NCBI GenBank assembly: GCA_008638015.1
Contig: VTPD01000006.1
Location: forward strand, 1-52,966
Reading direction: 5' to 3'
From: Pelagibacteraceae bacterium
GTDB taxonomy: Bacteria; Pseudomonadota; Alphaproteobacteria; Pelagibacterales; Pelagibacteraceae
Length of the DNA stretch: 52,966 nucleotides
A program made the position numbers and the translations under genes. Shown here one piece after another: positions 1 to 52,966 of the stretch. Each line of letters opens with the position of its first letter. The first letter of the stretch is position 1. The notes beneath the pieces are model-generated. The model saw only the letters and a program-made list of their open reading frames with translations. It made no database searches and was not told where the DNA came from.

Positions 1-994
1 CTTCAGCGGCAATAGCTGTTTTAACTAATGGAGAATTAGCAATTGAAAAAGCAATATTTTTAGATAAATTTTTATTTTTGCAATTAATTACATTAATTGT
101 GATAAATTTTTTGGCTCCCTCACCATCCATTGCAACTTGTTTTGCTAAGTTAAGCATTACTTCTTCTAAATGCTTTTCAAAAATTAGTGCCTCTTTAGAA
201 TTTTTACTCTTAATAATATTGTGTTTTGCTTTATTGGTTGCAAAAAGCAACACCATATCATTTGTAGAGGTGTCTCCATCAACTGAAATGGCATTAAAAG
301 TATTTTCTACTTTCTTTTGTAAAAAAGAATTTAAAACTGTTGAAGATATATTTGCATCAGTAAAAATAAAACCTAGCATAGTTCCCATATTGGGAAAAAT
401 CATTCCGGAACCTTTGGCAATTCCGGCAATATTCACATCTTTGCCATTTATTTTAAAAGTTGAACATGACATTTTGGCAATTGTATCGGTTGTCATAATA
501 GAATGTGCGGCCACCACCCATCTGTACCTATTTGGCTGATCAAGCTTGGTTAGCAAATTCTCAAGCGAATATTTAATTTTTATTATAGGAAATTTTTCTC
601 CAATCACTCCTGTGGAAGAAAACAATACTTCCTTAGTATCAATATTTTTATTGGTAGAAATTAAAGATGCTATTTCAGATAAACTATTATAGCCCTGCTT
701 TCCATTTAGTGTATTTGCATTTTTAGTATTAACAAAGAGACCTTTTATTTTTGTCGATTTAATTTTTTGATTCCAGTCTATACAATGCGATTTTACTGAG
801 GATTTTGTATACACTCCTGCATAAGAAGCTCCATCTTTGAAGAAAAAAAAACAAGTATCGTTCCTTTTTTTTTTATACAATCCTGCAGAGTCCGAGGAAA
901 TTTCCAATCCCTCAATCATGGGTAGCTCGGGGAAATCTTTAATTTTTAGATCTGCGCTCTCTTTTCCGAACAATTTATTAAAATTAAGATCCAT
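1..994 (-). CDS. argJ: Glutamate N-acetyltransferase / amino-acid acetyltransferase ArgJ (partial, C-terminus off the left edge)
   Basis: ArgJ moves the acetyl group from N-acetylornithine to glutamate, making ornithine for arginine synthesis. It is a cytoplasmic enzyme that cleaves itself into two chains. The reading frame opens at the ATG complementary to 992-994 and stays open to the window edge (331 codons of a family length near 400). The self-cleavage region reads KGSGMIFPNMGTML, with the nucleophile Thr at residue 205. The residue before Thr is Gly, where the family usually has Ala. A KDGASYAGVYT stretch near residue 45 also fits the family. Two long homopolymers (ten T at 865-874 and nine A at 843-851) lie in the coding region, but the frame runs through both cleanly. 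It is divergent from secA with an 83-bp gap. argF and argD lie elsewhere in the window. Confidence 0.92.
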   Translation of the reverse strand, partial: MDLNFNKLFGKESADLKIKDFPELPMIEGLEISSDSAGLYKKKRNDTCFFFFKDGASYAGVYTKSSVKSHCIDWNQKIKSTKIKGLFVNTKNANTLNGKQGYNSLSEIASLISTNKNIDTKEVLFSSTGVIGEKFPIIKIKYSLENLLTKLDQPNRYRWVVAAHSIMTTDTIAKMSCSTFKINGKDVNIAGIAKGSGMIFPNMGTMLGFIFTDANISSTVLNSFLQKKVENTFNAISVDGDTSTNDMVLLFATNKAKHNIIKSKNSKEALIFEKHLEEVMLNLAKQVAMDGEGAKKFITINVINCKNKNLSKNIAFSIANSPLVKTAIAAE

Positions 995-1077
995 AATTTA
1001 TAATTTGATAATTAGAGGGTTTATAAGTTAGAAATACAATCTTTGCTATTATTAATTAATCTATTTAAAACAAAAAA

Positions 1078-3675
1078 ATGTTTAAAAATTTAAATTTTTT
1101 AAAGACTCTGTTTGGCTCTACTAATCAAAGAAAGGTTTCTGGATTAAAACCAATAGTTGATAAAATTAATCAACTTGAAAATTCAATTGCACAACTTTCT
1201 GATGCTCAATTAAAAGAAAAAACCAAAGAATTTCAAAAAAGATTAAACCATAAAGAAAATCTAGATCAAATTTTACCTGAAGCATTCGCAACGGTTAGAG
1301 AAGCTAGCAAACGCGTTATCGGTCAAAGACATTTTGATGTTCAACTTATGGGTGGAATAATTTTGCATCAAGGAAGAATTTCAGAAATGAAAACCGGAGA
1401 AGGAAAAACCTTAGTTGCAACACTTGCTGTATATTTAAATAGTCTTGAGCAAAAAGGAGTGCACGTGGTTACGGTCAATGATTACTTGGCTAAAAGAGAC
1501 TCCGCATGGATGGGAAAAATATATGAATTCTTAGGTCTTACAGTTGGATGCCTTACTAGCGAAACTAAAGATGAGGAAAGAAAAAAAATATATAATTGTG
1601 ATGTTGTTTATGGAACCAATAACGAATTCGCATTCGATTATTTGAGAGATAATATGAAACTTTCCTTAGATGATATGGTGCAAAGAGATTTTCATTATTG
1701 CATCATTGATGAGGTAGATAGTATTTTAATTGATGAGGCCAGAACTCCTCTCATCATCTCAGGTCCAACAGAAGATAATTCTACCGAATATTTTTTATGT
1801 AATAAAATTGTAAGAGAACTAGAAAAAAATAACTATCAAATCGACGAAAAAGATAGAAATGTAAATTTAACTGACTCTGGTATTGATGCTGTTGAGTCAA
1901 AGCTTGCTCAATTAAAGCTATTACAGGGTTCTAATTTTTACGACCCACAAAATATTTCTTTAGTGCATCACATAAATCAATCTTTAAAGGCAAATTTATT
2001 ATTTACAAAAGACAAAGACTACATCGTTCGAGATAACCAGGTTCAAATTATTGATGAATTTACAGGCAGAGTCATGGAAGGAAGAAGATATTCAGATGGT
2101 TTGCATCAAGCAATTGAGGCAAAAGAAGGTGTTCCTATACAAAGTGAAAATCAAACTTTTGCATCGATTACTTACCAAAACTATTTCCGACTATATAAAA
2201 AATTATCTGGAATGACTGGAACTGCCATGACGGAAGCAGAAGAATTGTTAAATATATATAATCTTGATGTTGTAGAAATCCCAACAAATGTTCCAATGGC
2301 AAGAAAAGATCTCAATGACCAAATTTTTAGAACAGAAAAAGAAAAAATTAACGCTATCATCCAAGACATCTTGGAAGCCAATAAAATCCAGCAGCCTGTT
2401 TTAGTTGGAACTACTAGCATTGAAAAATCAGAAAAATTATCCGAAGTTTTAAAAAAAGAAGGCATTGCTCACAATGTACTGAATGCCAAGCAACATGAAA
2501 AAGAGGCTCAAATCATAGCTCTTGCAGGTAGTCCTGGTGCAGTCACAATTGCAACTAATATGGCAGGTAGGGGAACGGATATTCAACTTGGTGGAAACTT
2601 AGATGCGAGATTAGCTCAGACAGAAGATAAAGAATTAGAAAAAGAACAACATAAAAAAGATAAGACTACAGTAATGAATGCAGGTGGTCTCTTTGTCATT
2701 GGAACTGAAAGACATGAAAGTAGAAGAATTGACAATCAGCTACGTGGACGATCGGGAAGACAAGGAGATGCGGGCAAATCTATTTTTTATTTAAGTTTAG
2801 AAGATGATCTTATGAGAATTTTTGGATCTGAAAAAATAGATTATATGCTTCAAAAATTAGGATTTAAAGAAGGAGAGTCTATTGATCATCCTTGGATTAA
2901 TAAAGCTTTGGAAAAAGCACAACAAAAAGTTGAGTCCCGAAACTTTGATATAAGAAAAACATTATTACAATTTGATGATGTAATGAATGATCAAAGAAAA
3001 GTCATTTATGAACAAAGATTAGAAGTGCTTAAAAGTGAAAATATCTATCCTATTATAGATGGTGTTTTTAATGAAGTTATCGACTCTATCTTAAATAATA
3101 ATAAAGATTTTAAAGAAAATACGGAAGACAAAAAAAATCTTAAAATAAAAGTGGAAAGAATATGTGGAACACAACTATCCGATCAAGAGTTAGATAATTT
3201 TTTACATATACCTAGAAATGAACAAAAAGATTTTTTATCTAAAAAATTTATTTTTAAGAGAAATTCTAGAATTGAAAAAATAACAGATATTTATAATCAA
3301 GATGTAGAAAAGAAAATATTCTTACAAAACTTAGATTTTGAATGGAGAAGCCATCTTCAATACTTAGAACAATTAAGACAAGTAATAGGTCTACGTGGAT
3401 ACGGTCAAAAAAATCCATTAGATGAATATAAAAGAGAGAGTTTTGAATTATTTCAAAATTTACTTGATAAAATTAAAGAAAATTTAATCATCTTTCTATC
3501 TAATCTAGAAGTAGATTTAGATAATACATTGCAAGAAAAAAAATCTTCTGAGAATACCGAAGAAAAAGTTGAAGGCTGTTTACTTACAAAAAAAGAAAAA
3601 GGTAAAATTTCTCGAAATGAAGTATGTCCAGCTACAGGGAAAAAATTCAAGCAATGCTGTGGTGCCCTAGTATAA
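1078..3675 (+). CDS. secA: Preprotein translocase ATPase SecA
   Basis: SecA is the ATPase that drives unfolded preproteins through SecYEG at the inner membrane. The 865-residue length is normal. Walker A is MKTGEGKT at residues 104-111, and the DEAD-type Walker B is DEVD at 211-214 followed by DSILIDEART. The helicase-like GTDIQLGGN and LRGRSGRQGD motifs are intact. The C-terminal zinc-binding tail normally reads C-x-C-x8-C-C/H. Here it is CPATGKKFKQCC (Cys850, Cys860, Cys861), with Ala852 in place of the second Cys, so four-Cys zinc binding looks impaired or altered. The ATG at 1078 follows a run of A without a clear Shine-Dalgarno sequence. The last 9 bases overlap the end of accA on the other strand. 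Confidence 0.98.
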   Translation: MFKNLNFLKTLFGSTNQRKVSGLKPIVDKINQLENSIAQLSDAQLKEKTKEFQKRLNHKENLDQILPEAFATVREASKRVIGQRHFDVQLMGGIILHQGRISEMKTGEGKTLVATLAVYLNSLEQKGVHVVTVNDYLAKRDSAWMGKIYEFLGLTVGCLTSETKDEERKKIYNCDVVYGTNNEFAFDYLRDNMKLSLDDMVQRDFHYCIIDEVDSILIDEARTPLIISGPTEDNSTEYFLCNKIVRELEKNNYQIDEKDRNVNLTDSGIDAVESKLAQLKLLQGSNFYDPQNISLVHHINQSLKANLLFTKDKDYIVRDNQVQIIDEFTGRVMEGRRYSDGLHQAIEAKEGVPIQSENQTFASITYQNYFRLYKKLSGMTGTAMTEAEELLNIYNLDVVEIPTNVPMARKDLNDQIFRTEKEKINAIIQDILEANKIQQPVLVGTTSIEKSEKLSEVLKKEGIAHNVLNAKQHEKEAQIIALAGSPGAVTIATNMAGRGTDIQLGGNLDARLAQTEDKELEKEQHKKDKTTVMNAGGLFVIGTERHESRRIDNQLRGRSGRQGDAGKSIFYLSLEDDLMRIFGSEKIDYMLQKLGFKEGESIDHPWINKALEKAQQKVESRNFDIRKTLLQFDDVMNDQRKVIYEQRLEVLKSENIYPIIDGVFNEVIDSILNNNKDFKENTEDKKNLKIKVERICGTQLSDQELDNFLHIPRNEQKDFLSKKFIFKRNSRIEKITDIYNQDVEKKIFLQNLDFEWRSHLQYLEQLRQVIGLRGYGQKNPLDEYKRESFELFQNLLDKIKENLIIFLSNLEVDLDNTLQEKKSSENTEEKVEGCLLTKKEKGKISRNEVCPATGKKFKQCCGALV

Positions 3676-4749
3676 AAACCAAGCAATCACTAAACATAAT
3701 AATATTATTAAACCAAAAATAACTTTTTTATTTTGTAAAAGCCTTTCTTTAGAAATTTGCATAGAACCGGTGCCAGAAAAAGCACTCACATCACTTGGTA
3801 TCTTATTTCCAATAACTAAAAATTTATTTTTTCGTTCTTGCAATACTTCAGTTGATGTTTTATTTGAAAAATTCTTTAAATTATTAATCAGACTATTTTT
3901 AACTTTTTTAGCCATTTCTTCTGGCATCCGATGCGCACCACCAATTGGCTCTTCAATAATTTCATCAATTATTTCATGTTTTAATAAATTTTGGGCCGTA
4001 ATTTGCATTGAGTCTGCCGCTTCCTTTGATTTGGAAGCGTCCTTCCACAAAATAGATGCACATCCTTCTGGAGAAATAACCGAGTAAATTGAATGTTCAA
4101 GCATAATAATCTTATTCGAAGTACCAAGTGCAATGGCACCCCCTGATCCACCCTCTCCAATAATAACTGAAATAATTGGTTGAGAAATAGAAAGACAACA
4201 TTCAATTGATCTTGCAATCGCTTCTGCCTGGCCTCTTTCTTCAGCACCTTTTCCTGGATAGGCTCCAGGTGTATCAATAAAAGTAATTACCGGTATGTTA
4301 AATTTTTCTGCAAGCTTCATTAAACGAATGCACTTACGGTATCCTTCAGGTCTCATCATTCCAAAATTTCGCTTAAGTCTTGTTTCGGTAGTATTTCCTT
4401 TCTCTTGACCAAGAACAAGTACAGACTGATTATCTAATTTAGCAAAACCCGAAATAATTGATTCATCTTCACCAAATAAGCGATCTCCTGATATTGGCTG
4501 AAAATGATCAAAAATATTTTGAATATAAAATTCTGATTTGGGTCTATTTTCATGTCGCGCAATTTTTGTTTTTTGCCAGCTATCTAAATTGGAATAAATA
4601 TTTAATAATTTTTCATCAATACTAGACTGAATGGATTGTATTTCGTCATTTTTAAGTGAAGATAATCCACTATTTTCATATGGATTTTTTAATGTTTCTA
4701 ATTGAGCATCTAGAGTTTCAATCTCTTTTTCAAAATCTAAATATTGCAT
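3667..4749 (-). CDS. accA: Acetyl-CoA carboxylase carboxyltransferase subunit alpha with a C-terminal hydrophobic tail
   Basis: AccA with AccD transfers the carboxyl group from biotin to acetyl-CoA, the first committed step of fatty-acid synthesis. Residues 1-310 match the family: an N-terminal helical region, GDRLFGEDESI, RNFGMMRPEGYRK, FIDTPGAYPGKGAEERGQ and IGEGGSGGAIALG. The protein has 360 residues against about 315-320 usually. After RKNKFLVIGNK there is a tail of about 45 residues ending in a strongly hydrophobic stretch (about 341-360, VIFGLIILLCLVIAWFLY) directly before the stop, preceded by NKK. This looks like a tail anchor, which the soluble family does not normally have. The tail is encoded partly opposite the secA stop. 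The start ATG gives the expected MQYLDFEKEIETL opening. Confidence 0.95.
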   Translation of the reverse strand: MQYLDFEKEIETLDAQLETLKNPYENSGLSSLKNDEIQSIQSSIDEKLLNIYSNLDSWQKTKIARHENRPKSEFYIQNIFDHFQPISGDRLFGEDESIISGFAKLDNQSVLVLGQEKGNTTETRLKRNFGMMRPEGYRKCIRLMKLAEKFNIPVITFIDTPGAYPGKGAEERGQAEAIARSIECCLSISQPIISVIIGEGGSGGAIALGTSNKIIMLEHSIYSVISPEGCASILWKDASKSKEAADSMQITAQNLLKHEIIDEIIEEPIGGAHRMPEEMAKKVKNSLINNLKNFSNKTSTEVLQERKNKFLVIGNKIPSDVSAFSGTGSMQISKERLLQNKKVIFGLIILLCLVIAWFLY

Positions 4750-4809
4750 ACTTATAAAAAGTAAAATTTTTTTTAGTTAATGGATAATTATATAGGAGAT
4801 GGAAAAAAA

Positions 4810-4851
4810 ATGACAATTTATTTACTTTATTTAAAAACAATTGACTTTTAA
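4810..4851 (+). other. Possible 13-codon leader ORF before malate synthase
   Basis: An ATG preceded by AGGAG (4794-4798) opens a 13-codon frame, [13 protein letters not shown], that ends 31 bases before the malate synthase ATG. It is the only good Shine-Dalgarno-like sequence in the 133-bp gap, since the malate synthase ATG itself lacks one. It could be a chance frame in AT-rich DNA, so confidence is low. Confidence 0.2.
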
Positions 4852-4882
4852 CATTTTTAGTCCATTTTACGGTTTCAAAAAA

Positions 4883-7042
4883 ATGGCAACAAATACAATT
4901 GGTATAGGAAAATCCCTAATAGACAAAAATTTACATGATTTCGTCAATAACGAAATTATACCTGGTACAAATATAGATCCAAATACTTTTTGGAAAGAAT
5001 TTGTACAATCTGCAAATCAACTAGCTAGTAAAAATAAAATTTTATTAGATAAAAGAGATGAACTACAAAAAAAAATTGATGCTTGGCATATTGAAAATAA
5101 GGGAAATAACAATTTAGAGGATTATAAAAGTTTCTTAAAAGACATTGGTTATATTGTAGAAGAACAAGAGGATTTTCAAATTGAAACATCCAACGTAGAT
5201 GATGAAATTTGTAAAATCGCAGGTCCGCAATTAGTAGTTCCAATTGATAATGCAAGATATGCACTCAATGCCGCTAACGCTAGATGGGGAAGTCTTTATG
5301 ATGCTTTTTATGGAACTGATGTTGTGGGAAATGAAGATGGTTGTGAAAAAACAGAAACTTACAATCCTAAAAGGGGAGAGCAAGTTATCCATAAGGGCAG
5401 AGCATTTTTAAATCAAATTTTTACTCTAGAAAAGCAAAGTTGGAATGAAATCACAAATTTTGAAATTGAAAATGAAAATTTAACTATCCATCTTTCAGAC
5501 AAGACAAAAACTCACCTAAAAAATAAAGAAAAATTTATTGGTTATGTTGGTGAGAAGAAAAAACCAAAATCTATTTTATTAAAAAATAATTTTTTACATG
5601 TAGAAATAAAAATTGATGCAAAGCATGTCATTGGCAAAGATGACAAGGCTAATATTAGCGATATTATAATTGAATCAGCTATTTCTACTATTATGGATTT
5701 AGAAGACTCGGTTGCAGCGGTAGACGCTGAGGATAAAATCAAGTGTTACAGAAATTGGCTTGGAATAACTAAAGGAACACTTCAAGCTAAAATGAAAAAA
5801 AATGGCAAAGAAATTATTAGAAAATTAAATACCGATCGAGAATATTTGAATAGCAAAGATGAAACAATAAAACTACATGGTAGAGCGCTTATTTTGCTGA
5901 GAAATGTTGGCCACTTAATGAAAAATCCTGCAATTACGCTTGATGATGGTGGAGAGATTCCAGAAGGAATTATGGATGGATTTATTACAACCCTTTGTGC
6001 GCTCCATGATTTTAAAAATAAATTAAATTCAAGAAAGGGTTCTGTTTACATTGTAAAACCTAAAATGCATGGACCGGAAGAAGTAGCTTTCGCAGATGAA
6101 ATATTTAGTCATGTCGAAAAAGTTCTAAAATTAAAACCAAACACAATCAAAATTGGGATTATGGATGAAGAAAGAAGAACAACTGTAAATCTCAAAGAAT
6201 GTATACGTAAAGCAAAAAAAAGAATTGTTTTTATCAATACTGGCTTCCTAGATCGAACGGGAGATGAAATGCATACTTCATTTGAAGCAGGTCCAATGAT
6301 TTTTAAAGGAGAAATGAAAAAATCTAAATGGCTTATGGCTTATGAAAATTGGAATGTTGATATTGGATTAGCTTGTGGTTTTTCTGGAAAAGCTCAGATT
6401 GGAAAAGGTATGTGGGCAATGCCAGATAAAATGCAAGATATGTTAGATCAAAAGGCATCCCACCCATTAGCTGGTGCAAATTGTGCGTGGGTACCCTCGC
6501 CTACTGCTGCAACTTTGCACGCAACGCATTATCATAAAATTAATGTGTTTGAAAAACAGAAAGAATTATCGACAAGATCTAGAGCAAATATAGACGACAT
6601 TTTAACTATACCAGTAGCAGACCGACCAAACTGGTCAAAAGAAGAAATCAAAAAAGAAATTGAGAACAATGCCCAAGGAATTTTAGGCTACGTAGTTCGT
6701 TGGATTGACCAAGGAGTAGGATGTTCCAAGGTTCCAGATATCAATAATGTTGGACTGATGGAAGATAGAGCCACACTTCGAATTTCTTCACAACATATTG
6801 CAAATTGGCTGCATCATGAAATTTGTACAAAAGAAAAAGTAATGGAAATTATGAAAAAAATGGCCAAAGTAGTAGACGGACAAAATGCTTCGGACAAAAA
6901 TTATATTACCATGTCTGATAAATTAGATACATCCATAGCTTTCAAGGCAGCATGTAATTTGATATTTGAGGGCAAGCAACAACCTTCTGGATATACAGAA
7001 CCTTTGCTACATCTAAGACGCTTAGAAAAAAAAGCTTCTTAA
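4883..7042 (+). CDS. glcB: Malate synthase G
   Basis: This enzyme condenses glyoxylate with acetyl-CoA to give malate, letting cells use glyoxylate from glycolate or the glyoxylate shunt. With the ATG at 4883 the product has 719 residues, close to the 720-725 of the G form. The frame is also open upstream to a TTG at 4841, but the [17 protein letters not shown] opening fits better. Family stretches include [63 protein letters not shown] and [17 protein letters not shown], and the acidic and Arg residues expected at the Mg/glyoxylate site are present. No isocitrate lyase lies nearby. The upstream gap does not show the glycine-riboswitch core known before this gene in some SAR11 genomes. Confidence 0.95.
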
Positions 7043-7045
7043 TTA

Positions 7046-8824
7046 CTAGCTTGCTAATAACTCGTTTTTAATAAAATCTTTTTTAATAGTTTCTAACCCA
7101 AGTCTATCAAAGATTTTAACGATAATATGAAAATTGCGATTATAGTCTTGATTGATATTTAAATTTTTCACTAAGCTTAAATTTTCTAAAATTGCCTGTG
7201 CATTTTCTTTTTTTTCTAACAAGTTATAAATTTTATTTGGGATATAAATCTCTTCTTTTATAACATGTTTTTTCAAAGTGTCTGGAATGGAAACTTTACT
7301 ATTTTCCAATAAATTAATTAATGCAATATCTTTTTCAGAAACAATGTATTTATTTTTTTTAATTTGTTTATCAAAATCATTTAAAATACCTAATAATTTT
7401 TTATTTTCCTTAGTGGATGCAGCTACTAAATTGATTACATCTGATTGATGAAGAATTTTATTATTAATTGTACCTGTGTTCATTGAAGATAATTTACCAG
7501 CATTTTTTATTTCAACTTCATTAAGCACATCCTTTGTAATTAATTTTTTACTCATTTTACCAGTAAGTTGAAAAAACATCTTACTACCAAGTGAAGCCAT
7601 GTTACTTGTTTGATATAAGCGATTTAGCTCACGTATAAATATAAGTTTTTTTTCATCATCCTGGGATAAAAGGATAGATTGATACAATAAGGCTTTTCCT
7701 TTGGTAGGATTATATTTTGAATAATTTTCAATTGGATTTAATAAATCATCTATTCCAAAAACAATTTTTTTATACAATTTAAAAATTAAACTATAATCGT
7801 ATAATTCTAAATTAGCCGCATCCTCCAGAAAATTAATTAAAGCAAAATCTTCTTCGGTTTGATATTCTTTGTTAAAATCAATATTCATTTTTTTAAACAG
7901 CGGACTTTTAAAAAAATATTTTTTTCTGATGATATCTTTTTGAAATACTGCATAAGACGGACTAAATTCCTTATCTGCCTCATGTGATAAATGAATATTT
8001 AAAAGAGAATCACTATTCGCTTCACCTGATCTGGCTAAAAAATTTCCCATTAGATAATTAATTTTTTTTATAAAAAATTCATCTTGAAATCCTACTTCTT
8101 TCATTAACTCCAAGTTAGCAGAAGCTTTTTTATTTTGCTTAGATTTAACTAAACAATAAATTTTAAATTTTTGCAGTTCAATATCTTGGATATCAGGACC
8201 CATCTGCTCTGCATAACCACACGCTTTACTTATTTGATATAATGAAAAATGATGATCTATTAAAAATCTTAATAATTTCTGATTATTTAAAAGCAAACTA
8301 TTTTGATCAATAACCTCATCAATTAATTCAATATTTTTATTCTCTGCAAGTAATGAGCTAATAAAGTTTAGATAAGCCTTTCCATTGTCCTCGAATGAAT
8401 TTAAATTAATTTTACTAAAAAAAATTTTTTTAATTAGAATTTGAAAAGCTTTATTATTTTGATTTTCTAACATAGCTTTTTCAAAATCCTTAAAAATGAC
8501 AGGATCAATATTCTTCCAAAAATCTATAGGGATACCTGTGGCTTCTGGATCGTAAATACCAAAAATAATTTCTCTATTTTTTTCTTCAATATTTGTCTCA
8601 ACAATGTTCGCAATAGATAAGTTTGTTGTATTTTTTTTTTCTATATTAAATATAGTTGATGGAAGCTGTTCAGGTTTGTTTTCTTCTTGAATTACATTTG
8701 TTTTAATTTCTTTAGATTGCTGCCAAATATCTTTAGTTTCAGCAAAGGTGTATTGAAAAGTCGAAATAAAAAAAATGATAACTAATGAAAGTAGTCTATT
8801 TAACAACTTGAATGAACTTTTCAT
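7046..8824 (-). CDS. Uncharacterised secreted or periplasmic protein (592 aa)
   Basis: No named family is recognised. The N-terminus is a classical signal peptide: a basic start (MKSSFKLLNR), a hydrophobic core about residues 11-29 and a likely cleavage after FAE/TFA. The rest is hydrophilic, rich in Lys, Asn, Ile and Leu, and mostly helical in appearance. Short paired-helix stretches look like solenoid or TPR-type repeats, without a clear consensus. It has few cysteines and no catalytic motif that can be recognised. It starts inside a 50-residue membrane protein gene (29-bp overlap), so the two are probably translated together. In alphaproteobacteria, long poorly conserved secreted proteins are often found beside aroK; this placement is known, its function is not. 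Confidence 0.75.
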   Translation of the reverse strand: MKSSFKLLNRLLSLVIIFFISTFQYTFAETKDIWQQSKEIKTNVIQEENKPEQLPSTIFNIEKKNTTNLSIANIVETNIEEKNREIIFGIYDPEATGIPIDFWKNIDPVIFKDFEKAMLENQNNKAFQILIKKIFFSKINLNSFEDNGKAYLNFISSLLAENKNIELIDEVIDQNSLLLNNQKLLRFLIDHHFSLYQISKACGYAEQMGPDIQDIELQKFKIYCLVKSKQNKKASANLELMKEVGFQDEFFIKKINYLMGNFLARSGEANSDSLLNIHLSHEADKEFSPSYAVFQKDIIRKKYFFKSPLFKKMNIDFNKEYQTEEDFALINFLEDAANLELYDYSLIFKLYKKIVFGIDDLLNPIENYSKYNPTKGKALLYQSILLSQDDEKKLIFIRELNRLYQTSNMASLGSKMFFQLTGKMSKKLITKDVLNEVEIKNAGKLSSMNTGTINNKILHQSDVINLVAASTKENKKLLGILNDFDKQIKKNKYIVSEKDIALINLLENSKVSIPDTLKKHVIKEEIYIPNKIYNLLEKKENAQAILENLSLVKNLNINQDYNRNFHIIVKIFDRLGLETIKKDFIKNELLAS

Positions 8825-8948
8825 TAGGAAGTTTTTTTAAAATTTTCTTAGAGGGTGGCGATATATCTAAATAATTCACAACATTAATAACCCCCAGAAC
8901 AAGAACGGTAATGAGGATAGTCCCCCAGATTAGTTTATTTTTAAACAT
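8796..8948 (-). CDS. Small single-pass membrane protein (50 aa)
   Basis: This short frame opens at the ATG complementary to 8946-8948 and ends at TAG (8796-8798). The product starts MFKNKLIWG, has one hydrophobic helix (about residues 7-25, WGTILITVLVLGVINVV) and a basic C-terminal tail containing PPSKKILKKLPNEKF. The Lys-poor membrane helix followed by a positive tail predicts a single-pass inner-membrane protein. The downstream 592-residue secreted protein gene begins within its last codons, which suggests translational coupling. No family is recognised. Codon pattern and coupling support it being real, but conservation would have to be checked. Confidence 0.55.
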   Translation of the reverse strand: MFKNKLIWGTILITVLVLGVINVVNYLDISPPSKKILKKLPNEKFIQVVK

Positions 8949-9015
8949 TAGTGAAATTAGTATATAAAATTTTAAGTCAAAAATATGTTAATAATTTATT
9001 TAATAATAAATATCA

Positions 9016-9519
9016 ATGCGTAATACAGTAGTTTTAACTGGAATGATGGGTTCTGGGAAAACCACCTTAGGCAAGGAACTCGCTAAAAATCTAAAAATTG
9101 ATTTTTTTGATGCTGATAAAGAAATAGAAAAATTTACTAACATGACCATCCCAACTATTTTTAAAAAGAAGGGTGAGATTTTTTTTAGAAAAATAGAAGA
9201 AAAGATATGTATTGATCTAATAAATAATGAAAAAAAAGTAGTTTCTATTGGAGGTGGAGCTTTTTTAAATAATAAAATTAGACAACACATTTTAAAAAAT
9301 TCCAAATCTATTTGGATTCATACAAATCTTGATACTATTGTTAAAAGAATAAAGTCTTCGAAAAACATTCGACCTATGCTAGATTATTCCAAATTGGAAA
9401 AATCTATTGAAAGTATATTTAAAAAAAGAGAGCCTATTTACAAGCTTGCAGATGTAACAATCGAAACATCAAATAAAAATAAAGCCGCAATAGTAGCAGA
9501 AATAAAAAAGAATTTATGA
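9016..9519 (+). CDS. aroK: Shikimate kinase
   Basis: AroK phosphorylates the 3-hydroxyl of shikimate using ATP, the fifth step toward chorismate and the aromatic amino acids. The protein has 167 residues, normal for the family. The P-loop GMMGSGKT lies at residues 9-16, the FDADKEIE motif that carries the shikimate-binding Asp at 31-38, and the GGGAF turn near residue 80. A lid-type Arg is present in RPMLD. The start ATG gives MRNTVVLTG, directly at the first beta strand. The stop overlaps the aroB start by 4 bases (ATGA), so aroK and aroB are translationally coupled. Confidence 0.96.
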   Translation: MRNTVVLTGMMGSGKTTLGKELAKNLKIDFFDADKEIEKFTNMTIPTIFKKKGEIFFRKIEEKICIDLINNEKKVVSIGGGAFLNNKIRQHILKNSKSIWIHTNLDTIVKRIKSSKNIRPMLDYSKLEKSIESIFKKREPIYKLADVTIETSNKNKAAIVAEIKKNL

Positions 9520-10637
9520 GTTTAGCAAAACAATTACAGGTAAAACCATCCTCGGGTGCCAGTTATCCAATTTTTATTGGCACAGATATTTTAAAAAACT
9601 TTAGTAAATTATTTTACAAATATAATTCAAAGTCAAAGAAGATATTGTTCGTTAGTAACTCGGTAATTTCTGCTAAATACTTAAAATCTATAACATCTAG
9701 TTTTAAAAAAAAAATACCATACTATTTTGTAAGTATACCGGCAGGTGAAAAAAATAAAAACCTTTATCAAGTAAATAAAATTTTAGATTTGTTAACAAAA
9801 GAAAACTTTAATCGTCAGGATACTGTCGTAGCCCTAGGAGGAGGAGTTATTGGAGATATATCAGGCTTTGCAGCAAGTATTTTTAAAAGAGGAATTTCAT
9901 TTGTTCAAATACCCACTACTCTTTTATCGCAAGTTGACTCCTCTGTGGGAGGGAAGACGGGCGTAAATAATAAGTATGGTAAAAACCTAATAGGAACATT
10001 TTATCAGCCAAAATTTGTTTTGATCGATACCTTGACGTTAAAGAGTTTACCTAAAAGAGAAATGGTTTCTGGATTTGCAGAAATTCTAAAATATTCATTA
10101 ATCATGAACAAACCTTTTTTCGCTTGGTTGAATAGTCATGGTAAAAATATAATTAATAGAAGCAGCTCAAAAGATATAATAAATGCAATCTTTATTAGTT
10201 GCAAAAGCAAGGCCATCATTGTTGCAAAAGATGAAAAAGAACAAGGCATTCGAGCTATTCTTAACTTTGGTCATACCTTGGGACATGCACTAGAGTCCCA
10301 TTTAAAATATTCAAAAAAACTTAATCACGGCGAAGCTATCATAATCGGAATGCGTATTGCTTGTAAAATATCTCATCAATTAGGTTTTTTAACTAGCAGA
10401 GAATTAGACATGATAAAAAATATATATGAAAAATTAAATTTAACAGCTTCAATCAAGCCTTACGTTAAATCCAATCAGATATCGCAGTTTATAGAAATAA
10501 TGAAAAAAGATAAAAAAAATAATAATAATTATATTAATCTTATTTTGCTAAAACAAATTGGAAAAGCATTTATTTACAAAACACAAGTGGAAAAAACCTA
10601 TCTACCTATACTTAAAGAAGAAATAAGAAATGGCTGA
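9516..10637 (+). CDS. aroB: 3-Dehydroquinate synthase
   Basis: AroB cyclises DAHP to 3-dehydroquinate using NAD+ and a divalent metal, the second shikimate-pathway step. The 373-residue product has the NAD-binding GGGVIGDISGFAAS motif, PTTLLSQVDSSVGGKTGVN and metal ligands in the EILKYSLI and HTLGHALESH regions followed by NHGEA. The C-terminal helical domain is slightly rich in Lys and Asn, as is common in this AT-rich genome. Translation probably depends on ribosomes finishing aroK. The following CNNM/CBS gene overlaps by 8 bases, so aroK, aroB and that gene form one operon. Confidence 0.96.
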   Translation: MSLAKQLQVKPSSGASYPIFIGTDILKNFSKLFYKYNSKSKKILFVSNSVISAKYLKSITSSFKKKIPYYFVSIPAGEKNKNLYQVNKILDLLTKENFNRQDTVVALGGGVIGDISGFAASIFKRGISFVQIPTTLLSQVDSSVGGKTGVNNKYGKNLIGTFYQPKFVLIDTLTLKSLPKREMVSGFAEILKYSLIMNKPFFAWLNSHGKNIINRSSSKDIINAIFISCKSKAIIVAKDEKEQGIRAILNFGHTLGHALESHLKYSKKLNHGEAIIIGMRIACKISHQLGFLTSRELDMIKNIYEKLNLTASIKPYVKSNQISQFIEIMKKDKKNNNNYINLILLKQIGKAFIYKTQVEKTYLPILKEEIRNG

Positions 10638-11904
10638 AGATCCCCTTTCATCAATTATAATTATTTTTTTTCTATTAATCATTTCAGGACTTCTTTCAGG
10701 GTCTGAGACTTCCATTACTTCTGTATCTAAGAGTAAAATTCATAAATTGTCTAATAGAGGTGATGCGCGAGCTAAGAAAGTTTTGAAGCTAATTGATAAA
10801 AAAAATGATCTAGTTAGCTCAATACTCATTGGAAATAATATTATTAATATCCTCGCATCCGTTTTAGCAACTGCCCTACTGATCAAATACTATGGTGACA
10901 AGGGAATTTTGTATTCAACTATTGTCATGTCAGCATTGATAGTAATTTTTTCTGAGGTTTTTCCCAAAAATTATGCATTGCTCAAACCAGATAGATTTGT
11001 GCTTGCCATGTCTGGTCCTTTAACTATTTTTTCTAAATTACTACTACCTTTTATAATATTTTTAAGGTTCATTAATTTTATTATTTTTAAACTAATTAGA
11101 GTTGATACCACTAACAAAATTACATCTAAGTCAGCTAGAGAAGATATTAGAAATATAATTAATATGCATGAGGATGAGGGAAGGCTTTTAAAAGATGAAA
11201 GTGACATGTTAAATGCAATACTTGATTTAAAAGAAATTACAGTGGAAAAAATAATGACACATAGAAAAAATATCTATTCAATTAATATTGAAGAGACGAA
11301 TACTTTTTTTACCAAAATTGCACAAAGCTCTTTCAGCAGAATTCCTGTATGGAAAAATAGTCCAAATAATATTCTAGGTCTTATCCATGCTAAAAATGTA
11401 CTCTCCAATCTTGATGATACTGGAACCCTAAATATCAATAAAATTAAAGAAAATTTAATTAAGCCATGGTTCATTCCTGAAACAACAAAGGCTAAAGATC
11501 AGTTAAATGAATTCATCAAGAGAAAAGAAAAATTAGCTTTTATCGTTGATGAATATGGTGAGTTGATGGGTTTAATTTCCATGGAAGATATCATCGAGGA
11601 AATTGTAGGAAATATCTTTGATGAAAAAGATTTCTCCACGATTGGAATCCGAAGATTGGAAAATAATATTTTTCGTATTAGAGGAGATGTAAATATTAGA
11701 GATATCAATAGAGAGTTAGACATTAATATTCCAGAAGGAACTTCCTCAACTATTGCTGGATATATTATCGATCAAACGGAGTCTTTTCCTGATGTGGGAC
11801 AAACTTTTGCTTATGATGGTATTATGTATGAAATTATCAATAAAAATAAAAATCAAATAACCCAAATAAAATTAACCTTACCAAAAAAAATTACTACTCA
11901 TTAA
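10630..11904 (+). CDS. CNNM/CBS-domain membrane protein (HlyC/CorC family)
   Basis: Residues about 1-190 form a CNNM (DUF21) membrane domain with three or four hydrophobic segments, including LLIISGLLSGSETSIT near residue 20 and SEVFPKNYAL near residue 108. Two CBS modules follow (VEKIMTHRKNI and LAFIVDEYGELMGLISMEDIIEEIVGNIFDE). The C-terminus is a CorC/HlyC-type domain (RIRGDVNIRDINRELDINIP). The architecture is known from proteins tied to Mg2+ or Co2+ efflux, although many carry old hemolysin labels. Placement after aroKB is a common alphaproteobacterial arrangement. The end overlaps bolA tail-to-tail by 11 bases. Confidence 0.9.
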   Translation: MAEDPLSSIIIIFFLLIISGLLSGSETSITSVSKSKIHKLSNRGDARAKKVLKLIDKKNDLVSSILIGNNIINILASVLATALLIKYYGDKGILYSTIVMSALIVIFSEVFPKNYALLKPDRFVLAMSGPLTIFSKLLLPFIIFLRFINFIIFKLIRVDTTNKITSKSAREDIRNIINMHEDEGRLLKDESDMLNAILDLKEITVEKIMTHRKNIYSINIEETNTFFTKIAQSSFSRIPVWKNSPNNILGLIHAKNVLSNLDDTGTLNINKIKENLIKPWFIPETTKAKDQLNEFIKRKEKLAFIVDEYGELMGLISMEDIIEEIVGNIFDEKDFSTIGIRRLENNIFRIRGDVNIRDINRELDINIPEGTSSTIAGYIIDQTESFPDVGQTFAYDGIMYEIINKNKNQITQIKLTLPKKITTH

Positions 11905-12157
11905 TTTCAATTTCTAAAGAATGAATATAGTCATTCATCTCTTTCTTCAGTGATGAGTAAACTTTTTGATGAGCAATTATCTTGTTTGATGACTTTAGTT
12001 CTTTCGATTTTATTATAACTTTAAAATGACTATTTCCAGTTTGTGGCGAAGACTGATGATGTTGATGGAGATGGGAATTGTTAATTACTTCTATATCTTG
12101 AATACCTAAAGACTTTATTAATATTTGCTGAATAGAATGTGCAAGATTTTTTTCCAT
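11894..12157 (-). CDS. bolA: BolA family protein
   Basis: BolA proteins work with monothiol glutaredoxins in iron-sulfur handling and iron regulation. The 87-residue sequence shows the usual small fold, with a variable loop containing a His-rich run (NNSHLHQHHQSSPQTGNSHFKV) and the conserved nucleic-acid-binding-like IIAHQKVYSSLKKEM helix. The conserved HQ/R-VY motif is present. It is convergent with the CNNM/CBS gene and divergent from the J-domain gene with a 38-bp gap. bolA next to this J-domain protein and cobS/cobT is a common alphaproteobacterial cluster. Confidence 0.9.
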   Translation of the reverse strand: MEKNLAHSIQQILIKSLGIQDIEVINNSHLHQHHQSSPQTGNSHFKVIIKSKELKSSNKIIAHQKVYSSLKKEMNDYIHSLEIEINE

Positions 12158-12195
12158 ATTTTTTAATTTTATTATAGTATCACTTTTTATAGCCT

Positions 12196-12846
12196 ATGAA
12201 AAAAAATTGTGAAAAATTCCTTTGTAAAGAAAGAGCTTTCAAAGAGGTTTTGATTAAAGAGAAAAAAAACAAAGAGTATCTTTGGTATTGTTATGACCAT
12301 TATCAAAGTCATATTGAACAACAAAAGCTAGAATGTGACTGGGAGGGCTGCAAAGAAAAAGGTGAATTCAAAGCGCCAAGTAAAAATGAAGATGTTTTTT
12401 TATGGTTCTGTGAAGAACATGTAAAAATTTATAATCAAAAATGGGATTTTTTTGATGGCATGTCACAAAGTGAAATAGAAAATTTTATGTATGATGATTT
12501 AACTTTTCATAAAAAAACACAAAAATTTGGAAACCGAGATGTTTTTTTTCAAAAATTATGGAGTAATGCAATTGAAGATGAATTGCTATTTTTTAATAAA
12601 TTTAAAAATTCTGCTGAATACAAAGGAAAGAAATATAGTCACACGCAAATTATTGCGCTAAAAAAAATGGAACTAAACTCTGACGTAAATTGGGATGAAA
12701 TAAGAGCGCAATTCAAAAAGCTTGTGAAAAAATATCACCCTGATATTAATGCTGGAAATAAAAAATTTGAGGAAAAGTTAAAAGAGATTACACTCGCGTA
12801 CGCTTTTTTAGATAATTCCATAAACAAAAATACAGAAGTTGCATGA
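12196..12846 (+). CDS. J-domain protein with two N-terminal Cys/His zinc-finger-like modules
   Basis: The C-terminal 60 residues are a J-domain with the HPD motif ([10 protein letters not shown]), which stimulates DnaK ATPase activity. The N-terminal 75 residues hold two similar modules: Cys5, Cys10, Cys32, His35 and Cys47, Cys52, Cys72, His75. Both read C-x4-C ... C-x2-H, which strongly suggests two metal sites. Between them and the J-domain is a conserved-looking helical stretch beginning WDFFDGMS. The same architecture sits before cobS in many alphaproteobacteria. The stop overlaps the cobS start by 4 bases, so it is probably a partner or chaperone of CobS/CobT; this is inference. No G/F-rich linker of true DnaJ is present. 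Confidence 0.85.
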
Positions 12847-13835
12847 CCACTACTCATTTTGAAAATCAACCTGATATTAAAATTTCAGTAAAACAAACCT
12901 TTGGATTTGATAGCGATTTAACGATTAATGCATTCTCCAAAAAAAATGAATTTGTTCCAGAAATTGATGAAAATTATATCTTCGATAAAGAAACCACACT
13001 GGCAATTCTTGCAGGTTTTTCAAATAATAGAAGAGTATTAATTCAAGGTTTTCATGGAACAGGAAAGTCAACGCACATAGAACAGGTGGCGGCAAGATTG
13101 AATTGGCCCTGCGTAAGAGTAAACTTAGATAGTCATATTAGTAGAATTGATCTCATTGGAAAAGATGCAATTGTTATCAAAGAAGGAAAGCAAGTAACTG
13201 AATTTAAAGAAGGAGTACTTCCATGGTCGTTGCAAAATCCTATTGCACTAGTGTTTGACGAATATGATGCTGGAAGACCAGATGTGATGTTTGTTATTCA
13301 AAGAGTTTTAGAAACGGATGGTAAATTCACTCTTTTAGATAAAAATAAAGTAATTAAACAACATGCATGTTTTAGACTATTTGCAACTACCAATACGATT
13401 GGATTGGGAGATACCAGTGGATTGTATCATGGCACACAGCAAATTAACCAAGGACAAATGGATCGTTGGAATATTGTAACAACCTTAAATTATCTTGATC
13501 CAAAAAAAGAAGAAGAAATAGTTTTGGCAAAATGTAAATTTTTAAATAATGCCGAAGGAAAAAAAATTATAAACAATATGGTCAAAGTTGCTAACCTATC
13601 TAGAAATGGATTTGCCAATGGGGACATTTCAACGGTTATGAGCCCACGAACTGTAATTACTTGGGCAGACAACTATCACATCTTTAAAGATTTAAGTCAC
13701 GCTTTTAAAGTTTCTTTTTTAAATAAATGTGATGAACTAGAAAGATCAATTGTTGCCGAGTACTACCAAAGATGTTTTGGTCATGAAATAAATTCTTCTG
13801 CTGTAACATCAGTAGGGAAAGCTAATGGACAATAA
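12843..13835 (+). CDS. cobS: Cobaltochelatase-type AAA+ ATPase CobS
   Basis: CobS belongs to the MoxR-like AAA+ group. In cobalamin-making bacteria it teams with CobT and CobN to insert cobalt into hydrogenobyrinate diamide. Walker A is GFHGTGKST at residues 69-77 and Walker B ALVFDEYD at 135-142. A sensor-1 like [12 protein letters not shown] follows, with an arginine-finger type region later. The length of 330 is normal. No other cobalamin gene, including cobN, is visible in the window, so a role as a general MoxR/VWA-type metallo-chaperone remains possible. It overlaps the J-domain gene by 4 bases and cobT by 11 bases. Confidence 0.92.
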
Positions 13836-15600
13836 ACAAGACTTAGAAAATTTTAAATCAGCTGTTCTTTCAACTGCAAAAGCAATTGCTAGAAAATCCA
13901 TTGATCCCAAAGAGCTAGAAAAAATAGCAAAAATAAACGTTCCAAAAATTCTATCTATTGAAAATAAAGATGAAATTTTAGAGGCTAGAGCACTAGCTGA
14001 TTCCGAGGCTCTGCGCATGCGTTATAATGATGAAAATATATCTAAACAAAATGAGCCGAGAGGAACCATTAGCAAAAGTTTATTCAAAATTGCAGAAAAA
14101 ATTAGATATGAAAAAATTGGATCCGATGAATATCAAGGAATTCAAAATAATTTAAATAATTTTTATCAAAAGAAAATTGCTAATAGCGATGTACATTCGC
14201 AAAATTTTATTGCCGATGCATTTGAAGCTTATTTAAGAAAAAACATTATGAACATGCCTATTGATGAAAATAAAAAACAAGATTTTAAAAGATGGGATGA
14301 TTTATTTAATAAGAAAATTTTTACCAAAATAGATAATTTAACAACATCCTTAAATGACCAGCAGCAGTATACTAACTTGGTTAAAAGTATTATTGAAGAT
14401 TTAGATATTAATGACCAAAAAAATGATCCTCAAAATATTGAGAATGAAAATGGTGAGGATAATAATAATGAAAACCAAAATCAACAACAGTCACTAGAAG
14501 AAGAACAAAACCAACAGTCTAAAAATCAAGAATTCGAAATGGAAAATATTGTTCCTGAAATTGAATTTGATCCAAGCATGAATGATCAGGAGGCAATGCT
14601 AGAAGATAGCGACGATGAAAGTATTCCACAAAGTCAAAGACAGCCACCAAAAGATGGAAACCCAAGGAAATATTCAATTTTTACTAATCAATTTGATAAA
14701 ATTATTGATGCGAAAGACTTAATAACTGAGGATGAAATAAAAAAATTGAGAGGAAACTTAGATTTGCAATTATCAAGTTTACAAAATTTTATATCCAGAC
14801 TGGCTAATAAACTTCAAAGAAAATTATTAGCAAAACAAAACCGTTCTTGGAATTTTGATTTAGAAGAAGGTATTCTGGATGCATCTAAACTACCAAGAGT
14901 AATCATCGATCCTTTCAATTCACTTTCTTATAAAAAAGAAAAAGATATTGATTTTAAGGATACAGTTGTAACTTTGCTGATTGATAACTCAGGATCAATG
15001 CGTGGTAGACCCATTACTATAGCAGCCATCTGTGCTGATATTTTATCAAGAACATTGGAACGCTGCTCTGTCAAAGTAGAAATACTTGGATTTACTACCC
15101 TTAATTGGAAGGGGGGAAAAAGTAGAGAAGCATGGATGAAAAATAAAAAAAATAATCCAGGTAGATTAAACGACCTCTGTCATATTATTTATAAATCAGC
15201 AGATACGCCTTGGCGAAGAGCAAAAAATAATCTTGGTTTAATGCTTAAAGAAGGAATTTTGAAAGAAAACATAGATGGGGAAGCTATTTTGTGGGCACAT
15301 AACAGACTAAAAAAAAGAAAAGAAGAAAGAAAAGTAATCATGGTTATTTCTGATGGAGCGCCTGTAGATGATTCAACTTTGTCTGTAAATTCAGGAAATT
15401 ATTTGGAACAACATTTAAAAAAAGTCGTTAAATGGGTTGAGGCTAGTAAAGACATTGAAATTAACGCAATTGGAATTGGTCATGATGTTTCGAACTACTA
15501 TGAAAAAGCAATTAAAATTGCAGATGTTCAAGAACTAGGTGATGCAATGGTAGATCAGTTGGTTGAACTATTCTCAACTGATAGCAGATCGCTTAACTGA
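13825..15600 (+). CDS. cobT: Cobaltochelatase-type VWA protein CobT
   Basis: CobT is the von Willebrand A partner of CobS. The 591-residue protein has an N-terminal helical domain (about 1-190), an acidic Asn/Gln/Glu-rich linker (about 190-285) and a C-terminal VWA domain. The MIDAS motif D-x-S-x-S is DNSGS at residues 387-391, followed by MRGRP. A second MIDAS-type Thr and the later [10 protein letters not shown] Asp are present. The linker is longer and more biased than its surroundings but in frame. It overlaps cobS by 11 bases and the downstream transporter tail-to-tail by 27 bases. As with CobS, the cobalamin role cannot be confirmed here. Confidence 0.92.
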
Positions 15601-16146
15601 CAATATATTTGCAACAATTAATTTAAAAGGAATTAGCATTAGTATTGCTAATAATAATTTTACTGCAAAATCTCCCATTCCTAAAGTAACCCAAGGAATT
15701 CCTGTTCCATAAAAAGCAATCGAAAAAAATAAAATAGTATCAATTAACGATGAAAAAAAGGAAGACACAAAAGGTGGCACAAACCATTTTTTGCTATTTC
15801 GCAATTTATCAAAAATTTTAGCATCAAGCATTTGTGCAACTAGAAAAGCTATTCCTGATCCAATCACAATTCTAACTCCAATCAAATCTATTGGACTTAA
15901 CGAAAATAAATAAGAAATAATAATGCCCCAAATAAATCCGATAAAAATTATTTTTTTAGTAAATGCAAAACCATAAACACGATTTGCAATATCAGTTACT
16001 ACAAATGCCATGGGATAAGTAAAGGCACCCCAAGTTAAAATATTTTCTAATTTAAAATAGGAAAATGGAAATTGAACTAAATAATTAGAAGCCAGCACGA
16101 TTACCATCATGGCCACTACAAATGGAATGATTTTTAAAGATTTCAA
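15574..16146 (-). CDS. Queuosine-precursor transporter family protein (YhhQ/VUT)
   Basis: This 190-residue integral membrane protein has about six hydrophobic helices. Family features include the NYLVQFP start, [17 protein letters not shown] near residues 42-58 and [18 protein letters not shown] near residues 128-145. YhhQ-type proteins import the queuosine precursors preQ0 or preQ1 into the cytoplasm for tRNA modification. That role is known for close members and is inferred here, as no queuosine gene lies beside it. The gene begins 3 bases from the end of rpmB on the same strand, so it is probably co-transcribed downstream of rpmB. Confidence 0.85.
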
Positions 16147-16149
16147 AAT

Positions 16150-16431
16150 TTATTTAGATTTAGCTAAAATTTGTTTTTTGATTTTTTTTACTCTTAAAGC
16201 TAGTTTTGCATTTTTAGCTCTAATTAAGAATTCATCAATTCCACCTCTGAAATCGACAGCCTTCAATGCTCTAGTAGAAATCTTAAATCTAATATTTTTG
16301 TTTAAAATTTCACTTCGTAACGTTACTTTTTTAATATTGGGAAAAAACTTCCTTTTTGTTTTATTGTTTGAGTGACTGACGTTATGTCCACTCATTGGTC
16401 TTTTTCCAGTTAATTCACAAAGATTTGCCAT
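16150..16431 (-). CDS. rpmB: Ribosomal protein bL28
   Basis: bL28 is a 50S subunit protein. The start chosen is the ATG complementary to 16429-16431, giving MANLCELTGKRPMSGHNVSH. The frame is open 15 codons further upstream, but this ATG has a good Shine-Dalgarno GGAG five bases before it and matches the family start. The product has 93 residues. The N-terminal zinc-ribbon cysteines of some bL28 proteins are not present, as in other alphaproteobacteria. The C-terminal Lys-rich tail (KKIKKQILAKSK) is normal. It precedes the YhhQ-type gene on the same strand. Confidence 0.97.
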   Translation of the reverse strand: MANLCELTGKRPMSGHNVSHSNNKTKRKFFPNIKKVTLRSEILNKNIRFKISTRALKAVDFRGGIDEFLIRAKNAKLALRVKKIKKQILAKSK

Positions 16432-16493
16432 AGTTTCTCCGAGCAGGGGTATATTTTGATATGCAATTTTGGTCAAGAAATTAATTTTAAACT

Positions 16494-18197
16494 CTATAAA
16501 ATAAGACTTTTTCCAATAGATGTTAAATTTGATAATCTATCAATAAGACCTGCTCTAGGATGATAGCCGCGATCGATAGTCATAAAAGTATCAACCTGCA
16601 GATCTATAAAAGGATATTTTTTTTGGAGTTTGATAGCTTTTGACAACCTTTTAATCAATTTATTATTATCGAAAGATGGAATAGCTGGATTAATTCCAGC
16701 AAATCTTATTACTAGAGTTATTGGCCTATGTGTTAATTTTTTTAATATGGATAATTTTTTAAAAAAAATATCTAAATTGTCTTTATCATTTGTTTGAAAA
16801 ACATATCCTAATTTAGGTGAATTTTTCCAATAAAAATTTACTTTGTTTATATCATTTAATTCAAAACCATAACTAACTGAATGAGCAAACTTTGAACTAT
16901 TAGTTTTACTAGATGAAGATGATACTATTTTTCCAATACTAACTGGAAAAGAAAATTTCAGTTTAAATTTATCAACAAATTTTTCAGGATTTTTAAGAGC
17001 TATATCAAAAGATGATATCAATGATTTATTTTTATTTAAAATAAATAAATCTTTTTTATTTAAAGCTCCCTGTTTAAATAGTGAAAATTTTATTCCAACT
17101 GCATTCCAATCATGCATTCGTTTTAAAAAATTTTTATTACTTAAATCAGAAATAGGCGTTCTTACTGTTTGAATACCCATTTGCCATAATCTCATTAAAG
17201 GATAATCATTTCTTGCTCTTTTTCTAGAAAACTCTTCCATTGGTCCATTATACGGAAGATCTAAACTTCCAGCCCAATTGTGTCTCATATGTGGAGTTAA
17301 TCTACACTTATTATTTTTTAAATTAGAAAAATTTTGATTTTTCTTGAATTTTGTAATTTTTCCTTCTGTTGGTAAAAAAATTAAACGATGATTTTTTTTT
17401 GTAATTTCTACCAAAGAAACAGAAAATTTTCCAATATCGTTTCGACCAAACTCAGGAGCTGGTTCAATAGGAAAAATTTCGGCATAGTCTTGTCTAACAA
17501 AACTAGTAGCTGGCAGAACATACATTTTTATTCCCTTGTACCTATTATAAAAAAAATGATGTACGTGTCCTGAAAAAATAGCTTCAACATTTGCCTTTTC
17601 ACAAATATTCAACAACCATTTTCTTCCTGGCTTTGCATAATTATCATAATGCTCTGGTTCATTAGGATTATCAATAAAAGGTGGATAGTGAGAAAATAAA
17701 AAAATTCTTTTTGATTTAAATTTTAACAATTGTTTTTCAAGCCAAACTTTTTGAATTTTTTCTTCTTCCAAACCAGAATTTACCAATGAAGAATTTATAG
17801 AAATTAATACAATTTGTTTATAAACAAATGAATGCCAGGATGGTCCAAAGTTTTGGTTATAAATACTTATAGTTTTCTTATTTAAAGGTCCCGCTGGAGA
17901 AGCATCATGTGATTTATCACCTATGTCATGATTTCCAGGAACAAAATACATTTTAGATAACAAGGGTTTTAAAATTTTTTTTGCCTCTAGGCATGCCACG
18001 CTATAAGTTGGTAAAGATGGCAATGGATGAACAACATCTCCTAGGTGGATAGTAAATTTTTGTTTAAAAGACGATAATAGATTTACTGCATACTCTGCTC
18101 TTTTATTCGCAAAATCATTAACTTTGTAAGGGGATGACTGATCTCCTTTTTTTGGCCTAATGTGTGTATCGGTAATAATTCCAAATCTAAAATTCAT
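16494..18197 (-). CDS. Two-domain calcineurin-type metallophosphoesterase
   Basis: Residues 1-260 are a metallophosphoesterase domain with all metal-binding motifs: D-T-H at 10-12, GDVVH at 53-57, GNHD at 88-91, Ser-His at 169-170 and GHVH at 210-213. The remaining 300 residues form a second domain not assigned to a family, with alternating beta and helix stretches (IQTVRTPIS, KFSFPVSIG, PITLVIRFAGINPA, PFIDLQVDTF) that could be a barrel. There is no signal peptide, so it should be cytoplasmic. It is the last gene of the ROK-tctB-tctA unit (5-bp gap after tctA), which suggests that it acts on the imported compound or a derivative. The substrate is unknown: a phosphodiester or phosphomonoester is the family expectation. 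Confidence 0.8.
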   Translation of the reverse strand: MNFRFGIITDTHIRPKKGDQSSPYKVNDFANKRAEYAVNLLSSFKQKFTIHLGDVVHPLPSLPTYSVACLEAKKILKPLLSKMYFVPGNHDIGDKSHDASPAGPLNKKTISIYNQNFGPSWHSFVYKQIVLISINSSLVNSGLEEEKIQKVWLEKQLLKFKSKRIFLFSHYPPFIDNPNEPEHYDNYAKPGRKWLLNICEKANVEAIFSGHVHHFFYNRYKGIKMYVLPATSFVRQDYAEIFPIEPAPEFGRNDIGKFSVSLVEITKKNHRLIFLPTEGKITKFKKNQNFSNLKNNKCRLTPHMRHNWAGSLDLPYNGPMEEFSRKRARNDYPLMRLWQMGIQTVRTPISDLSNKNFLKRMHDWNAVGIKFSLFKQGALNKKDLFILNKNKSLISSFDIALKNPEKFVDKFKLKFSFPVSIGKIVSSSSSKTNSSKFAHSVSYGFELNDINKVNFYWKNSPKLGYVFQTNDKDNLDIFFKKLSILKKLTHRPITLVIRFAGINPAIPSFDNNKLIKRLSKAIKLQKKYPFIDLQVDTFMTIDRGYHPRAGLIDRLSNLTSIGKSLIL

Positions 18198-18202
18198 AAA
18201 TT

Positions 18203-19696
18203 TTATTTTATTTTTAAAAGTGCTGATTCTTTAGATTTTGAATATGTCCAAAAACTCATACCAATAATGATAACTGTGAGAACCCAAAAGAACCAACAAA
18301 TTGGGGTTGAAAAAAATATAGCGTAAGATCCTCGTGATATAAGAAGTGATTGCCTAAAACTATCCTCCAACATTGGTCCAAGAATAAAGCCAATTAAAAA
18401 AGGCGCTGTTGGAATATTTAATTTTAACATCGCAAAACCCAAAATACCCATTAAAAACATTACAGCTATATCAAAAGTACTATTGTTAACTGCGTAAGAT
18501 CCAAAAATGCACAAAATCAAAACTACAGGAAATAGAATCCTGTGTGGAATATCGCTTATTTTTGAAATAAATTTAATGCAAATTTTACCAATACCAAAAA
18601 GATATATAGAACTTAACATTATCCCCATAAAAATTGCGTAAATTAATTCAATATTCTCATTAAACATTAAAGGACCTGGTCTTAATCCGTGAATCATAAA
18701 TGCACCTAAAATAATTGCAGTAATGACATCTCCTGGAATACCAAGCGCTAATAATGGAATCATAGTGGCTCCTGCAACACCATTGTTACCAGCCTCGGCT
18801 GCTGCAACTCCTTCTATTTCTCCTTTTCCAAAATTATCAGCATTTTTTGAAGTTCGCTTTGCTTCAGAGTAAGATAAAAATGCAGATGGTGCCGCTCCAA
18901 TACCAGGTATTGCTCCAAGTATTACTCCAATAAAACTTCCTCTTATTATTGTTTTAAAGCATCGAAAAAAATCTTTGATTGACGCTCCAATTCCTGCAAG
19001 AGGATTTTTTTCTAACTTAATTTGCTCTTTGCAAAAAAAATTTAATATTTCTGGAACAGCAAAGAGACCGATTAAAACAGGTATAAAATTTAACCCGGCT
19101 AATAAATCCGTTTGACCAAATATAAAACGATTAGTTCCGTATACTAAATCCATTCCAATAGTTGCAAGCAATAGACCAAGACATGCCGAGGCCATTCCTT
19201 TCAAAAGCTGAGTTCCTGATACGCCAGATATTATTGTAAGAGAGAAAAAAATTAGAGTAAAAACCTCAGCGGGTCCAAATTTAAGCGCAAAGCTAGCTAA
19301 AACACCGGCGAATAAAATTAATGCAATATTTGAAATAAAATCTGCAACGCAAGATGAGTATAGCGCAATGTCTAGGGCTCTTTTAGCCTCCCCCCTTTTT
19401 GCCATTGGATAACCATCTAGAACTGTGCAAGATGCGGCTGGTGTTCCTGGTGCGTTAATCAAGATGGCAGTTATGGATCCTCCATAAATTCCCCCCTTAT
19501 ATACTCCGAGTAATAAAAGAATTCCTGTTACGGGAGATAAAGTAAAAGTAAAGGGCAAGGTTAAAGCTACAGCCATCGGCGTAGTTAATCCTGGAATTGC
19601 TCCAACAATAACTCCAATAAAAACTCCAAGACCTAGAGCAATAAAACTTTCCAAAGTTGCAAACAATAAAAAACCATCCAATAACTGTTGCAACAT
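18203..19696 (-). CDS. tctA: Tripartite tricarboxylate transporter, large permease TctA
   Basis: TctA is the large membrane subunit of TTT uptake systems, which import carboxylates or other small anions using an ion gradient and a periplasmic binding protein. The 497-residue protein has about eleven hydrophobic helices. Both family signature regions are present: GAIPGLTTPMAVALTLP near residue 32 with GGSITAILINAPGTPAA near 73, and GAIPGIGAAPSAFLSY near 262 with PLLALGIPGDVITA near 318. It starts 3 bases after tctB. The C-terminus is a short basic tail. Confidence 0.95.
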   Translation of the reverse strand: MLQQLLDGFLLFATLESFIALGLGVFIGVIVGAIPGLTTPMAVALTLPFTFTLSPVTGILLLLGVYKGGIYGGSITAILINAPGTPAASCTVLDGYPMAKRGEAKRALDIALYSSCVADFISNIALILFAGVLASFALKFGPAEVFTLIFFSLTIISGVSGTQLLKGMASACLGLLLATIGMDLVYGTNRFIFGQTDLLAGLNFIPVLIGLFAVPEILNFFCKEQIKLEKNPLAGIGASIKDFFRCFKTIIRGSFIGVILGAIPGIGAAPSAFLSYSEAKRTSKNADNFGKGEIEGVAAAEAGNNGVAGATMIPLLALGIPGDVITAIILGAFMIHGLRPGPLMFNENIELIYAIFMGIMLSSIYLFGIGKICIKFISKISDIPHRILFPVVLILCIFGSYAVNNSTFDIAVMFLMGILGFAMLKLNIPTAPFLIGFILGPMLEDSFRQSLLISRGSYAIFFSTPICWFFWVLTVIIIGMSFWTYSKSKESALLKIK

Positions 19697-19699
19697 TTT

Positions 19700-20188
19700 T
19701 TATATTAACCTTTCAAATAAACCATTTGGGATCGGTATTTGAGCAACTTTAGTAAAAAAAAGATATATAAAGAGTGGTGCCAAGATTGAAACACATGCAA
19801 TTATAATTGGTCTTCGCTCTCCTCCTAATAACATTAAAAATAAAATAGAAAAAACAGAAACAATTGGGATACCCAAAATTGGCAACATAAATATTATAAA
19901 AAAAATTAAAGCTAAAACAATCATCATCCTGACCAAATATTTATTTTCTATTAAATTAGTTTTTTCAAAAAAACCTGAAGTAAAATTTTTGATTAAAATT
20001 CCAATTCCTATAAATATTAAAATGTAAGAAATTAACCTTGGGTAATAAGATGGTGATAATACCGAAAACTCAACATTTCCTGGCTCAATAATGCCAACAG
20101 GAATTAAAAAAAATATCAAAAAACTACCAAAAACAATAAAAGCAAATGCAGAAAAAACATCTTGTTTTAGAAAGTTTTTGGTTTTCAT
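19700..20188 (-). CDS. tctB: Tripartite tricarboxylate transporter, small permease TctB
   Basis: This 162-residue protein has four predicted membrane helices (about 13-34, 52-66, 87-106, and 113-125 with 130-150). It is of the size and layout of TctB, the poorly conserved small permease subunit. Sequence identity between TctB proteins is low, so the call rests on topology and position between the ROK gene and tctA. The first residues MKTKNFLKQDVFSAFAFIVFG are typical. It lies 2 bases after the ROK gene stop and 3 bases before tctA, so all are one transcript. Confidence 0.9.
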   Translation of the reverse strand: MKTKNFLKQDVFSAFAFIVFGSFLIFFLIPVGIIEPGNVEFSVLSPSYYPRLISYILIFIGIGILIKNFTSGFFEKTNLIENKYLVRMMIVLALIFFIIFMLPILGIPIVSVFSILFLMLLGGERRPIIIACVSILAPLFIYLFFTKVAQIPIPNGLFERLI

Positions 20189-20190
20189 TT

Positions 20191-21405
20191 TTATCTATCG
20201 CTAGCTATTTTTAATTGATCAACATCAAATGATTTTGCAAAAATAAATTCATCTAAAGCAACACTTTTAGCGGCTTCTTCTGAAGTAATTTGGCTAAATC
20301 TTAAAAAATTTTCAATATTTTTATATCCCAATTCATTTAACTTAAAATTAACCCCTTCAGCATAATCATTTTGTCTGCCCACTTCTCCAGCAACAATTAA
20401 CATTGAAGGATTAAATAAAATTTTAATTGAATCAATTGCTTGGCCAAGATATTTTCCAGCATTAAAAAAAAGTTTTTTAATTTTCATATTTCCTCCGTCA
20501 GCTTGTGATATTAAGTTGTGAAGTTGTCGATCTTTACTTTCTTTTTTCATTTTCAATGTTTCAGCAAATTTTACCAAAGATATTCCAGAAGCAAGTGTTT
20601 CAAAGCAACCTTTTCTTCCACAATCTAGACATTTAGGTCCATTTTCATCTAAAATTAAATGCGAAATTGACCCAAACCCATTTAACATTGGATTAAAAAT
20701 CCCTCCCCCAATAAATGCACTTACACCAGTATTTAGAGCAACATTAATTAAATAAATATCTTTTGGTATTTCTAATTGAGAAATTTCAGCTTTAAGTAAT
20801 GCAGAAGCTCTTGCCTCAATTTTGACTGGCAAATTTAATTCTTTTTCAAGTCTGTCACGCAAACTGACTCCTTTCCATCCTAAAGGAAGTGAAAACAAAA
20901 CATCTTCTGTGCTTCCTAATGATAGTGCTGCAGACACTCCAATCCCAAGTAATTTTTTTTTGTCTATAGAATTGTCAAATACAATATCTTTAACTCTAGA
21001 AATTATTTGACCTATTGTTTTGTCAATTTCAGAAAATTTCAAATCAGATAAATCTTTTGTATCTAATGTTTCACCAACTGCATTAGATAAAACAATTTTT
21101 GGTCGATTGGCAGTCAATGAAATACCAATGACATATGCACTTTCCGGATTTACACTTAAATTAATTTCTTTCCTACCTGCTTTGCCTGTGGAATCTATAG
21201 TTCCTTGTTCGACTAAAATCCCATCCTGAATCATTACTCTGGTAATTTTTGAAACTGATGGAGGGGTTAAGCCTGATATATTTGCCAACTGGGATCTTGA
21301 AATTGTTCCAGCCCTGGAGATTAGATTTAATAAGTTTTTTTTATTAATATTTCGTATTCCTGGAACAGGAAATGAATTTAAAAAAATTTTACTATTAGTT
21401 TCCAT
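20191..21405 (-). CDS. ROK-family transcriptional regulator
   Basis: This 404-residue protein has an N-terminal winged helix-turn-helix (about 22-75: LISRAGTISRSQLANISGLTPPSVSKITRVMIQDGIL) and a C-terminal ROK (repressor, ORF, kinase) domain. The ROK zinc motif C-x2-C-x4-C appears as CLDCGRKGCFE near residue 260. The ExGH kinase-type motif is changed (FGSISH), consistent with a regulator rather than a sugar kinase. It is divergent from the TctC gene and leads tctB-tctA, so it most likely controls this transport and sulfatase locus in response to an imported compound. The effector cannot be read from the sequence. The ATG lies 126 bp from the TctC ATG. Confidence 0.9.
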   Translation of the reverse strand: METNSKIFLNSFPVPGIRNINKKNLLNLISRAGTISRSQLANISGLTPPSVSKITRVMIQDGILVEQGTIDSTGKAGRKEINLSVNPESAYVIGISLTANRPKIVLSNAVGETLDTKDLSDLKFSEIDKTIGQIISRVKDIVFDNSIDKKKLLGIGVSAALSLGSTEDVLFSLPLGWKGVSLRDRLEKELNLPVKIEARASALLKAEISQLEIPKDIYLINVALNTGVSAFIGGGIFNPMLNGFGSISHLILDENGPKCLDCGRKGCFETLASGISLVKFAETLKMKKESKDRQLHNLISQADGGNMKIKKLFFNAGKYLGQAIDSIKILFNPSMLIVAGEVGRQNDYAEGVNFKLNELGYKNIENFLRFSQITSEEAAKSVALDEFIFAKSFDVDQLKIASDR

Positions 21406-21428
21406 AAGAAATTATTATAAATTTTCAT

Positions 21429-21445
21429 TATTTATTCAATAAATA
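21429..21445. promoter_or_regulatory. Candidate ROK operator palindrome
   Basis: A 17-base perfect inverted repeat, TATTTATT C AATAAATA, lies in the divergent ROK/tctC gap. It is AT-rich and near-symmetric like the operators of NagC/Mlc-type ROK regulators. No binding data exist here, and in AT-rich DNA such repeats can arise by chance. Confidence 0.35.
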
Positions 21446-21474
21446 CTTTAAAATTTGATATTTATAATTATGAA

Positions 21475-21503
21475 TTGACTCTTTGTCATTAATTAATTAA
21501 CTA
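21475..21503 (+). promoter_or_regulatory. Promoter of the TctC gene
   Basis: A sigma-70-type promoter with TTGACT (21475-21480), a 17-base spacer and TAACTA (21498-21503) fits well to a start near 21510. The gene's Shine-Dalgarno AAGGGG lies at 21520-21526, about 6 bases before the ATG. The candidate operator palindrome at 21429-21445 ends 30 bases before the -35 element. Confidence 0.5.
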
Positions 21504-21531
21504 AAGAAACTAATTATTAGAAGGGGAAAAA

Positions 21532-22527
21532 ATGATAAAAAACATCAAAAAAAATGTAGTAATTTTTCTTTCTGCATTTTTACTAAGTTTATCTCCTAAC
21601 ATATTGTTAGCAGATAATTATCCAAGTAAACCAATTACACTGGTTATACCTTACGGTCCTGGTGGTTTGGCAGATGTGTCAGCTAGAATTTTAGCTGGTA
21701 CCTTACCTGGTTATATTGGTCAGCCAATTTTAGCTGTGAATAAGGCTGGAGCTGCAGGTGTAATTGCTTCCACATTTGTAAAAAATTCAAAGCCAGATGG
21801 TTATACATTGTTATTAGCAAGAGTTGGATCACAAATGGGAGTGCCAGCTATGAACAAAACCATTCCTTATAAATGGGATGATTTTACGATAATAGGAATG
21901 TTAGAAACAAATCCTTTTGTTCTAGTTGTGCCAAGCTCTAGTAGTATTAAATCTTTTAAAGATTTTGAAAAAAAAATAAAATCAGGAACTCCTATGACAT
22001 ACGGATCTACTGGAGTTGGTACTTTGCTTCACATTGCTACAGCTGTTATGGCTGACACGATGAATGCAAAAGATGGTGCTCTTACGCATGTTCCGTTCAA
22101 AGGTGGGGGGAAAGCCAGCGCTGCTCTTATGGGAGGTCAAGTAGATTTTATGTGGCAAGGTCTTTCAGGAGTTATAAATGGAATTAAAGCTGGTAAGCTT
22201 AGAGCTCTAGCAGTCGCTACTCCACAACGACAATCTTTACTACCGGATGTTCCGACTGGTACAGAATTGGGTTATAAAACTATGGAGCAGATTGTTGGAT
22301 GGTCTGCCGTATACGGGCCACCAAATATGTCGCCCGATGTTTTAAAACATATATCTGATGCTTTAGAAAAAAATAAATCTGATAAAACATGGATCAAGAT
22401 GAATAAAGCTATGGGGAATGTAATTGATGTTCGTAACCCGACAGATACTAAAGCTTTTGTAGAAGCGCAGTATAAAGTTTACGATAATACTCTAAAAAAA
22501 ATGAATATGCGTATAACTAAAAAATAA
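21532..22527 (+). CDS. tctC: Tripartite tricarboxylate transporter substrate-binding protein TctC
   Basis: TctC/Bug-type proteins capture the substrate in the periplasm for the TctAB permease. The 331-residue protein opens with a signal peptide (about residues 1-25, cleavage near LLADN) and the mature part begins YPSKPITLVIPYGPGGLAD, the family's GG-type ligand loop. The second loop GSTGVGTLLHIATA and the later LPDVPT motif are present. A strong Shine-Dalgarno AAGGGGA precedes the ATG. It is divergent from the ROK-tctB-tctA unit and followed by a strong terminator, which probably lets the binding protein be made in excess of the downstream genes. The ligand is unknown; Bug proteins mostly bind carboxylates. 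Confidence 0.95.
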   Translation: MIKNIKKNVVIFLSAFLLSLSPNILLADNYPSKPITLVIPYGPGGLADVSARILAGTLPGYIGQPILAVNKAGAAGVIASTFVKNSKPDGYTLLLARVGSQMGVPAMNKTIPYKWDDFTIIGMLETNPFVLVVPSSSSIKSFKDFEKKIKSGTPMTYGSTGVGTLLHIATAVMADTMNAKDGALTHVPFKGGGKASAALMGGQVDFMWQGLSGVINGIKAGKLRALAVATPQRQSLLPDVPTGTELGYKTMEQIVGWSAVYGPPNMSPDVLKHISDALEKNKSDKTWIKMNKAMGNVIDVRNPTDTKAFVEAQYKVYDNTLKKMNMRITKK

Positions 22528-22535
22528 ATAAGTAA

Positions 22536-22567
22536 AAAAAGTCCCAACTTAAATGTTGGGACTTTTT
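22536..22567 (+). terminator. Rho-independent terminator after tctC
   Basis: A 13-bp stem (AAAAAGTCCCAAC with GTTGGGACTTTTT, arms 22536-22548 and 22555-22567) encloses a 6-base loop. The stem ends in T5 on the plus strand and in A5 on the other side, so it may work both ways. It lies between tctC and the sulfatase, allowing partial read-through. Confidence 0.85.
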
Positions 22568-22608
22568 AAAATCTTCAATTTTTTATAATACCATCATCAA
22601 GTTATTAA

Positions 22609-24156
22609 ATGAAAAAACAAAATCCTAATTTTTTATTTATTATGGCAGACCAATTAGCTGCTAATGCTCTTTCTTTTTATGGAAATCAAACATCTAAAAC
22701 ACCCACTCTAGATCAATTAGCAAAACATGGAGTGGTTTTTGAAAATTGTTATTGTAATTTTCCAATGTGCGGTCCATCCAGAGCTTCATTGCACACAGGA
22801 AAAATGCCTTTTTCTATTAATATGTATGACAACGCAAGTGAATATAGATCAAGCATTCCTTCTTTTGCTCACTATTTAAGATTTTTAGACTATAGAGTTG
22901 AATTAAGCGGAAAAATGCATTTTGTAGGACCGGATCAATTACATGGCTATGAAAAAAGACACACAACTGAAATTTATCCTGCAAATTTTGCATGGACAGT
23001 TGACTGGAGTAAAGGAAGAGAATACCGACCAACCAATTTGACAATGGCTCCAGTCATTGAAAGTGGTCCTTGTATTAGATCTATGCAAATGGACTATGAC
23101 GATGAGGTCACAAATGCTGCGAAGCAAGCCATATATGATCTTGCTAGAAAAAAAGATGATAAGCCATTTTTTTTAACTATTTCTTTTACCCAACCACATT
23201 CTCCATTTACAATTTCAGAAGAATATTGGGACAGATATAATCATGATAAAATTGAACTTCCAAAAATTAAAGAAATACCATTAGACAAACAAGACCATCT
23301 AAGTAGAAATTTATATTATTGCCAAGGTCGTCATCAATATACCGTAACAGATGAGCACCGTCGAAATGCTAGGCACGGATATTATGGGATGATTTCTTAT
23401 ATAGATGATCAAATCCTCTCAATAAAAAATGTATTAGAAAAAACAGGATTAGATAAAAATACTATTATTATTTTCACAGCTGATCATGGCGAAATGATGG
23501 GTGAGCGAGGAATGTGGTATAAACAACATTTTTTTGAATGGGCATCTAAAATACCATTAATTATTTATGCACCTAATAGATTTAAGCCTTCAAAGATTAA
23601 TAAAAATGTTTCTTTAATTAATCTTTTACCAACATTTATTGATATCGTAACAGATGGAAAGGCATCAGAATTATTAAATCAAGAAATTGATGGTCAGTCA
23701 TTGTATCCATCTCTGCAAGGTTTAGATGACAATCTAGATGATGTGGCTATTTCTGAATTTGCCGCTGATGGTTCCACAGGACCTAGTAAAATGATTAAAA
23801 AAGGAAATTATAAATATATGTATTTAGAAGGAGTAGACGAGCTTTTGTATGATCTGAAAACTGATCCGGATGAAATTAAAAACCTCATTAACGAACCTCA
23901 GTATGCTAAAATTGCTGAAGAGCTAAGATTAATTGCTTTTAAAAATTGGGATCCAAATATTCTTAAAAAAATTATTCAAAAGGATCAAGAAAGAAGATTG
24001 TTTATACACAAAACAACAAATGGCATTCCAACCTGGGTAAATATGGTTCGTATTGATGACGCAGAAAGATATGTCCGAAATGGAAGTGCAGCAGATACAA
24101 AAGCAAAAGCAAGATTCCCATTTGTAAATCCTGCGAAACCAGATATTAAAAAATGA
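22609..24156 (+). CDS. betC: Choline-sulfatase-like sulfatase (BetC family)
   Basis: Type I sulfatases hydrolyse sulfate esters using a formylglycine made from Cys. The sulfatase signature is CGPSRASLHTG (Cys52), where the Cys is the formylglycine site. The N-terminal metal motif is IMADQ (Asp14), and a later metal site is TADHGEMMGERGMWYKQ. Long stretches match choline sulfatase in my reading: YDNASEYRSSIPSFAHYL, SGKMHFVGPDQLHG, FTQPHSPF and the C-terminal DDAERYVRNG...KARFPFV. There is no signal peptide, so it should act in the cytoplasm, as BetC does. No formylglycine-generating enzyme gene is in the window. The choline-O-sulfate substrate is inferred from similarity; another small organosulfate is possible. 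Confidence 0.85.
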   Translation: MKKQNPNFLFIMADQLAANALSFYGNQTSKTPTLDQLAKHGVVFENCYCNFPMCGPSRASLHTGKMPFSINMYDNASEYRSSIPSFAHYLRFLDYRVELSGKMHFVGPDQLHGYEKRHTTEIYPANFAWTVDWSKGREYRPTNLTMAPVIESGPCIRSMQMDYDDEVTNAAKQAIYDLARKKDDKPFFLTISFTQPHSPFTISEEYWDRYNHDKIELPKIKEIPLDKQDHLSRNLYYCQGRHQYTVTDEHRRNARHGYYGMISYIDDQILSIKNVLEKTGLDKNTIIIFTADHGEMMGERGMWYKQHFFEWASKIPLIIYAPNRFKPSKINKNVSLINLLPTFIDIVTDGKASELLNQEIDGQSLYPSLQGLDDNLDDVAISEFAADGSTGPSKMIKKGNYKYMYLEGVDELLYDLKTDPDEIKNLINEPQYAKIAEELRLIAFKNWDPNILKKIIQKDQERRLFIHKTTNGIPTWVNMVRIDDAERYVRNGSAADTKAKARFPFVNPAKPDIKK

Positions 24157-24177
24157 AAATAAAAAAAAATTAATACA

Positions 24178-25233
24178 TTGTTTGAAATTTATTTACCAAT
24201 AGCAGAAGTTAATATTAATTTTATTAGTCTAATTATAGTTAGCCTGTTTGCTGGTTTTTTTTCAGGTTTGCTTGGAATTGGAGGAGGTTGGATCATTACT
24301 CCAATATTAATATTTCTGGGAATTCCTCCGACTTTTGCAGTTGCTAACGGTGCAAATAACGTATTGGCAGCTTCCGTATCGGGAAGTCTTAGCCATTGGT
24401 TTAAAGGTCAGCTTGATATCAAAATGGGATTACTAATTTCTATTGGAGGAATAGTTGGTTCATTTATAGGAATTTTTATTTTTAAATTCTTTTTTGTGAT
24501 GGGCGTTATAGATAATTTAATTTATATTTTATATTGTATTTTTTTAAGCTCAATTGGAATTTCCATGTTAGTTGAGAGTTTAATTGAAATTAGAAGAATA
24601 AGTCAGAATAGATTTATAAGAAGAAAGCTACATAAACACTACTGGGTTCACAACCTTCCTTTTAAAATTAGACTTCACAAATCTCATCTTTATATAAGCA
24701 TAATTCCTCCGATTTTTTTTGGAGCCATTATTGGCATTATGTCATCCCTTCTTGGAGTGGGAGGCGGTTTTTTACTGGTACCAATCATGATTTACATTTT
24801 AGGAATGCCTGCACGATTAGTTCCGGGCACATCACTTTTTGTGATGATATTTGTAATGATTTTTGTTGTATTACTCCATGCAATTAATCATGACACGGTA
24901 GATATTTATTTAGCAATCATATTAGTTATAGGAAGTGTTATTGGCGCTCAGCTTGGAACTAAAATTGGAATGAAACTAAAAAATGAAGAAATTCGCGTAA
25001 CTATGTCAATTTTAGTTTTAATTTTTGGATTAAAATTTGGATATGATTTATTTTTTAGTAAAGTTGTAAAAAAATTATCTTCTGTGACTGACTACACTGT
25101 CACAAGTAATAATATGTCAGAATTTATTATAAATACTGCTCAAAACTTTCCTGGAACATATGCGATAAGTACTATGCTCATTTGCGTTATATTTGCTGCA
25201 ATTTCGGCTTACGCTTTTAAAAAGTTTATTTAA
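24178..25233 (+). CDS. TauE/SafE-type permease (sulfite/sulfate or organoanion exporter)
   Basis: TauE/SafE proteins are membrane permeases, many of them exporting sulfite, sulfate or sulfonates. The 351-residue product has about nine hydrophobic helices and the family's GIGGGW and GVGGGF loops (SGLLGIGGGWIITPIL near residue 35 and SSLLGVGGGFLLVPIM near 185). The start is the TTG at 24178; no ATG lies upstream in frame and the first helix begins at once. It begins 22 bases after the sulfatase stop. A direct role in removing sulfate freed by the sulfatase is a context-based inference. The ATG of the next gene overlaps its stop by one base. Confidence 0.85.
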   Translation: MFEIYLPIAEVNINFISLIIVSLFAGFFSGLLGIGGGWIITPILIFLGIPPTFAVANGANNVLAASVSGSLSHWFKGQLDIKMGLLISIGGIVGSFIGIFIFKFFFVMGVIDNLIYILYCIFLSSIGISMLVESLIEIRRISQNRFIRRKLHKHYWVHNLPFKIRLHKSHLYISIIPPIFFGAIIGIMSSLLGVGGGFLLVPIMIYILGMPARLVPGTSLFVMIFVMIFVVLLHAINHDTVDIYLAIILVIGSVIGAQLGTKIGMKLKNEEIRVTMSILVLIFGLKFGYDLFFSKVVKKLSSVTDYTVTSNNMSEFIINTAQNFPGTYAISTMLICVIFAAISAYAFKKFI

Positions 25234-25670
25234 TGAATTCAAATAAATTAATTCAAATTTTAGGATATGCAGGATTAATCCCATTTTACTTTTTATCTTT
25301 AGTGGCAAATTTGAAAAATTATAATTTTCTTATCGATATTTTCTTTATCTACTCTGTAATAATTTTATGTTTTTTATCTGGATCACTATGGATGAAGCTG
25401 ATTTTGCTTCCAGCGAAAACCAATGATTATTTGTTGAAGATATTATCTGTTACATTTCCCTTGATAGCTCTGGCTTCAGAATTGATGGTTACCTATGCAT
25501 TAAAGATAATCATTTATATTCTCATTTATCTGCTAATTTATATGTGCGATAAAAAAACGGCGGGAGAACAATTGCCTATATATATTCGTATGAGATTTTT
25601 TTTAACTGCAAATGTAATTATCTCTCATTTAATATTGCTATATGCAATCAGCACCAACGGCCTCTTTTAG
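25233..25670 (+). CDS. DUF3429-like four/five-helix membrane protein
   Basis: A 145-residue membrane protein with four or five hydrophobic helices. The start ILGYAGLIPF, the middle CFLSGSLWM and the late YIRMRFFLT fit DUF3429, an uncharacterised inner-membrane family. It begins at the stop of the TauE-type gene (TAATG), so it is translated with it. Its end overlaps pyrD tail-to-tail by 33 bases. No function is known; its place in the sulfatase transcript may be incidental, since DUF3429 genes are found in many contexts. Confidence 0.65.
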   Translation: MNSNKLIQILGYAGLIPFYFLSLVANLKNYNFLIDIFFIYSVIILCFLSGSLWMKLILLPAKTNDYLLKILSVTFPLIALASELMVTYALKIIIYILIYLLIYMCDKKTAGEQLPIYIRMRFFLTANVIISHLILLYAISTNGLF

Positions 25671-26690
25671 GCTTTGAAAACCATCTTTCATTAATAAATC
25701 CTCTAGTTCCTCATTTATTTTATTTGCAACATAAGGACCCTCGTAGACAAAAGATGTATAAAGTTGCACTAAACTTGCTCCAGATTTAATTTTTTCATAA
25801 GCGGATTTTCCATCTGAAACTCCTCCAGCACCAATGATAGGAATTTTGTTTCCTAATCTTTTATAAAATTTTTGGATAATTATATTAGAAGTAGTCTGGA
25901 GTGGAAATCCTGACAACCCTCCCATTTCTTCTTTAAATTTACTTCTTAAATCATTTCGATTTCCAATGGTTGTGTTGGTTAACACGATACCGTCAATTTT
26001 TTGATCTAGTAAAATATCTGATAATTCAGAAATATTATTATCAGTTATATCGGGGGAAATTTTTAAAATGATAGGAGTGCTATTATTAAGTTCGGCTTGC
26101 TTTGCCTTGATAGCTTTTAATAATTCTTCAATTTTACTTTTTTCATGCAAATCTCTTAGGTTAGGAGTATTGGGTGAAGAAATATTAATACAAATATAAT
26201 CAGATAATTTACAAAATTTTTCAAAACACTTTAAGTAATCATCTAGCTTAGATGTGCTTTCTTTGTTTGGTCCTATGTTAATTCCTAGAATTCCATTTGG
26301 TTTATTTTGATGTATTCTAGTATAAACTTCATCCATGCCAACACTTGGAAAACCAAGTCGATTAATTATAGCCTTATCTTCTGTTAACCTAAAAACTCTT
26401 GGTTTGGGATTGCCAGGTTGTGCAATTGGAGTAATGGTTCCAACTTCTGCAAATCCAAAACCTAGCTTAAAAATAGAATTATAAACCTCTGCATTTTTAT
26501 CAAAACCTGCAGCTATTCCTACTGGACTTCTAAAAATTTTTCCAAAAAGACTTGTTTCTAAAATTTTAGAGGGCTTACTTACGAATATATGTAAGGGTAA
26601 AAAATTTTTTTTTAAAAATTGAATTGCTAAATGATGTGAAAATTCAGGATCTGCTTTCTTCAGCAGAGAACTTATAATTTCATAAAGCAT
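25638..26690 (-). CDS. pyrD: Dihydroorotate dehydrogenase (class 2, quinone-dependent)
   Basis: PyrD oxidises dihydroorotate to orotate in pyrimidine synthesis. The class 2 form sits on the inner membrane and gives electrons to ubiquinone. The N-terminal amphipathic helix (MLYEIISSLLKKADPEFSHHLAI) that class 2 enzymes use for membrane contact is present. Other matches are SPVGIAAGFDKNAEV, CINISSPNTPNLRDL with the catalytic Ser region, ILKISPD, TNTTI, GGLSG and the FMN-binding IGAGGVSDG. The 350 residues are normal. It lies 4 bases after the lysS stop on the same strand. Confidence 0.95.
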   Translation of the reverse strand: MLYEIISSLLKKADPEFSHHLAIQFLKKNFLPLHIFVSKPSKILETSLFGKIFRSPVGIAAGFDKNAEVYNSIFKLGFGFAEVGTITPIAQPGNPKPRVFRLTEDKAIINRLGFPSVGMDEVYTRIHQNKPNGILGINIGPNKESTSKLDDYLKCFEKFCKLSDYICINISSPNTPNLRDLHEKSKIEELLKAIKAKQAELNNSTPIILKISPDITDNNISELSDILLDQKIDGIVLTNTTIGNRNDLRSKFKEEMGGLSGFPLQTTSNIIIQKFYKRLGNKIPIIGAGGVSDGKSAYEKIKSGASLVQLYTSFVYEGPYVANKINEELEDLLMKDGFQSLKEAVGADCI

Positions 26691-26694
26691 TTAT

Positions 26695-28260
26695 CTATTT
26701 TCTATTTAACGAATTATTTATCAAATCTATTGTTTCTTGCTTTCCAAAAAAACATATGAAGGAGCCCATTCTTGGACCCTGCTCATCTCCAAATACCACC
26801 TCATAAATTGCTTTAAACCAATTTCTTAATTCCTCTTTAGCATAATAATTTTTACCAACGGTAAAAACAATTGTTTGCATTTCTTCTGGTGACAAACCTT
26901 CCGGCATTTTTTGAATCTCTTGCGTAAGTTCTAATAAAGCTTTCTTTTCTAGCTCATTTGCTGATCTATATTTTTTATGAATTTTGACATGATCATTAAA
27001 ATAAGAAATCGCATTTTTAATCAGTTTTTCTAAAATGGGATGTTCAGTGCGATTAACGTCGGATTTAAAGTTTTTAATAAATTTCCACAAAACTTCCTCA
27101 TTATCTGCATTGCTGGCGCTAACCAAGTTCAGCAAAACGCCAAAAGTAATAACATTTTTTTCTTGAGGAGGATTTCCATCATGAACATGCCATACTGGAT
27201 TACCTAATTGCTCTTTCATTGGCTGTTCAGAAAATTTATCTAAAAAACTTAAATACTCATCTACTGCTTTGGGTATCACTTGCGGATAGAGTTTTTTTGC
27301 CCTTTGTGGGTTTTGATACATATATAATGCTAAACTTTCAGGGCTTGCATACTTCAGCCAATCCTCGATAGAAATACCATTTCCTTTGGATTTTGAAATC
27401 TTCTCTCCTTTTTCGTCTAAAAATAATTCATAATAAAAACCACTTGGCGGTTTGTGTCCTAAAACTTTACAAATTTCATATGATAATTCTGCGCTAGGAA
27501 TTAAATCTTTACCATACATTTCAAAATCAACTTCTAATGCATGCCATCGCATAGCCCAGTCCACTTTCCATTGTAACTTACAGTTCCCTCCTGTGATCGG
27601 AGTGGAAAATTTTTTTCCATTACTTTCGTACACTATCTCATGAGACGCAATATTTTTTTCTAATATAGCAACTTCCAAAACATGGCCTGTTTCAGGACAG
27701 ATTGGTAAAAATGGGCTATAAGATTTTCTTCGCTCAGGACCTAGTGTTGGCAAAATAATATTCATAATTTTATCGTAATTAGATAAAATTAATTTTAAGG
27801 TCTCATCAAATACTCCTGATTTATATAATACGGTTGAACTTTTAAATTCATAAGAAAAACCAAATTGATCTAAAAAACTTTTGAGCATCTCATTATTATG
27901 TTCACCAAAGCTATTAAATTTGCCAAATGGATCTGGGACGCTGGTTAGTGGCTTGTGAAGATTTTTTTCTAATACTTCTTTATTTGAAATGTTTTCTGGT
28001 ACTTTACGTAAGCCATCCATGTCGTCAGAAAAGGTAAATAGCTTTGTTGGAATGTCAGATATTTTTTTAAAAGCTTGTATCACCATGGTAGTTCTACAAA
28101 CTTCACCGAATGTTCCTATGTGCGGTAAGCCACTCGGTCCGTAGCCAGTTTGAAATAAAGCATAACCTTTTTTTTCTAAAAGTTTTTGCCTTTTTTTCAA
28201 TAACTCCCTTGCTTCTACGAATGGCCAGGCTTTTGAATCTAAATACTCGTTATCAATCAT
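26695..28260 (-). CDS. lysS: Lysyl-tRNA synthetase, class I
   Basis: This enzyme charges tRNA-Lys with lysine. It is the class I, archaeal-type LysRS that many alphaproteobacteria have instead of the class II enzyme. HIGT at residues 47-50 is the HIGH motif and KISKS at 287-291 is the KMSKS motif. The opening YALFQTGYGPSGLPHIGTFGEV is characteristic. The 521 residues are normal. It starts 113 bp from trkH on the opposite strand and leads pyrD. Confidence 0.96.
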   Translation of the reverse strand: MIDNEYLDSKAWPFVEARELLKKRQKLLEKKGYALFQTGYGPSGLPHIGTFGEVCRTTMVIQAFKKISDIPTKLFTFSDDMDGLRKVPENISNKEVLEKNLHKPLTSVPDPFGKFNSFGEHNNEMLKSFLDQFGFSYEFKSSTVLYKSGVFDETLKLILSNYDKIMNIILPTLGPERRKSYSPFLPICPETGHVLEVAILEKNIASHEIVYESNGKKFSTPITGGNCKLQWKVDWAMRWHALEVDFEMYGKDLIPSAELSYEICKVLGHKPPSGFYYELFLDEKGEKISKSKGNGISIEDWLKYASPESLALYMYQNPQRAKKLYPQVIPKAVDEYLSFLDKFSEQPMKEQLGNPVWHVHDGNPPQEKNVITFGVLLNLVSASNADNEEVLWKFIKNFKSDVNRTEHPILEKLIKNAISYFNDHVKIHKKYRSANELEKKALLELTQEIQKMPEGLSPEEMQTIVFTVGKNYYAKEELRNWFKAIYEVVFGDEQGPRMGSFICFFGKQETIDLINNSLNRK

Positions 28261-28373
28261 CTAATGAAATTTACTCCTTATAACTCAAAAATTAAAAATT
28301 TGTCATGTATTTTACTTGTAAACTTCCTTTGTTTTAAAAACGAATTCCTATATTTTTATATTTACGTGAAAAT

Positions 28374-29819
28374 ATGAATACTGGATTAAAAACTGTTTTT
28401 TTAGTAATTGGTTTTTTGCTGATCATCTTGGGTTTTTTTATGATCATTCCATACATCGTAGAAATTACTATTGGAGATAAAACTCATACTTTCTTATTAT
28501 CATCTATTTTTTCCATTTTTATTGGCTCTTTAATGGTTATTTCAAACCAAACGGAGGATAGAATGCTAAATATTAAGCAAGCCTTTATGATGACCACTTT
28601 CTCTTGGGTGGCAATTACATTGTTTGCTTCTATTCCATTCATGTACTCTTCCTTAAACCTTTCTTTTACTGACTCTTTTTTTGAATCTATGTCAGGTATT
28701 ACTACAACGGGTTCCACCATCCTTGATAATATTGAAAAGGCTTCTAAAGGAGTTCTAATCTGGCGTGCCATCTTACAATGGCTTGGTGGCATTGGTATTA
28801 TCGTAATGGCCATTACTGTTTTGCCACTATTAAACATTGGTGGAATGTCTTTATTTAAATCAGAAGGAATTGAATTTGAAAAAATTCTTCCAAGCTCTAA
28901 AGCTATTGCGCTAGCAACTACAAGAATTTATTTTATTCTTACAGTGATATGTGCACTTTCCTTTTGGATATTTGGAATGGATTACTTTGATGCTGTAGCA
29001 CATGCATTAACTACTATTTCTACTGGAGGTTTTTCAACACATTCTAAATCAATTGGTTTTTATGATTCCGTTTCCATAGAAACGACTGCAATGATTTTTA
29101 TTATTGCTGGTAGCATTCCTTTTTTAACTTATTTAAAATATTTAAAAGGAGATAAAAAAGCATTTTTTACTGATGATCAGATTAAAGGTTTTTTACAATT
29201 TGTTATATTTGCAAGTATCATTATCATTATTTACTCTTATTTTTTTGTAAAAGAATCTATCCCGCACAACATCAGAGAATCTGTATTTAATGTTGTTTCT
29301 ATTATTACTGGAACAGGATTCACCACAGAAGATTTTGGCACTTGGGGAAATTTCTCTATGTTTTTCTTTTTAATACTAATGTTTGTTGGTGGATGCACAG
29401 CCTCTACTACTTGTGGAATAAAAATATTTAGATTTCAAATTGTTAATTTATTTATTAGCAAACAAATAAAACAAATTATTTATCCAAATGGAGTTTTTCC
29501 TATTAAATATAAAAATCAAATTATCAACGAAGGAATTTTAACTTCTGTCTTAACGTTTGTTTTTTTATATATTTTTATTTATTTCATTCTCTCAGCCCTA
29601 TTAAGCATGACTGGTTTGGATTTTGTTACTTCAGTATCTGCTGCTGCAACAGCTTTATCTAATGTTGGACCTGGACTTGGAGATGTCATTGGACCTAATG
29701 GTAACTTTAAGAGTTTACCTGATTTATCTAAGTGGTACTTAAGTTTTGCGATGTTATTAGGAAGATTAGAATTATTCTCAGTCTTAGTATTTTTTCTTCC
29801 GTCTTTTTGGCGGGATTAG
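28374..29819 (+). CDS. trkH: Potassium uptake protein TrkH
   Basis: TrkH/TrkG/KtrB-type proteins form the potassium-conducting pore, working with a cytoplasmic TrkA subunit. The 481-residue protein has about ten helices. The four selectivity-loop regions are visible: SGITTTGST, TTISTGGFST, SIITGTGFTT and ATALSNVGPGLG, the last being the least canonical. No trkA lies beside it. It opens at ATG after a long AT-rich gap and overlaps the argF end by 4 bases, tail-to-tail. Confidence 0.93.
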   Translation: MNTGLKTVFLVIGFLLIILGFFMIIPYIVEITIGDKTHTFLLSSIFSIFIGSLMVISNQTEDRMLNIKQAFMMTTFSWVAITLFASIPFMYSSLNLSFTDSFFESMSGITTTGSTILDNIEKASKGVLIWRAILQWLGGIGIIVMAITVLPLLNIGGMSLFKSEGIEFEKILPSSKAIALATTRIYFILTVICALSFWIFGMDYFDAVAHALTTISTGGFSTHSKSIGFYDSVSIETTAMIFIIAGSIPFLTYLKYLKGDKKAFFTDDQIKGFLQFVIFASIIIIIYSYFFVKESIPHNIRESVFNVVSIITGTGFTTEDFGTWGNFSMFFFLILMFVGGCTASTTCGIKIFRFQIVNLFISKQIKQIIYPNGVFPIKYKNQIINEGILTSVLTFVFLYIFIYFILSALLSMTGLDFVTSVSAAATALSNVGPGLGDVIGPNGNFKSLPDLSKWYLSFAMLLGRLELFSVLVFFLPSFWRD

Positions 29820-30739
29820 CTTAAACACCAGTCAATAATAGCTTTTTGACCGTGCAATCTATTTTCGGCTTGTAACCAAACAACCGACTGTTTGCCATCA
29901 ATCACTGAACTAACAACTTCTTCTTCTCTAGCTGCTGGCAAAACATGCATAAAAATTGCATCTTTAGCAGCATAGCTCATTAATTTTTCATTAACCTGGT
30001 AAGGTTTTAATTCCTTCTTCTTTTTCTTAACATTTACATTATCTCCCATCGAGATCCATTTATCACACATAATGCAATCAACACCTTTGACAGCTTTTAC
30101 AGGATCAGAAATAATTTGAATATTTCCTTTTTTTGATTTTGCCCAATCTAAAATTTTTTTAGATGGCATGTATCCCTTTGGACAGGCAATATTTAATTGA
30201 AAATCAAATTGAACTGCTGCCTCAATAGCAGAATTCGTAACATTATTTCCGTCACCAACCCAGGCAACTTTTGCACCTTGAATTGATCCTCTAGTTTCTT
30301 CGAACGTCAGTACATCGCTTAATAATTGGCAAGGATGAGAATGATCCGTCAATCCATTAATCAAGGGGACTGTAAGTAATTTTGATAATTCAATTAAAGA
30401 ATTATGTGCAAACGTTCTAAACATTACAACGTCGGAAAAAGAAGAAATCACTTTAGCAGTATCTTCGATTGTTTCTTCTCCTTTGCCAAGATGCATATCT
30501 TGAGAATTCATAACAATTGTTTGTCCGCCAAGCTGTCTCATGGCTAAATCAAATGAGAGTCTCGTTCTCGTAGATGGTTTTTCAAAAATCATTAATAGCA
30601 ACTTATCTTTAGCTGTACTTTTTTCGCTTACGACAACTTTTCCTTTGTTGGAGCATTTTTTCTTTCTTCTTTTTGCTTCATTAACAATGCCTCTTAGTTC
30701 TTTTTTGCTAATATGACTTAAATCTAAAAAATGTTTCAT
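29816..30739 (-). CDS. argF: Ornithine carbamoyltransferase
   Basis: ArgF joins carbamoyl phosphate with ornithine to form citrulline. The carbamoyl-phosphate site STRTR is at residues 56-60, and HPCQ follows near residue 142. The 307-residue length is normal. The ornithine-binding motif HCLP, close to the C-terminus, reads HVLP here (His265, Val266), so the usual Cys is missing, and the rest of the loop is PAAREEEV rather than PAHRGEEV. The neighbouring argD and the distant argJ support an arginine role, but the altered motif leaves the exact substrate open. It follows argD by 4 bases. Confidence 0.9.
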   Translation of the reverse strand: MKHFLDLSHISKKELRGIVNEAKRRKKKCSNKGKVVVSEKSTAKDKLLLMIFEKPSTRTRLSFDLAMRQLGGQTIVMNSQDMHLGKGEETIEDTAKVISSFSDVVMFRTFAHNSLIELSKLLTVPLINGLTDHSHPCQLLSDVLTFEETRGSIQGAKVAWVGDGNNVTNSAIEAAVQFDFQLNIACPKGYMPSKKILDWAKSKKGNIQIISDPVKAVKGVDCIMCDKWISMGDNVNVKKKKKELKPYQVNEKLMSYAAKDAIFMHVLPAAREEEVVSSVIDGKQSVVWLQAENRLHGQKAIIDWCLS

Positions 30740-30743
30740 TGTA

Positions 30744-31910
30744 TTATTTATAATTTTTACAAACTTGTCTGATAATTTTAATCGCCAAATTTATTTCACT
30801 TTTTGTAACAGTAAGTGGTGGCAATAATCTTATTACATTTTCTGCAGCTCTAATAGTTAATAATTGATGATCCATTAATTTTTTAATAAATTTTGTTTGA
30901 TCATGAAACAATTGGAGGCCAATCATTAATCCAATACCTCTCACTTCTTTAATAATTGTTGGAAACTCTGTTTGAATTTTTTTTAACTCTGAATGGAAAT
31001 GATTTCCCATTTTAGTAACATTATCTAAAAAGTTTTTTTTCGAAATTATATCTATTACTGTATTTCCAATACTCATAGCTAATGGATTACCTCCGAAAGT
31101 AGACCCGTGTGTACCTGGAACCATTCCTGATGCAGCTTTTTTGTTCATTAAAACAGCTCCCATTGGAAATCCTCCGCCAATTCCCTTGGCAATAGGGACT
31201 ATATCCGGTTTGACTTTGGCATGCTCAAAAGCAAAAAATTTTCCAGTTCTGCCAATTCCGCACTGAACCTCATCAAGAATTAAAAGAATTTTCTTTTGAT
31301 TACATAATTTTCGTAAACCCTGCAGACACCACTTTGGTATTACTTTTATCCCACCTTCACCAACTACAGTTTCAACCATAATGGCAGCTGTATTTTTTGT
31401 AATAAGTTTTTTTAATTTTTTATGATCACCAAATTTAAAATGATCAAAACCAGATACCTTGGGACCAAATCCTTCTGTCATTTTTTTGGATCCACTAGCA
31501 AAAATAGTAGCCAAAGTTCTTCCATGAAAAGAATTTTTAATACAAATAATTCTATTTTTATTTGGCTTACCAATAGAATAGAAATATCTTCTTGCAACTT
31601 TTATTGCAGCTTCTGTTGCTTCGGCTCCACTATTTTGAAACAAAACATAATCAGCAAAAGTTTTTTGTTTAATTTTTTTTGCTAATTGCTCTCCTTCAGG
31701 AATAATAAATGCATTAGAAACATGCCAAACTTTTTTAGCTTGATTATTTAAAGCTTTTATCAGCTGAGGGTTGGCGTGACCTAAAGAATTTACTGCAATA
31801 CCCTGAACGAAATCTAAATACTTTTTTCCATTTGTTGCATACAAAAATGACCCGCTGCCTTTTTTAAAAGCAATTTTCTTTCTATTATAAGTTTTGGCTA
31901 AAGCGCTCAT
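30744..31910 (-). CDS. argD: Acetylornithine aminotransferase
   Basis: ArgD is a PLP enzyme that converts N-acetylglutamate semialdehyde to N-acetylornithine; many also work in lysine synthesis. The 388 residues match the class III aminotransferases. The PLP Lys lies in PIAKGIGGGFPMGAVL (near residue 242), with LILDEVQCGIGRTG (near 210) and FQNSGAEATEAAIKVARRY (near 93) before it, and GTHGSTFGGNPLA after. It starts 6 bases after the ABC-2 permease gene and leads argF, so the three form one unit. Confidence 0.95.
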   Translation of the reverse strand: MSALAKTYNRKKIAFKKGSGSFLYATNGKKYLDFVQGIAVNSLGHANPQLIKALNNQAKKVWHVSNAFIIPEGEQLAKKIKQKTFADYVLFQNSGAEATEAAIKVARRYFYSIGKPNKNRIICIKNSFHGRTLATIFASGSKKMTEGFGPKVSGFDHFKFGDHKKLKKLITKNTAAIMVETVVGEGGIKVIPKWCLQGLRKLCNQKKILLILDEVQCGIGRTGKFFAFEHAKVKPDIVPIAKGIGGGFPMGAVLMNKKAASGMVPGTHGSTFGGNPLAMSIGNTVIDIISKKNFLDNVTKMGNHFHSELKKIQTEFPTIIKEVRGIGLMIGLQLFHDQTKFIKKLMDHQLLTIRAAENVIRLLPPLTVTKSEINLAIKIIRQVCKNYK

Positions 31911-31916
31911 AAATAA

Positions 31917-32729
31917 TTAAAATTTAACTTTATAACCTTTGTTAAATAAAAAATAACAAAAAAACCAGATGAAAATATTAATGACACCAAGAAGTATTAA
32001 TCCAACGGTTATAGATCCATCGGCTACTCCCAAAAAACCATATCTAAATCCATCAATCATATAAAAAAATGGATTAAATAAACTGATTGTTTCTAAGTAA
32101 ATATTTAAATTTTTTATAGAATAAAAAGTACCTGATAAAAAAGAAAGTGGCACAATAACAAAGTTCGTTACAGCTGCCATATTATCAAACTTCTCAGCCC
32201 ACAAACCAGCAACAAAACCTAATCCTGCAAGCATAGAACAACCAAGCAAGCTGTAAATTAATATGATAGAAACACTATAAATTGGAACGGTAATAAAAAC
32301 CTCTGCAGCTATAATAGAACATAAACCGACAATCATTCCTCTGGTGATACCTCCGCCTATCATTGCAGTAGTAACTTCCATAGCAGAAAGAGGAGGATAA
32401 AGAATATCGACAATATTTCCCTGTACTTTGGCAATCATTAAGGATGAACTTGTATTGGCAAAAGCATTTTGCATCATTTGCATTGCAATTAATCCTGGAA
32501 TTAAAAAAATAGTGAACTTATGTTCCAATACATCGGCTCTACTATTTCCAATTGCTAGACTAAATACTCCCAAAAAAAGTAAAAAAGTTACAATGGGAGA
32601 AAGCACGGTTTGAAACCAAACATTAAAAAATCTCAAAACCTCTTTGGTATAAAGAGTGTAAAGTCCAATCCAATTCACTCTTCCAAATCTTCTTGTTCCG
32701 ATTTTGTATTTTTGTTCAATTGTTGTCAT
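31917..32729 (-). CDS. ABC-2 type transporter permease
   Basis: This 270-residue membrane protein has six hydrophobic helices in the ABC-2 permease layout seen in NodJ/YadH-type exporters. It includes the SPIVTFLLFLGVFSLAIG first helix and the FLSGTFYS helix-loop. The start chosen is the ATG at 32729 (MTTIEQKYKIG), which has AGGTAGG seven bases before it; a TTG six codons further upstream is possible. The matching ATPase gene is not in the window, so it must be encoded elsewhere or be shared. It sits before argD-argF with a 6-base gap. The substrate is unknown. Confidence 0.85.
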   Translation of the reverse strand: MTTIEQKYKIGTRRFGRVNWIGLYTLYTKEVLRFFNVWFQTVLSPIVTFLLFLGVFSLAIGNSRADVLEHKFTIFLIPGLIAMQMMQNAFANTSSSLMIAKVQGNIVDILYPPLSAMEVTTAMIGGGITRGMIVGLCSIIAAEVFITVPIYSVSIILIYSLLGCSMLAGLGFVAGLWAEKFDNMAAVTNFVIVPLSFLSGTFYSIKNLNIYLETISLFNPFFYMIDGFRYGFLGVADGSITVGLILLGVINIFIWFFCYFLFNKGYKVKF

Positions 32730-32883
32730 GTGCCTACCTACTATCAATTAAAACAATAAAAATGCACAAAAATGTGGATATAATTCAAATGTTAATTAAA
32801 CCTATGAAAAATAGAGTTTTTTTAAACTATATATTGTGTTAAGTTTTGTTGCATATCCAATATATGGTACTATAACACCGCCT

Positions 32884-33387
32884 ATGGCATGGACAGAAGA
32901 AAAAACTGAGCAACTAAAAAAACTTTGGGCAGAAGGTCATACTGCTAGTCAAATATCAAAAATGTTAGGTGATGGTATTTCAAGAAATGCAGTTATTGGA
33001 AAATCACATCGATTAGGTCTTCAAGGAAGAGCCCAATCTAGAATGATCTCAGCACCAAGAATTAACAATAGAGTAATCAATGAAAATAATGCTCCAACTA
33101 GACAAAGAAGACCAAGAGGTCTTAGAGCTATTGTTATTGAAAAAGACTTTGAACCTGAAAATCCAATTCCTTTAGAAAAATTAACAGACAAAGTTTGCAG
33201 ATGGCCCATTGGTCATCCTGATGAAAAAGATTTTTATTTCTGCGGAAGATCTGCAATGGATGACAGAGTGTATTGCAAACTACATGTCATGCATGCTTAT
33301 CAACCAAAAGGTTGGAAAGACGATAAAGATAATACTGGAAATGAAGAGCTACCAGAATTTATCGAGAAAAAAATTAAAACAGCTTAA
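32884..33387 (+). CDS. gcrA: Cell-cycle regulator GcrA
   Basis: GcrA is an alphaproteobacterial transcription factor that works with sigma-70 at promoters carrying adenine-methylated GANTC sites. The start at 32884 gives MAWTEEKTEQLKKLWAEGHT, followed by SQISKMLGDGISRNAVIGKSHRLGL, the characteristic DNA-binding domain (residues 1-50). A frame further upstream is open from 32836 but lacks the family start. The linker is Pro/Arg-rich (PTRQRRPRG), and the C-terminus contains CRWPIGHP...FYFCGRSAMDDRVYCKLHVMHAY, the conserved RNA-polymerase-interacting region. The product has 167 residues. No ccrM gene is in the window. Confidence 0.95.
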   Translation: MAWTEEKTEQLKKLWAEGHTASQISKMLGDGISRNAVIGKSHRLGLQGRAQSRMISAPRINNRVINENNAPTRQRRPRGLRAIVIEKDFEPENPIPLEKLTDKVCRWPIGHPDEKDFYFCGRSAMDDRVYCKLHVMHAYQPKGWKDDKDNTGNEELPEFIEKKIKTA

Positions 33388-33398
33388 TTAAGCTTTTT
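33381..33398 (+). terminator. Short hairpin and T-run at the end of gcrA
   Basis: AGCTTAATTAAGCT, a self-complementary 14-mer spanning the gcrA stop codon, is followed by TTTTC. The stem is only five base pairs around a four-base loop, so termination would be weak at best. Confidence 0.3.
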
Positions 33399-33412
33399 CT
33401 TCATTTATTAAA

Positions 33413-34633
33413 TTAACTAAATCTTGAAGAACTATATTTAGAAAAATTTAAATTAACTCCATCTTTGGATATTAGTTTAGCAATTATACTTCCCGTCACA
33501 GCTCCTAACGTCCAACCAAGATGATGATGGCCAAATGCATAAAAAATATTTTCATATTTTTTAGATTCTCCTATGACAGGTACAAAATCTGGAAGGGTCG
33601 GTCTAAATCCCAACCAACTATCATAAGGATCAGGCAAATTAGATAACATTTTTTTTGATTCATCTGTAACATATTTAATTCTTTTTGGGTTCGGTGGATT
33701 TTTTAAACCAGCAAGTTCTACCGTACCAGCAGCTCTCAATCCTTGCTCCATGGGAGTTAAATAAACCCCTGAGTCTAGTGAGCATACAGGACGTTTAATC
33801 ATATTCTCACAATCTTTAAAATGAACATGATATCCTCGTTCTGTTTCTAAAGGTATTTTTTCCCCTAACTGATCTGTAAATTGTTTAGAAAAAGCTCCAG
33901 CTGTAATAAGCAAATGTTCAAAAGCATAAGTATTATTTTCTGATGTTAAGGTATTTGACTGAATTTGTTTTATTTCATCTTGAATAAAGGTTGCTCCCAT
34001 TTCTAAACATTTAGCAAAAATTTTATCAGAAATTTTTTTTGGATTTCTAGCATGCCATGAATTAGGAAAATAAATTCCTCCTGCATACACAGGATGTAAA
34101 CCGGGTTCCATATCATGCACTTCTTGCTTGGATAATACAATTTGTTTAATTTTTAATTCTTCTCTTAATAAATTAGATTTCGCTACTTGCTCCTTATTTT
34201 CGTTACCATAAATATAAAGAGCTCCTTTTTTTTCTATTAAATCACCAACGCCAACATCTTTAAATATTCTGTCATATTCAGAGAGCGAAAAAACCAATAA
34301 ATCATTCATTTTTTCAGCAGTATCTCTCATGGATTTTTCATTACAGTTTTTTAAAAATTGCAAAGCCCAAGGGATTATTTTCCATAAGTAACTCCATCGA
34401 ATAGAGAGTGGTGAAAAAGAACTGAATAAATAACTAGGTAGATTTTTAATAATAGAAGGTTGATTTAAAGGTACAGCTCCATAATCAGAAAATGAACCTG
34501 CATTCCCATAAGAAGCTCCACTACCCGGTTCATTTCGATCATAAAAAGTAACTGCATGTCCCTTTTTTAACAAATGGTATCCTGAACAAAGACCAATAAT
34601 TCCAGATCCTAAAATGGCAATTTTTTTTTTCAT
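33413..34633 (-). CDS. D-amino acid dehydrogenase-like FAD oxidoreductase (DadA family)
   Basis: DadA-type flavoproteins oxidise D-amino acids to keto acids at the inner membrane. The 406-residue protein begins with the FAD-binding GSGIIGLCSGYHLLKKGHAV (G-x-G-x2-G, residues 8-27). FYDRNEPGSGASYGNAG follows in the DAO fold. The C-terminal FAD motif is FYAFGHHHLGWTLG. No membrane helix is visible. A precise amino-acid substrate cannot be assigned. It follows the EamA gene on the same strand after 9 bases, so the two may be expressed together. Confidence 0.85.
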   Translation of the reverse strand: MKKKIAILGSGIIGLCSGYHLLKKGHAVTFYDRNEPGSGASYGNAGSFSDYGAVPLNQPSIIKNLPSYLFSSFSPLSIRWSYLWKIIPWALQFLKNCNEKSMRDTAEKMNDLLVFSLSEYDRIFKDVGVGDLIEKKGALYIYGNENKEQVAKSNLLREELKIKQIVLSKQEVHDMEPGLHPVYAGGIYFPNSWHARNPKKISDKIFAKCLEMGATFIQDEIKQIQSNTLTSENNTYAFEHLLITAGAFSKQFTDQLGEKIPLETERGYHVHFKDCENMIKRPVCSLDSGVYLTPMEQGLRAAGTVELAGLKNPPNPKRIKYVTDESKKMLSNLPDPYDSWLGFRPTLPDFVPVIGESKKYENIFYAFGHHHLGWTLGAVTGSIIAKLISKDGVNLNFSKYSSSRFS

Positions 34634-34642
34634 TAAAAATTA

Positions 34643-35518
34643 TTATACTTTATCAATTAATTTTTCATTTTCTTTTCTTGTCGCAATATAAACTCCGAGG
34701 GTAGCGATAGCTAAACCTATCACATCAAAAGTAGTTAATACTTCATCAACAAACATCCAGGCCATAACAGCAGAGACGGGTGGTATTAAAAAAAATAAAG
34801 TACTTGTTTTGCTAGCAGATCCAATTTTGATTAAAAACATTAAGATAGTAAAAGCCCCAAAAGAAACTGCAATAATTTGCCAGCCCATCGCTAAAATAAA
34901 GTTTGTAGTAAAATGAATAAACGGATTTTCTAAATACAATGAAGCTACTAAAAGAAAAATACTAGCACTAAAAGACTGATACATATTGTTAGTTGCAAGT
35001 GGCATATCCATACTTAATTTTTTTTGCCATAAAGTTCCTGCGGTAATTGCAACTAAAGCAGTGCAGGATGCAATCAAACCAATCAAGGGTAATGTATCTA
35101 AAGCATCAATACCTAAAACTAATAATGTTCCACTAAAACCAAAAAAAATTCCCACCCATTGCCTCCATGTCACAACCTCACCAAGCAAGGGTCCTGCCAA
35201 TAAAGAAGTAAGAATGGGTTGCATGGTAACAATTAATGCAACAATTCCAGCTGGCATACCTTGAGAAAAAGAAAACCAACAACCACCTAAATAAATTCCA
35301 TGAAACAATATTCCGGTAGCCATCGCTTTAGAAGTTTCGCTAAAGGAATGAATTATTTTTTGCTTGGTAACAAGGGAGTATAAAAAAAAACAAACACAAA
35401 CAATAGAAAATCTAAAACACAGTGCTGCAAAAGGAGAGGCATCAACTACAATTACTTTTCCAGTAATAAAAGCAGATGACCACAATATAACAAATGCAAA
35501 AGGAAAAAATTGTACCAT
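34643..35518 (-). CDS. EamA/DMT-family transporter
   Basis: This 291-residue protein has ten hydrophobic segments arranged as two EamA repeats, the layout of drug/metabolite exporters. The first repeat starts FFPFAFVILWSSAFITGK and the second includes LWQKKLSMDMPLATNNMYQS before its five helices. Members export amino acids or other metabolites, so pairing with the DadA-like gene suggests an amino-acid link; that is inference. Its C-terminus is a basic KENEKLIDKV tail. Confidence 0.9.
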   Translation of the reverse strand: MVQFFPFAFVILWSSAFITGKVIVVDASPFAALCFRFSIVCVCFFLYSLVTKQKIIHSFSETSKAMATGILFHGIYLGGCWFSFSQGMPAGIVALIVTMQPILTSLLAGPLLGEVVTWRQWVGIFFGFSGTLLVLGIDALDTLPLIGLIASCTALVAITAGTLWQKKLSMDMPLATNNMYQSFSASIFLLVASLYLENPFIHFTTNFILAMGWQIIAVSFGAFTILMFLIKIGSASKTSTLFFLIPPVSAVMAWMFVDEVLTTFDVIGLAIATLGVYIATRKENEKLIDKV

Positions 35519-35706
35519 TAAAATTACACTTTTAGCTGATTAATAGACTAACGTTATAATTTAAAGTCAAAAGTAACAAAAGAACAAATGAGGATAGTCG
35601 ATTAGTGATATTAATATTTTTTGGACTTAATTATTAAAACTTATAGTTATTCATTTGCTTAAAAATATATTTTGAGTAAAAATAATTTTATAATTATATT
35701 AATCAC
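35519..35706. other. AT-rich gap of 188 bp
   Basis: Between the EamA gene and the end of the phoR-linked secreted protein gene (both on the minus strand) is an AT-rich stretch without a clear ORF. A short inverted repeat, CACTTA GTAAT TAAGTG, overlaps the end of the upstream secreted protein gene and could help end transcription, but it lacks a T-run. Confidence 0.4.
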
Positions 35707-36348
35707 TTAGTAATTAAGTGAATTATAAACAACTTTTATATTACTTCTTTCCACTGAGAGATTACCAATGCAAGATATAGGACTTACTTTTTGAGATAGA
35801 GCGTATTTGTTAGTTGGTCTTAAAACAACTTCTAAAAAAACAACTTTTACCAATGATTTTCTATAACTTTCTGGTAATGCCCATGGTTGATTTGAGGGAG
35901 GATAAAATCTTTCAACTAAATACGAAGCTACCTGCGATTCTGATAGTGTTGATTGAGGCTGTGTTCTTAAAAGGGTATATCGAACTTGATCAAATAACTC
36001 CCTACACTTGTTACTTGAACTTAGATAATCTCTTTCCTGCAATCCTCTGGAAACAGGAATAGAAACAGATGCAATTACTGCAGTTTTCCTCCAATTATAG
36101 ACTACAGATGTTTCTACCTCATCTTTTCTATCCTCAATTAAGTTTGTTAACAAAGGTGAGGTAAAAAGCTTTATAATTCGATCAATAGATTTTTCCAAAT
36201 CTTTTTCTAGATTAATGACCCCTAAATCAAGATAATTTAAAGGACGTTTCATTAAATTCATGATGACATCCTTTTCTTCTGATTTTGCAGATAAAGCAAA
36301 ATAAAGAAAAATTAAAATAAAACAAAAAATTTTATTTAATTTTTTCAT
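35707..36348 (-). CDS. Uncharacterised secreted protein linked to phoR (213 aa)
   Basis: The N-terminus has a signal peptide (basic MKKLNK, hydrophobic core about residues 7-22, cleavage near AKSEE). The mature part has two short hydrophilic helical stretches followed by beta-rich segments (VETSVVYNWRKTAVIASVSIPVS, SLVKVVFLEVVLRPT) and ends VERSNIKVVYNSLNY. One Cys pair (Cys114, Cys193) could form a disulfide. No family is recognised. The gene starts 17 bases inside the end of phoR, so it is translated with the sensor kinase. A role in envelope phosphate sensing is possible but unproven. Confidence 0.65.
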   Translation of the reverse strand: MKKLNKIFCFILIFLYFALSAKSEEKDVIMNLMKRPLNYLDLGVINLEKDLEKSIDRIIKLFTSPLLTNLIEDRKDEVETSVVYNWRKTAVIASVSIPVSRGLQERDYLSSSNKCRELFDQVRYTLLRTQPQSTLSESQVASYLVERFYPPSNQPWALPESYRKSLVKVVFLEVVLRPTNKYALSQKVSPISCIGNLSVERSNIKVVYNSLNY

Positions 36349-37585
36349 ACAAAGGTAAGTAAACTATAAACTTACTTCCCTCATTAAGTCTACTAAAAAT
36401 TTCTATTTCGCCTCTATGTTGATTCACAATATGTTTTACGATAGCTAAACCTAGCCCTGTACCTGGTATTAAGTTTTTTTTTGCATTTGCAGAACGATAA
36501 AAGCGTTCTGTAACTCGATGAATTTCATCGTTAGATATTCCAATACCTTGGTCTTGAATACAAAAGACAACAGCTCCATGCGTAAGTTTATTTAAATTTA
36601 TTTTCAAACTTATCTGAATACTTGAAGATTTATTTGAATACTTAATTGCGTTATCAAAAAGATTTTGTACTACTTCTGATAGCTTATCATAGTCACCTCT
36701 TACCTCTGGGATAAAATCATCAGCTGTGACTTCTATTTTTAATTTTTTTTCAAAAACTGCTTTATTGGGAGTATTTTTTATATTATTTACCAAATCTAAT
36801 AAATCAACTTTTCCACTAGGTTGGATATGTTCTTGCATTTCAATTCGACTTAAAGACATTAAATCAGATATTAAAATTTCCATTTTTATAGCCTGTTCTT
36901 GCATAATTTTTATAAATTCTAATTGAGCTTTAGGATCATCTTTGGCTGTAGAAGAAATAGTTTCTAAAAAACCTTTAATCGAAACAAGAGGAGTTTTAAG
37001 TTCATGACTCACGTTGGCTACAAAGTCTGATCTTAATTTTTCGGTTTTTTTAACGTCAGTATAGTCTTTAATAACTAACAAAATATTTTTTTGACTTAAG
37101 GGTACAATCGTTAACCTAAAAAAACTATATGTAGGTAGGTTAATCTCAAATTCTAAATATTCATTTACCCTCTCTTTTCGACACTTTTCAATTTTATCCA
37201 ATAGGTCTGGGACTCTTAAAAAACTTGATAAATTTTTTCCTATAATTTCACCATAATAATTTTTGGCTGCTTTATTTGCTGCAGAAGTAGCGTTAAATGA
37301 ATTAATGAACAGAATGTAATCTTCAATCTCATTTATCAACTGATTCTCAATATCTTTGGATGAATAAGACTTGGATGAAACAATGGCTTGATGATTTTGA
37401 TTAGATCTAAAATTAATTTTATTTTTCTGACTTTGATTAACAAAATATAATATTAAAATAATTGTATTTGATATTACAAGAATTGCTAAAGCCGTAAAAT
37501 TAATATGCTTTATTTGATATAACCCAACAAATACAAAATAATTTAAGAGCAATAAAAATTTCATTTTTTTATTTAAGTATAACAT
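36332..37585 (-). CDS. phoR: PhoR-type sensor histidine kinase
   Basis: PhoR phosphorylates PhoB when phosphate is scarce. The 417-residue protein has two closely spaced N-terminal membrane helices (about 9-23 and 31-48), a PAS-like domain (about 80-175, with ILFINSFNATSAANKAAKNYYGE), the dimerisation box FVANVSHELKTPLVSIKG with His194, and an ATPase domain with VVQNLFDNAIKYSN (N box), QDQGIGIS and PGTGLGLAIVKHIV. The absence of a large periplasmic loop matches PhoR. phoB lies some 9 kb away in the same block rather than adjacent. It is divergent from olsB and its end overlaps the next secreted protein gene by 17 bases. Confidence 0.9.
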   Translation of the reverse strand: MLYLNKKMKFLLLLNYFVFVGLYQIKHINFTALAILVISNTIILILYFVNQSQKNKINFRSNQNHQAIVSSKSYSSKDIENQLINEIEDYILFINSFNATSAANKAAKNYYGEIIGKNLSSFLRVPDLLDKIEKCRKERVNEYLEFEINLPTYSFFRLTIVPLSQKNILLVIKDYTDVKKTEKLRSDFVANVSHELKTPLVSIKGFLETISSTAKDDPKAQLEFIKIMQEQAIKMEILISDLMSLSRIEMQEHIQPSGKVDLLDLVNNIKNTPNKAVFEKKLKIEVTADDFIPEVRGDYDKLSEVVQNLFDNAIKYSNKSSSIQISLKINLNKLTHGAVVFCIQDQGIGISNDEIHRVTERFYRSANAKKNLIPGTGLGLAIVKHIVNQHRGEIEIFSRLNEGSKFIVYLPLYEKIK

Positions 37586-37595
37586 TTTAATTTAA

Positions 37596-37639
37596 TTCAT
37601 AATACTGAAACATATTCTTCATATTATTGAAATGAAATC
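37596..37639 (+). promoter_or_regulatory. 22-bp tandem repeat in the phoR/olsB gap
   Basis: Two 22-base units (37596-37617 and 37618-37639) begin TTCATA and share TGAAA at the same place; about 15-16 of 22 bases agree. Twenty-two bases is two DNA turns, as expected for paired PhoB half-sites of 11 bases. The half-sites are weaker than those before pstS or plcP, so the call is tentative. Confidence 0.35.
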
Positions 37640-37656
37640 AGTCTAATTAATTTGGT

Positions 37657-38475
37657 ATGTCTACCGAATTATTAACTAAAGTACCTTTTGCAAAAAAAAT
37701 AAATATTATTACTACAAATTTTTTTACTCCAAAAATTGATTGTTATTTTGCTGAAAGTAAAAAAGAAATAAAACTTGCCCAGCGTCTAAGGTATAAAGTT
37801 TTTTTTACAGAGCATGATAAAAAACTATTATCTTTAAAATATTTTAAAAAAGACGCTGATCAGTATGATCAGTTTGCAGATCATTTAATTGTTACACATA
37901 AATATAGTAAATTTGCAAAAACAAAGGTTGTTGGAACTTATAGGCTCTTAAAAAGTACATCAGCTAAAAAATGTGGTTTCTATTCTAAAGAAGAATTTCA
38001 AATTGATAAAATGATTAGCAATCATCAGAATCAAAATTTACTTGAGCTTAGCCGATCATGCATTGATCTAAATTTTAGAAAAAAAAATATTTTACAGTTT
38101 ATGTGGAAAAAAATTCATCATTATATTTTGCAAAATAAAATTGATGTATTGTTTGGAATGGCAAGTTTCTTAAATGTTCAACCAGAGGCTATAAAAACTG
38201 AATTAACCTATCTTTACCAAAGATTTTTAATGGATGAAAAAATTAGAGTTTCGGCATTAGATCATCGCAAGGTAAATATGAATATAACAGACTTAGAAAA
38301 TGTTTCAGAATTATCAATTATAAAAAATCTTCCCACGCTTGTAAAAGCTTATTTAAGATTAGGAGCTAAAATTGGAGATGGAGCAGTTGTAGATAAAATT
38401 GTTAAAACTACTGATATTTTTATTTATTTGCCCTATAAGAATATAAGCGAAACTTACCTGAAAAAATTTATATAA
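37657..38475 (+). CDS. olsB: Ornithine N-acyltransferase OlsB
   Basis: OlsB attaches a 3-hydroxy fatty acyl group to ornithine, the first step of phosphorus-free ornithine lipid synthesis. The 272-residue protein has the GNAT/OlsB features LAQRLRYKVFFTEHD near residue 46, VVGTYRLLKS near 90 and LLELSRSCIDLNFRKKN near 126, followed by the FGMASFLNVQPEA region. Its neighbours (olsA next, phoR divergent) place it in the phosphorus-stress block. Ornithine lipids are known to replace phospholipids when phosphate is low. The ATG at 37657 has no clear Shine-Dalgarno. Confidence 0.88.
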   Translation: MSTELLTKVPFAKKINIITTNFFTPKIDCYFAESKKEIKLAQRLRYKVFFTEHDKKLLSLKYFKKDADQYDQFADHLIVTHKYSKFAKTKVVGTYRLLKSTSAKKCGFYSKEEFQIDKMISNHQNQNLLELSRSCIDLNFRKKNILQFMWKKIHHYILQNKIDVLFGMASFLNVQPEAIKTELTYLYQRFLMDEKIRVSALDHRKVNMNITDLENVSELSIIKNLPTLVKAYLRLGAKIGDGAVVDKIVKTTDIFIYLPYKNISETYLKKFI

Positions 38476-38485
38476 AGCTTTAAAA

Positions 38486-39265
38486 GTGAAATCATTATTA
38501 TCTTGGTTGTTTGGATTTTCCTATTTGAAAAAAATTTACCAAAAGTACTATAATACTCCTGAACTTAAAGAAAATTTCTGGAACACGGCATTAAATATTT
38601 TTAATATTCGATATTCTATTTTAAATTCTGAATATATTCCCAATTCAGGTGCGGTAATAATTGTATGCAATCATCCCTTTGGTTTATTGGATGGTTTAAT
38701 TATTACTAATGTAATTTGCCAAAAAAGATCTGATTATAAAATTCTAATCAATGATGAAATTTCACAAGTTGATTTAATTCGTCCCTATCTAATTCCTTTA
38801 AAACTTGATGGAAAAAAAAATAGTATAAAATTTAATCTTCAATCAAAAGAGGATGCGATTAACCATGTTAAAGATGGAGGGGCTTTAATTATTTTTCCAT
38901 CTGGTGAAGTTGCAACTAAAGAAACACTTTTAGGAAATGTAATAGAAAAAAAATGGCAATCTATTCTTGGCTCAATTGTTCGAAAAACAAATGCAAAAAT
39001 TTGTCCTGTTTATTTTAAGGGAAACAATAGTATGATCTTTCAAATTACGGGTCTTATTTATTATCCTCTAAGAAGAATCTTATTTGCAAGAGAACTTATC
39101 AATAAAAAAAATAAGTTTTTTGAATCTGTTTGTTTACCTCCTCTGAATACATCACAATTTACTGGAATTGCAAACGCTGACATTGCAGATCAACTTAGAA
39201 ATATCACGCTTCAAGGCGAAAAAATTTTTAATAATTTGGACAACAGTTTTCTTCAAAAATTTTAG
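38486..39265 (+). CDS. olsA: Lyso-ornithine lipid acyltransferase OlsA (PlsC-like)
   Basis: OlsA adds the second acyl chain to lyso-ornithine lipid; the same PlsC fold also acylates lysophosphatidate. The start is the GTG at 38486, 10 bases after the olsB stop. The catalytic motif is NHPFGLLDG (His63, Asp69), that is H-x5-D rather than the common H-x4-D; NHPFGxLDG is the pattern I know from the acyltransferase domain of fused OlsF-type proteins. The second block is FPSGEV near residue 136. The 259-residue product has no N-terminal signal but has basic and amphipathic stretches for membrane contact. The end overlaps the glycosyltransferase gene tail-to-tail by 38 bases. Confidence 0.85.
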   Translation: MKSLLSWLFGFSYLKKIYQKYYNTPELKENFWNTALNIFNIRYSILNSEYIPNSGAVIIVCNHPFGLLDGLIITNVICQKRSDYKILINDEISQVDLIRPYLIPLKLDGKKNSIKFNLQSKEDAINHVKDGGALIIFPSGEVATKETLLGNVIEKKWQSILGSIVRKTNAKICPVYFKGNNSMIFQITGLIYYPLRRILFARELINKKNKFFESVCLPPLNTSQFTGIANADIADQLRNITLQGEKIFNNLDNSFLQKF

Positions 39266-40238
39266 CACATTCTTCCCAAGTATATTTACTGGACAAAGCT
39301 TTACATTTATTTCTGTCAATTTTTAGGGCTTTTAAAGCAGAAATTTTTAAATCGTCATGCAAACTATCAATCTCGGTTCCTCCTGTAATATCAATAGGGC
39401 CAGGAACTCTATAAGCAGCAATAGGAAGTCCAGCGGCAAGTGCTTCAATGAGAACAATACCAAAAGTATCAGTTTTGCTTGGAAAAACAAAAACATCACT
39501 TGATGCTAAATAATTTGCAATTTCTTTATCATTTAGCATACCAGTATAAACAACATTGGGATATTTTCTTTTCACTTCATGCATTTGAGGACCGTCACCT
39601 ACAACAATTTTTGTGCCTTCAACATCCAATTCTAAAAATGCTTTAATGTTTTTTTCAATAGCAACTCTTCCAACATAAATCCAAACAGGCCTTTTAAAAT
39701 CTTTGACTTTTGTTCCACTGGCAAAAATTTTATGCTCTACACCTCTAGTCCAAACTTTAAGCTTATTTTCGTCAAAACCATTTTTGAATAACTCTTCTTT
39801 CATAGTTTGGGTTGTGACTAAAATAGATTGGGAATGTTTATGAAAAAATCTCATAAAACGATAAGAAAAATTGATAGGAATTTTTATTCTCTCATAAACA
39901 TATTCAGGAAATTTTGTATGATAAGATGTTGTAAATTTAATCTTATTCTTAATACAGTATTTACGTGCAAAAAAACCAAGTGGTCCCTCAGTTGCAATAT
40001 GAACAACTTGGGGATTGTAATTTTTTATTATTTTATTAATTTTTGGCCATGCATTTAGTGAAAGTCTTATTTCAGGGTAAGTAGGCATTGGAAAAGTAAT
40101 AAATTCTTTCGGCGTAATGTATTTAACTATATGGCCACGTATTTGAAGTTTTTGTCCAAGATTATACATGGTTCTAACAACGCCATTGGTTTGGGGAAAC
40201 CAAGCATCAGTGATAATTAAAATTTTATACCGATCCAC
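39228..40238 (-). CDS. GT4-type glycosyltransferase (Agt-like, diacylglycerol glycosylation)
   Basis: This 336-residue GT-B enzyme starts DRYKILIITDAWFPQTNGVVRTM, with the GT4 nucleotide-sugar site VFPSKTDTFGIVLIEALAAGLPIAA (near residue 255). The order (glycosyltransferase directly after PlcP) matches the known bacterial pair in which PlcP makes diacylglycerol and Agt adds a sugar to form a glycolipid that replaces phospholipid. The donor (UDP-glucose, galactose or glucuronate) cannot be told from the sequence. Start is a GTG at 40238, 8 bases after the plcP stop, so the two are co-transcribed. Confidence 0.85.
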   Translation of the reverse strand: MDRYKILIITDAWFPQTNGVVRTMYNLGQKLQIRGHIVKYITPKEFITFPMPTYPEIRLSLNAWPKINKIIKNYNPQVVHIATEGPLGFFARKYCIKNKIKFTTSYHTKFPEYVYERIKIPINFSYRFMRFFHKHSQSILVTTQTMKEELFKNGFDENKLKVWTRGVEHKIFASGTKVKDFKRPVWIYVGRVAIEKNIKAFLELDVEGTKIVVGDGPQMHEVKRKYPNVVYTGMLNDKEIANYLASSDVFVFPSKTDTFGIVLIEALAAGLPIAAYRVPGPIDITGGTEIDSLHDDLKISALKALKIDRNKCKALSSKYTWEECAKIFEENCCPNY

Positions 40239-40246
40239 AACAAAAT

Positions 40247-41101
40247 TTAAGATACAACTCTGATTTTCTCTTGTTGACCTTGTCTAAATTCCTCTTCAAT
40301 AAGCGCATCTTCTGAGATTTCTTTTCTTTTATCAAGCCAATGAATAAGTTCAAAATTACCATTAAAATGCTCAACTAAAGCCGTACAGTTCTCAACCCAA
40401 TCACCGCAATTTTTATATTCAATATCTTTCATCTTCTCCATGGCGGGGTGATGGATGTGCCCACAAATAACACCCTGGGCATTTTTTTGTTTTGCAGAGC
40501 TAACTACCAAAGACTCAAATTCACTTATAAACTTTACTGCATTTTTTACCTTAAACTTTATATATTTTGATAATGACCAATACTCTTTTCCAAATCGCCT
40601 TCTAAAATAATTTAAGTATCGGTTAAATGCGATAAGAGCTTCATATGCAACCGATCCTAAGATTGATAACCATTTTGCATATCTAATGATTCCATCAAAT
40701 TGATCTCCATGAATAACCCAATATTTTTTCCCATTAAGCGCTTCGTAGATTAATTGATTTAAAATTTCCACATTTCCTAAATTAATTGGAATAAACTTTC
40801 TTAAAATTTCATCATGATTGCCTGCTATGTAAAAAACGCGGGTTCCATGTCTTGCTTTTCTTAAAATTTTTTGAATTACGTCATTATGCTGTTGTGGCCA
40901 ATACCATCTATTTTTTAGAGCCCAGCCATCAACGATATCACCGACTAAATATAAATTTTCAGATCTCGTATATTTAATAAATTCTAAAACCATATCAGCT
41001 TGACAACCTCTTGTTCCCAAATGAATATCTGAAATCCATATAGACTTATATTGTAGTATTTTTCCATGAATACTTTGTAATTTTGTTGTTTTGTCAAACA
41101 T
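40247..41101 (-). CDS. plcP: PlcP-type phospholipase C metallophosphoesterase
   Basis: PlcP hydrolyses membrane phospholipids to diacylglycerol under phosphate limitation and belongs to the LpxH-like metallophosphoesterases. The motifs are all present: SDIHLG (Asp25, His27), GDIVDGW at 54-60, GNHDE at 94-98, HGDQFDG at 131-137 and GHIHHPA at 214-220. The 284-residue protein has no signal peptide and a basic middle that could meet the membrane. The alternative call is the lipid-A enzyme LpxH, but the pairing with a GT4 glycosyltransferase, the Pho box upstream and the phosphorus-stress block favour PlcP. The ATG at 41101 is close to the predicted transcription start. Confidence 0.85.
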   Translation of the reverse strand: MFDKTTKLQSIHGKILQYKSIWISDIHLGTRGCQADMVLEFIKYTRSENLYLVGDIVDGWALKNRWYWPQQHNDVIQKILRKARHGTRVFYIAGNHDEILRKFIPINLGNVEILNQLIYEALNGKKYWVIHGDQFDGIIRYAKWLSILGSVAYEALIAFNRYLNYFRRRFGKEYWSLSKYIKFKVKNAVKFISEFESLVVSSAKQKNAQGVICGHIHHPAMEKMKDIEYKNCGDWVENCTALVEHFNGNFELIHWLDKRKEISEDALIEEEFRQGQQEKIRVVS

Positions 41102-41125
41102 AAACGAATCTCTATTTCTAGTTGA

Positions 41126-41154
41126 ATCATGATAGTGTTACAGATGAGTTAAAG
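41126..41154 (-). promoter_or_regulatory. Pho box before plcP
   Basis: Three 7-base half-sites are spaced exactly 11 bases: CTTTAAC (41148-41154), CTGTAAC (41137-41143) and TCATGAT (41126-41132), read on the minus strand, with four-base spacers. The middle site is a near match to the PhoB consensus CTGTMAT/CTGTAAC type. It ends 24 bases before the plcP ATG, a place where PhoB replaces the -35. Confidence 0.65.
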
Positions 41155-41316
41155 TTTTTTTAAAAATTAATTACTTTAGTAGATTGTAAAGTTAATAAAT
41201 AATTTAATATAAAAAAAAATTTTCATAAATACGAATGTCTTATAAATTTAATAAAAAATTAACTTTTATAATTTCTATAACCTCTATAAAACGCAGTTGT
41301 TAATATTTAACATAGT
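41155..41316. other. AT-rich part of the plcP/arsC intergenic region
   Basis: The longest gene-free stretch in the window runs 41102-41475 (374 bp). This half is very AT-rich. A 22-codon frame at 41235 has no Shine-Dalgarno and is not supported. A direct repeat, TCTATAACC TCTATAA, lies near 41275-41290. No tRNA or known riboswitch is seen. Confidence 0.4.
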
Positions 41317-41390
41317 CCCCTCAAGACCTCATTTTTAAGTTATCGCTCATAAAATCCCTTCAAGAAAATGAGGTTTTGAAAATTTTTTTT
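41316..41390 (+). ncRNA. Candidate small RNA 3' end: long hairpin with U8
   Basis: A 15-bp stem (arms 41321-41335 and 41365-41379, one G-U pair) encloses a 29-base loop and is followed by AAA and eight T on the plus strand, the form of a Rho-independent terminator. No plus-strand gene lies upstream for it to terminate. An 11-base direct repeat TCCC(C/T)TCAAGA lies at 41316-41326 and 41355-41365. The 5' end of any transcript is not known. Confidence 0.4.
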
Positions 41391-41436
41391 CCACTATTTC
41401 TAATTAAATAGCATTTACTTTCCAATAGATTTGATC

Positions 41437-41465
41437 ATTTAATAAATTTGTAACAATTTTATAAT
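41437..41465 (+). promoter_or_regulatory. Possible Pho box and -10 for arsC
   Basis: Half-sites ATTTAAT (41437-41443), TTGTAAC (41448-41454) and TTATAAT (41459-41465) are spaced 11 bases; only the middle one is strong. TATAAT at 41460-41465 is a perfect -10, 10 bases before the ATG, so the message would have a leader of only a few bases. Confidence 0.4.
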
Positions 41466-41475
41466 ATTTAAAATT

Positions 41476-41895
41476 ATGAAAAAAATTTTATTTCTTTGCA
41501 CAGGTAACTCTGCACGATCTATTATATCTGAGTGCCTGTTAAATCACATGGGTGGGAATAAATTTAATGCATATAGCGCTGGTTCAAAGCCTACTGGCAA
41601 GGTTAATCCTTATGCAATACAAACTTTAATAAAAAACAATGTTAATTATAGCTATGTTTCAAGCAAATCATGGGATGCGTTTGTAAATAATAGTTTTGAT
41701 TGTGTAGTAACAGTTTGTAATAATGCTGCAAATGAATCTTGTCCGATCTATCCTGGATCACCTAAAAAATTACATTGGGATTTAAAAGATCCAGCGGCTT
41801 TTGAAGGGAGTAAAGAGGAAATATTAAAAGAATTTCAAAAAACTTTTGATCTTATAAAAAAATATATTGAACAAGATTTTTTACATAAATTATGA
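41476..41895 (+). CDS. arsC: Thioredoxin-type arsenate reductase (ArsC, low-molecular-weight phosphatase fold)
   Basis: ArsC of this type reduces arsenate to arsenite using a three-cysteine relay and thioredoxin. The 139-residue protein has the CX5R loop CTGNSARS (Cys8, Arg14). The two further cysteines are Cys81 and Cys89 (TVCNNAANESCP), matching the spacing of the Cys10/82/89 triad known from the plasmid pI258 enzyme. The relay cysteines separate it from a plain tyrosine phosphatase. It overlaps the aquaporin gene by 4 bases. Arsenate enters through phosphate transporters, so its place in the phosphorus-stress block makes sense. Confidence 0.9.
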   Translation: MKKILFLCTGNSARSIISECLLNHMGGNKFNAYSAGSKPTGKVNPYAIQTLIKNNVNYSYVSSKSWDAFVNNSFDCVVTVCNNAANESCPIYPGSPKKLHWDLKDPAAFEGSKEEILKEFQKTFDLIKKYIEQDFLHKL

Positions 41896-42542
41896 GACAA
41901 ATTGAAAAATATGTTTCAGAATTTATTGGAACATTGATTTTACTATTATCTATAGTTGGATCAGGGATTATGGGTCAAAAATTATCTCAAAATGAAGGAA
42001 TAATACTATTAGCAAATTCATTAGCTATTGGATTTACATTGGTATTTTTAATTATAACATTTGGTAAGCGCTCCGGTGCACACTTTAACCCAGCAGTAAC
42101 TTTGGTAATGCTATTATTAAACAAAATTAAGAAAAATGAGGCATTTTTTTATGTCATTATGCAGCTGACTGGAGCATGCGTGGGTGTAATATTGGCGAAT
42201 ATTATTTTCGATTTAAATGCAATAACGTTGTCATCAAAACATAGAGAGGGTTTTCAGTTAAATTTTTCCGAATTAATATCAACTTTTGGTTTAATATTGA
42301 TCATTATATTAAATCAAAATAAACAAATTGAAGTTATTGGAGCTTTAGTTGGTCTGTATATTGCTGCAGCTATTTGGTTTATGTCGTCAACTGCATTTGC
42401 TAATCCAGCTGTCTCTTTGGCCAGAATGCTAACTGATACATTCACTGGTATACATTATTCTAGTGTTTTTCCATTTATTGTATCTCAATTGTCGGGAGCT
42501 TTGATTTCTTTAATTATCTTAAAAAAGATTTACAAAATTTAA
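41892..42542 (+). CDS. aqpS: Aquaporin / MIP channel (AqpS-like)
   Basis: Aquaporins conduct water or small neutral solutes, and AqpS of Sinorhizobium is known to let arsenite leave the cell. The 216-residue protein has six helices and both half-helix motifs, NPA at 66-68 (HFNPAVTL) and NPA at 171-173 (FANPAVSLARML), with the selectivity Arg178. No Acr3 or ArsB pump gene is nearby, so the channel likely provides the arsenite exit. It starts inside arsC (4-base overlap), which supports a joint role in arsenic detoxification. Confidence 0.88.
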   Translation: MRQIEKYVSEFIGTLILLLSIVGSGIMGQKLSQNEGIILLANSLAIGFTLVFLIITFGKRSGAHFNPAVTLVMLLLNKIKKNEAFFYVIMQLTGACVGVILANIIFDLNAITLSSKHREGFQLNFSELISTFGLILIIILNQNKQIEVIGALVGLYIAAAIWFMSSTAFANPAVSLARMLTDTFTGIHYSSVFPFIVSQLSGALISLIILKKIYKI

Positions 42543-42556
42543 GTTTGTATTATACT
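42529..42556 (+). promoter_or_regulatory. Promoter for the lysine-rich small gene
   Basis: TTTACA (42529-42534), a 16-base spacer and TATACT (42551-42556) form a sigma-70-type promoter at the end of aqpS. Shine-Dalgarno AAGGGGA at 42579-42586 lies about 6 bases before the ATG at 42592. Confidence 0.45.
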
Positions 42557-42591
42557 TTTTTTCAATACTAACAAAAAAAAGGGGAACTGTA

Positions 42592-42801
42592 ATGAAAAAA
42601 AAATTAAAAAAACATGAAGGAAAAAAAAGAAAATTTTTAAAATCTATTTCTAAACTAAAAATTAAAATTTCTGCTAAAGAAAAAAAAGTTTCAAAAATTG
42701 ATACTAAAATTGCAGGTATTGAAAAAAAAATTGCTGAAAAAAAAGCTAAAAAGTTAGCAAAAAAAAATACCGATCCAACAAGCGCATCATTAAATAATTA
42801 G
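42592..42801 (+). CDS. Lysine-rich coiled-coil-like small protein (69 aa)
   Basis: Twenty-five of 69 residues are Lys. Residues 1-58 look like a continuous charged helix (KISAKEKKVSKIDTKIAGIEKK) with hydrophobic residues spaced as in a coiled coil, and the tail NTDPTSASLNN is neutral. A strong Shine-Dalgarno and an own promoter support expression. No family is recognised. Such proteins often bind nucleic acid or other polyanions. Its neighbours on the other side are ppx and ppk, so polyphosphate binding is an untested possibility. The stop is 2 bases from the end of ppx on the opposite strand. Confidence 0.6.
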   Translation: MKKKLKKHEGKKRKFLKSISKLKIKISAKEKKVSKIDTKIAGIEKKIAEKKAKKLAKKNTDPTSASLNN

Positions 42802-42802
42802 A

Positions 42803-44305
42803 TTAAAAGTACAGTATTTTGAAGTCCAGATCCATTTCTTTGGATAGGGACTTCAATCTCTTCTGAACAGTTCTGGTAATTATTTGAGAATGAATGTTCG
42901 GAACAGATAATATTATAGCACTTCCCTTTTTAGATAAAGATATACTATCTAAAAATATGGTAGATATTGATGCAATTCCAGATGCAAGTCTCAAGGCTGC
43001 TCCAACTTGTTTTGCAATTAAAATTTCATTGTTAGATAAAAGTTTTACAAAATTTAGATCTGGATAGTACTTTACAGAACAATGTCGCCAGAAACCCGCT
43101 AAAGCAATTTTGATTCTATCGCTATGGCTTAACGCTAATGCTGGTGTATTTAAAATTTGAGAAAAAACAAGTTCAGCTTTTTGAAAAGCACCCAAGCCCC
43201 AGTCCATATTACTTAACGAACAAACAGGCTTTAATAAACGTATTGGAAAATTTTCATTATCACTAAAAATATCTTTAATAAAATTATAATACTTTAGATA
43301 ATTTTCTCCATAATCTCCGTTTTTAAAAGCTGAATATTCTATAAAGTTATTTAATCGATCTTCATCTATTAAATTATAATTGGCTTTTTGCATCAGCGTT
43401 CCTTCCCTAACACCGGCAATAGAACATTGTATTTTTTCTGGACCCGTTAAGAATAGCAATTGTTTTAAAATATTTGAAGCAATTGGAATATAATTTGTTC
43501 TTGATTTTGTAATTTGATCAAGTTTATGTAGTGTAGTTTTTTTTTTATCATCAAACATATTACATAAGGTCAAAGCTTCATCTCCAGTAATTTCATATTG
43601 ATGAAGAATATTTAGTGGATATTGCTTATAAAAAATATCGGCTTTCATCAAAGCCCTCCAAACACCTCCCACAATATATAAATGCTTAACTTTTGTTTTT
43701 TTAAGCCAACTAATAGAATTTAATTGGTCTGAAATAATTTCTATAATTTTTTTTGTTTTTTTTTTCTTGGGCTGATTGTGTAGTCTTAATACACCGATAG
43801 GAAGTGAAGCCTTTTTTTCAATAACATTATTTTTAACACGTGCTAGCTCTAAACTACCTCCGCCCAAATCTGCTACAATTCCATTAACTTTTTCAAAACC
43901 AAGCATAACGCCAAGGGCCGAACGTTCAGCTTCTTGCTCGCCAGTGAGAACTTCCACTTCACAATTAAAAATTTTTTCTACAGTTGCTTTAAATTCAGAT
44001 CCATCTTTTGCATCTCTAACTGCTGCGGTGGCAAACAGATGTACATTCGTTACTTTTGAATTATCTAAAATATTTTTAAATCTTTCTAAAACTTTTAAAG
44101 AATATTGCACCCCTAAAGGGTCTAGTTTTCCATTTATTTCAAGATTATTTCCTAATGAACAAACAGCTTTTTCATTAAAAATTGGAATTTGCGATTTATT
44201 AAATTCTTCATAAATGAGCATTCGAATAGAGTTTGATCCAAGATCAATAACTGACTCTTTTTTAGCTGTAAAAATTTGTTGTTTTATAACTTTTCGAAGT
44301 AACAT
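42803..44305 (-). CDS. ppx: Exopolyphosphatase (Ppx/GppA family)
   Basis: Ppx cleaves terminal phosphates from polyphosphate; GppA forms also act on pppGpp. The 500-residue protein has the actin-fold phosphate loops VIDLGSNSIRMLI (near residue 20) and GIVADLGGGSLELARV (near 140), with the catalytic acid in EAERSALGV. The C-terminal half (about 310-500) is the HD-like helical domain of longer Ppx proteins. It follows ppk directly with no gap (TAA-adjacent), as in many proteobacteria. The exact balance of polyphosphate versus pppGpp use cannot be told. Confidence 0.9.
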   Translation of the reverse strand: MLLRKVIKQQIFTAKKESVIDLGSNSIRMLIYEEFNKSQIPIFNEKAVCSLGNNLEINGKLDPLGVQYSLKVLERFKNILDNSKVTNVHLFATAAVRDAKDGSEFKATVEKIFNCEVEVLTGEQEAERSALGVMLGFEKVNGIVADLGGGSLELARVKNNVIEKKASLPIGVLRLHNQPKKKKTKKIIEIISDQLNSISWLKKTKVKHLYIVGGVWRALMKADIFYKQYPLNILHQYEITGDEALTLCNMFDDKKKTTLHKLDQITKSRTNYIPIASNILKQLLFLTGPEKIQCSIAGVREGTLMQKANYNLIDEDRLNNFIEYSAFKNGDYGENYLKYYNFIKDIFSDNENFPIRLLKPVCSLSNMDWGLGAFQKAELVFSQILNTPALALSHSDRIKIALAGFWRHCSVKYYPDLNFVKLLSNNEILIAKQVGAALRLASGIASISTIFLDSISLSKKGSAIILSVPNIHSQIITRTVQKRLKSLSKEMDLDFKILYF

Positions 44306-46396
44306 TTATTTTTTTAGATTATTTACATTATCTTTGATAATTGATTTGCCCTGACCAGACAAGCTTGGATTGTTCATAAAATATTCATGTGCCGAAAAAG
44401 TAGCACGAATTTGCTTAATCTTTGTGTAAGTTTTATCTCTGAGAGCCCAGCTTAATTTGTTATCTTTATAATTTGCCATCATTATTTGATCTAAAACCTG
44501 CGCATGTACCGTTTCATTTTTTATTCGTAACATAACTTCCAATCTTCTATCTAAATTTCTTGGCATTAAATCAGCGGAAGAAATAAAAACTAAATTATTT
44601 CTTGAAGGCATTGGAAATCCATTAGCAAAACAATAAACTCTTGAGTGTTCTAAAAAACGACCAACAATACTTTTAACGTATATATTTTCAGATAACTTTT
44701 TTACTTGAGGTCTTAAACAACATATTCCTCGAACGAATAGATGTATTTTTACTCCAAAATTTGAGGCTTCATATAAACGATCTATAATTTTTGGATCCAC
44801 TAAAGAATTCATTTTTGCCCAGATTTCAGCATGCTTGCCAACTTTTGCATTTTCAATTTCTTGATCAATCAATGTATTTAATTTAGATCTCAAAAATTTA
44901 GGAGCTAGTATAATATTTTCTAACTCTCCTGGATCTCCATAACCAGTAACAAAATTAAAAAATTTTTCTATCTCGTTAGTGTACCCCTCATCTGCACTAA
45001 ATAATGAAAGATCTGTATAAATTTTTGCATTAATAGGATGATAATTTCCAGTTCCAACATGGATATACTTTTTTAAACTACCCTCCTCTTCTCTTATAAC
45101 CAAGCTTGCTTTTGCATGAGTTTTTAAATGAACAAAACCATAAACAACTTGAACACCTGATCTTTGCAATGATTTAGCCAAACTAATGTTTGCCTCCTCA
45201 TCAAATCTTGCCTTAATCTCAACAACAGCGGTGACTGATTTTCCATTTTCTGCTGCTTGCTTTAATGCTTTAACAATTGGAGAGTCGAGCGTTGTTCGAT
45301 ACAATGTTTGTTTAATAGTTCTAACATGACTATCAAAAGCCGCTTGATTTAAAAATTGTATTACAGCATCAAATGTTTCGTAAGGATGATGAACAATCAT
45401 ATCTTTTGCTTGAATAGCTGCGAAATAATCATTATTAAATTGATGAACTCGTTCAACATCTCTAGGGTTGAAAGGTTTGTAGTAATAATTTTTTTTACCC
45501 TCTTTTAAAATTTGTGAAATCTCATGCGTTCCAACAAATTCTTCAATTTCATCAACTGTATCCTCATCAGCTTTTAAATTTTTTTGTAAAAATTTTTTTA
45601 ATTTTTCATTAGATCCTTTTCGTAATTCAAGCCTAACAATTCTACCTCTTTTTCTCTTCTTTAAAGCTTTCTGATAAAATAAGACTAAGTCCTCAGCTTC
45701 ATCCTCAATTTCAATATCGCTATCTCTTGTTATACGTGCAGAAATATAATCTTTTATGACATACCCATTAAATAATTGAGAACTAAATGAACTAACTATT
45801 TCTTCTAAAGAAATATAGTTTTTTATATTTGGCGATGAACTTATATTATAAAAACGCTTTAAAATCTTTGGAAGTATGACAATTGCATAGTGTGATTTTT
45901 TTTTCTCAGCTTTTTTTAATTCCATCAAAAGAAAATGGCCTTGATTAAATAAGAAAGGAAAGGGATGGGAGGGATCAATTGCTTGTGGAGTTAGAACTGG
46001 AGCAATTTCTTTTATAAATATAGACAATAAATTTTGTTTTTCACTTTCAGTAAGTCGATTAAAAGTTTTAAAAAAAATACCTTCTTTGGCTAAGTTCTTT
46101 TTAAGTTTAGACCAAATTAAATTTGATTTCTTTAATAATTCAACAGTTTTAATTTTAATTTTTTTTAATTGTTCTTTTGGAGTTAGGCCATCGATCGTTT
46201 TATGCTTAATTTTCTCTTTCATTTGAGCATAAACACCCGCTACACGCACCATATAAAACTCATCAAGATTATTAGATGCTATCGACAAAAATCGAACCCT
46301 TTCATATAAAGGAATATCTTTATTATCAGCCTCAGATAACACTCTTGAATTAAACTCAAGCCAAGAAATTTCTCTGTTATTGTATTTGCTTGTCAT
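44306..46396 (-). CDS. ppk: Polyphosphate kinase Ppk1
   Basis: Ppk1 builds polyphosphate from ATP reversibly through a phosphohistidine. The 696-residue protein has the N-terminal helical domain (FNSRVLSEADNKDIPLYERVRFLSIASNNLDEFYMVRVAG), the head domain, and two phospholipase-D-like C domains. The phosphorylated His is in the HVGTGNYHPINAKIYTDLSLF stretch (near residue 450), with HSRVYCFANG (near 585) as the second catalytic His. ppx follows at once. The ATG is divergent from sixA with a 33-bp gap, so they share a regulatory region. Confidence 0.95.
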   Translation of the reverse strand: MTSKYNNREISWLEFNSRVLSEADNKDIPLYERVRFLSIASNNLDEFYMVRVAGVYAQMKEKIKHKTIDGLTPKEQLKKIKIKTVELLKKSNLIWSKLKKNLAKEGIFFKTFNRLTESEKQNLLSIFIKEIAPVLTPQAIDPSHPFPFLFNQGHFLLMELKKAEKKKSHYAIVILPKILKRFYNISSSPNIKNYISLEEIVSSFSSQLFNGYVIKDYISARITRDSDIEIEDEAEDLVLFYQKALKKRKRGRIVRLELRKGSNEKLKKFLQKNLKADEDTVDEIEEFVGTHEISQILKEGKKNYYYKPFNPRDVERVHQFNNDYFAAIQAKDMIVHHPYETFDAVIQFLNQAAFDSHVRTIKQTLYRTTLDSPIVKALKQAAENGKSVTAVVEIKARFDEEANISLAKSLQRSGVQVVYGFVHLKTHAKASLVIREEEGSLKKYIHVGTGNYHPINAKIYTDLSLFSADEGYTNEIEKFFNFVTGYGDPGELENIILAPKFLRSKLNTLIDQEIENAKVGKHAEIWAKMNSLVDPKIIDRLYEASNFGVKIHLFVRGICCLRPQVKKLSENIYVKSIVGRFLEHSRVYCFANGFPMPSRNNLVFISSADLMPRNLDRRLEVMLRIKNETVHAQVLDQIMMANYKDNKLSWALRDKTYTKIKQIRATFSAHEYFMNNPSLSGQGKSIIKDNVNNLKK

Positions 46397-46429
46397 AATT
46401 TTTTAACTAAAAATTTATATATATTAGAA

Positions 46430-46936
46430 ATGTTAACATTATATGTCATGCGCCATGCCAAATCTAGTTGGGATCAGGACAATATATCTGACTTTGAACG
46501 ACCTTTAAGTAAACGAGGCCAACATAACGCAAAATTAATGGCTAAAGTGATGAAAGAAAAAAAAATGTTTTTTGATATAGCTTATGTCTCTGGTGCTAAA
46601 AGAACAGTTGAAACATTTCGATATATAAAAGATTTAAATCTTAAAAAAAAGAAAATAAAAAAAGATCACTACCTAACAAGCATTAAAAGTTTACTAAAAA
46701 GTATTCAGACAACAAAAGATAAATACAAAAGTGTATTAATCTTAAATCACGAGCCCCTTGTATCAAAATTAACCCATCAATTATGTTCAAAATTTAAAAA
46801 TTCACCAAAAGATATGATAGATAAATTCAGCACTGGAGCTGTTGCTATTATTCAATTTGAAAAAGAATCCTGGGAGAAAATAAGATATGGTGATGGAAAA
46901 TTAGAAGGATTTATAAAACCGAAGTATTATTATTGA
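46430..46936 (+). CDS. sixA: SixA-type phosphohistidine phosphatase
   Basis: SixA removes phosphate from phosphohistidine, known on the HPt domain of ArcB and on PTS proteins. The 168-residue protein starts MLTLYVMRHAKSSWDQ with the RHG-type motif RHA (Arg8, His9) and has the SGAKRTVETFRYI helix and LNHEPLVSKL (second catalytic His). It belongs to the histidine phosphatase superfamily. It is divergent from ppk and its end overlaps phoB tail-to-tail by 7 bases. A link to polyphosphate or PhoR/PhoB signalling is only a guess from location. Confidence 0.85.
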   Translation: MLTLYVMRHAKSSWDQDNISDFERPLSKRGQHNAKLMAKVMKEKKMFFDIAYVSGAKRTVETFRYIKDLNLKKKKIKKDHYLTSIKSLLKSIQTTKDKYKSVLILNHEPLVSKLTHQLCSKFKNSPKDMIDKFSTGAVAIIQFEKESWEKIRYGDGKLEGFIKPKYYY

Positions 46937-47616
46937 ACATCTAAAGCATATCCTGCTGATCGAACTGTTCTAATTAAATCTACTTTTCCCTCAAGATTAA
47001 TAGCCTTTCGAAGTCTACGAATATGAACATCAACAGTTCGTGTTTCAACGTAAATAGCATTACCCCATACTTGGTTTAACAATTGCTCTCTTGAATAAAC
47101 ACGACTTGGATTTTTAATAAAAAAATTTAACAAATTATATTCCGTAGGTCCTAGTTTAATTTGGTTATCTCCACGATAAACTCTTCTAGATAAACGATCA
47201 ATTTTTAAATCTTTGAAAACTACTATATCTTCGATTAAGGATGGCTTCGCTCTTTTTAATAATGCTTGAACTCTCAAAACTAGCTCTTTTGTACTAAATG
47301 GTTTAGTTACATAATCGTCCGCACCAGTCTCAAATCCTCTAATTTTATCAGTTTCTTCTGATTTTGCAGTTAACATGATCACGGGTATAGATTTAAGTCT
47401 TGGCTCTCTTTTAATTAAATCGCAAACTGCAATTCCGGACAGATCTGGAAGCATCCAATCTAAGATAACTAAATCTGGTAAATTTTTTTTTACCTGCTCA
47501 ATACCATCCTCGCCATTTTGAGAAATGATAATTGTATAACCCTCTTTTTCTAAGTTATATTTTAATAAAGTTGAAATAGATTTTTCGTCTTCTACAATTA
47601 AAACAGTTGCACTCAT
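46930..47616 (-). CDS. phoB: Phosphate response regulator PhoB
   Basis: PhoB, phosphorylated by PhoR, activates genes with Pho boxes. The 228-residue protein has a receiver domain with the acidic pocket VEDE near residue 10 and phosphoacceptor Asp53 (LVILDWMLPD), and a winged-helix output domain (VYSREQLLNQVWG, RTVDVHIRRLRKAI). The start chosen is the ATG at 47616 (MSATVLIVEDEKS); TTG codons upstream also fit. It lies 9 bases after phoU on the same strand and is the last gene of the pst operon. Confidence 0.95.
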   Translation of the reverse strand: MSATVLIVEDEKSISTLLKYNLEKEGYTIIISQNGEDGIEQVKKNLPDLVILDWMLPDLSGIAVCDLIKREPRLKSIPVIMLTAKSEETDKIRGFETGADDYVTKPFSTKELVLRVQALLKRAKPSLIEDIVVFKDLKIDRLSRRVYRGDNQIKLGPTEYNLLNFFIKNPSRVYSREQLLNQVWGNAIYVETRTVDVHIRRLRKAINLEGKVDLIRTVRSAGYALDVQ

Positions 47617-47625
47617 CAACAATAA

Positions 47626-48324
47626 TTATTGTCCCGATAATATATCAGATTGTCCCTTAGGTCGATCACCTTCAATGTCATCTCCAGTTACTAAATAATA
47701 AACTGTTTCAGCAATATTTGTTGCATGATCTCCCATACGCTCTAGATTTTTAGACATAAATAAAAGATGAGCAGCTGGTTTAATGTAATTTTTTTCCCCT
47801 TCCATAAATTCAGTTACAGAATTCATCGAAATATCAATTAAGTTATCAATTTCCTCATCTGAGTTCCAAACCATTTCAGCAACTTTTGCATCCCGATTTA
47901 CAAATGCATCTAGAACTAATTTTAAATTTTTTTGAACCTTTTCAGAGGCTGCACCAATTGTTTTTTTTATATTGTCAGGGAGCTTTACAGACACATAGCG
48001 TGAACGTTTTGCGATATTCTTGGCCAAATCTCCAATTCTTTCTAGATCACCTGAAATTTTCATTGCAGAAACTGTTTCCCTAAGATCGATAGCCATGGGT
48101 TGCCTCATAGTAATTAAGTCAACAACTTGCGCTTCAATATTCTTTTCGAGTTCATCGATACGATCATCTTTGCCAACAATTTCATCAACAAATTCTTGAT
48201 CATTAGTCAATAAAGCTTCAGTTGCATCTTTAATTTGTTTTTCAGCAAGCGCTCCCATTTTTGCAATCGTATTTGTTAAAATGCTCAACTGTTCGTCGTA
48301 GGATTTTACTAAATGTTCTGCCAT
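47626..48324 (-). CDS. phoU: Phosphate transport system regulator PhoU
   Basis: PhoU helps switch off the Pho response when phosphate is plentiful, working with PstB and PhoR. The 232-residue product is all helical, a tandem of two PhoU domains with the metal-site ExxxD regions (GKDDRIDELEKNIE and ERMGDHATNIAE). The ATG at 48324 is preferred over an in-frame TTG at 48336; GGAAGG lies about 10 bases before the ATG inside the end of pstB. The stop of pstB and this ATG are only 4 bases apart, so they are translated together. Confidence 0.95.
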   Translation of the reverse strand: MAEHLVKSYDEQLSILTNTIAKMGALAEKQIKDATEALLTNDQEFVDEIVGKDDRIDELEKNIEAQVVDLITMRQPMAIDLRETVSAMKISGDLERIGDLAKNIAKRSRYVSVKLPDNIKKTIGAASEKVQKNLKLVLDAFVNRDAKVAEMVWNSDEEIDNLIDISMNSVTEFMEGEKNYIKPAAHLLFMSKNLERMGDHATNIAETVYYLVTGDDIEGDRPKGQSDILSGQ

Positions 48325-48328
48325 ATCA

Positions 48329-49087
48329 TTAACCAAACCTTCCTGTTATATAATCCTGTGTCATTTTATTATCAGGATTCTTAAATAGTTTATCTGTTGT
48401 ATTAAATTCAATCAATTTTCCTAAATGAAAGAAACCGGTATATTGAGAAACTCTTGCTGCTTGAGACATAGAATGAGTAACAATAGCAATAGTATATAAT
48501 GATTTTAATTCATCAATCAAAGTCTCAATTTTAGCTGTAGCAATAGGGTCAAGTGCTGAACAAGGTTCATCCATCAAAATAACTTCTGGATTAATTGAAA
48601 TTGCTCTAGCAATACATAATCTTTGTTGTTGACCTCCTGATAATCCAGTTCCAGGCTCATCTAAACGATCTTTAACTTCATCCCATAATGCAGCTTGTTT
48701 TAGACTGTTTTCAACAATTTCATCCATGTGATTTTTATCTTTTGCAATTCCATGAATGTCAGGTCCATAAGATACATTTTCATAAATACTTTTTGGGAAT
48801 GGATTTGGTTTTTGAAAAACCATACCAACTCTTTCTCTCAATTGAACCACATCAACTGATTTATCATAAATATTTTCCCCATCGATTTCGATCACTCCAC
48901 TGACTTTACAAATATCAATGACATCATTCATTCGATTTAAACATCTAAGAAAAGTTGACTTTCCACAACCCGAAGGTCCAATTAAGGCGGTGACCTGTTT
49001 TTCTGCTACATTTAAATCAACATCAAATAAGGCTTGTTTTTCTCCATAAAAAACCGAAACACCTTTTGCTTTAATTTTATTTTTCAT
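48329..49087 (-). CDS. pstB: Phosphate ABC transporter ATPase PstB
   Basis: PstB powers the PstCA permease. The 252-residue protein has Walker [10 protein letters not shown] near residue 37, the Q loop in [10 protein letters not shown], the signature LSGGQQQRL near 149, Walker [14 protein letters not shown] near 169 and the switch His in VTHSM. The PstB-specific [16 protein letters not shown] is present. It lies 6 bases after pstA and 4 before phoU. Confidence 0.97.
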
Positions 49088-49093
49088 TTTGTT

Positions 49094-50359
49094 TTACCAT
49101 TTCCTTTCAAATTTTTGTCTTGCCCATACAGCCAAAGAATTCATGATGATTAAAAATCCAATTAGCAACATAATCGTTGCAGAAGTTTTTTCAACAAAAC
49201 CTCGCTCTGCTGACTCTGACCACAAATAAATTTGCACTGGCAAAGATGTTGAAGGATCAGTTGGAACAGATGGAACATCAACAACAAAAGCTACCATTCC
49301 TATAAGCAAAAGTGGTGCTGTCTCACCCAAAGCTTGTGCAAGACCAATGATTGTTCCTGACAATGTTCCAGGCATAGCTAGTGGAACCACATGATGCATA
49401 ACAGTTTGAACTTTTGAAGCACCCACTGCAAGTGCACCTTCACGTATTGATGGGGGAACTGCTTTTAATGATGCTCGACAGGCAATAATAATTGTTGGAA
49501 GTGTCATTAAAGATAACGTAATTCCGCCAACAAGTGCTGTCGATCTGGGAAGACCAAAAACACCCAGTAACATTCCCAATCCCAAAAGTCCAAATACAAT
49601 TGAGGGAACTGCTGCCAGGTTATTAATATTAATCTCAATAATATCCGTAACTATATTTTTAGGAGCAAATTCCTCAAGATAAACTGCAGCCATAAGTGCA
49701 ATAGGAAAAGAGATAATCAAACAAATAATAATAGAAAAAAATGATCCTATAATAGCACCAGCCACACCTGCAATTTCTGGATCTCTAGAATCTCCACTAA
49801 ATAAAAAGTAGTTACTAAATACAGTTTTAATTTTACCCTGTTCTAATAAATTATCATAAATATTTAATTGAAAATTATTTAATCGCCTTCTATCTTCTGG
49901 AATATCTCGGGGGAAATTTCCTTTATGCAATTGGTCTAAATCATCAGACGCTGTTAGGTCAATCATTACTTTTTTGCCAAGAGCATCTGGATTATTTATT
50001 AAATAATTTTTGATCTCTAATTCATAATTTCCACTTAACAATTGTTTTACATCCTTCTCCTCTTCAGCGTTTGAATAAGGAAATAAACCTGTTGCAGCTT
50101 TGTAAGTCACATCAAAAAACTCTGCAGATTTGATTTGTTCAATATTTGGATTTGCAACGTCTTTTAGCTCCAAAAGTTCTTTATTAAAATCAACTTCAGT
50201 TTGTATCGTTGTTTTGACAAATGCAGTGCTGCCTGTTGAAAAAACTTTTAGTAACAATAAAAAAACAAAAAATATTGCTATAGCGATTGCGCCAATTCCC
50301 ATTAGCCTAAAACGCTTTTCAGCGGTGTATCTTTTTTTTAATCTTTGCTCTCTAGTCAT
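49094..50359 (-). CDS. pstA: Phosphate ABC transporter permease PstA
   Basis: PstA is one of two membrane subunits of the high-affinity phosphate importer. With the ATG at 50359 (MTREQRLKKRY) it has 421 residues, longer than the 280-300 of enteric PstA. It has a large extracytoplasmic insertion (about residues 45-165) after the first helix and six helices later, with the EAA-type loop SLKAVPPSIREGALAVGASKVQT. The long form is common in alphaproteobacteria. The ATG overlaps the pstC stop by 8 bases. An upstream in-frame start would add 12 residues but lacks a good ribosome site. Confidence 0.95.
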   Translation of the reverse strand: MTREQRLKKRYTAEKRFRLMGIGAIAIAIFFVFLLLLKVFSTGSTAFVKTTIQTEVDFNKELLELKDVANPNIEQIKSAEFFDVTYKAATGLFPYSNAEEEKDVKQLLSGNYELEIKNYLINNPDALGKKVMIDLTASDDLDQLHKGNFPRDIPEDRRRLNNFQLNIYDNLLEQGKIKTVFSNYFLFSGDSRDPEIAGVAGAIIGSFFSIIICLIISFPIALMAAVYLEEFAPKNIVTDIIEININNLAAVPSIVFGLLGLGMLLGVFGLPRSTALVGGITLSLMTLPTIIIACRASLKAVPPSIREGALAVGASKVQTVMHHVVPLAMPGTLSGTIIGLAQALGETAPLLLIGMVAFVVDVPSVPTDPSTSLPVQIYLWSESAERGFVEKTSATIMLLIGFLIIMNSLAVWARQKFERKW

Positions 50360-51755
50360 ATTTTTCTCTGTATTTATTGACAATACGTAGTGCAATGAAG
50401 TTTAAAATTAGAGTAAGCACAAATAAAGTAAGTCCTAAAGCAAAAGCAGCTTGAGTTTTGGCACTAGTGAATTCTTGGTCTCCAACTAAAATCATAACAA
50501 TTTGTGTCGTTATGGTGGTTGTGGCTTCTAGGGGATTAATAGTTAAATTGGCAGCCAAACCAGCCGCCATCACTACAATCATTGTTTCACCAATTGCTCT
50601 AGATACTGCTAACAAAATTGATCCAACAATTCCTGGTAATGCTGCTGGGAATACAACTTTTTTGATTGTTTCAGATTTTGTTGCACCAAGTGCGTAAGAT
50701 CCTTCTCTCAAAGATTGAGGAACGGCATTAATAACGTCATCAGATAAAGATGAGACAAAGGGGATGATCATAACTCCCATTACTAAACCTGCAGCAAGTG
50801 CACTTTCTGATGAAACATTGATACCTAGATTTTCACCAATAATTCTAAAAAAAGGACCTACGGTTAATGCAGCAAAAAAACCATAAACCACAGTTGGAAC
50901 TCCTGCTAAAATTTCAATTATAGGCTTGCCCCATTTTCTTTGTTTGTTGGAGGCATATTCTGCAAGATAAATTCCAGAATATAAACCTATAGGAACAGCT
51001 ACGCACATTGCAATAAAAGCAATAAATGCTGTACCTGCAAAAAGTGGAACTGCACCAAATGCTTCTCTTAAATCTTTTGCTTCCTGAGCTGTCATATTTG
51101 CAGGATCGCTCATAAAAGCTTTTTGTGGAGACCAATTTAATCCAAAGAAAAAATCTAAGGGATTAATTTTTGTAAAAAATTGTATAGTTTCAAATAATAA
51201 TGAGACAATAATTCCGATAGTTGTTAGGATTGCCGCCGCTGAAGATAAAAATAAAATTATAGTAAATATTTTTTCGACACTATCACGAGCATGAACATTT
51301 TTATTAATTTGATTAAATGAAAATAGAGAAGCAATAATAATAGCACAAAAGAACAAAACAATTTTAGCACCCTGAGAAACGGAAAGTAAGCTTTGGTAAG
51401 TCTCGACTCCAGATTTAATTCCATTACTAATTTGGCCAGTAAAAGTACCTTGAGAAAAAGAAACAATTTGTGAATAAATTAAATTAAGTTCGTCCTTTGA
51501 AAGCTCATTTAACGACATAGATTGAATTCGAGACTCAATTAAATTTTTTAAGATAATTGGTTCGAAAAAAGTCCAAAACGAAATGATTAAAAAAGCTGGA
51601 ATGGAACACCATAAAGCTTGGTAGTAACCATAAAACTTGGGTAGAGCCTTGGGTTCAATAGATCTAACTAATGCTACTTTTTTAATTTTTGATCTTCCAA
51701 AATAAAAACTAGAAATCGCAAAGAGAACAAGCGTTGCCAACAAAATTGAATTCAA
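50352..51755 (-). CDS. pstC: Phosphate ABC transporter permease PstC
   Basis: PstC is the second membrane subunit of the phosphate importer. The 467-residue long form has extra N-terminal helices and a large loop before the six-helix core (GTAFIAFIAMCVAVPIGLYSGIYLAEYAS) and the EAA loop AVPQSLREGSYALGATKSET. The start is a TTG at 51755 preceded by AGAGGA, six to eight bases away; no ATG is near. A hairpin lies between pstS and this gene. It overlaps pstA by 8 bases. Confidence 0.95.
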   Translation of the reverse strand: MNSILLATLVLFAISSFYFGRSKIKKVALVRSIEPKALPKFYGYYQALWCSIPAFLIISFWTFFEPIILKNLIESRIQSMSLNELSKDELNLIYSQIVSFSQGTFTGQISNGIKSGVETYQSLLSVSQGAKIVLFFCAIIIASLFSFNQINKNVHARDSVEKIFTIILFLSSAAAILTTIGIIVSLLFETIQFFTKINPLDFFFGLNWSPQKAFMSDPANMTAQEAKDLREAFGAVPLFAGTAFIAFIAMCVAVPIGLYSGIYLAEYASNKQRKWGKPIIEILAGVPTVVYGFFAALTVGPFFRIIGENLGINVSSESALAAGLVMGVMIIPFVSSLSDDVINAVPQSLREGSYALGATKSETIKKVVFPAALPGIVGSILLAVSRAIGETMIVVMAAGLAANLTINPLEATTTITTQIVMILVGDQEFTSAKTQAAFALGLTLFVLTLILNFIALRIVNKYREKYD

Positions 51756-51774
51756 AGTGTCCTCTTACTGTTAT

Positions 51775-51801
51775 TTTGAGGGCCTATTTTAGGCCCTCAA
51801 A
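51775..51801 (-). terminator. Strong hairpin between pstS and pstC
   Basis: A 12-bp perfect stem (arms 51775-51786 and 51790-51801) closes a 3-base loop, with TTGAGGGCCTA and its complement. No T-run follows on the coding strand, so it is more likely to stabilise the pstS message or only partly stop transcription than to be a full terminator. Confidence 0.6.
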
Positions 51802-51817
51802 TTTTAAAAACTCAAAC

Positions 51818-52834
51818 CTAGTTTAAACTAATTGTTTTTAACTGAGTTCCAGCTGTTCTTACTGTTTTGTAAGTTTTGTTATCCAAAGGTACCAAACCAA
51901 TATCAGTTAAATAACCTTTTGGACCCATTGTTCCTTTAGCAGTAAACTCGGCTAAAAATTCTTTAATGCCAGGTACTACACCAACATGAGATTTTTTCAC
52001 ATAGAAAAATAAAGGTCTTGCAATTGGGTACGAATAGTCTTGGATTGATGCTAATGAAGGTAATTTTCCTTCAATTTTAGCTGCTTTAATTTTATCTTTG
52101 TTAGCAACTAAATAAGAGTATCCGAATAATCCAAACATTTCTGGATCAGCAGCAAGTTTGTTTACGATTAATGTATCGTTTTCACCTGCTTCGATCGCTA
52201 AACCATCTTCTCTTAATTTAGCGCAACCTTTTTTAGCTTTATCACCCATAGCTGTTTTAAAACCTTTTGAGCAACCTTTTCCCATTACTAGAGAATTCCA
52301 AGCATCTCTTGTTCCTGATGTTGGAGGAGGAACCATGATTTTGATACCAACATTTGGTAAAGACTTATCAATGTCGCTCCATTTTTTATATGGGTTAGCA
52401 ACTACTTTACCATTAACATCTACATCGTGAGCTAATGCTCTCCATAATTGCTCTTTAGTAAAATCGATATTCTTAGCTTTTACTGAATGAGCAAAAGAAA
52501 TACCATCGTTACCTACAATAATTTCAACGATATCTTTTACACCGTTTTTAGCACAAAGAGCTTTTTCTTTAGATTTAATTGCTCTTGAAGCATTCGTAAT
52601 ATCAGGATGCTGAGTACCAACGCCAGCGCAGAATAATTTCATTCCTCCGCCAGTTCCTGTGCTTTCAATAACTGGTGTTTTAAATTTTCCACCTTTACCA
52701 AACTTTTCTGCAACTACAGTTGCATATGGGTAAACAGTTGAAGAACCAACAATTTTAATTTGATCTCTTGCAGATGCATAAGAAGTGATAACCAATGCAG
52801 CAAAAAGGGACAAAATAAAGTTTATTTTTTTCAT
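51818..52834 (-). CDS. pstS: Phosphate-binding protein PstS
   Basis: PstS captures phosphate in the periplasm for PstCAB. The 338-residue protein has a signal peptide (MKKINFILSLFAALVITSYAS, cleavage near ASA) and the mature start DQIKIVGSSTVYPYATVVAE. Phosphate-site residues lie in the GSSTVYP loop, ESTGTGGGM, DITNASRAI and PPTSGTRDAW. Shine-Dalgarno AAAGGA lies about 8 bases before the ATG. It heads the pst operon behind a Pho box. It is the likely excess component, helped by the hairpin after it. Confidence 0.96.
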   Translation of the reverse strand: MKKINFILSLFAALVITSYASARDQIKIVGSSTVYPYATVVAEKFGKGGKFKTPVIESTGTGGGMKLFCAGVGTQHPDITNASRAIKSKEKALCAKNGVKDIVEIIVGNDGISFAHSVKAKNIDFTKEQLWRALAHDVDVNGKVVANPYKKWSDIDKSLPNVGIKIMVPPPTSGTRDAWNSLVMGKGCSKGFKTAMGDKAKKGCAKLREDGLAIEAGENDTLIVNKLAADPEMFGLFGYSYLVANKDKIKAAKIEGKLPSLASIQDYSYPIARPLFFYVKKSHVGVVPGIKEFLAEFTAKGTMGPKGYLTDIGLVPLDNKTYKTVRTAGTQLKTISLN

Positions 52835-52883
52835 TTTTAATTTTCCTTTGTTTTAGTTTTAGAGTTTAAGTGTCCCGGATTTA

Positions 52884-52889
52884 ATCTTA
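52884..52889 (-). promoter_or_regulatory. Likely -10 element of the pst operon
   Basis: TAAGAT on the minus strand lies 15 bases downstream of the last Pho half-site and about 50 bases before the pstS ATG, leaving a leader of about 40 bases. No good -35 is present, as expected for a PhoB-activated promoter. Confidence 0.4.
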
Positions 52890-52904
52890 TCAAGAGTCAT
52901 TTAT

Positions 52905-52933
52905 GTTATGAAATTGTTAAACTTTTGTTACAA
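52905..52933 (-). promoter_or_regulatory. Pho box before pstS
   Basis: Three half-sites, TTGTAAC (52927-52933), GTTTAAC (52916-52922) and TCATAAC (52905-52911), share TAAC-type ends and repeat at exactly 11 bases with AT spacers, the PhoB binding pattern. The pst operon is the standard PhoB target. Confidence 0.7.
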
Positions 52934-52966
52934 AGACCCACTTTTTAGTTGTATTAAAAAAGCTCA

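Follow-up and report, generated by a model that had tools for sequence, protein, structure and literature searches.

A putative lipid-renovation module in a rearranged phosphate island of a SAR11 (Pelagibacteraceae) genome

The question raised by this locus is whether its adjacent metallophosphoesterase and glycosyltransferase genes serve the replacement of membrane phospholipids when phosphate is scarce, or belong instead to the synthesis of lipid A and the LPS core. The window, i.e. the whole stretch of DNA analysed, is one complete contig of 52,966 bp from a draft genome of 1.09 Mb in 67 contigs. Based on gene identities assigned by homology, on intact motifs and on conserved gene order and Pho-box-like sites, we consider it very likely that the locus is a lipid-renovation module of the SAR11 (Pelagibacteraceae) kind, embedded in a Pho island. 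The pathway is already known from relatives, and it explains phosphorus saving by the most abundant bacteria of the ocean; the window is a further example of it, in a rearranged Pho island. Added here are a well-supported example, an independent putative control site for the ornithine-lipid arm and a sign that a whole phosphate cassette may move between genera.

The function of the two genes has been studied in relatives. A Phaeobacter plcP mutant regains lipid remodelling when complemented with PlcP of HTCC7211, and E. coli expressing the Agt of HTCC7211 forms MGDG and GADG (PMC4796936). The purified SAR11 enzyme GTcp forms MGlc-, MGal- and MGlcA-DAG (PMC8231724). Under phosphate depletion, SAR11 isolates were found to make ornithine lipids and not glutamine lipids (PMC6298996). 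Methylosinus trichosporium OB3b (PMC9239053) and Agrobacterium, with its Agt, resemble the window in the plcP-agt pair, there linked to glycolipids under phosphate limitation, but they belong to other alphaproteobacterial orders.

Gene layout of the Pho island

The original prediction had placed a plcP and glycosyltransferase pair, with a Pho box, at 39228-41154, and both genes were found there. The features of the island are as follows.

35707-36348, minus strand: sen0, conserved ORF of 213 aa, no Pfam match, downstream of phoR
36332-37585, minus strand: phoR, phosphate sensor kinase (TIGR02966, 279 bits, cut-off 334)
37605-37633, plus strand: Pho-box-like site between phoR and olsB (conserved block, matrix score)
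37657-38475, plus strand: olsB-like N-acyltransferase gene, ornithine lipid step 1 (NCBIfam OlsB model, Pfam Acetyltransf_5)
38486-39265, plus strand: olsA-like O-acyltransferase gene, ornithine lipid step 2 (acyltransferase part of OlsF, Pfam acyltransferase domains)
39228-40238, minus strand: agt, 336 aa, GTG start, GT4 glycosyltransferase of the GTcp/Agt kind
40247-41101, minus strand: plcP, 284 aa, phospholipase C-type metallophosphoesterase
41126-41154, minus strand: Pho-box-like site upstream of plcP-agt, CTTTAAC-tcat-CTGTAAC-acta-TCATGAT
41437-41465: Pho-box-like site at the arsC-aquaporin pair (matrix score)
41476-41895, plus strand: arsC, LMWPc-type arsenate reductase (TIGR02691, 106 bits, below cut-off; Pfam LMWPc)
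41892-42542, plus strand: aqpS-like aquaporin gene (Pfam MIP)
42803-46396, minus strand: ppx and ppk, polyphosphate metabolism (ORF reading and island homology)
46930-47622, minus strand: phoB, activator of the Pho regulon (TIGR02154, 327 bits, above the cut-off of 296)
47626-52834, minus strand: phoU-pstB-pstA-pstC-pstS (ORF reading and island homology)
52905-52933: Pho-box-like site upstream of pstS (matrix score)

Both plcP and agt lie on the minus strand with an intergenic gap of 8 bp and a Pho-box-like site upstream, in line with the predicted two-gene arrangement. The olsB and olsA genes, adjacent on the plus strand with a 10-bp gap, converge on the pair as had been described; at their 3' ends olsA and agt share 38 bp (39228-39265), and an overlap of comparable size is present in the closest relatives. 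Beyond olsB lies phoR, and on the far side of plcP follow arsC, the aquaporin gene, ppx, ppk, sixA, phoB, phoU and pstBACS. The names of ppx, ppk, sixA, phoU and the pst genes are based on ORF reading and homology, with no family search. Only 132 bp of contig remain upstream of pstS, so that the outer end of the island lies outside the sequence. In relatives, the homologue of sen0 lies between phoR and pstS.

One of the related genomes, G037, encodes an Agt in the 334-aa register in which all 15 residues checked from the GTcp mutant list, as well as the primer-encoded peptides, are present. Because this Agt matches GTcp in length, residues and primer peptides, G037 is HTCC7211 or nearly so. 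It shares with the window the order and orientation of the four genes (olsB and olsA on the plus strand, agt and plcP on the minus strand) and their position next to phoR. The two differ in that PlcP and Agt are about 56-61% identical (about 60% for PlcP), that the window block lies on the other side of ppk-phoB-pst, and that arsC-aqpS directly follows plcP in the window. A four-gene cluster was reportedly described by Carini et al. 2015 ('SAR11 lipid renovation'), with which the four-gene block of G037 agrees.

An LMWPc_ArsC-aquaporin pair has been described in SAR11 (PMC6426599). As in the low-phosphate SAR11 of that report, the aquaporin gene of the window is downstream of arsC on the same strand; the window pair differs in its place directly after plcP in a Pho island. 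In the plcP-arsC spacer (41102-41475, 374 bp), an inverted repeat CCTCATTTT...AAAATGAGG followed by a T-rich stretch was seen by eye, and an Rfam search of positions 35000-43000 gave no match. Elsewhere in the window, a second metallophosphoesterase (16494-18197, minus strand, 567 aa), in which the phosphoesterase domain covers just the N-terminal part, is encoded next to a TctA-type transporter gene, and a sulfatase gene lies further off.

Identity of PlcP and Agt

All the metal motifs of PlcP read in the original prediction were confirmed, namely DIHL (25), GDIVD (54), GNHD (94), GDQFD (132) and GHIH (214), and Pfam Metallophos matched with 48 bits. The closest named relatives of the protein are from Pelagibacteraceae, i.e. 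SAR11. No relative was found in a scan of viral contigs for PlcP and, thus, there was no sign of phage carriage. Another metallophosphoesterase, common to the genomes compared (G000:C12), was considered and set aside as not PlcP-like in appearance.

An enzyme of lipid A synthesis could also carry such motifs: the metallophosphoesterase might be a UDP-2,3-diacylglucosamine hydrolase of the LpxH type, with the neighbouring glycosyltransferase acting in LPS core synthesis as an RfaG-type enzyme. PlcP is the sole LpxH-type match in the genome, its similarity to LpxH is weak but real, also in the PDB search, and the names LpxH and RfaG have apparently been given to the corresponding genes in phosphate islands of the related HIMB59 order (PMC10734472). 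LpxC was found in the draft genome, so that lipid A is presumably made, but a search of the draft for LpxI gave no hit. However, the scores of PlcP against two LpxH models are far under the cut-offs (46.2 bits, cut-off 190.35; 55.4 bits, cut-off 134), and its GNHD motif stands at the position of GNRD in E. coli LpxH. A quick maximum-likelihood tree separated 20 LpxH from 62 PlcP-like proteins, the window's among the latter, with an SH-aLRT support of 100, and several genomes encode one true LpxH and one PlcP-like protein each. PlcP thus stands apart from LpxH by tree, scores and motif, the phylogeny having been named as a check in the original prediction.

The missing lpxI also has a ready explanation. 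In two genomes of the same genus without plcP (G002 and G005), LpxI, whose identity was confirmed with Pfam for the G002 protein, is encoded between lpxA and lpxB, and the lpxB of the genome studied here is cut off by the beginning of a contig. The absence of lpxI from the draft can therefore be ascribed to the contig edge that cuts lpxB, next to the site of lpxI in genomes of the same genus, and a role of PlcP in lipid A, to which this absence might have hinted, was rejected. Nor does plcP lie beside lipid A genes, an arrangement that had been held to speak against the predicted pathway; it sits in the Pho island, and the hydrolase gene found between lpxA and lpxB in the same genus is lpxI. 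Taking scores, GNHD motif, tree, co-occurrence and lpxI of the same-genus genomes together, we regard the LpxH and RfaG assignment as highly improbable and the assignment to PlcP as preferred.

The glycosyltransferase next to plcP had been predicted to be a GT4 enzyme, and Pfam indeed assigned GT4 and GT1 domains to it. The UDP-sugar motifs GRVAIEKN and FPSKTDTFG are present in register. All GTcp-essential positions, i.e. those whose mutation left GTcp with little or no activity, are kept: Gly16, Gly82, Gly85, His104, Arg163, Arg190, Lys195, Asp256, Thr257, Phe258, Gly259, Glu264 and Trp320. These findings, together with the four-gene order shared with G037, agree with the proposed match to the known PlcP-Agt pathway of marine bacteria. 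GT4 enzymes are diverse, and most library and PDB matches of Agt have other GT4 functions, which would suit an acceptor other than diacylglycerol, such as a surface polysaccharide or a small molecule, with an incidental pairing with plcP. The conserved residues argue against this, as they include the catalytic His-Asp dyad and the His, Arg and Trp that contact diacylglycerol, and the adjacency of plcP and agt is kept in Pelagibacterales and in many other Alphaproteobacteria. We therefore find another acceptor scarcely credible, and diacylglycerol is the acceptor predicted for Agt.

Putative ornithine-lipid genes and Pho-box-like sites

OlsB matched the NCBIfam OlsB model with 228 bits, the curated equivalog cut-off being 320, and the best match of OlsA was to the acyltransferase part of OlsF (124 bits, cut-off 620). 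As both scores are under the equivalog cut-offs, the product might be another aminolipid, e.g. glutamine lipid, made alongside the plcP-agt products; in Ruegeria, OlsA takes part in making glutamine lipid as well (PMC6298996). On the other hand, the best matches of OlsB are OlsB models, and olsB adjoins olsA, whereas glsB is reported beside bamE and essentially in Rhodobacteraceae only (PMC6298996). SAR11 isolates, furthermore, make the ornithine and not the glutamine lipid. Another aminolipid is thus unlikely, and ornithine lipid is the predicted product.

Pho-box-like sites, i.e. consensus matches regarded as putative PhoB sites, were scored with a unit matrix trained on sites from relatives only. 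The site upstream of plcP has strong first and second 7-bp units, at a spacing of 11 bp, and a third that is weak. As a two-unit site it ranked first of the 105,876 window positions, and its score was reached by no position in 20 simulated windows; both results held when plcP sites were left out of the training. The block around it is conserved in front of plcP in most of the relatives from Pelagibacteraceae. With agt directly downstream and a putative PhoB site upstream, the neighbourhood of plcP is of 'type 2'. The claim of a clean three-site Pho box was correct as to the presence of the site, but because of the weak third unit it was slightly generous.

By three-unit score, the top sites in the window were, in order, those of plcP (in two registers), pstS, arsC and olsB. 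The olsBA genes appear to have a Pho-box-like site of their own, independent of that of plcP, which the original prediction did not include. The corresponding block is conserved in two related loci (L034 and L037) as three 11-bp repeats, CTGAAAC/CTGTCAT/CTGAAAC. This site ranked fifth of 105,876 with olsB sites in the training and 30th without them (regional p about 0.007); it is weaker than the plcP site, and its support without olsB training sites is suggestive. With the pstS class left out, the pstS site was likewise enriched but weaker (regional p about 0.004), and the arsC site, which was never in the training, had a regional p of about 0.001 by three units. The SAR11 unit is nearer to CTTTAAC/CTGTAAC than to the E. 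coli-type box: a search of the whole genome for the latter (CTGTCATnnnnCTGTCA, one mismatch) gave only two sites, both on other contigs, and these were dismissed.

For this organism, enzyme activities, substrates and induction are inferred by homology to HTCC7211 PlcP and Agt, to GTcp and to the SAR11 reports on ornithine lipids. When phosphate is scarce, PhoR-PhoB would switch on plcP-agt and probably also olsBA. PlcP would cleave off the phosphate headgroup of phosphatidylglycerol or phosphatidylethanolamine, yielding diacylglycerol and freed phosphorus, and Agt would transfer glucose, galactose or glucuronic acid onto the diacylglycerol. OlsB and OlsA would separately form ornithine lipid, for which diacylglycerol is not needed. 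Sugar lipids, both neutral and acidic, together with an aminolipid would in this way take the place of phospholipids.

Distribution and possible exchange of the island

Among 120 related genomes, plcP was found in 48 and olsB in 12, nearly all of the latter also having plcP; plcP-agt may thus be seen as the core of the module and olsBA as an addition. The synteny of plcP-agt and olsBA was found across Pelagibacteraceae. Only one (G004) of the five genomes of the same genus in the set has plcP.

Genes of the island and of its left flank differ in their closest relatives. The flanking lysS is 85-86% identical to the same genus and 70-76% to the other genera g8/g10, and other core genes of the left flank are also closer to the same genus. 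Within the island the reverse was observed, with identities to g8/g10 and to the same genus of 83-86% and 69% for plcP, 89-90% and 77-82% for pstB, 78-80% and 65-71% for phoB, and 80-81% and 70% for ppk. In G001 the Pho set found at the same place beyond eamA is smaller and its PhoR is distant (39%); a comparable set occurs in G005, further along. Since the island genes are closer to g8/g10 and the flanking genes to the same genus, the whole Pho island was probably replaced by transfer between SAR11 genera, and the lipid-renovation module would have arrived with it.

In g8/g10 the order is arsC-aqpS-ppx-ppk-sixA-phoB-phoU-pst followed by sen0-phoR-olsBA-agt-plcP, and in the window (35400-52966) these two blocks are swapped. 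The swapped order may be a misassembly of the draft contig. A wider proposal, for which we see the chances as evenly balanced, is that in this genus the complete phosphate system passes between SAR11 genera as a single cassette, located near gcrA, that can be inserted in permuted order. The cassette would comprise PhoR, PhoB, PhoU, Pst, Ppk/Ppx and ArsC/AqpS together with the lipid-renovation genes, and the membrane-remodelling module would therefore arrive together with the sensor and transporter that match it.

In the HIMB59 order, phosphate-related flexible genomic islands (fGIp-C to H) occupy a fixed place, in versions that are not in step with the phylogeny (PMC10734472). Like the window, they hold pst, phoBR, ppk, ppx, sixA and a glycosyltransferase gene in one island, along with genes for a Wzb-type phosphatase and GlpF and one under the name LpxH. 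Where PlcP and ornithine-lipid genes are named in the window, the text on these islands is without such names and uses the labels LpxH, RfaG, Wzb and GlpF. The analogy with the window suggests PlcP, Agt, ArsC and AqpS, respectively, as possible identities, and such labels in published phosphate islands should be read with the warning that they may mask these four. Finally, another related genome (G065) carries two near-identical plcP-agt-olsAB-phoR-pstS copies on two contigs (C3 and C13; L034 and L035), which could be a duplication or an assembly artefact.
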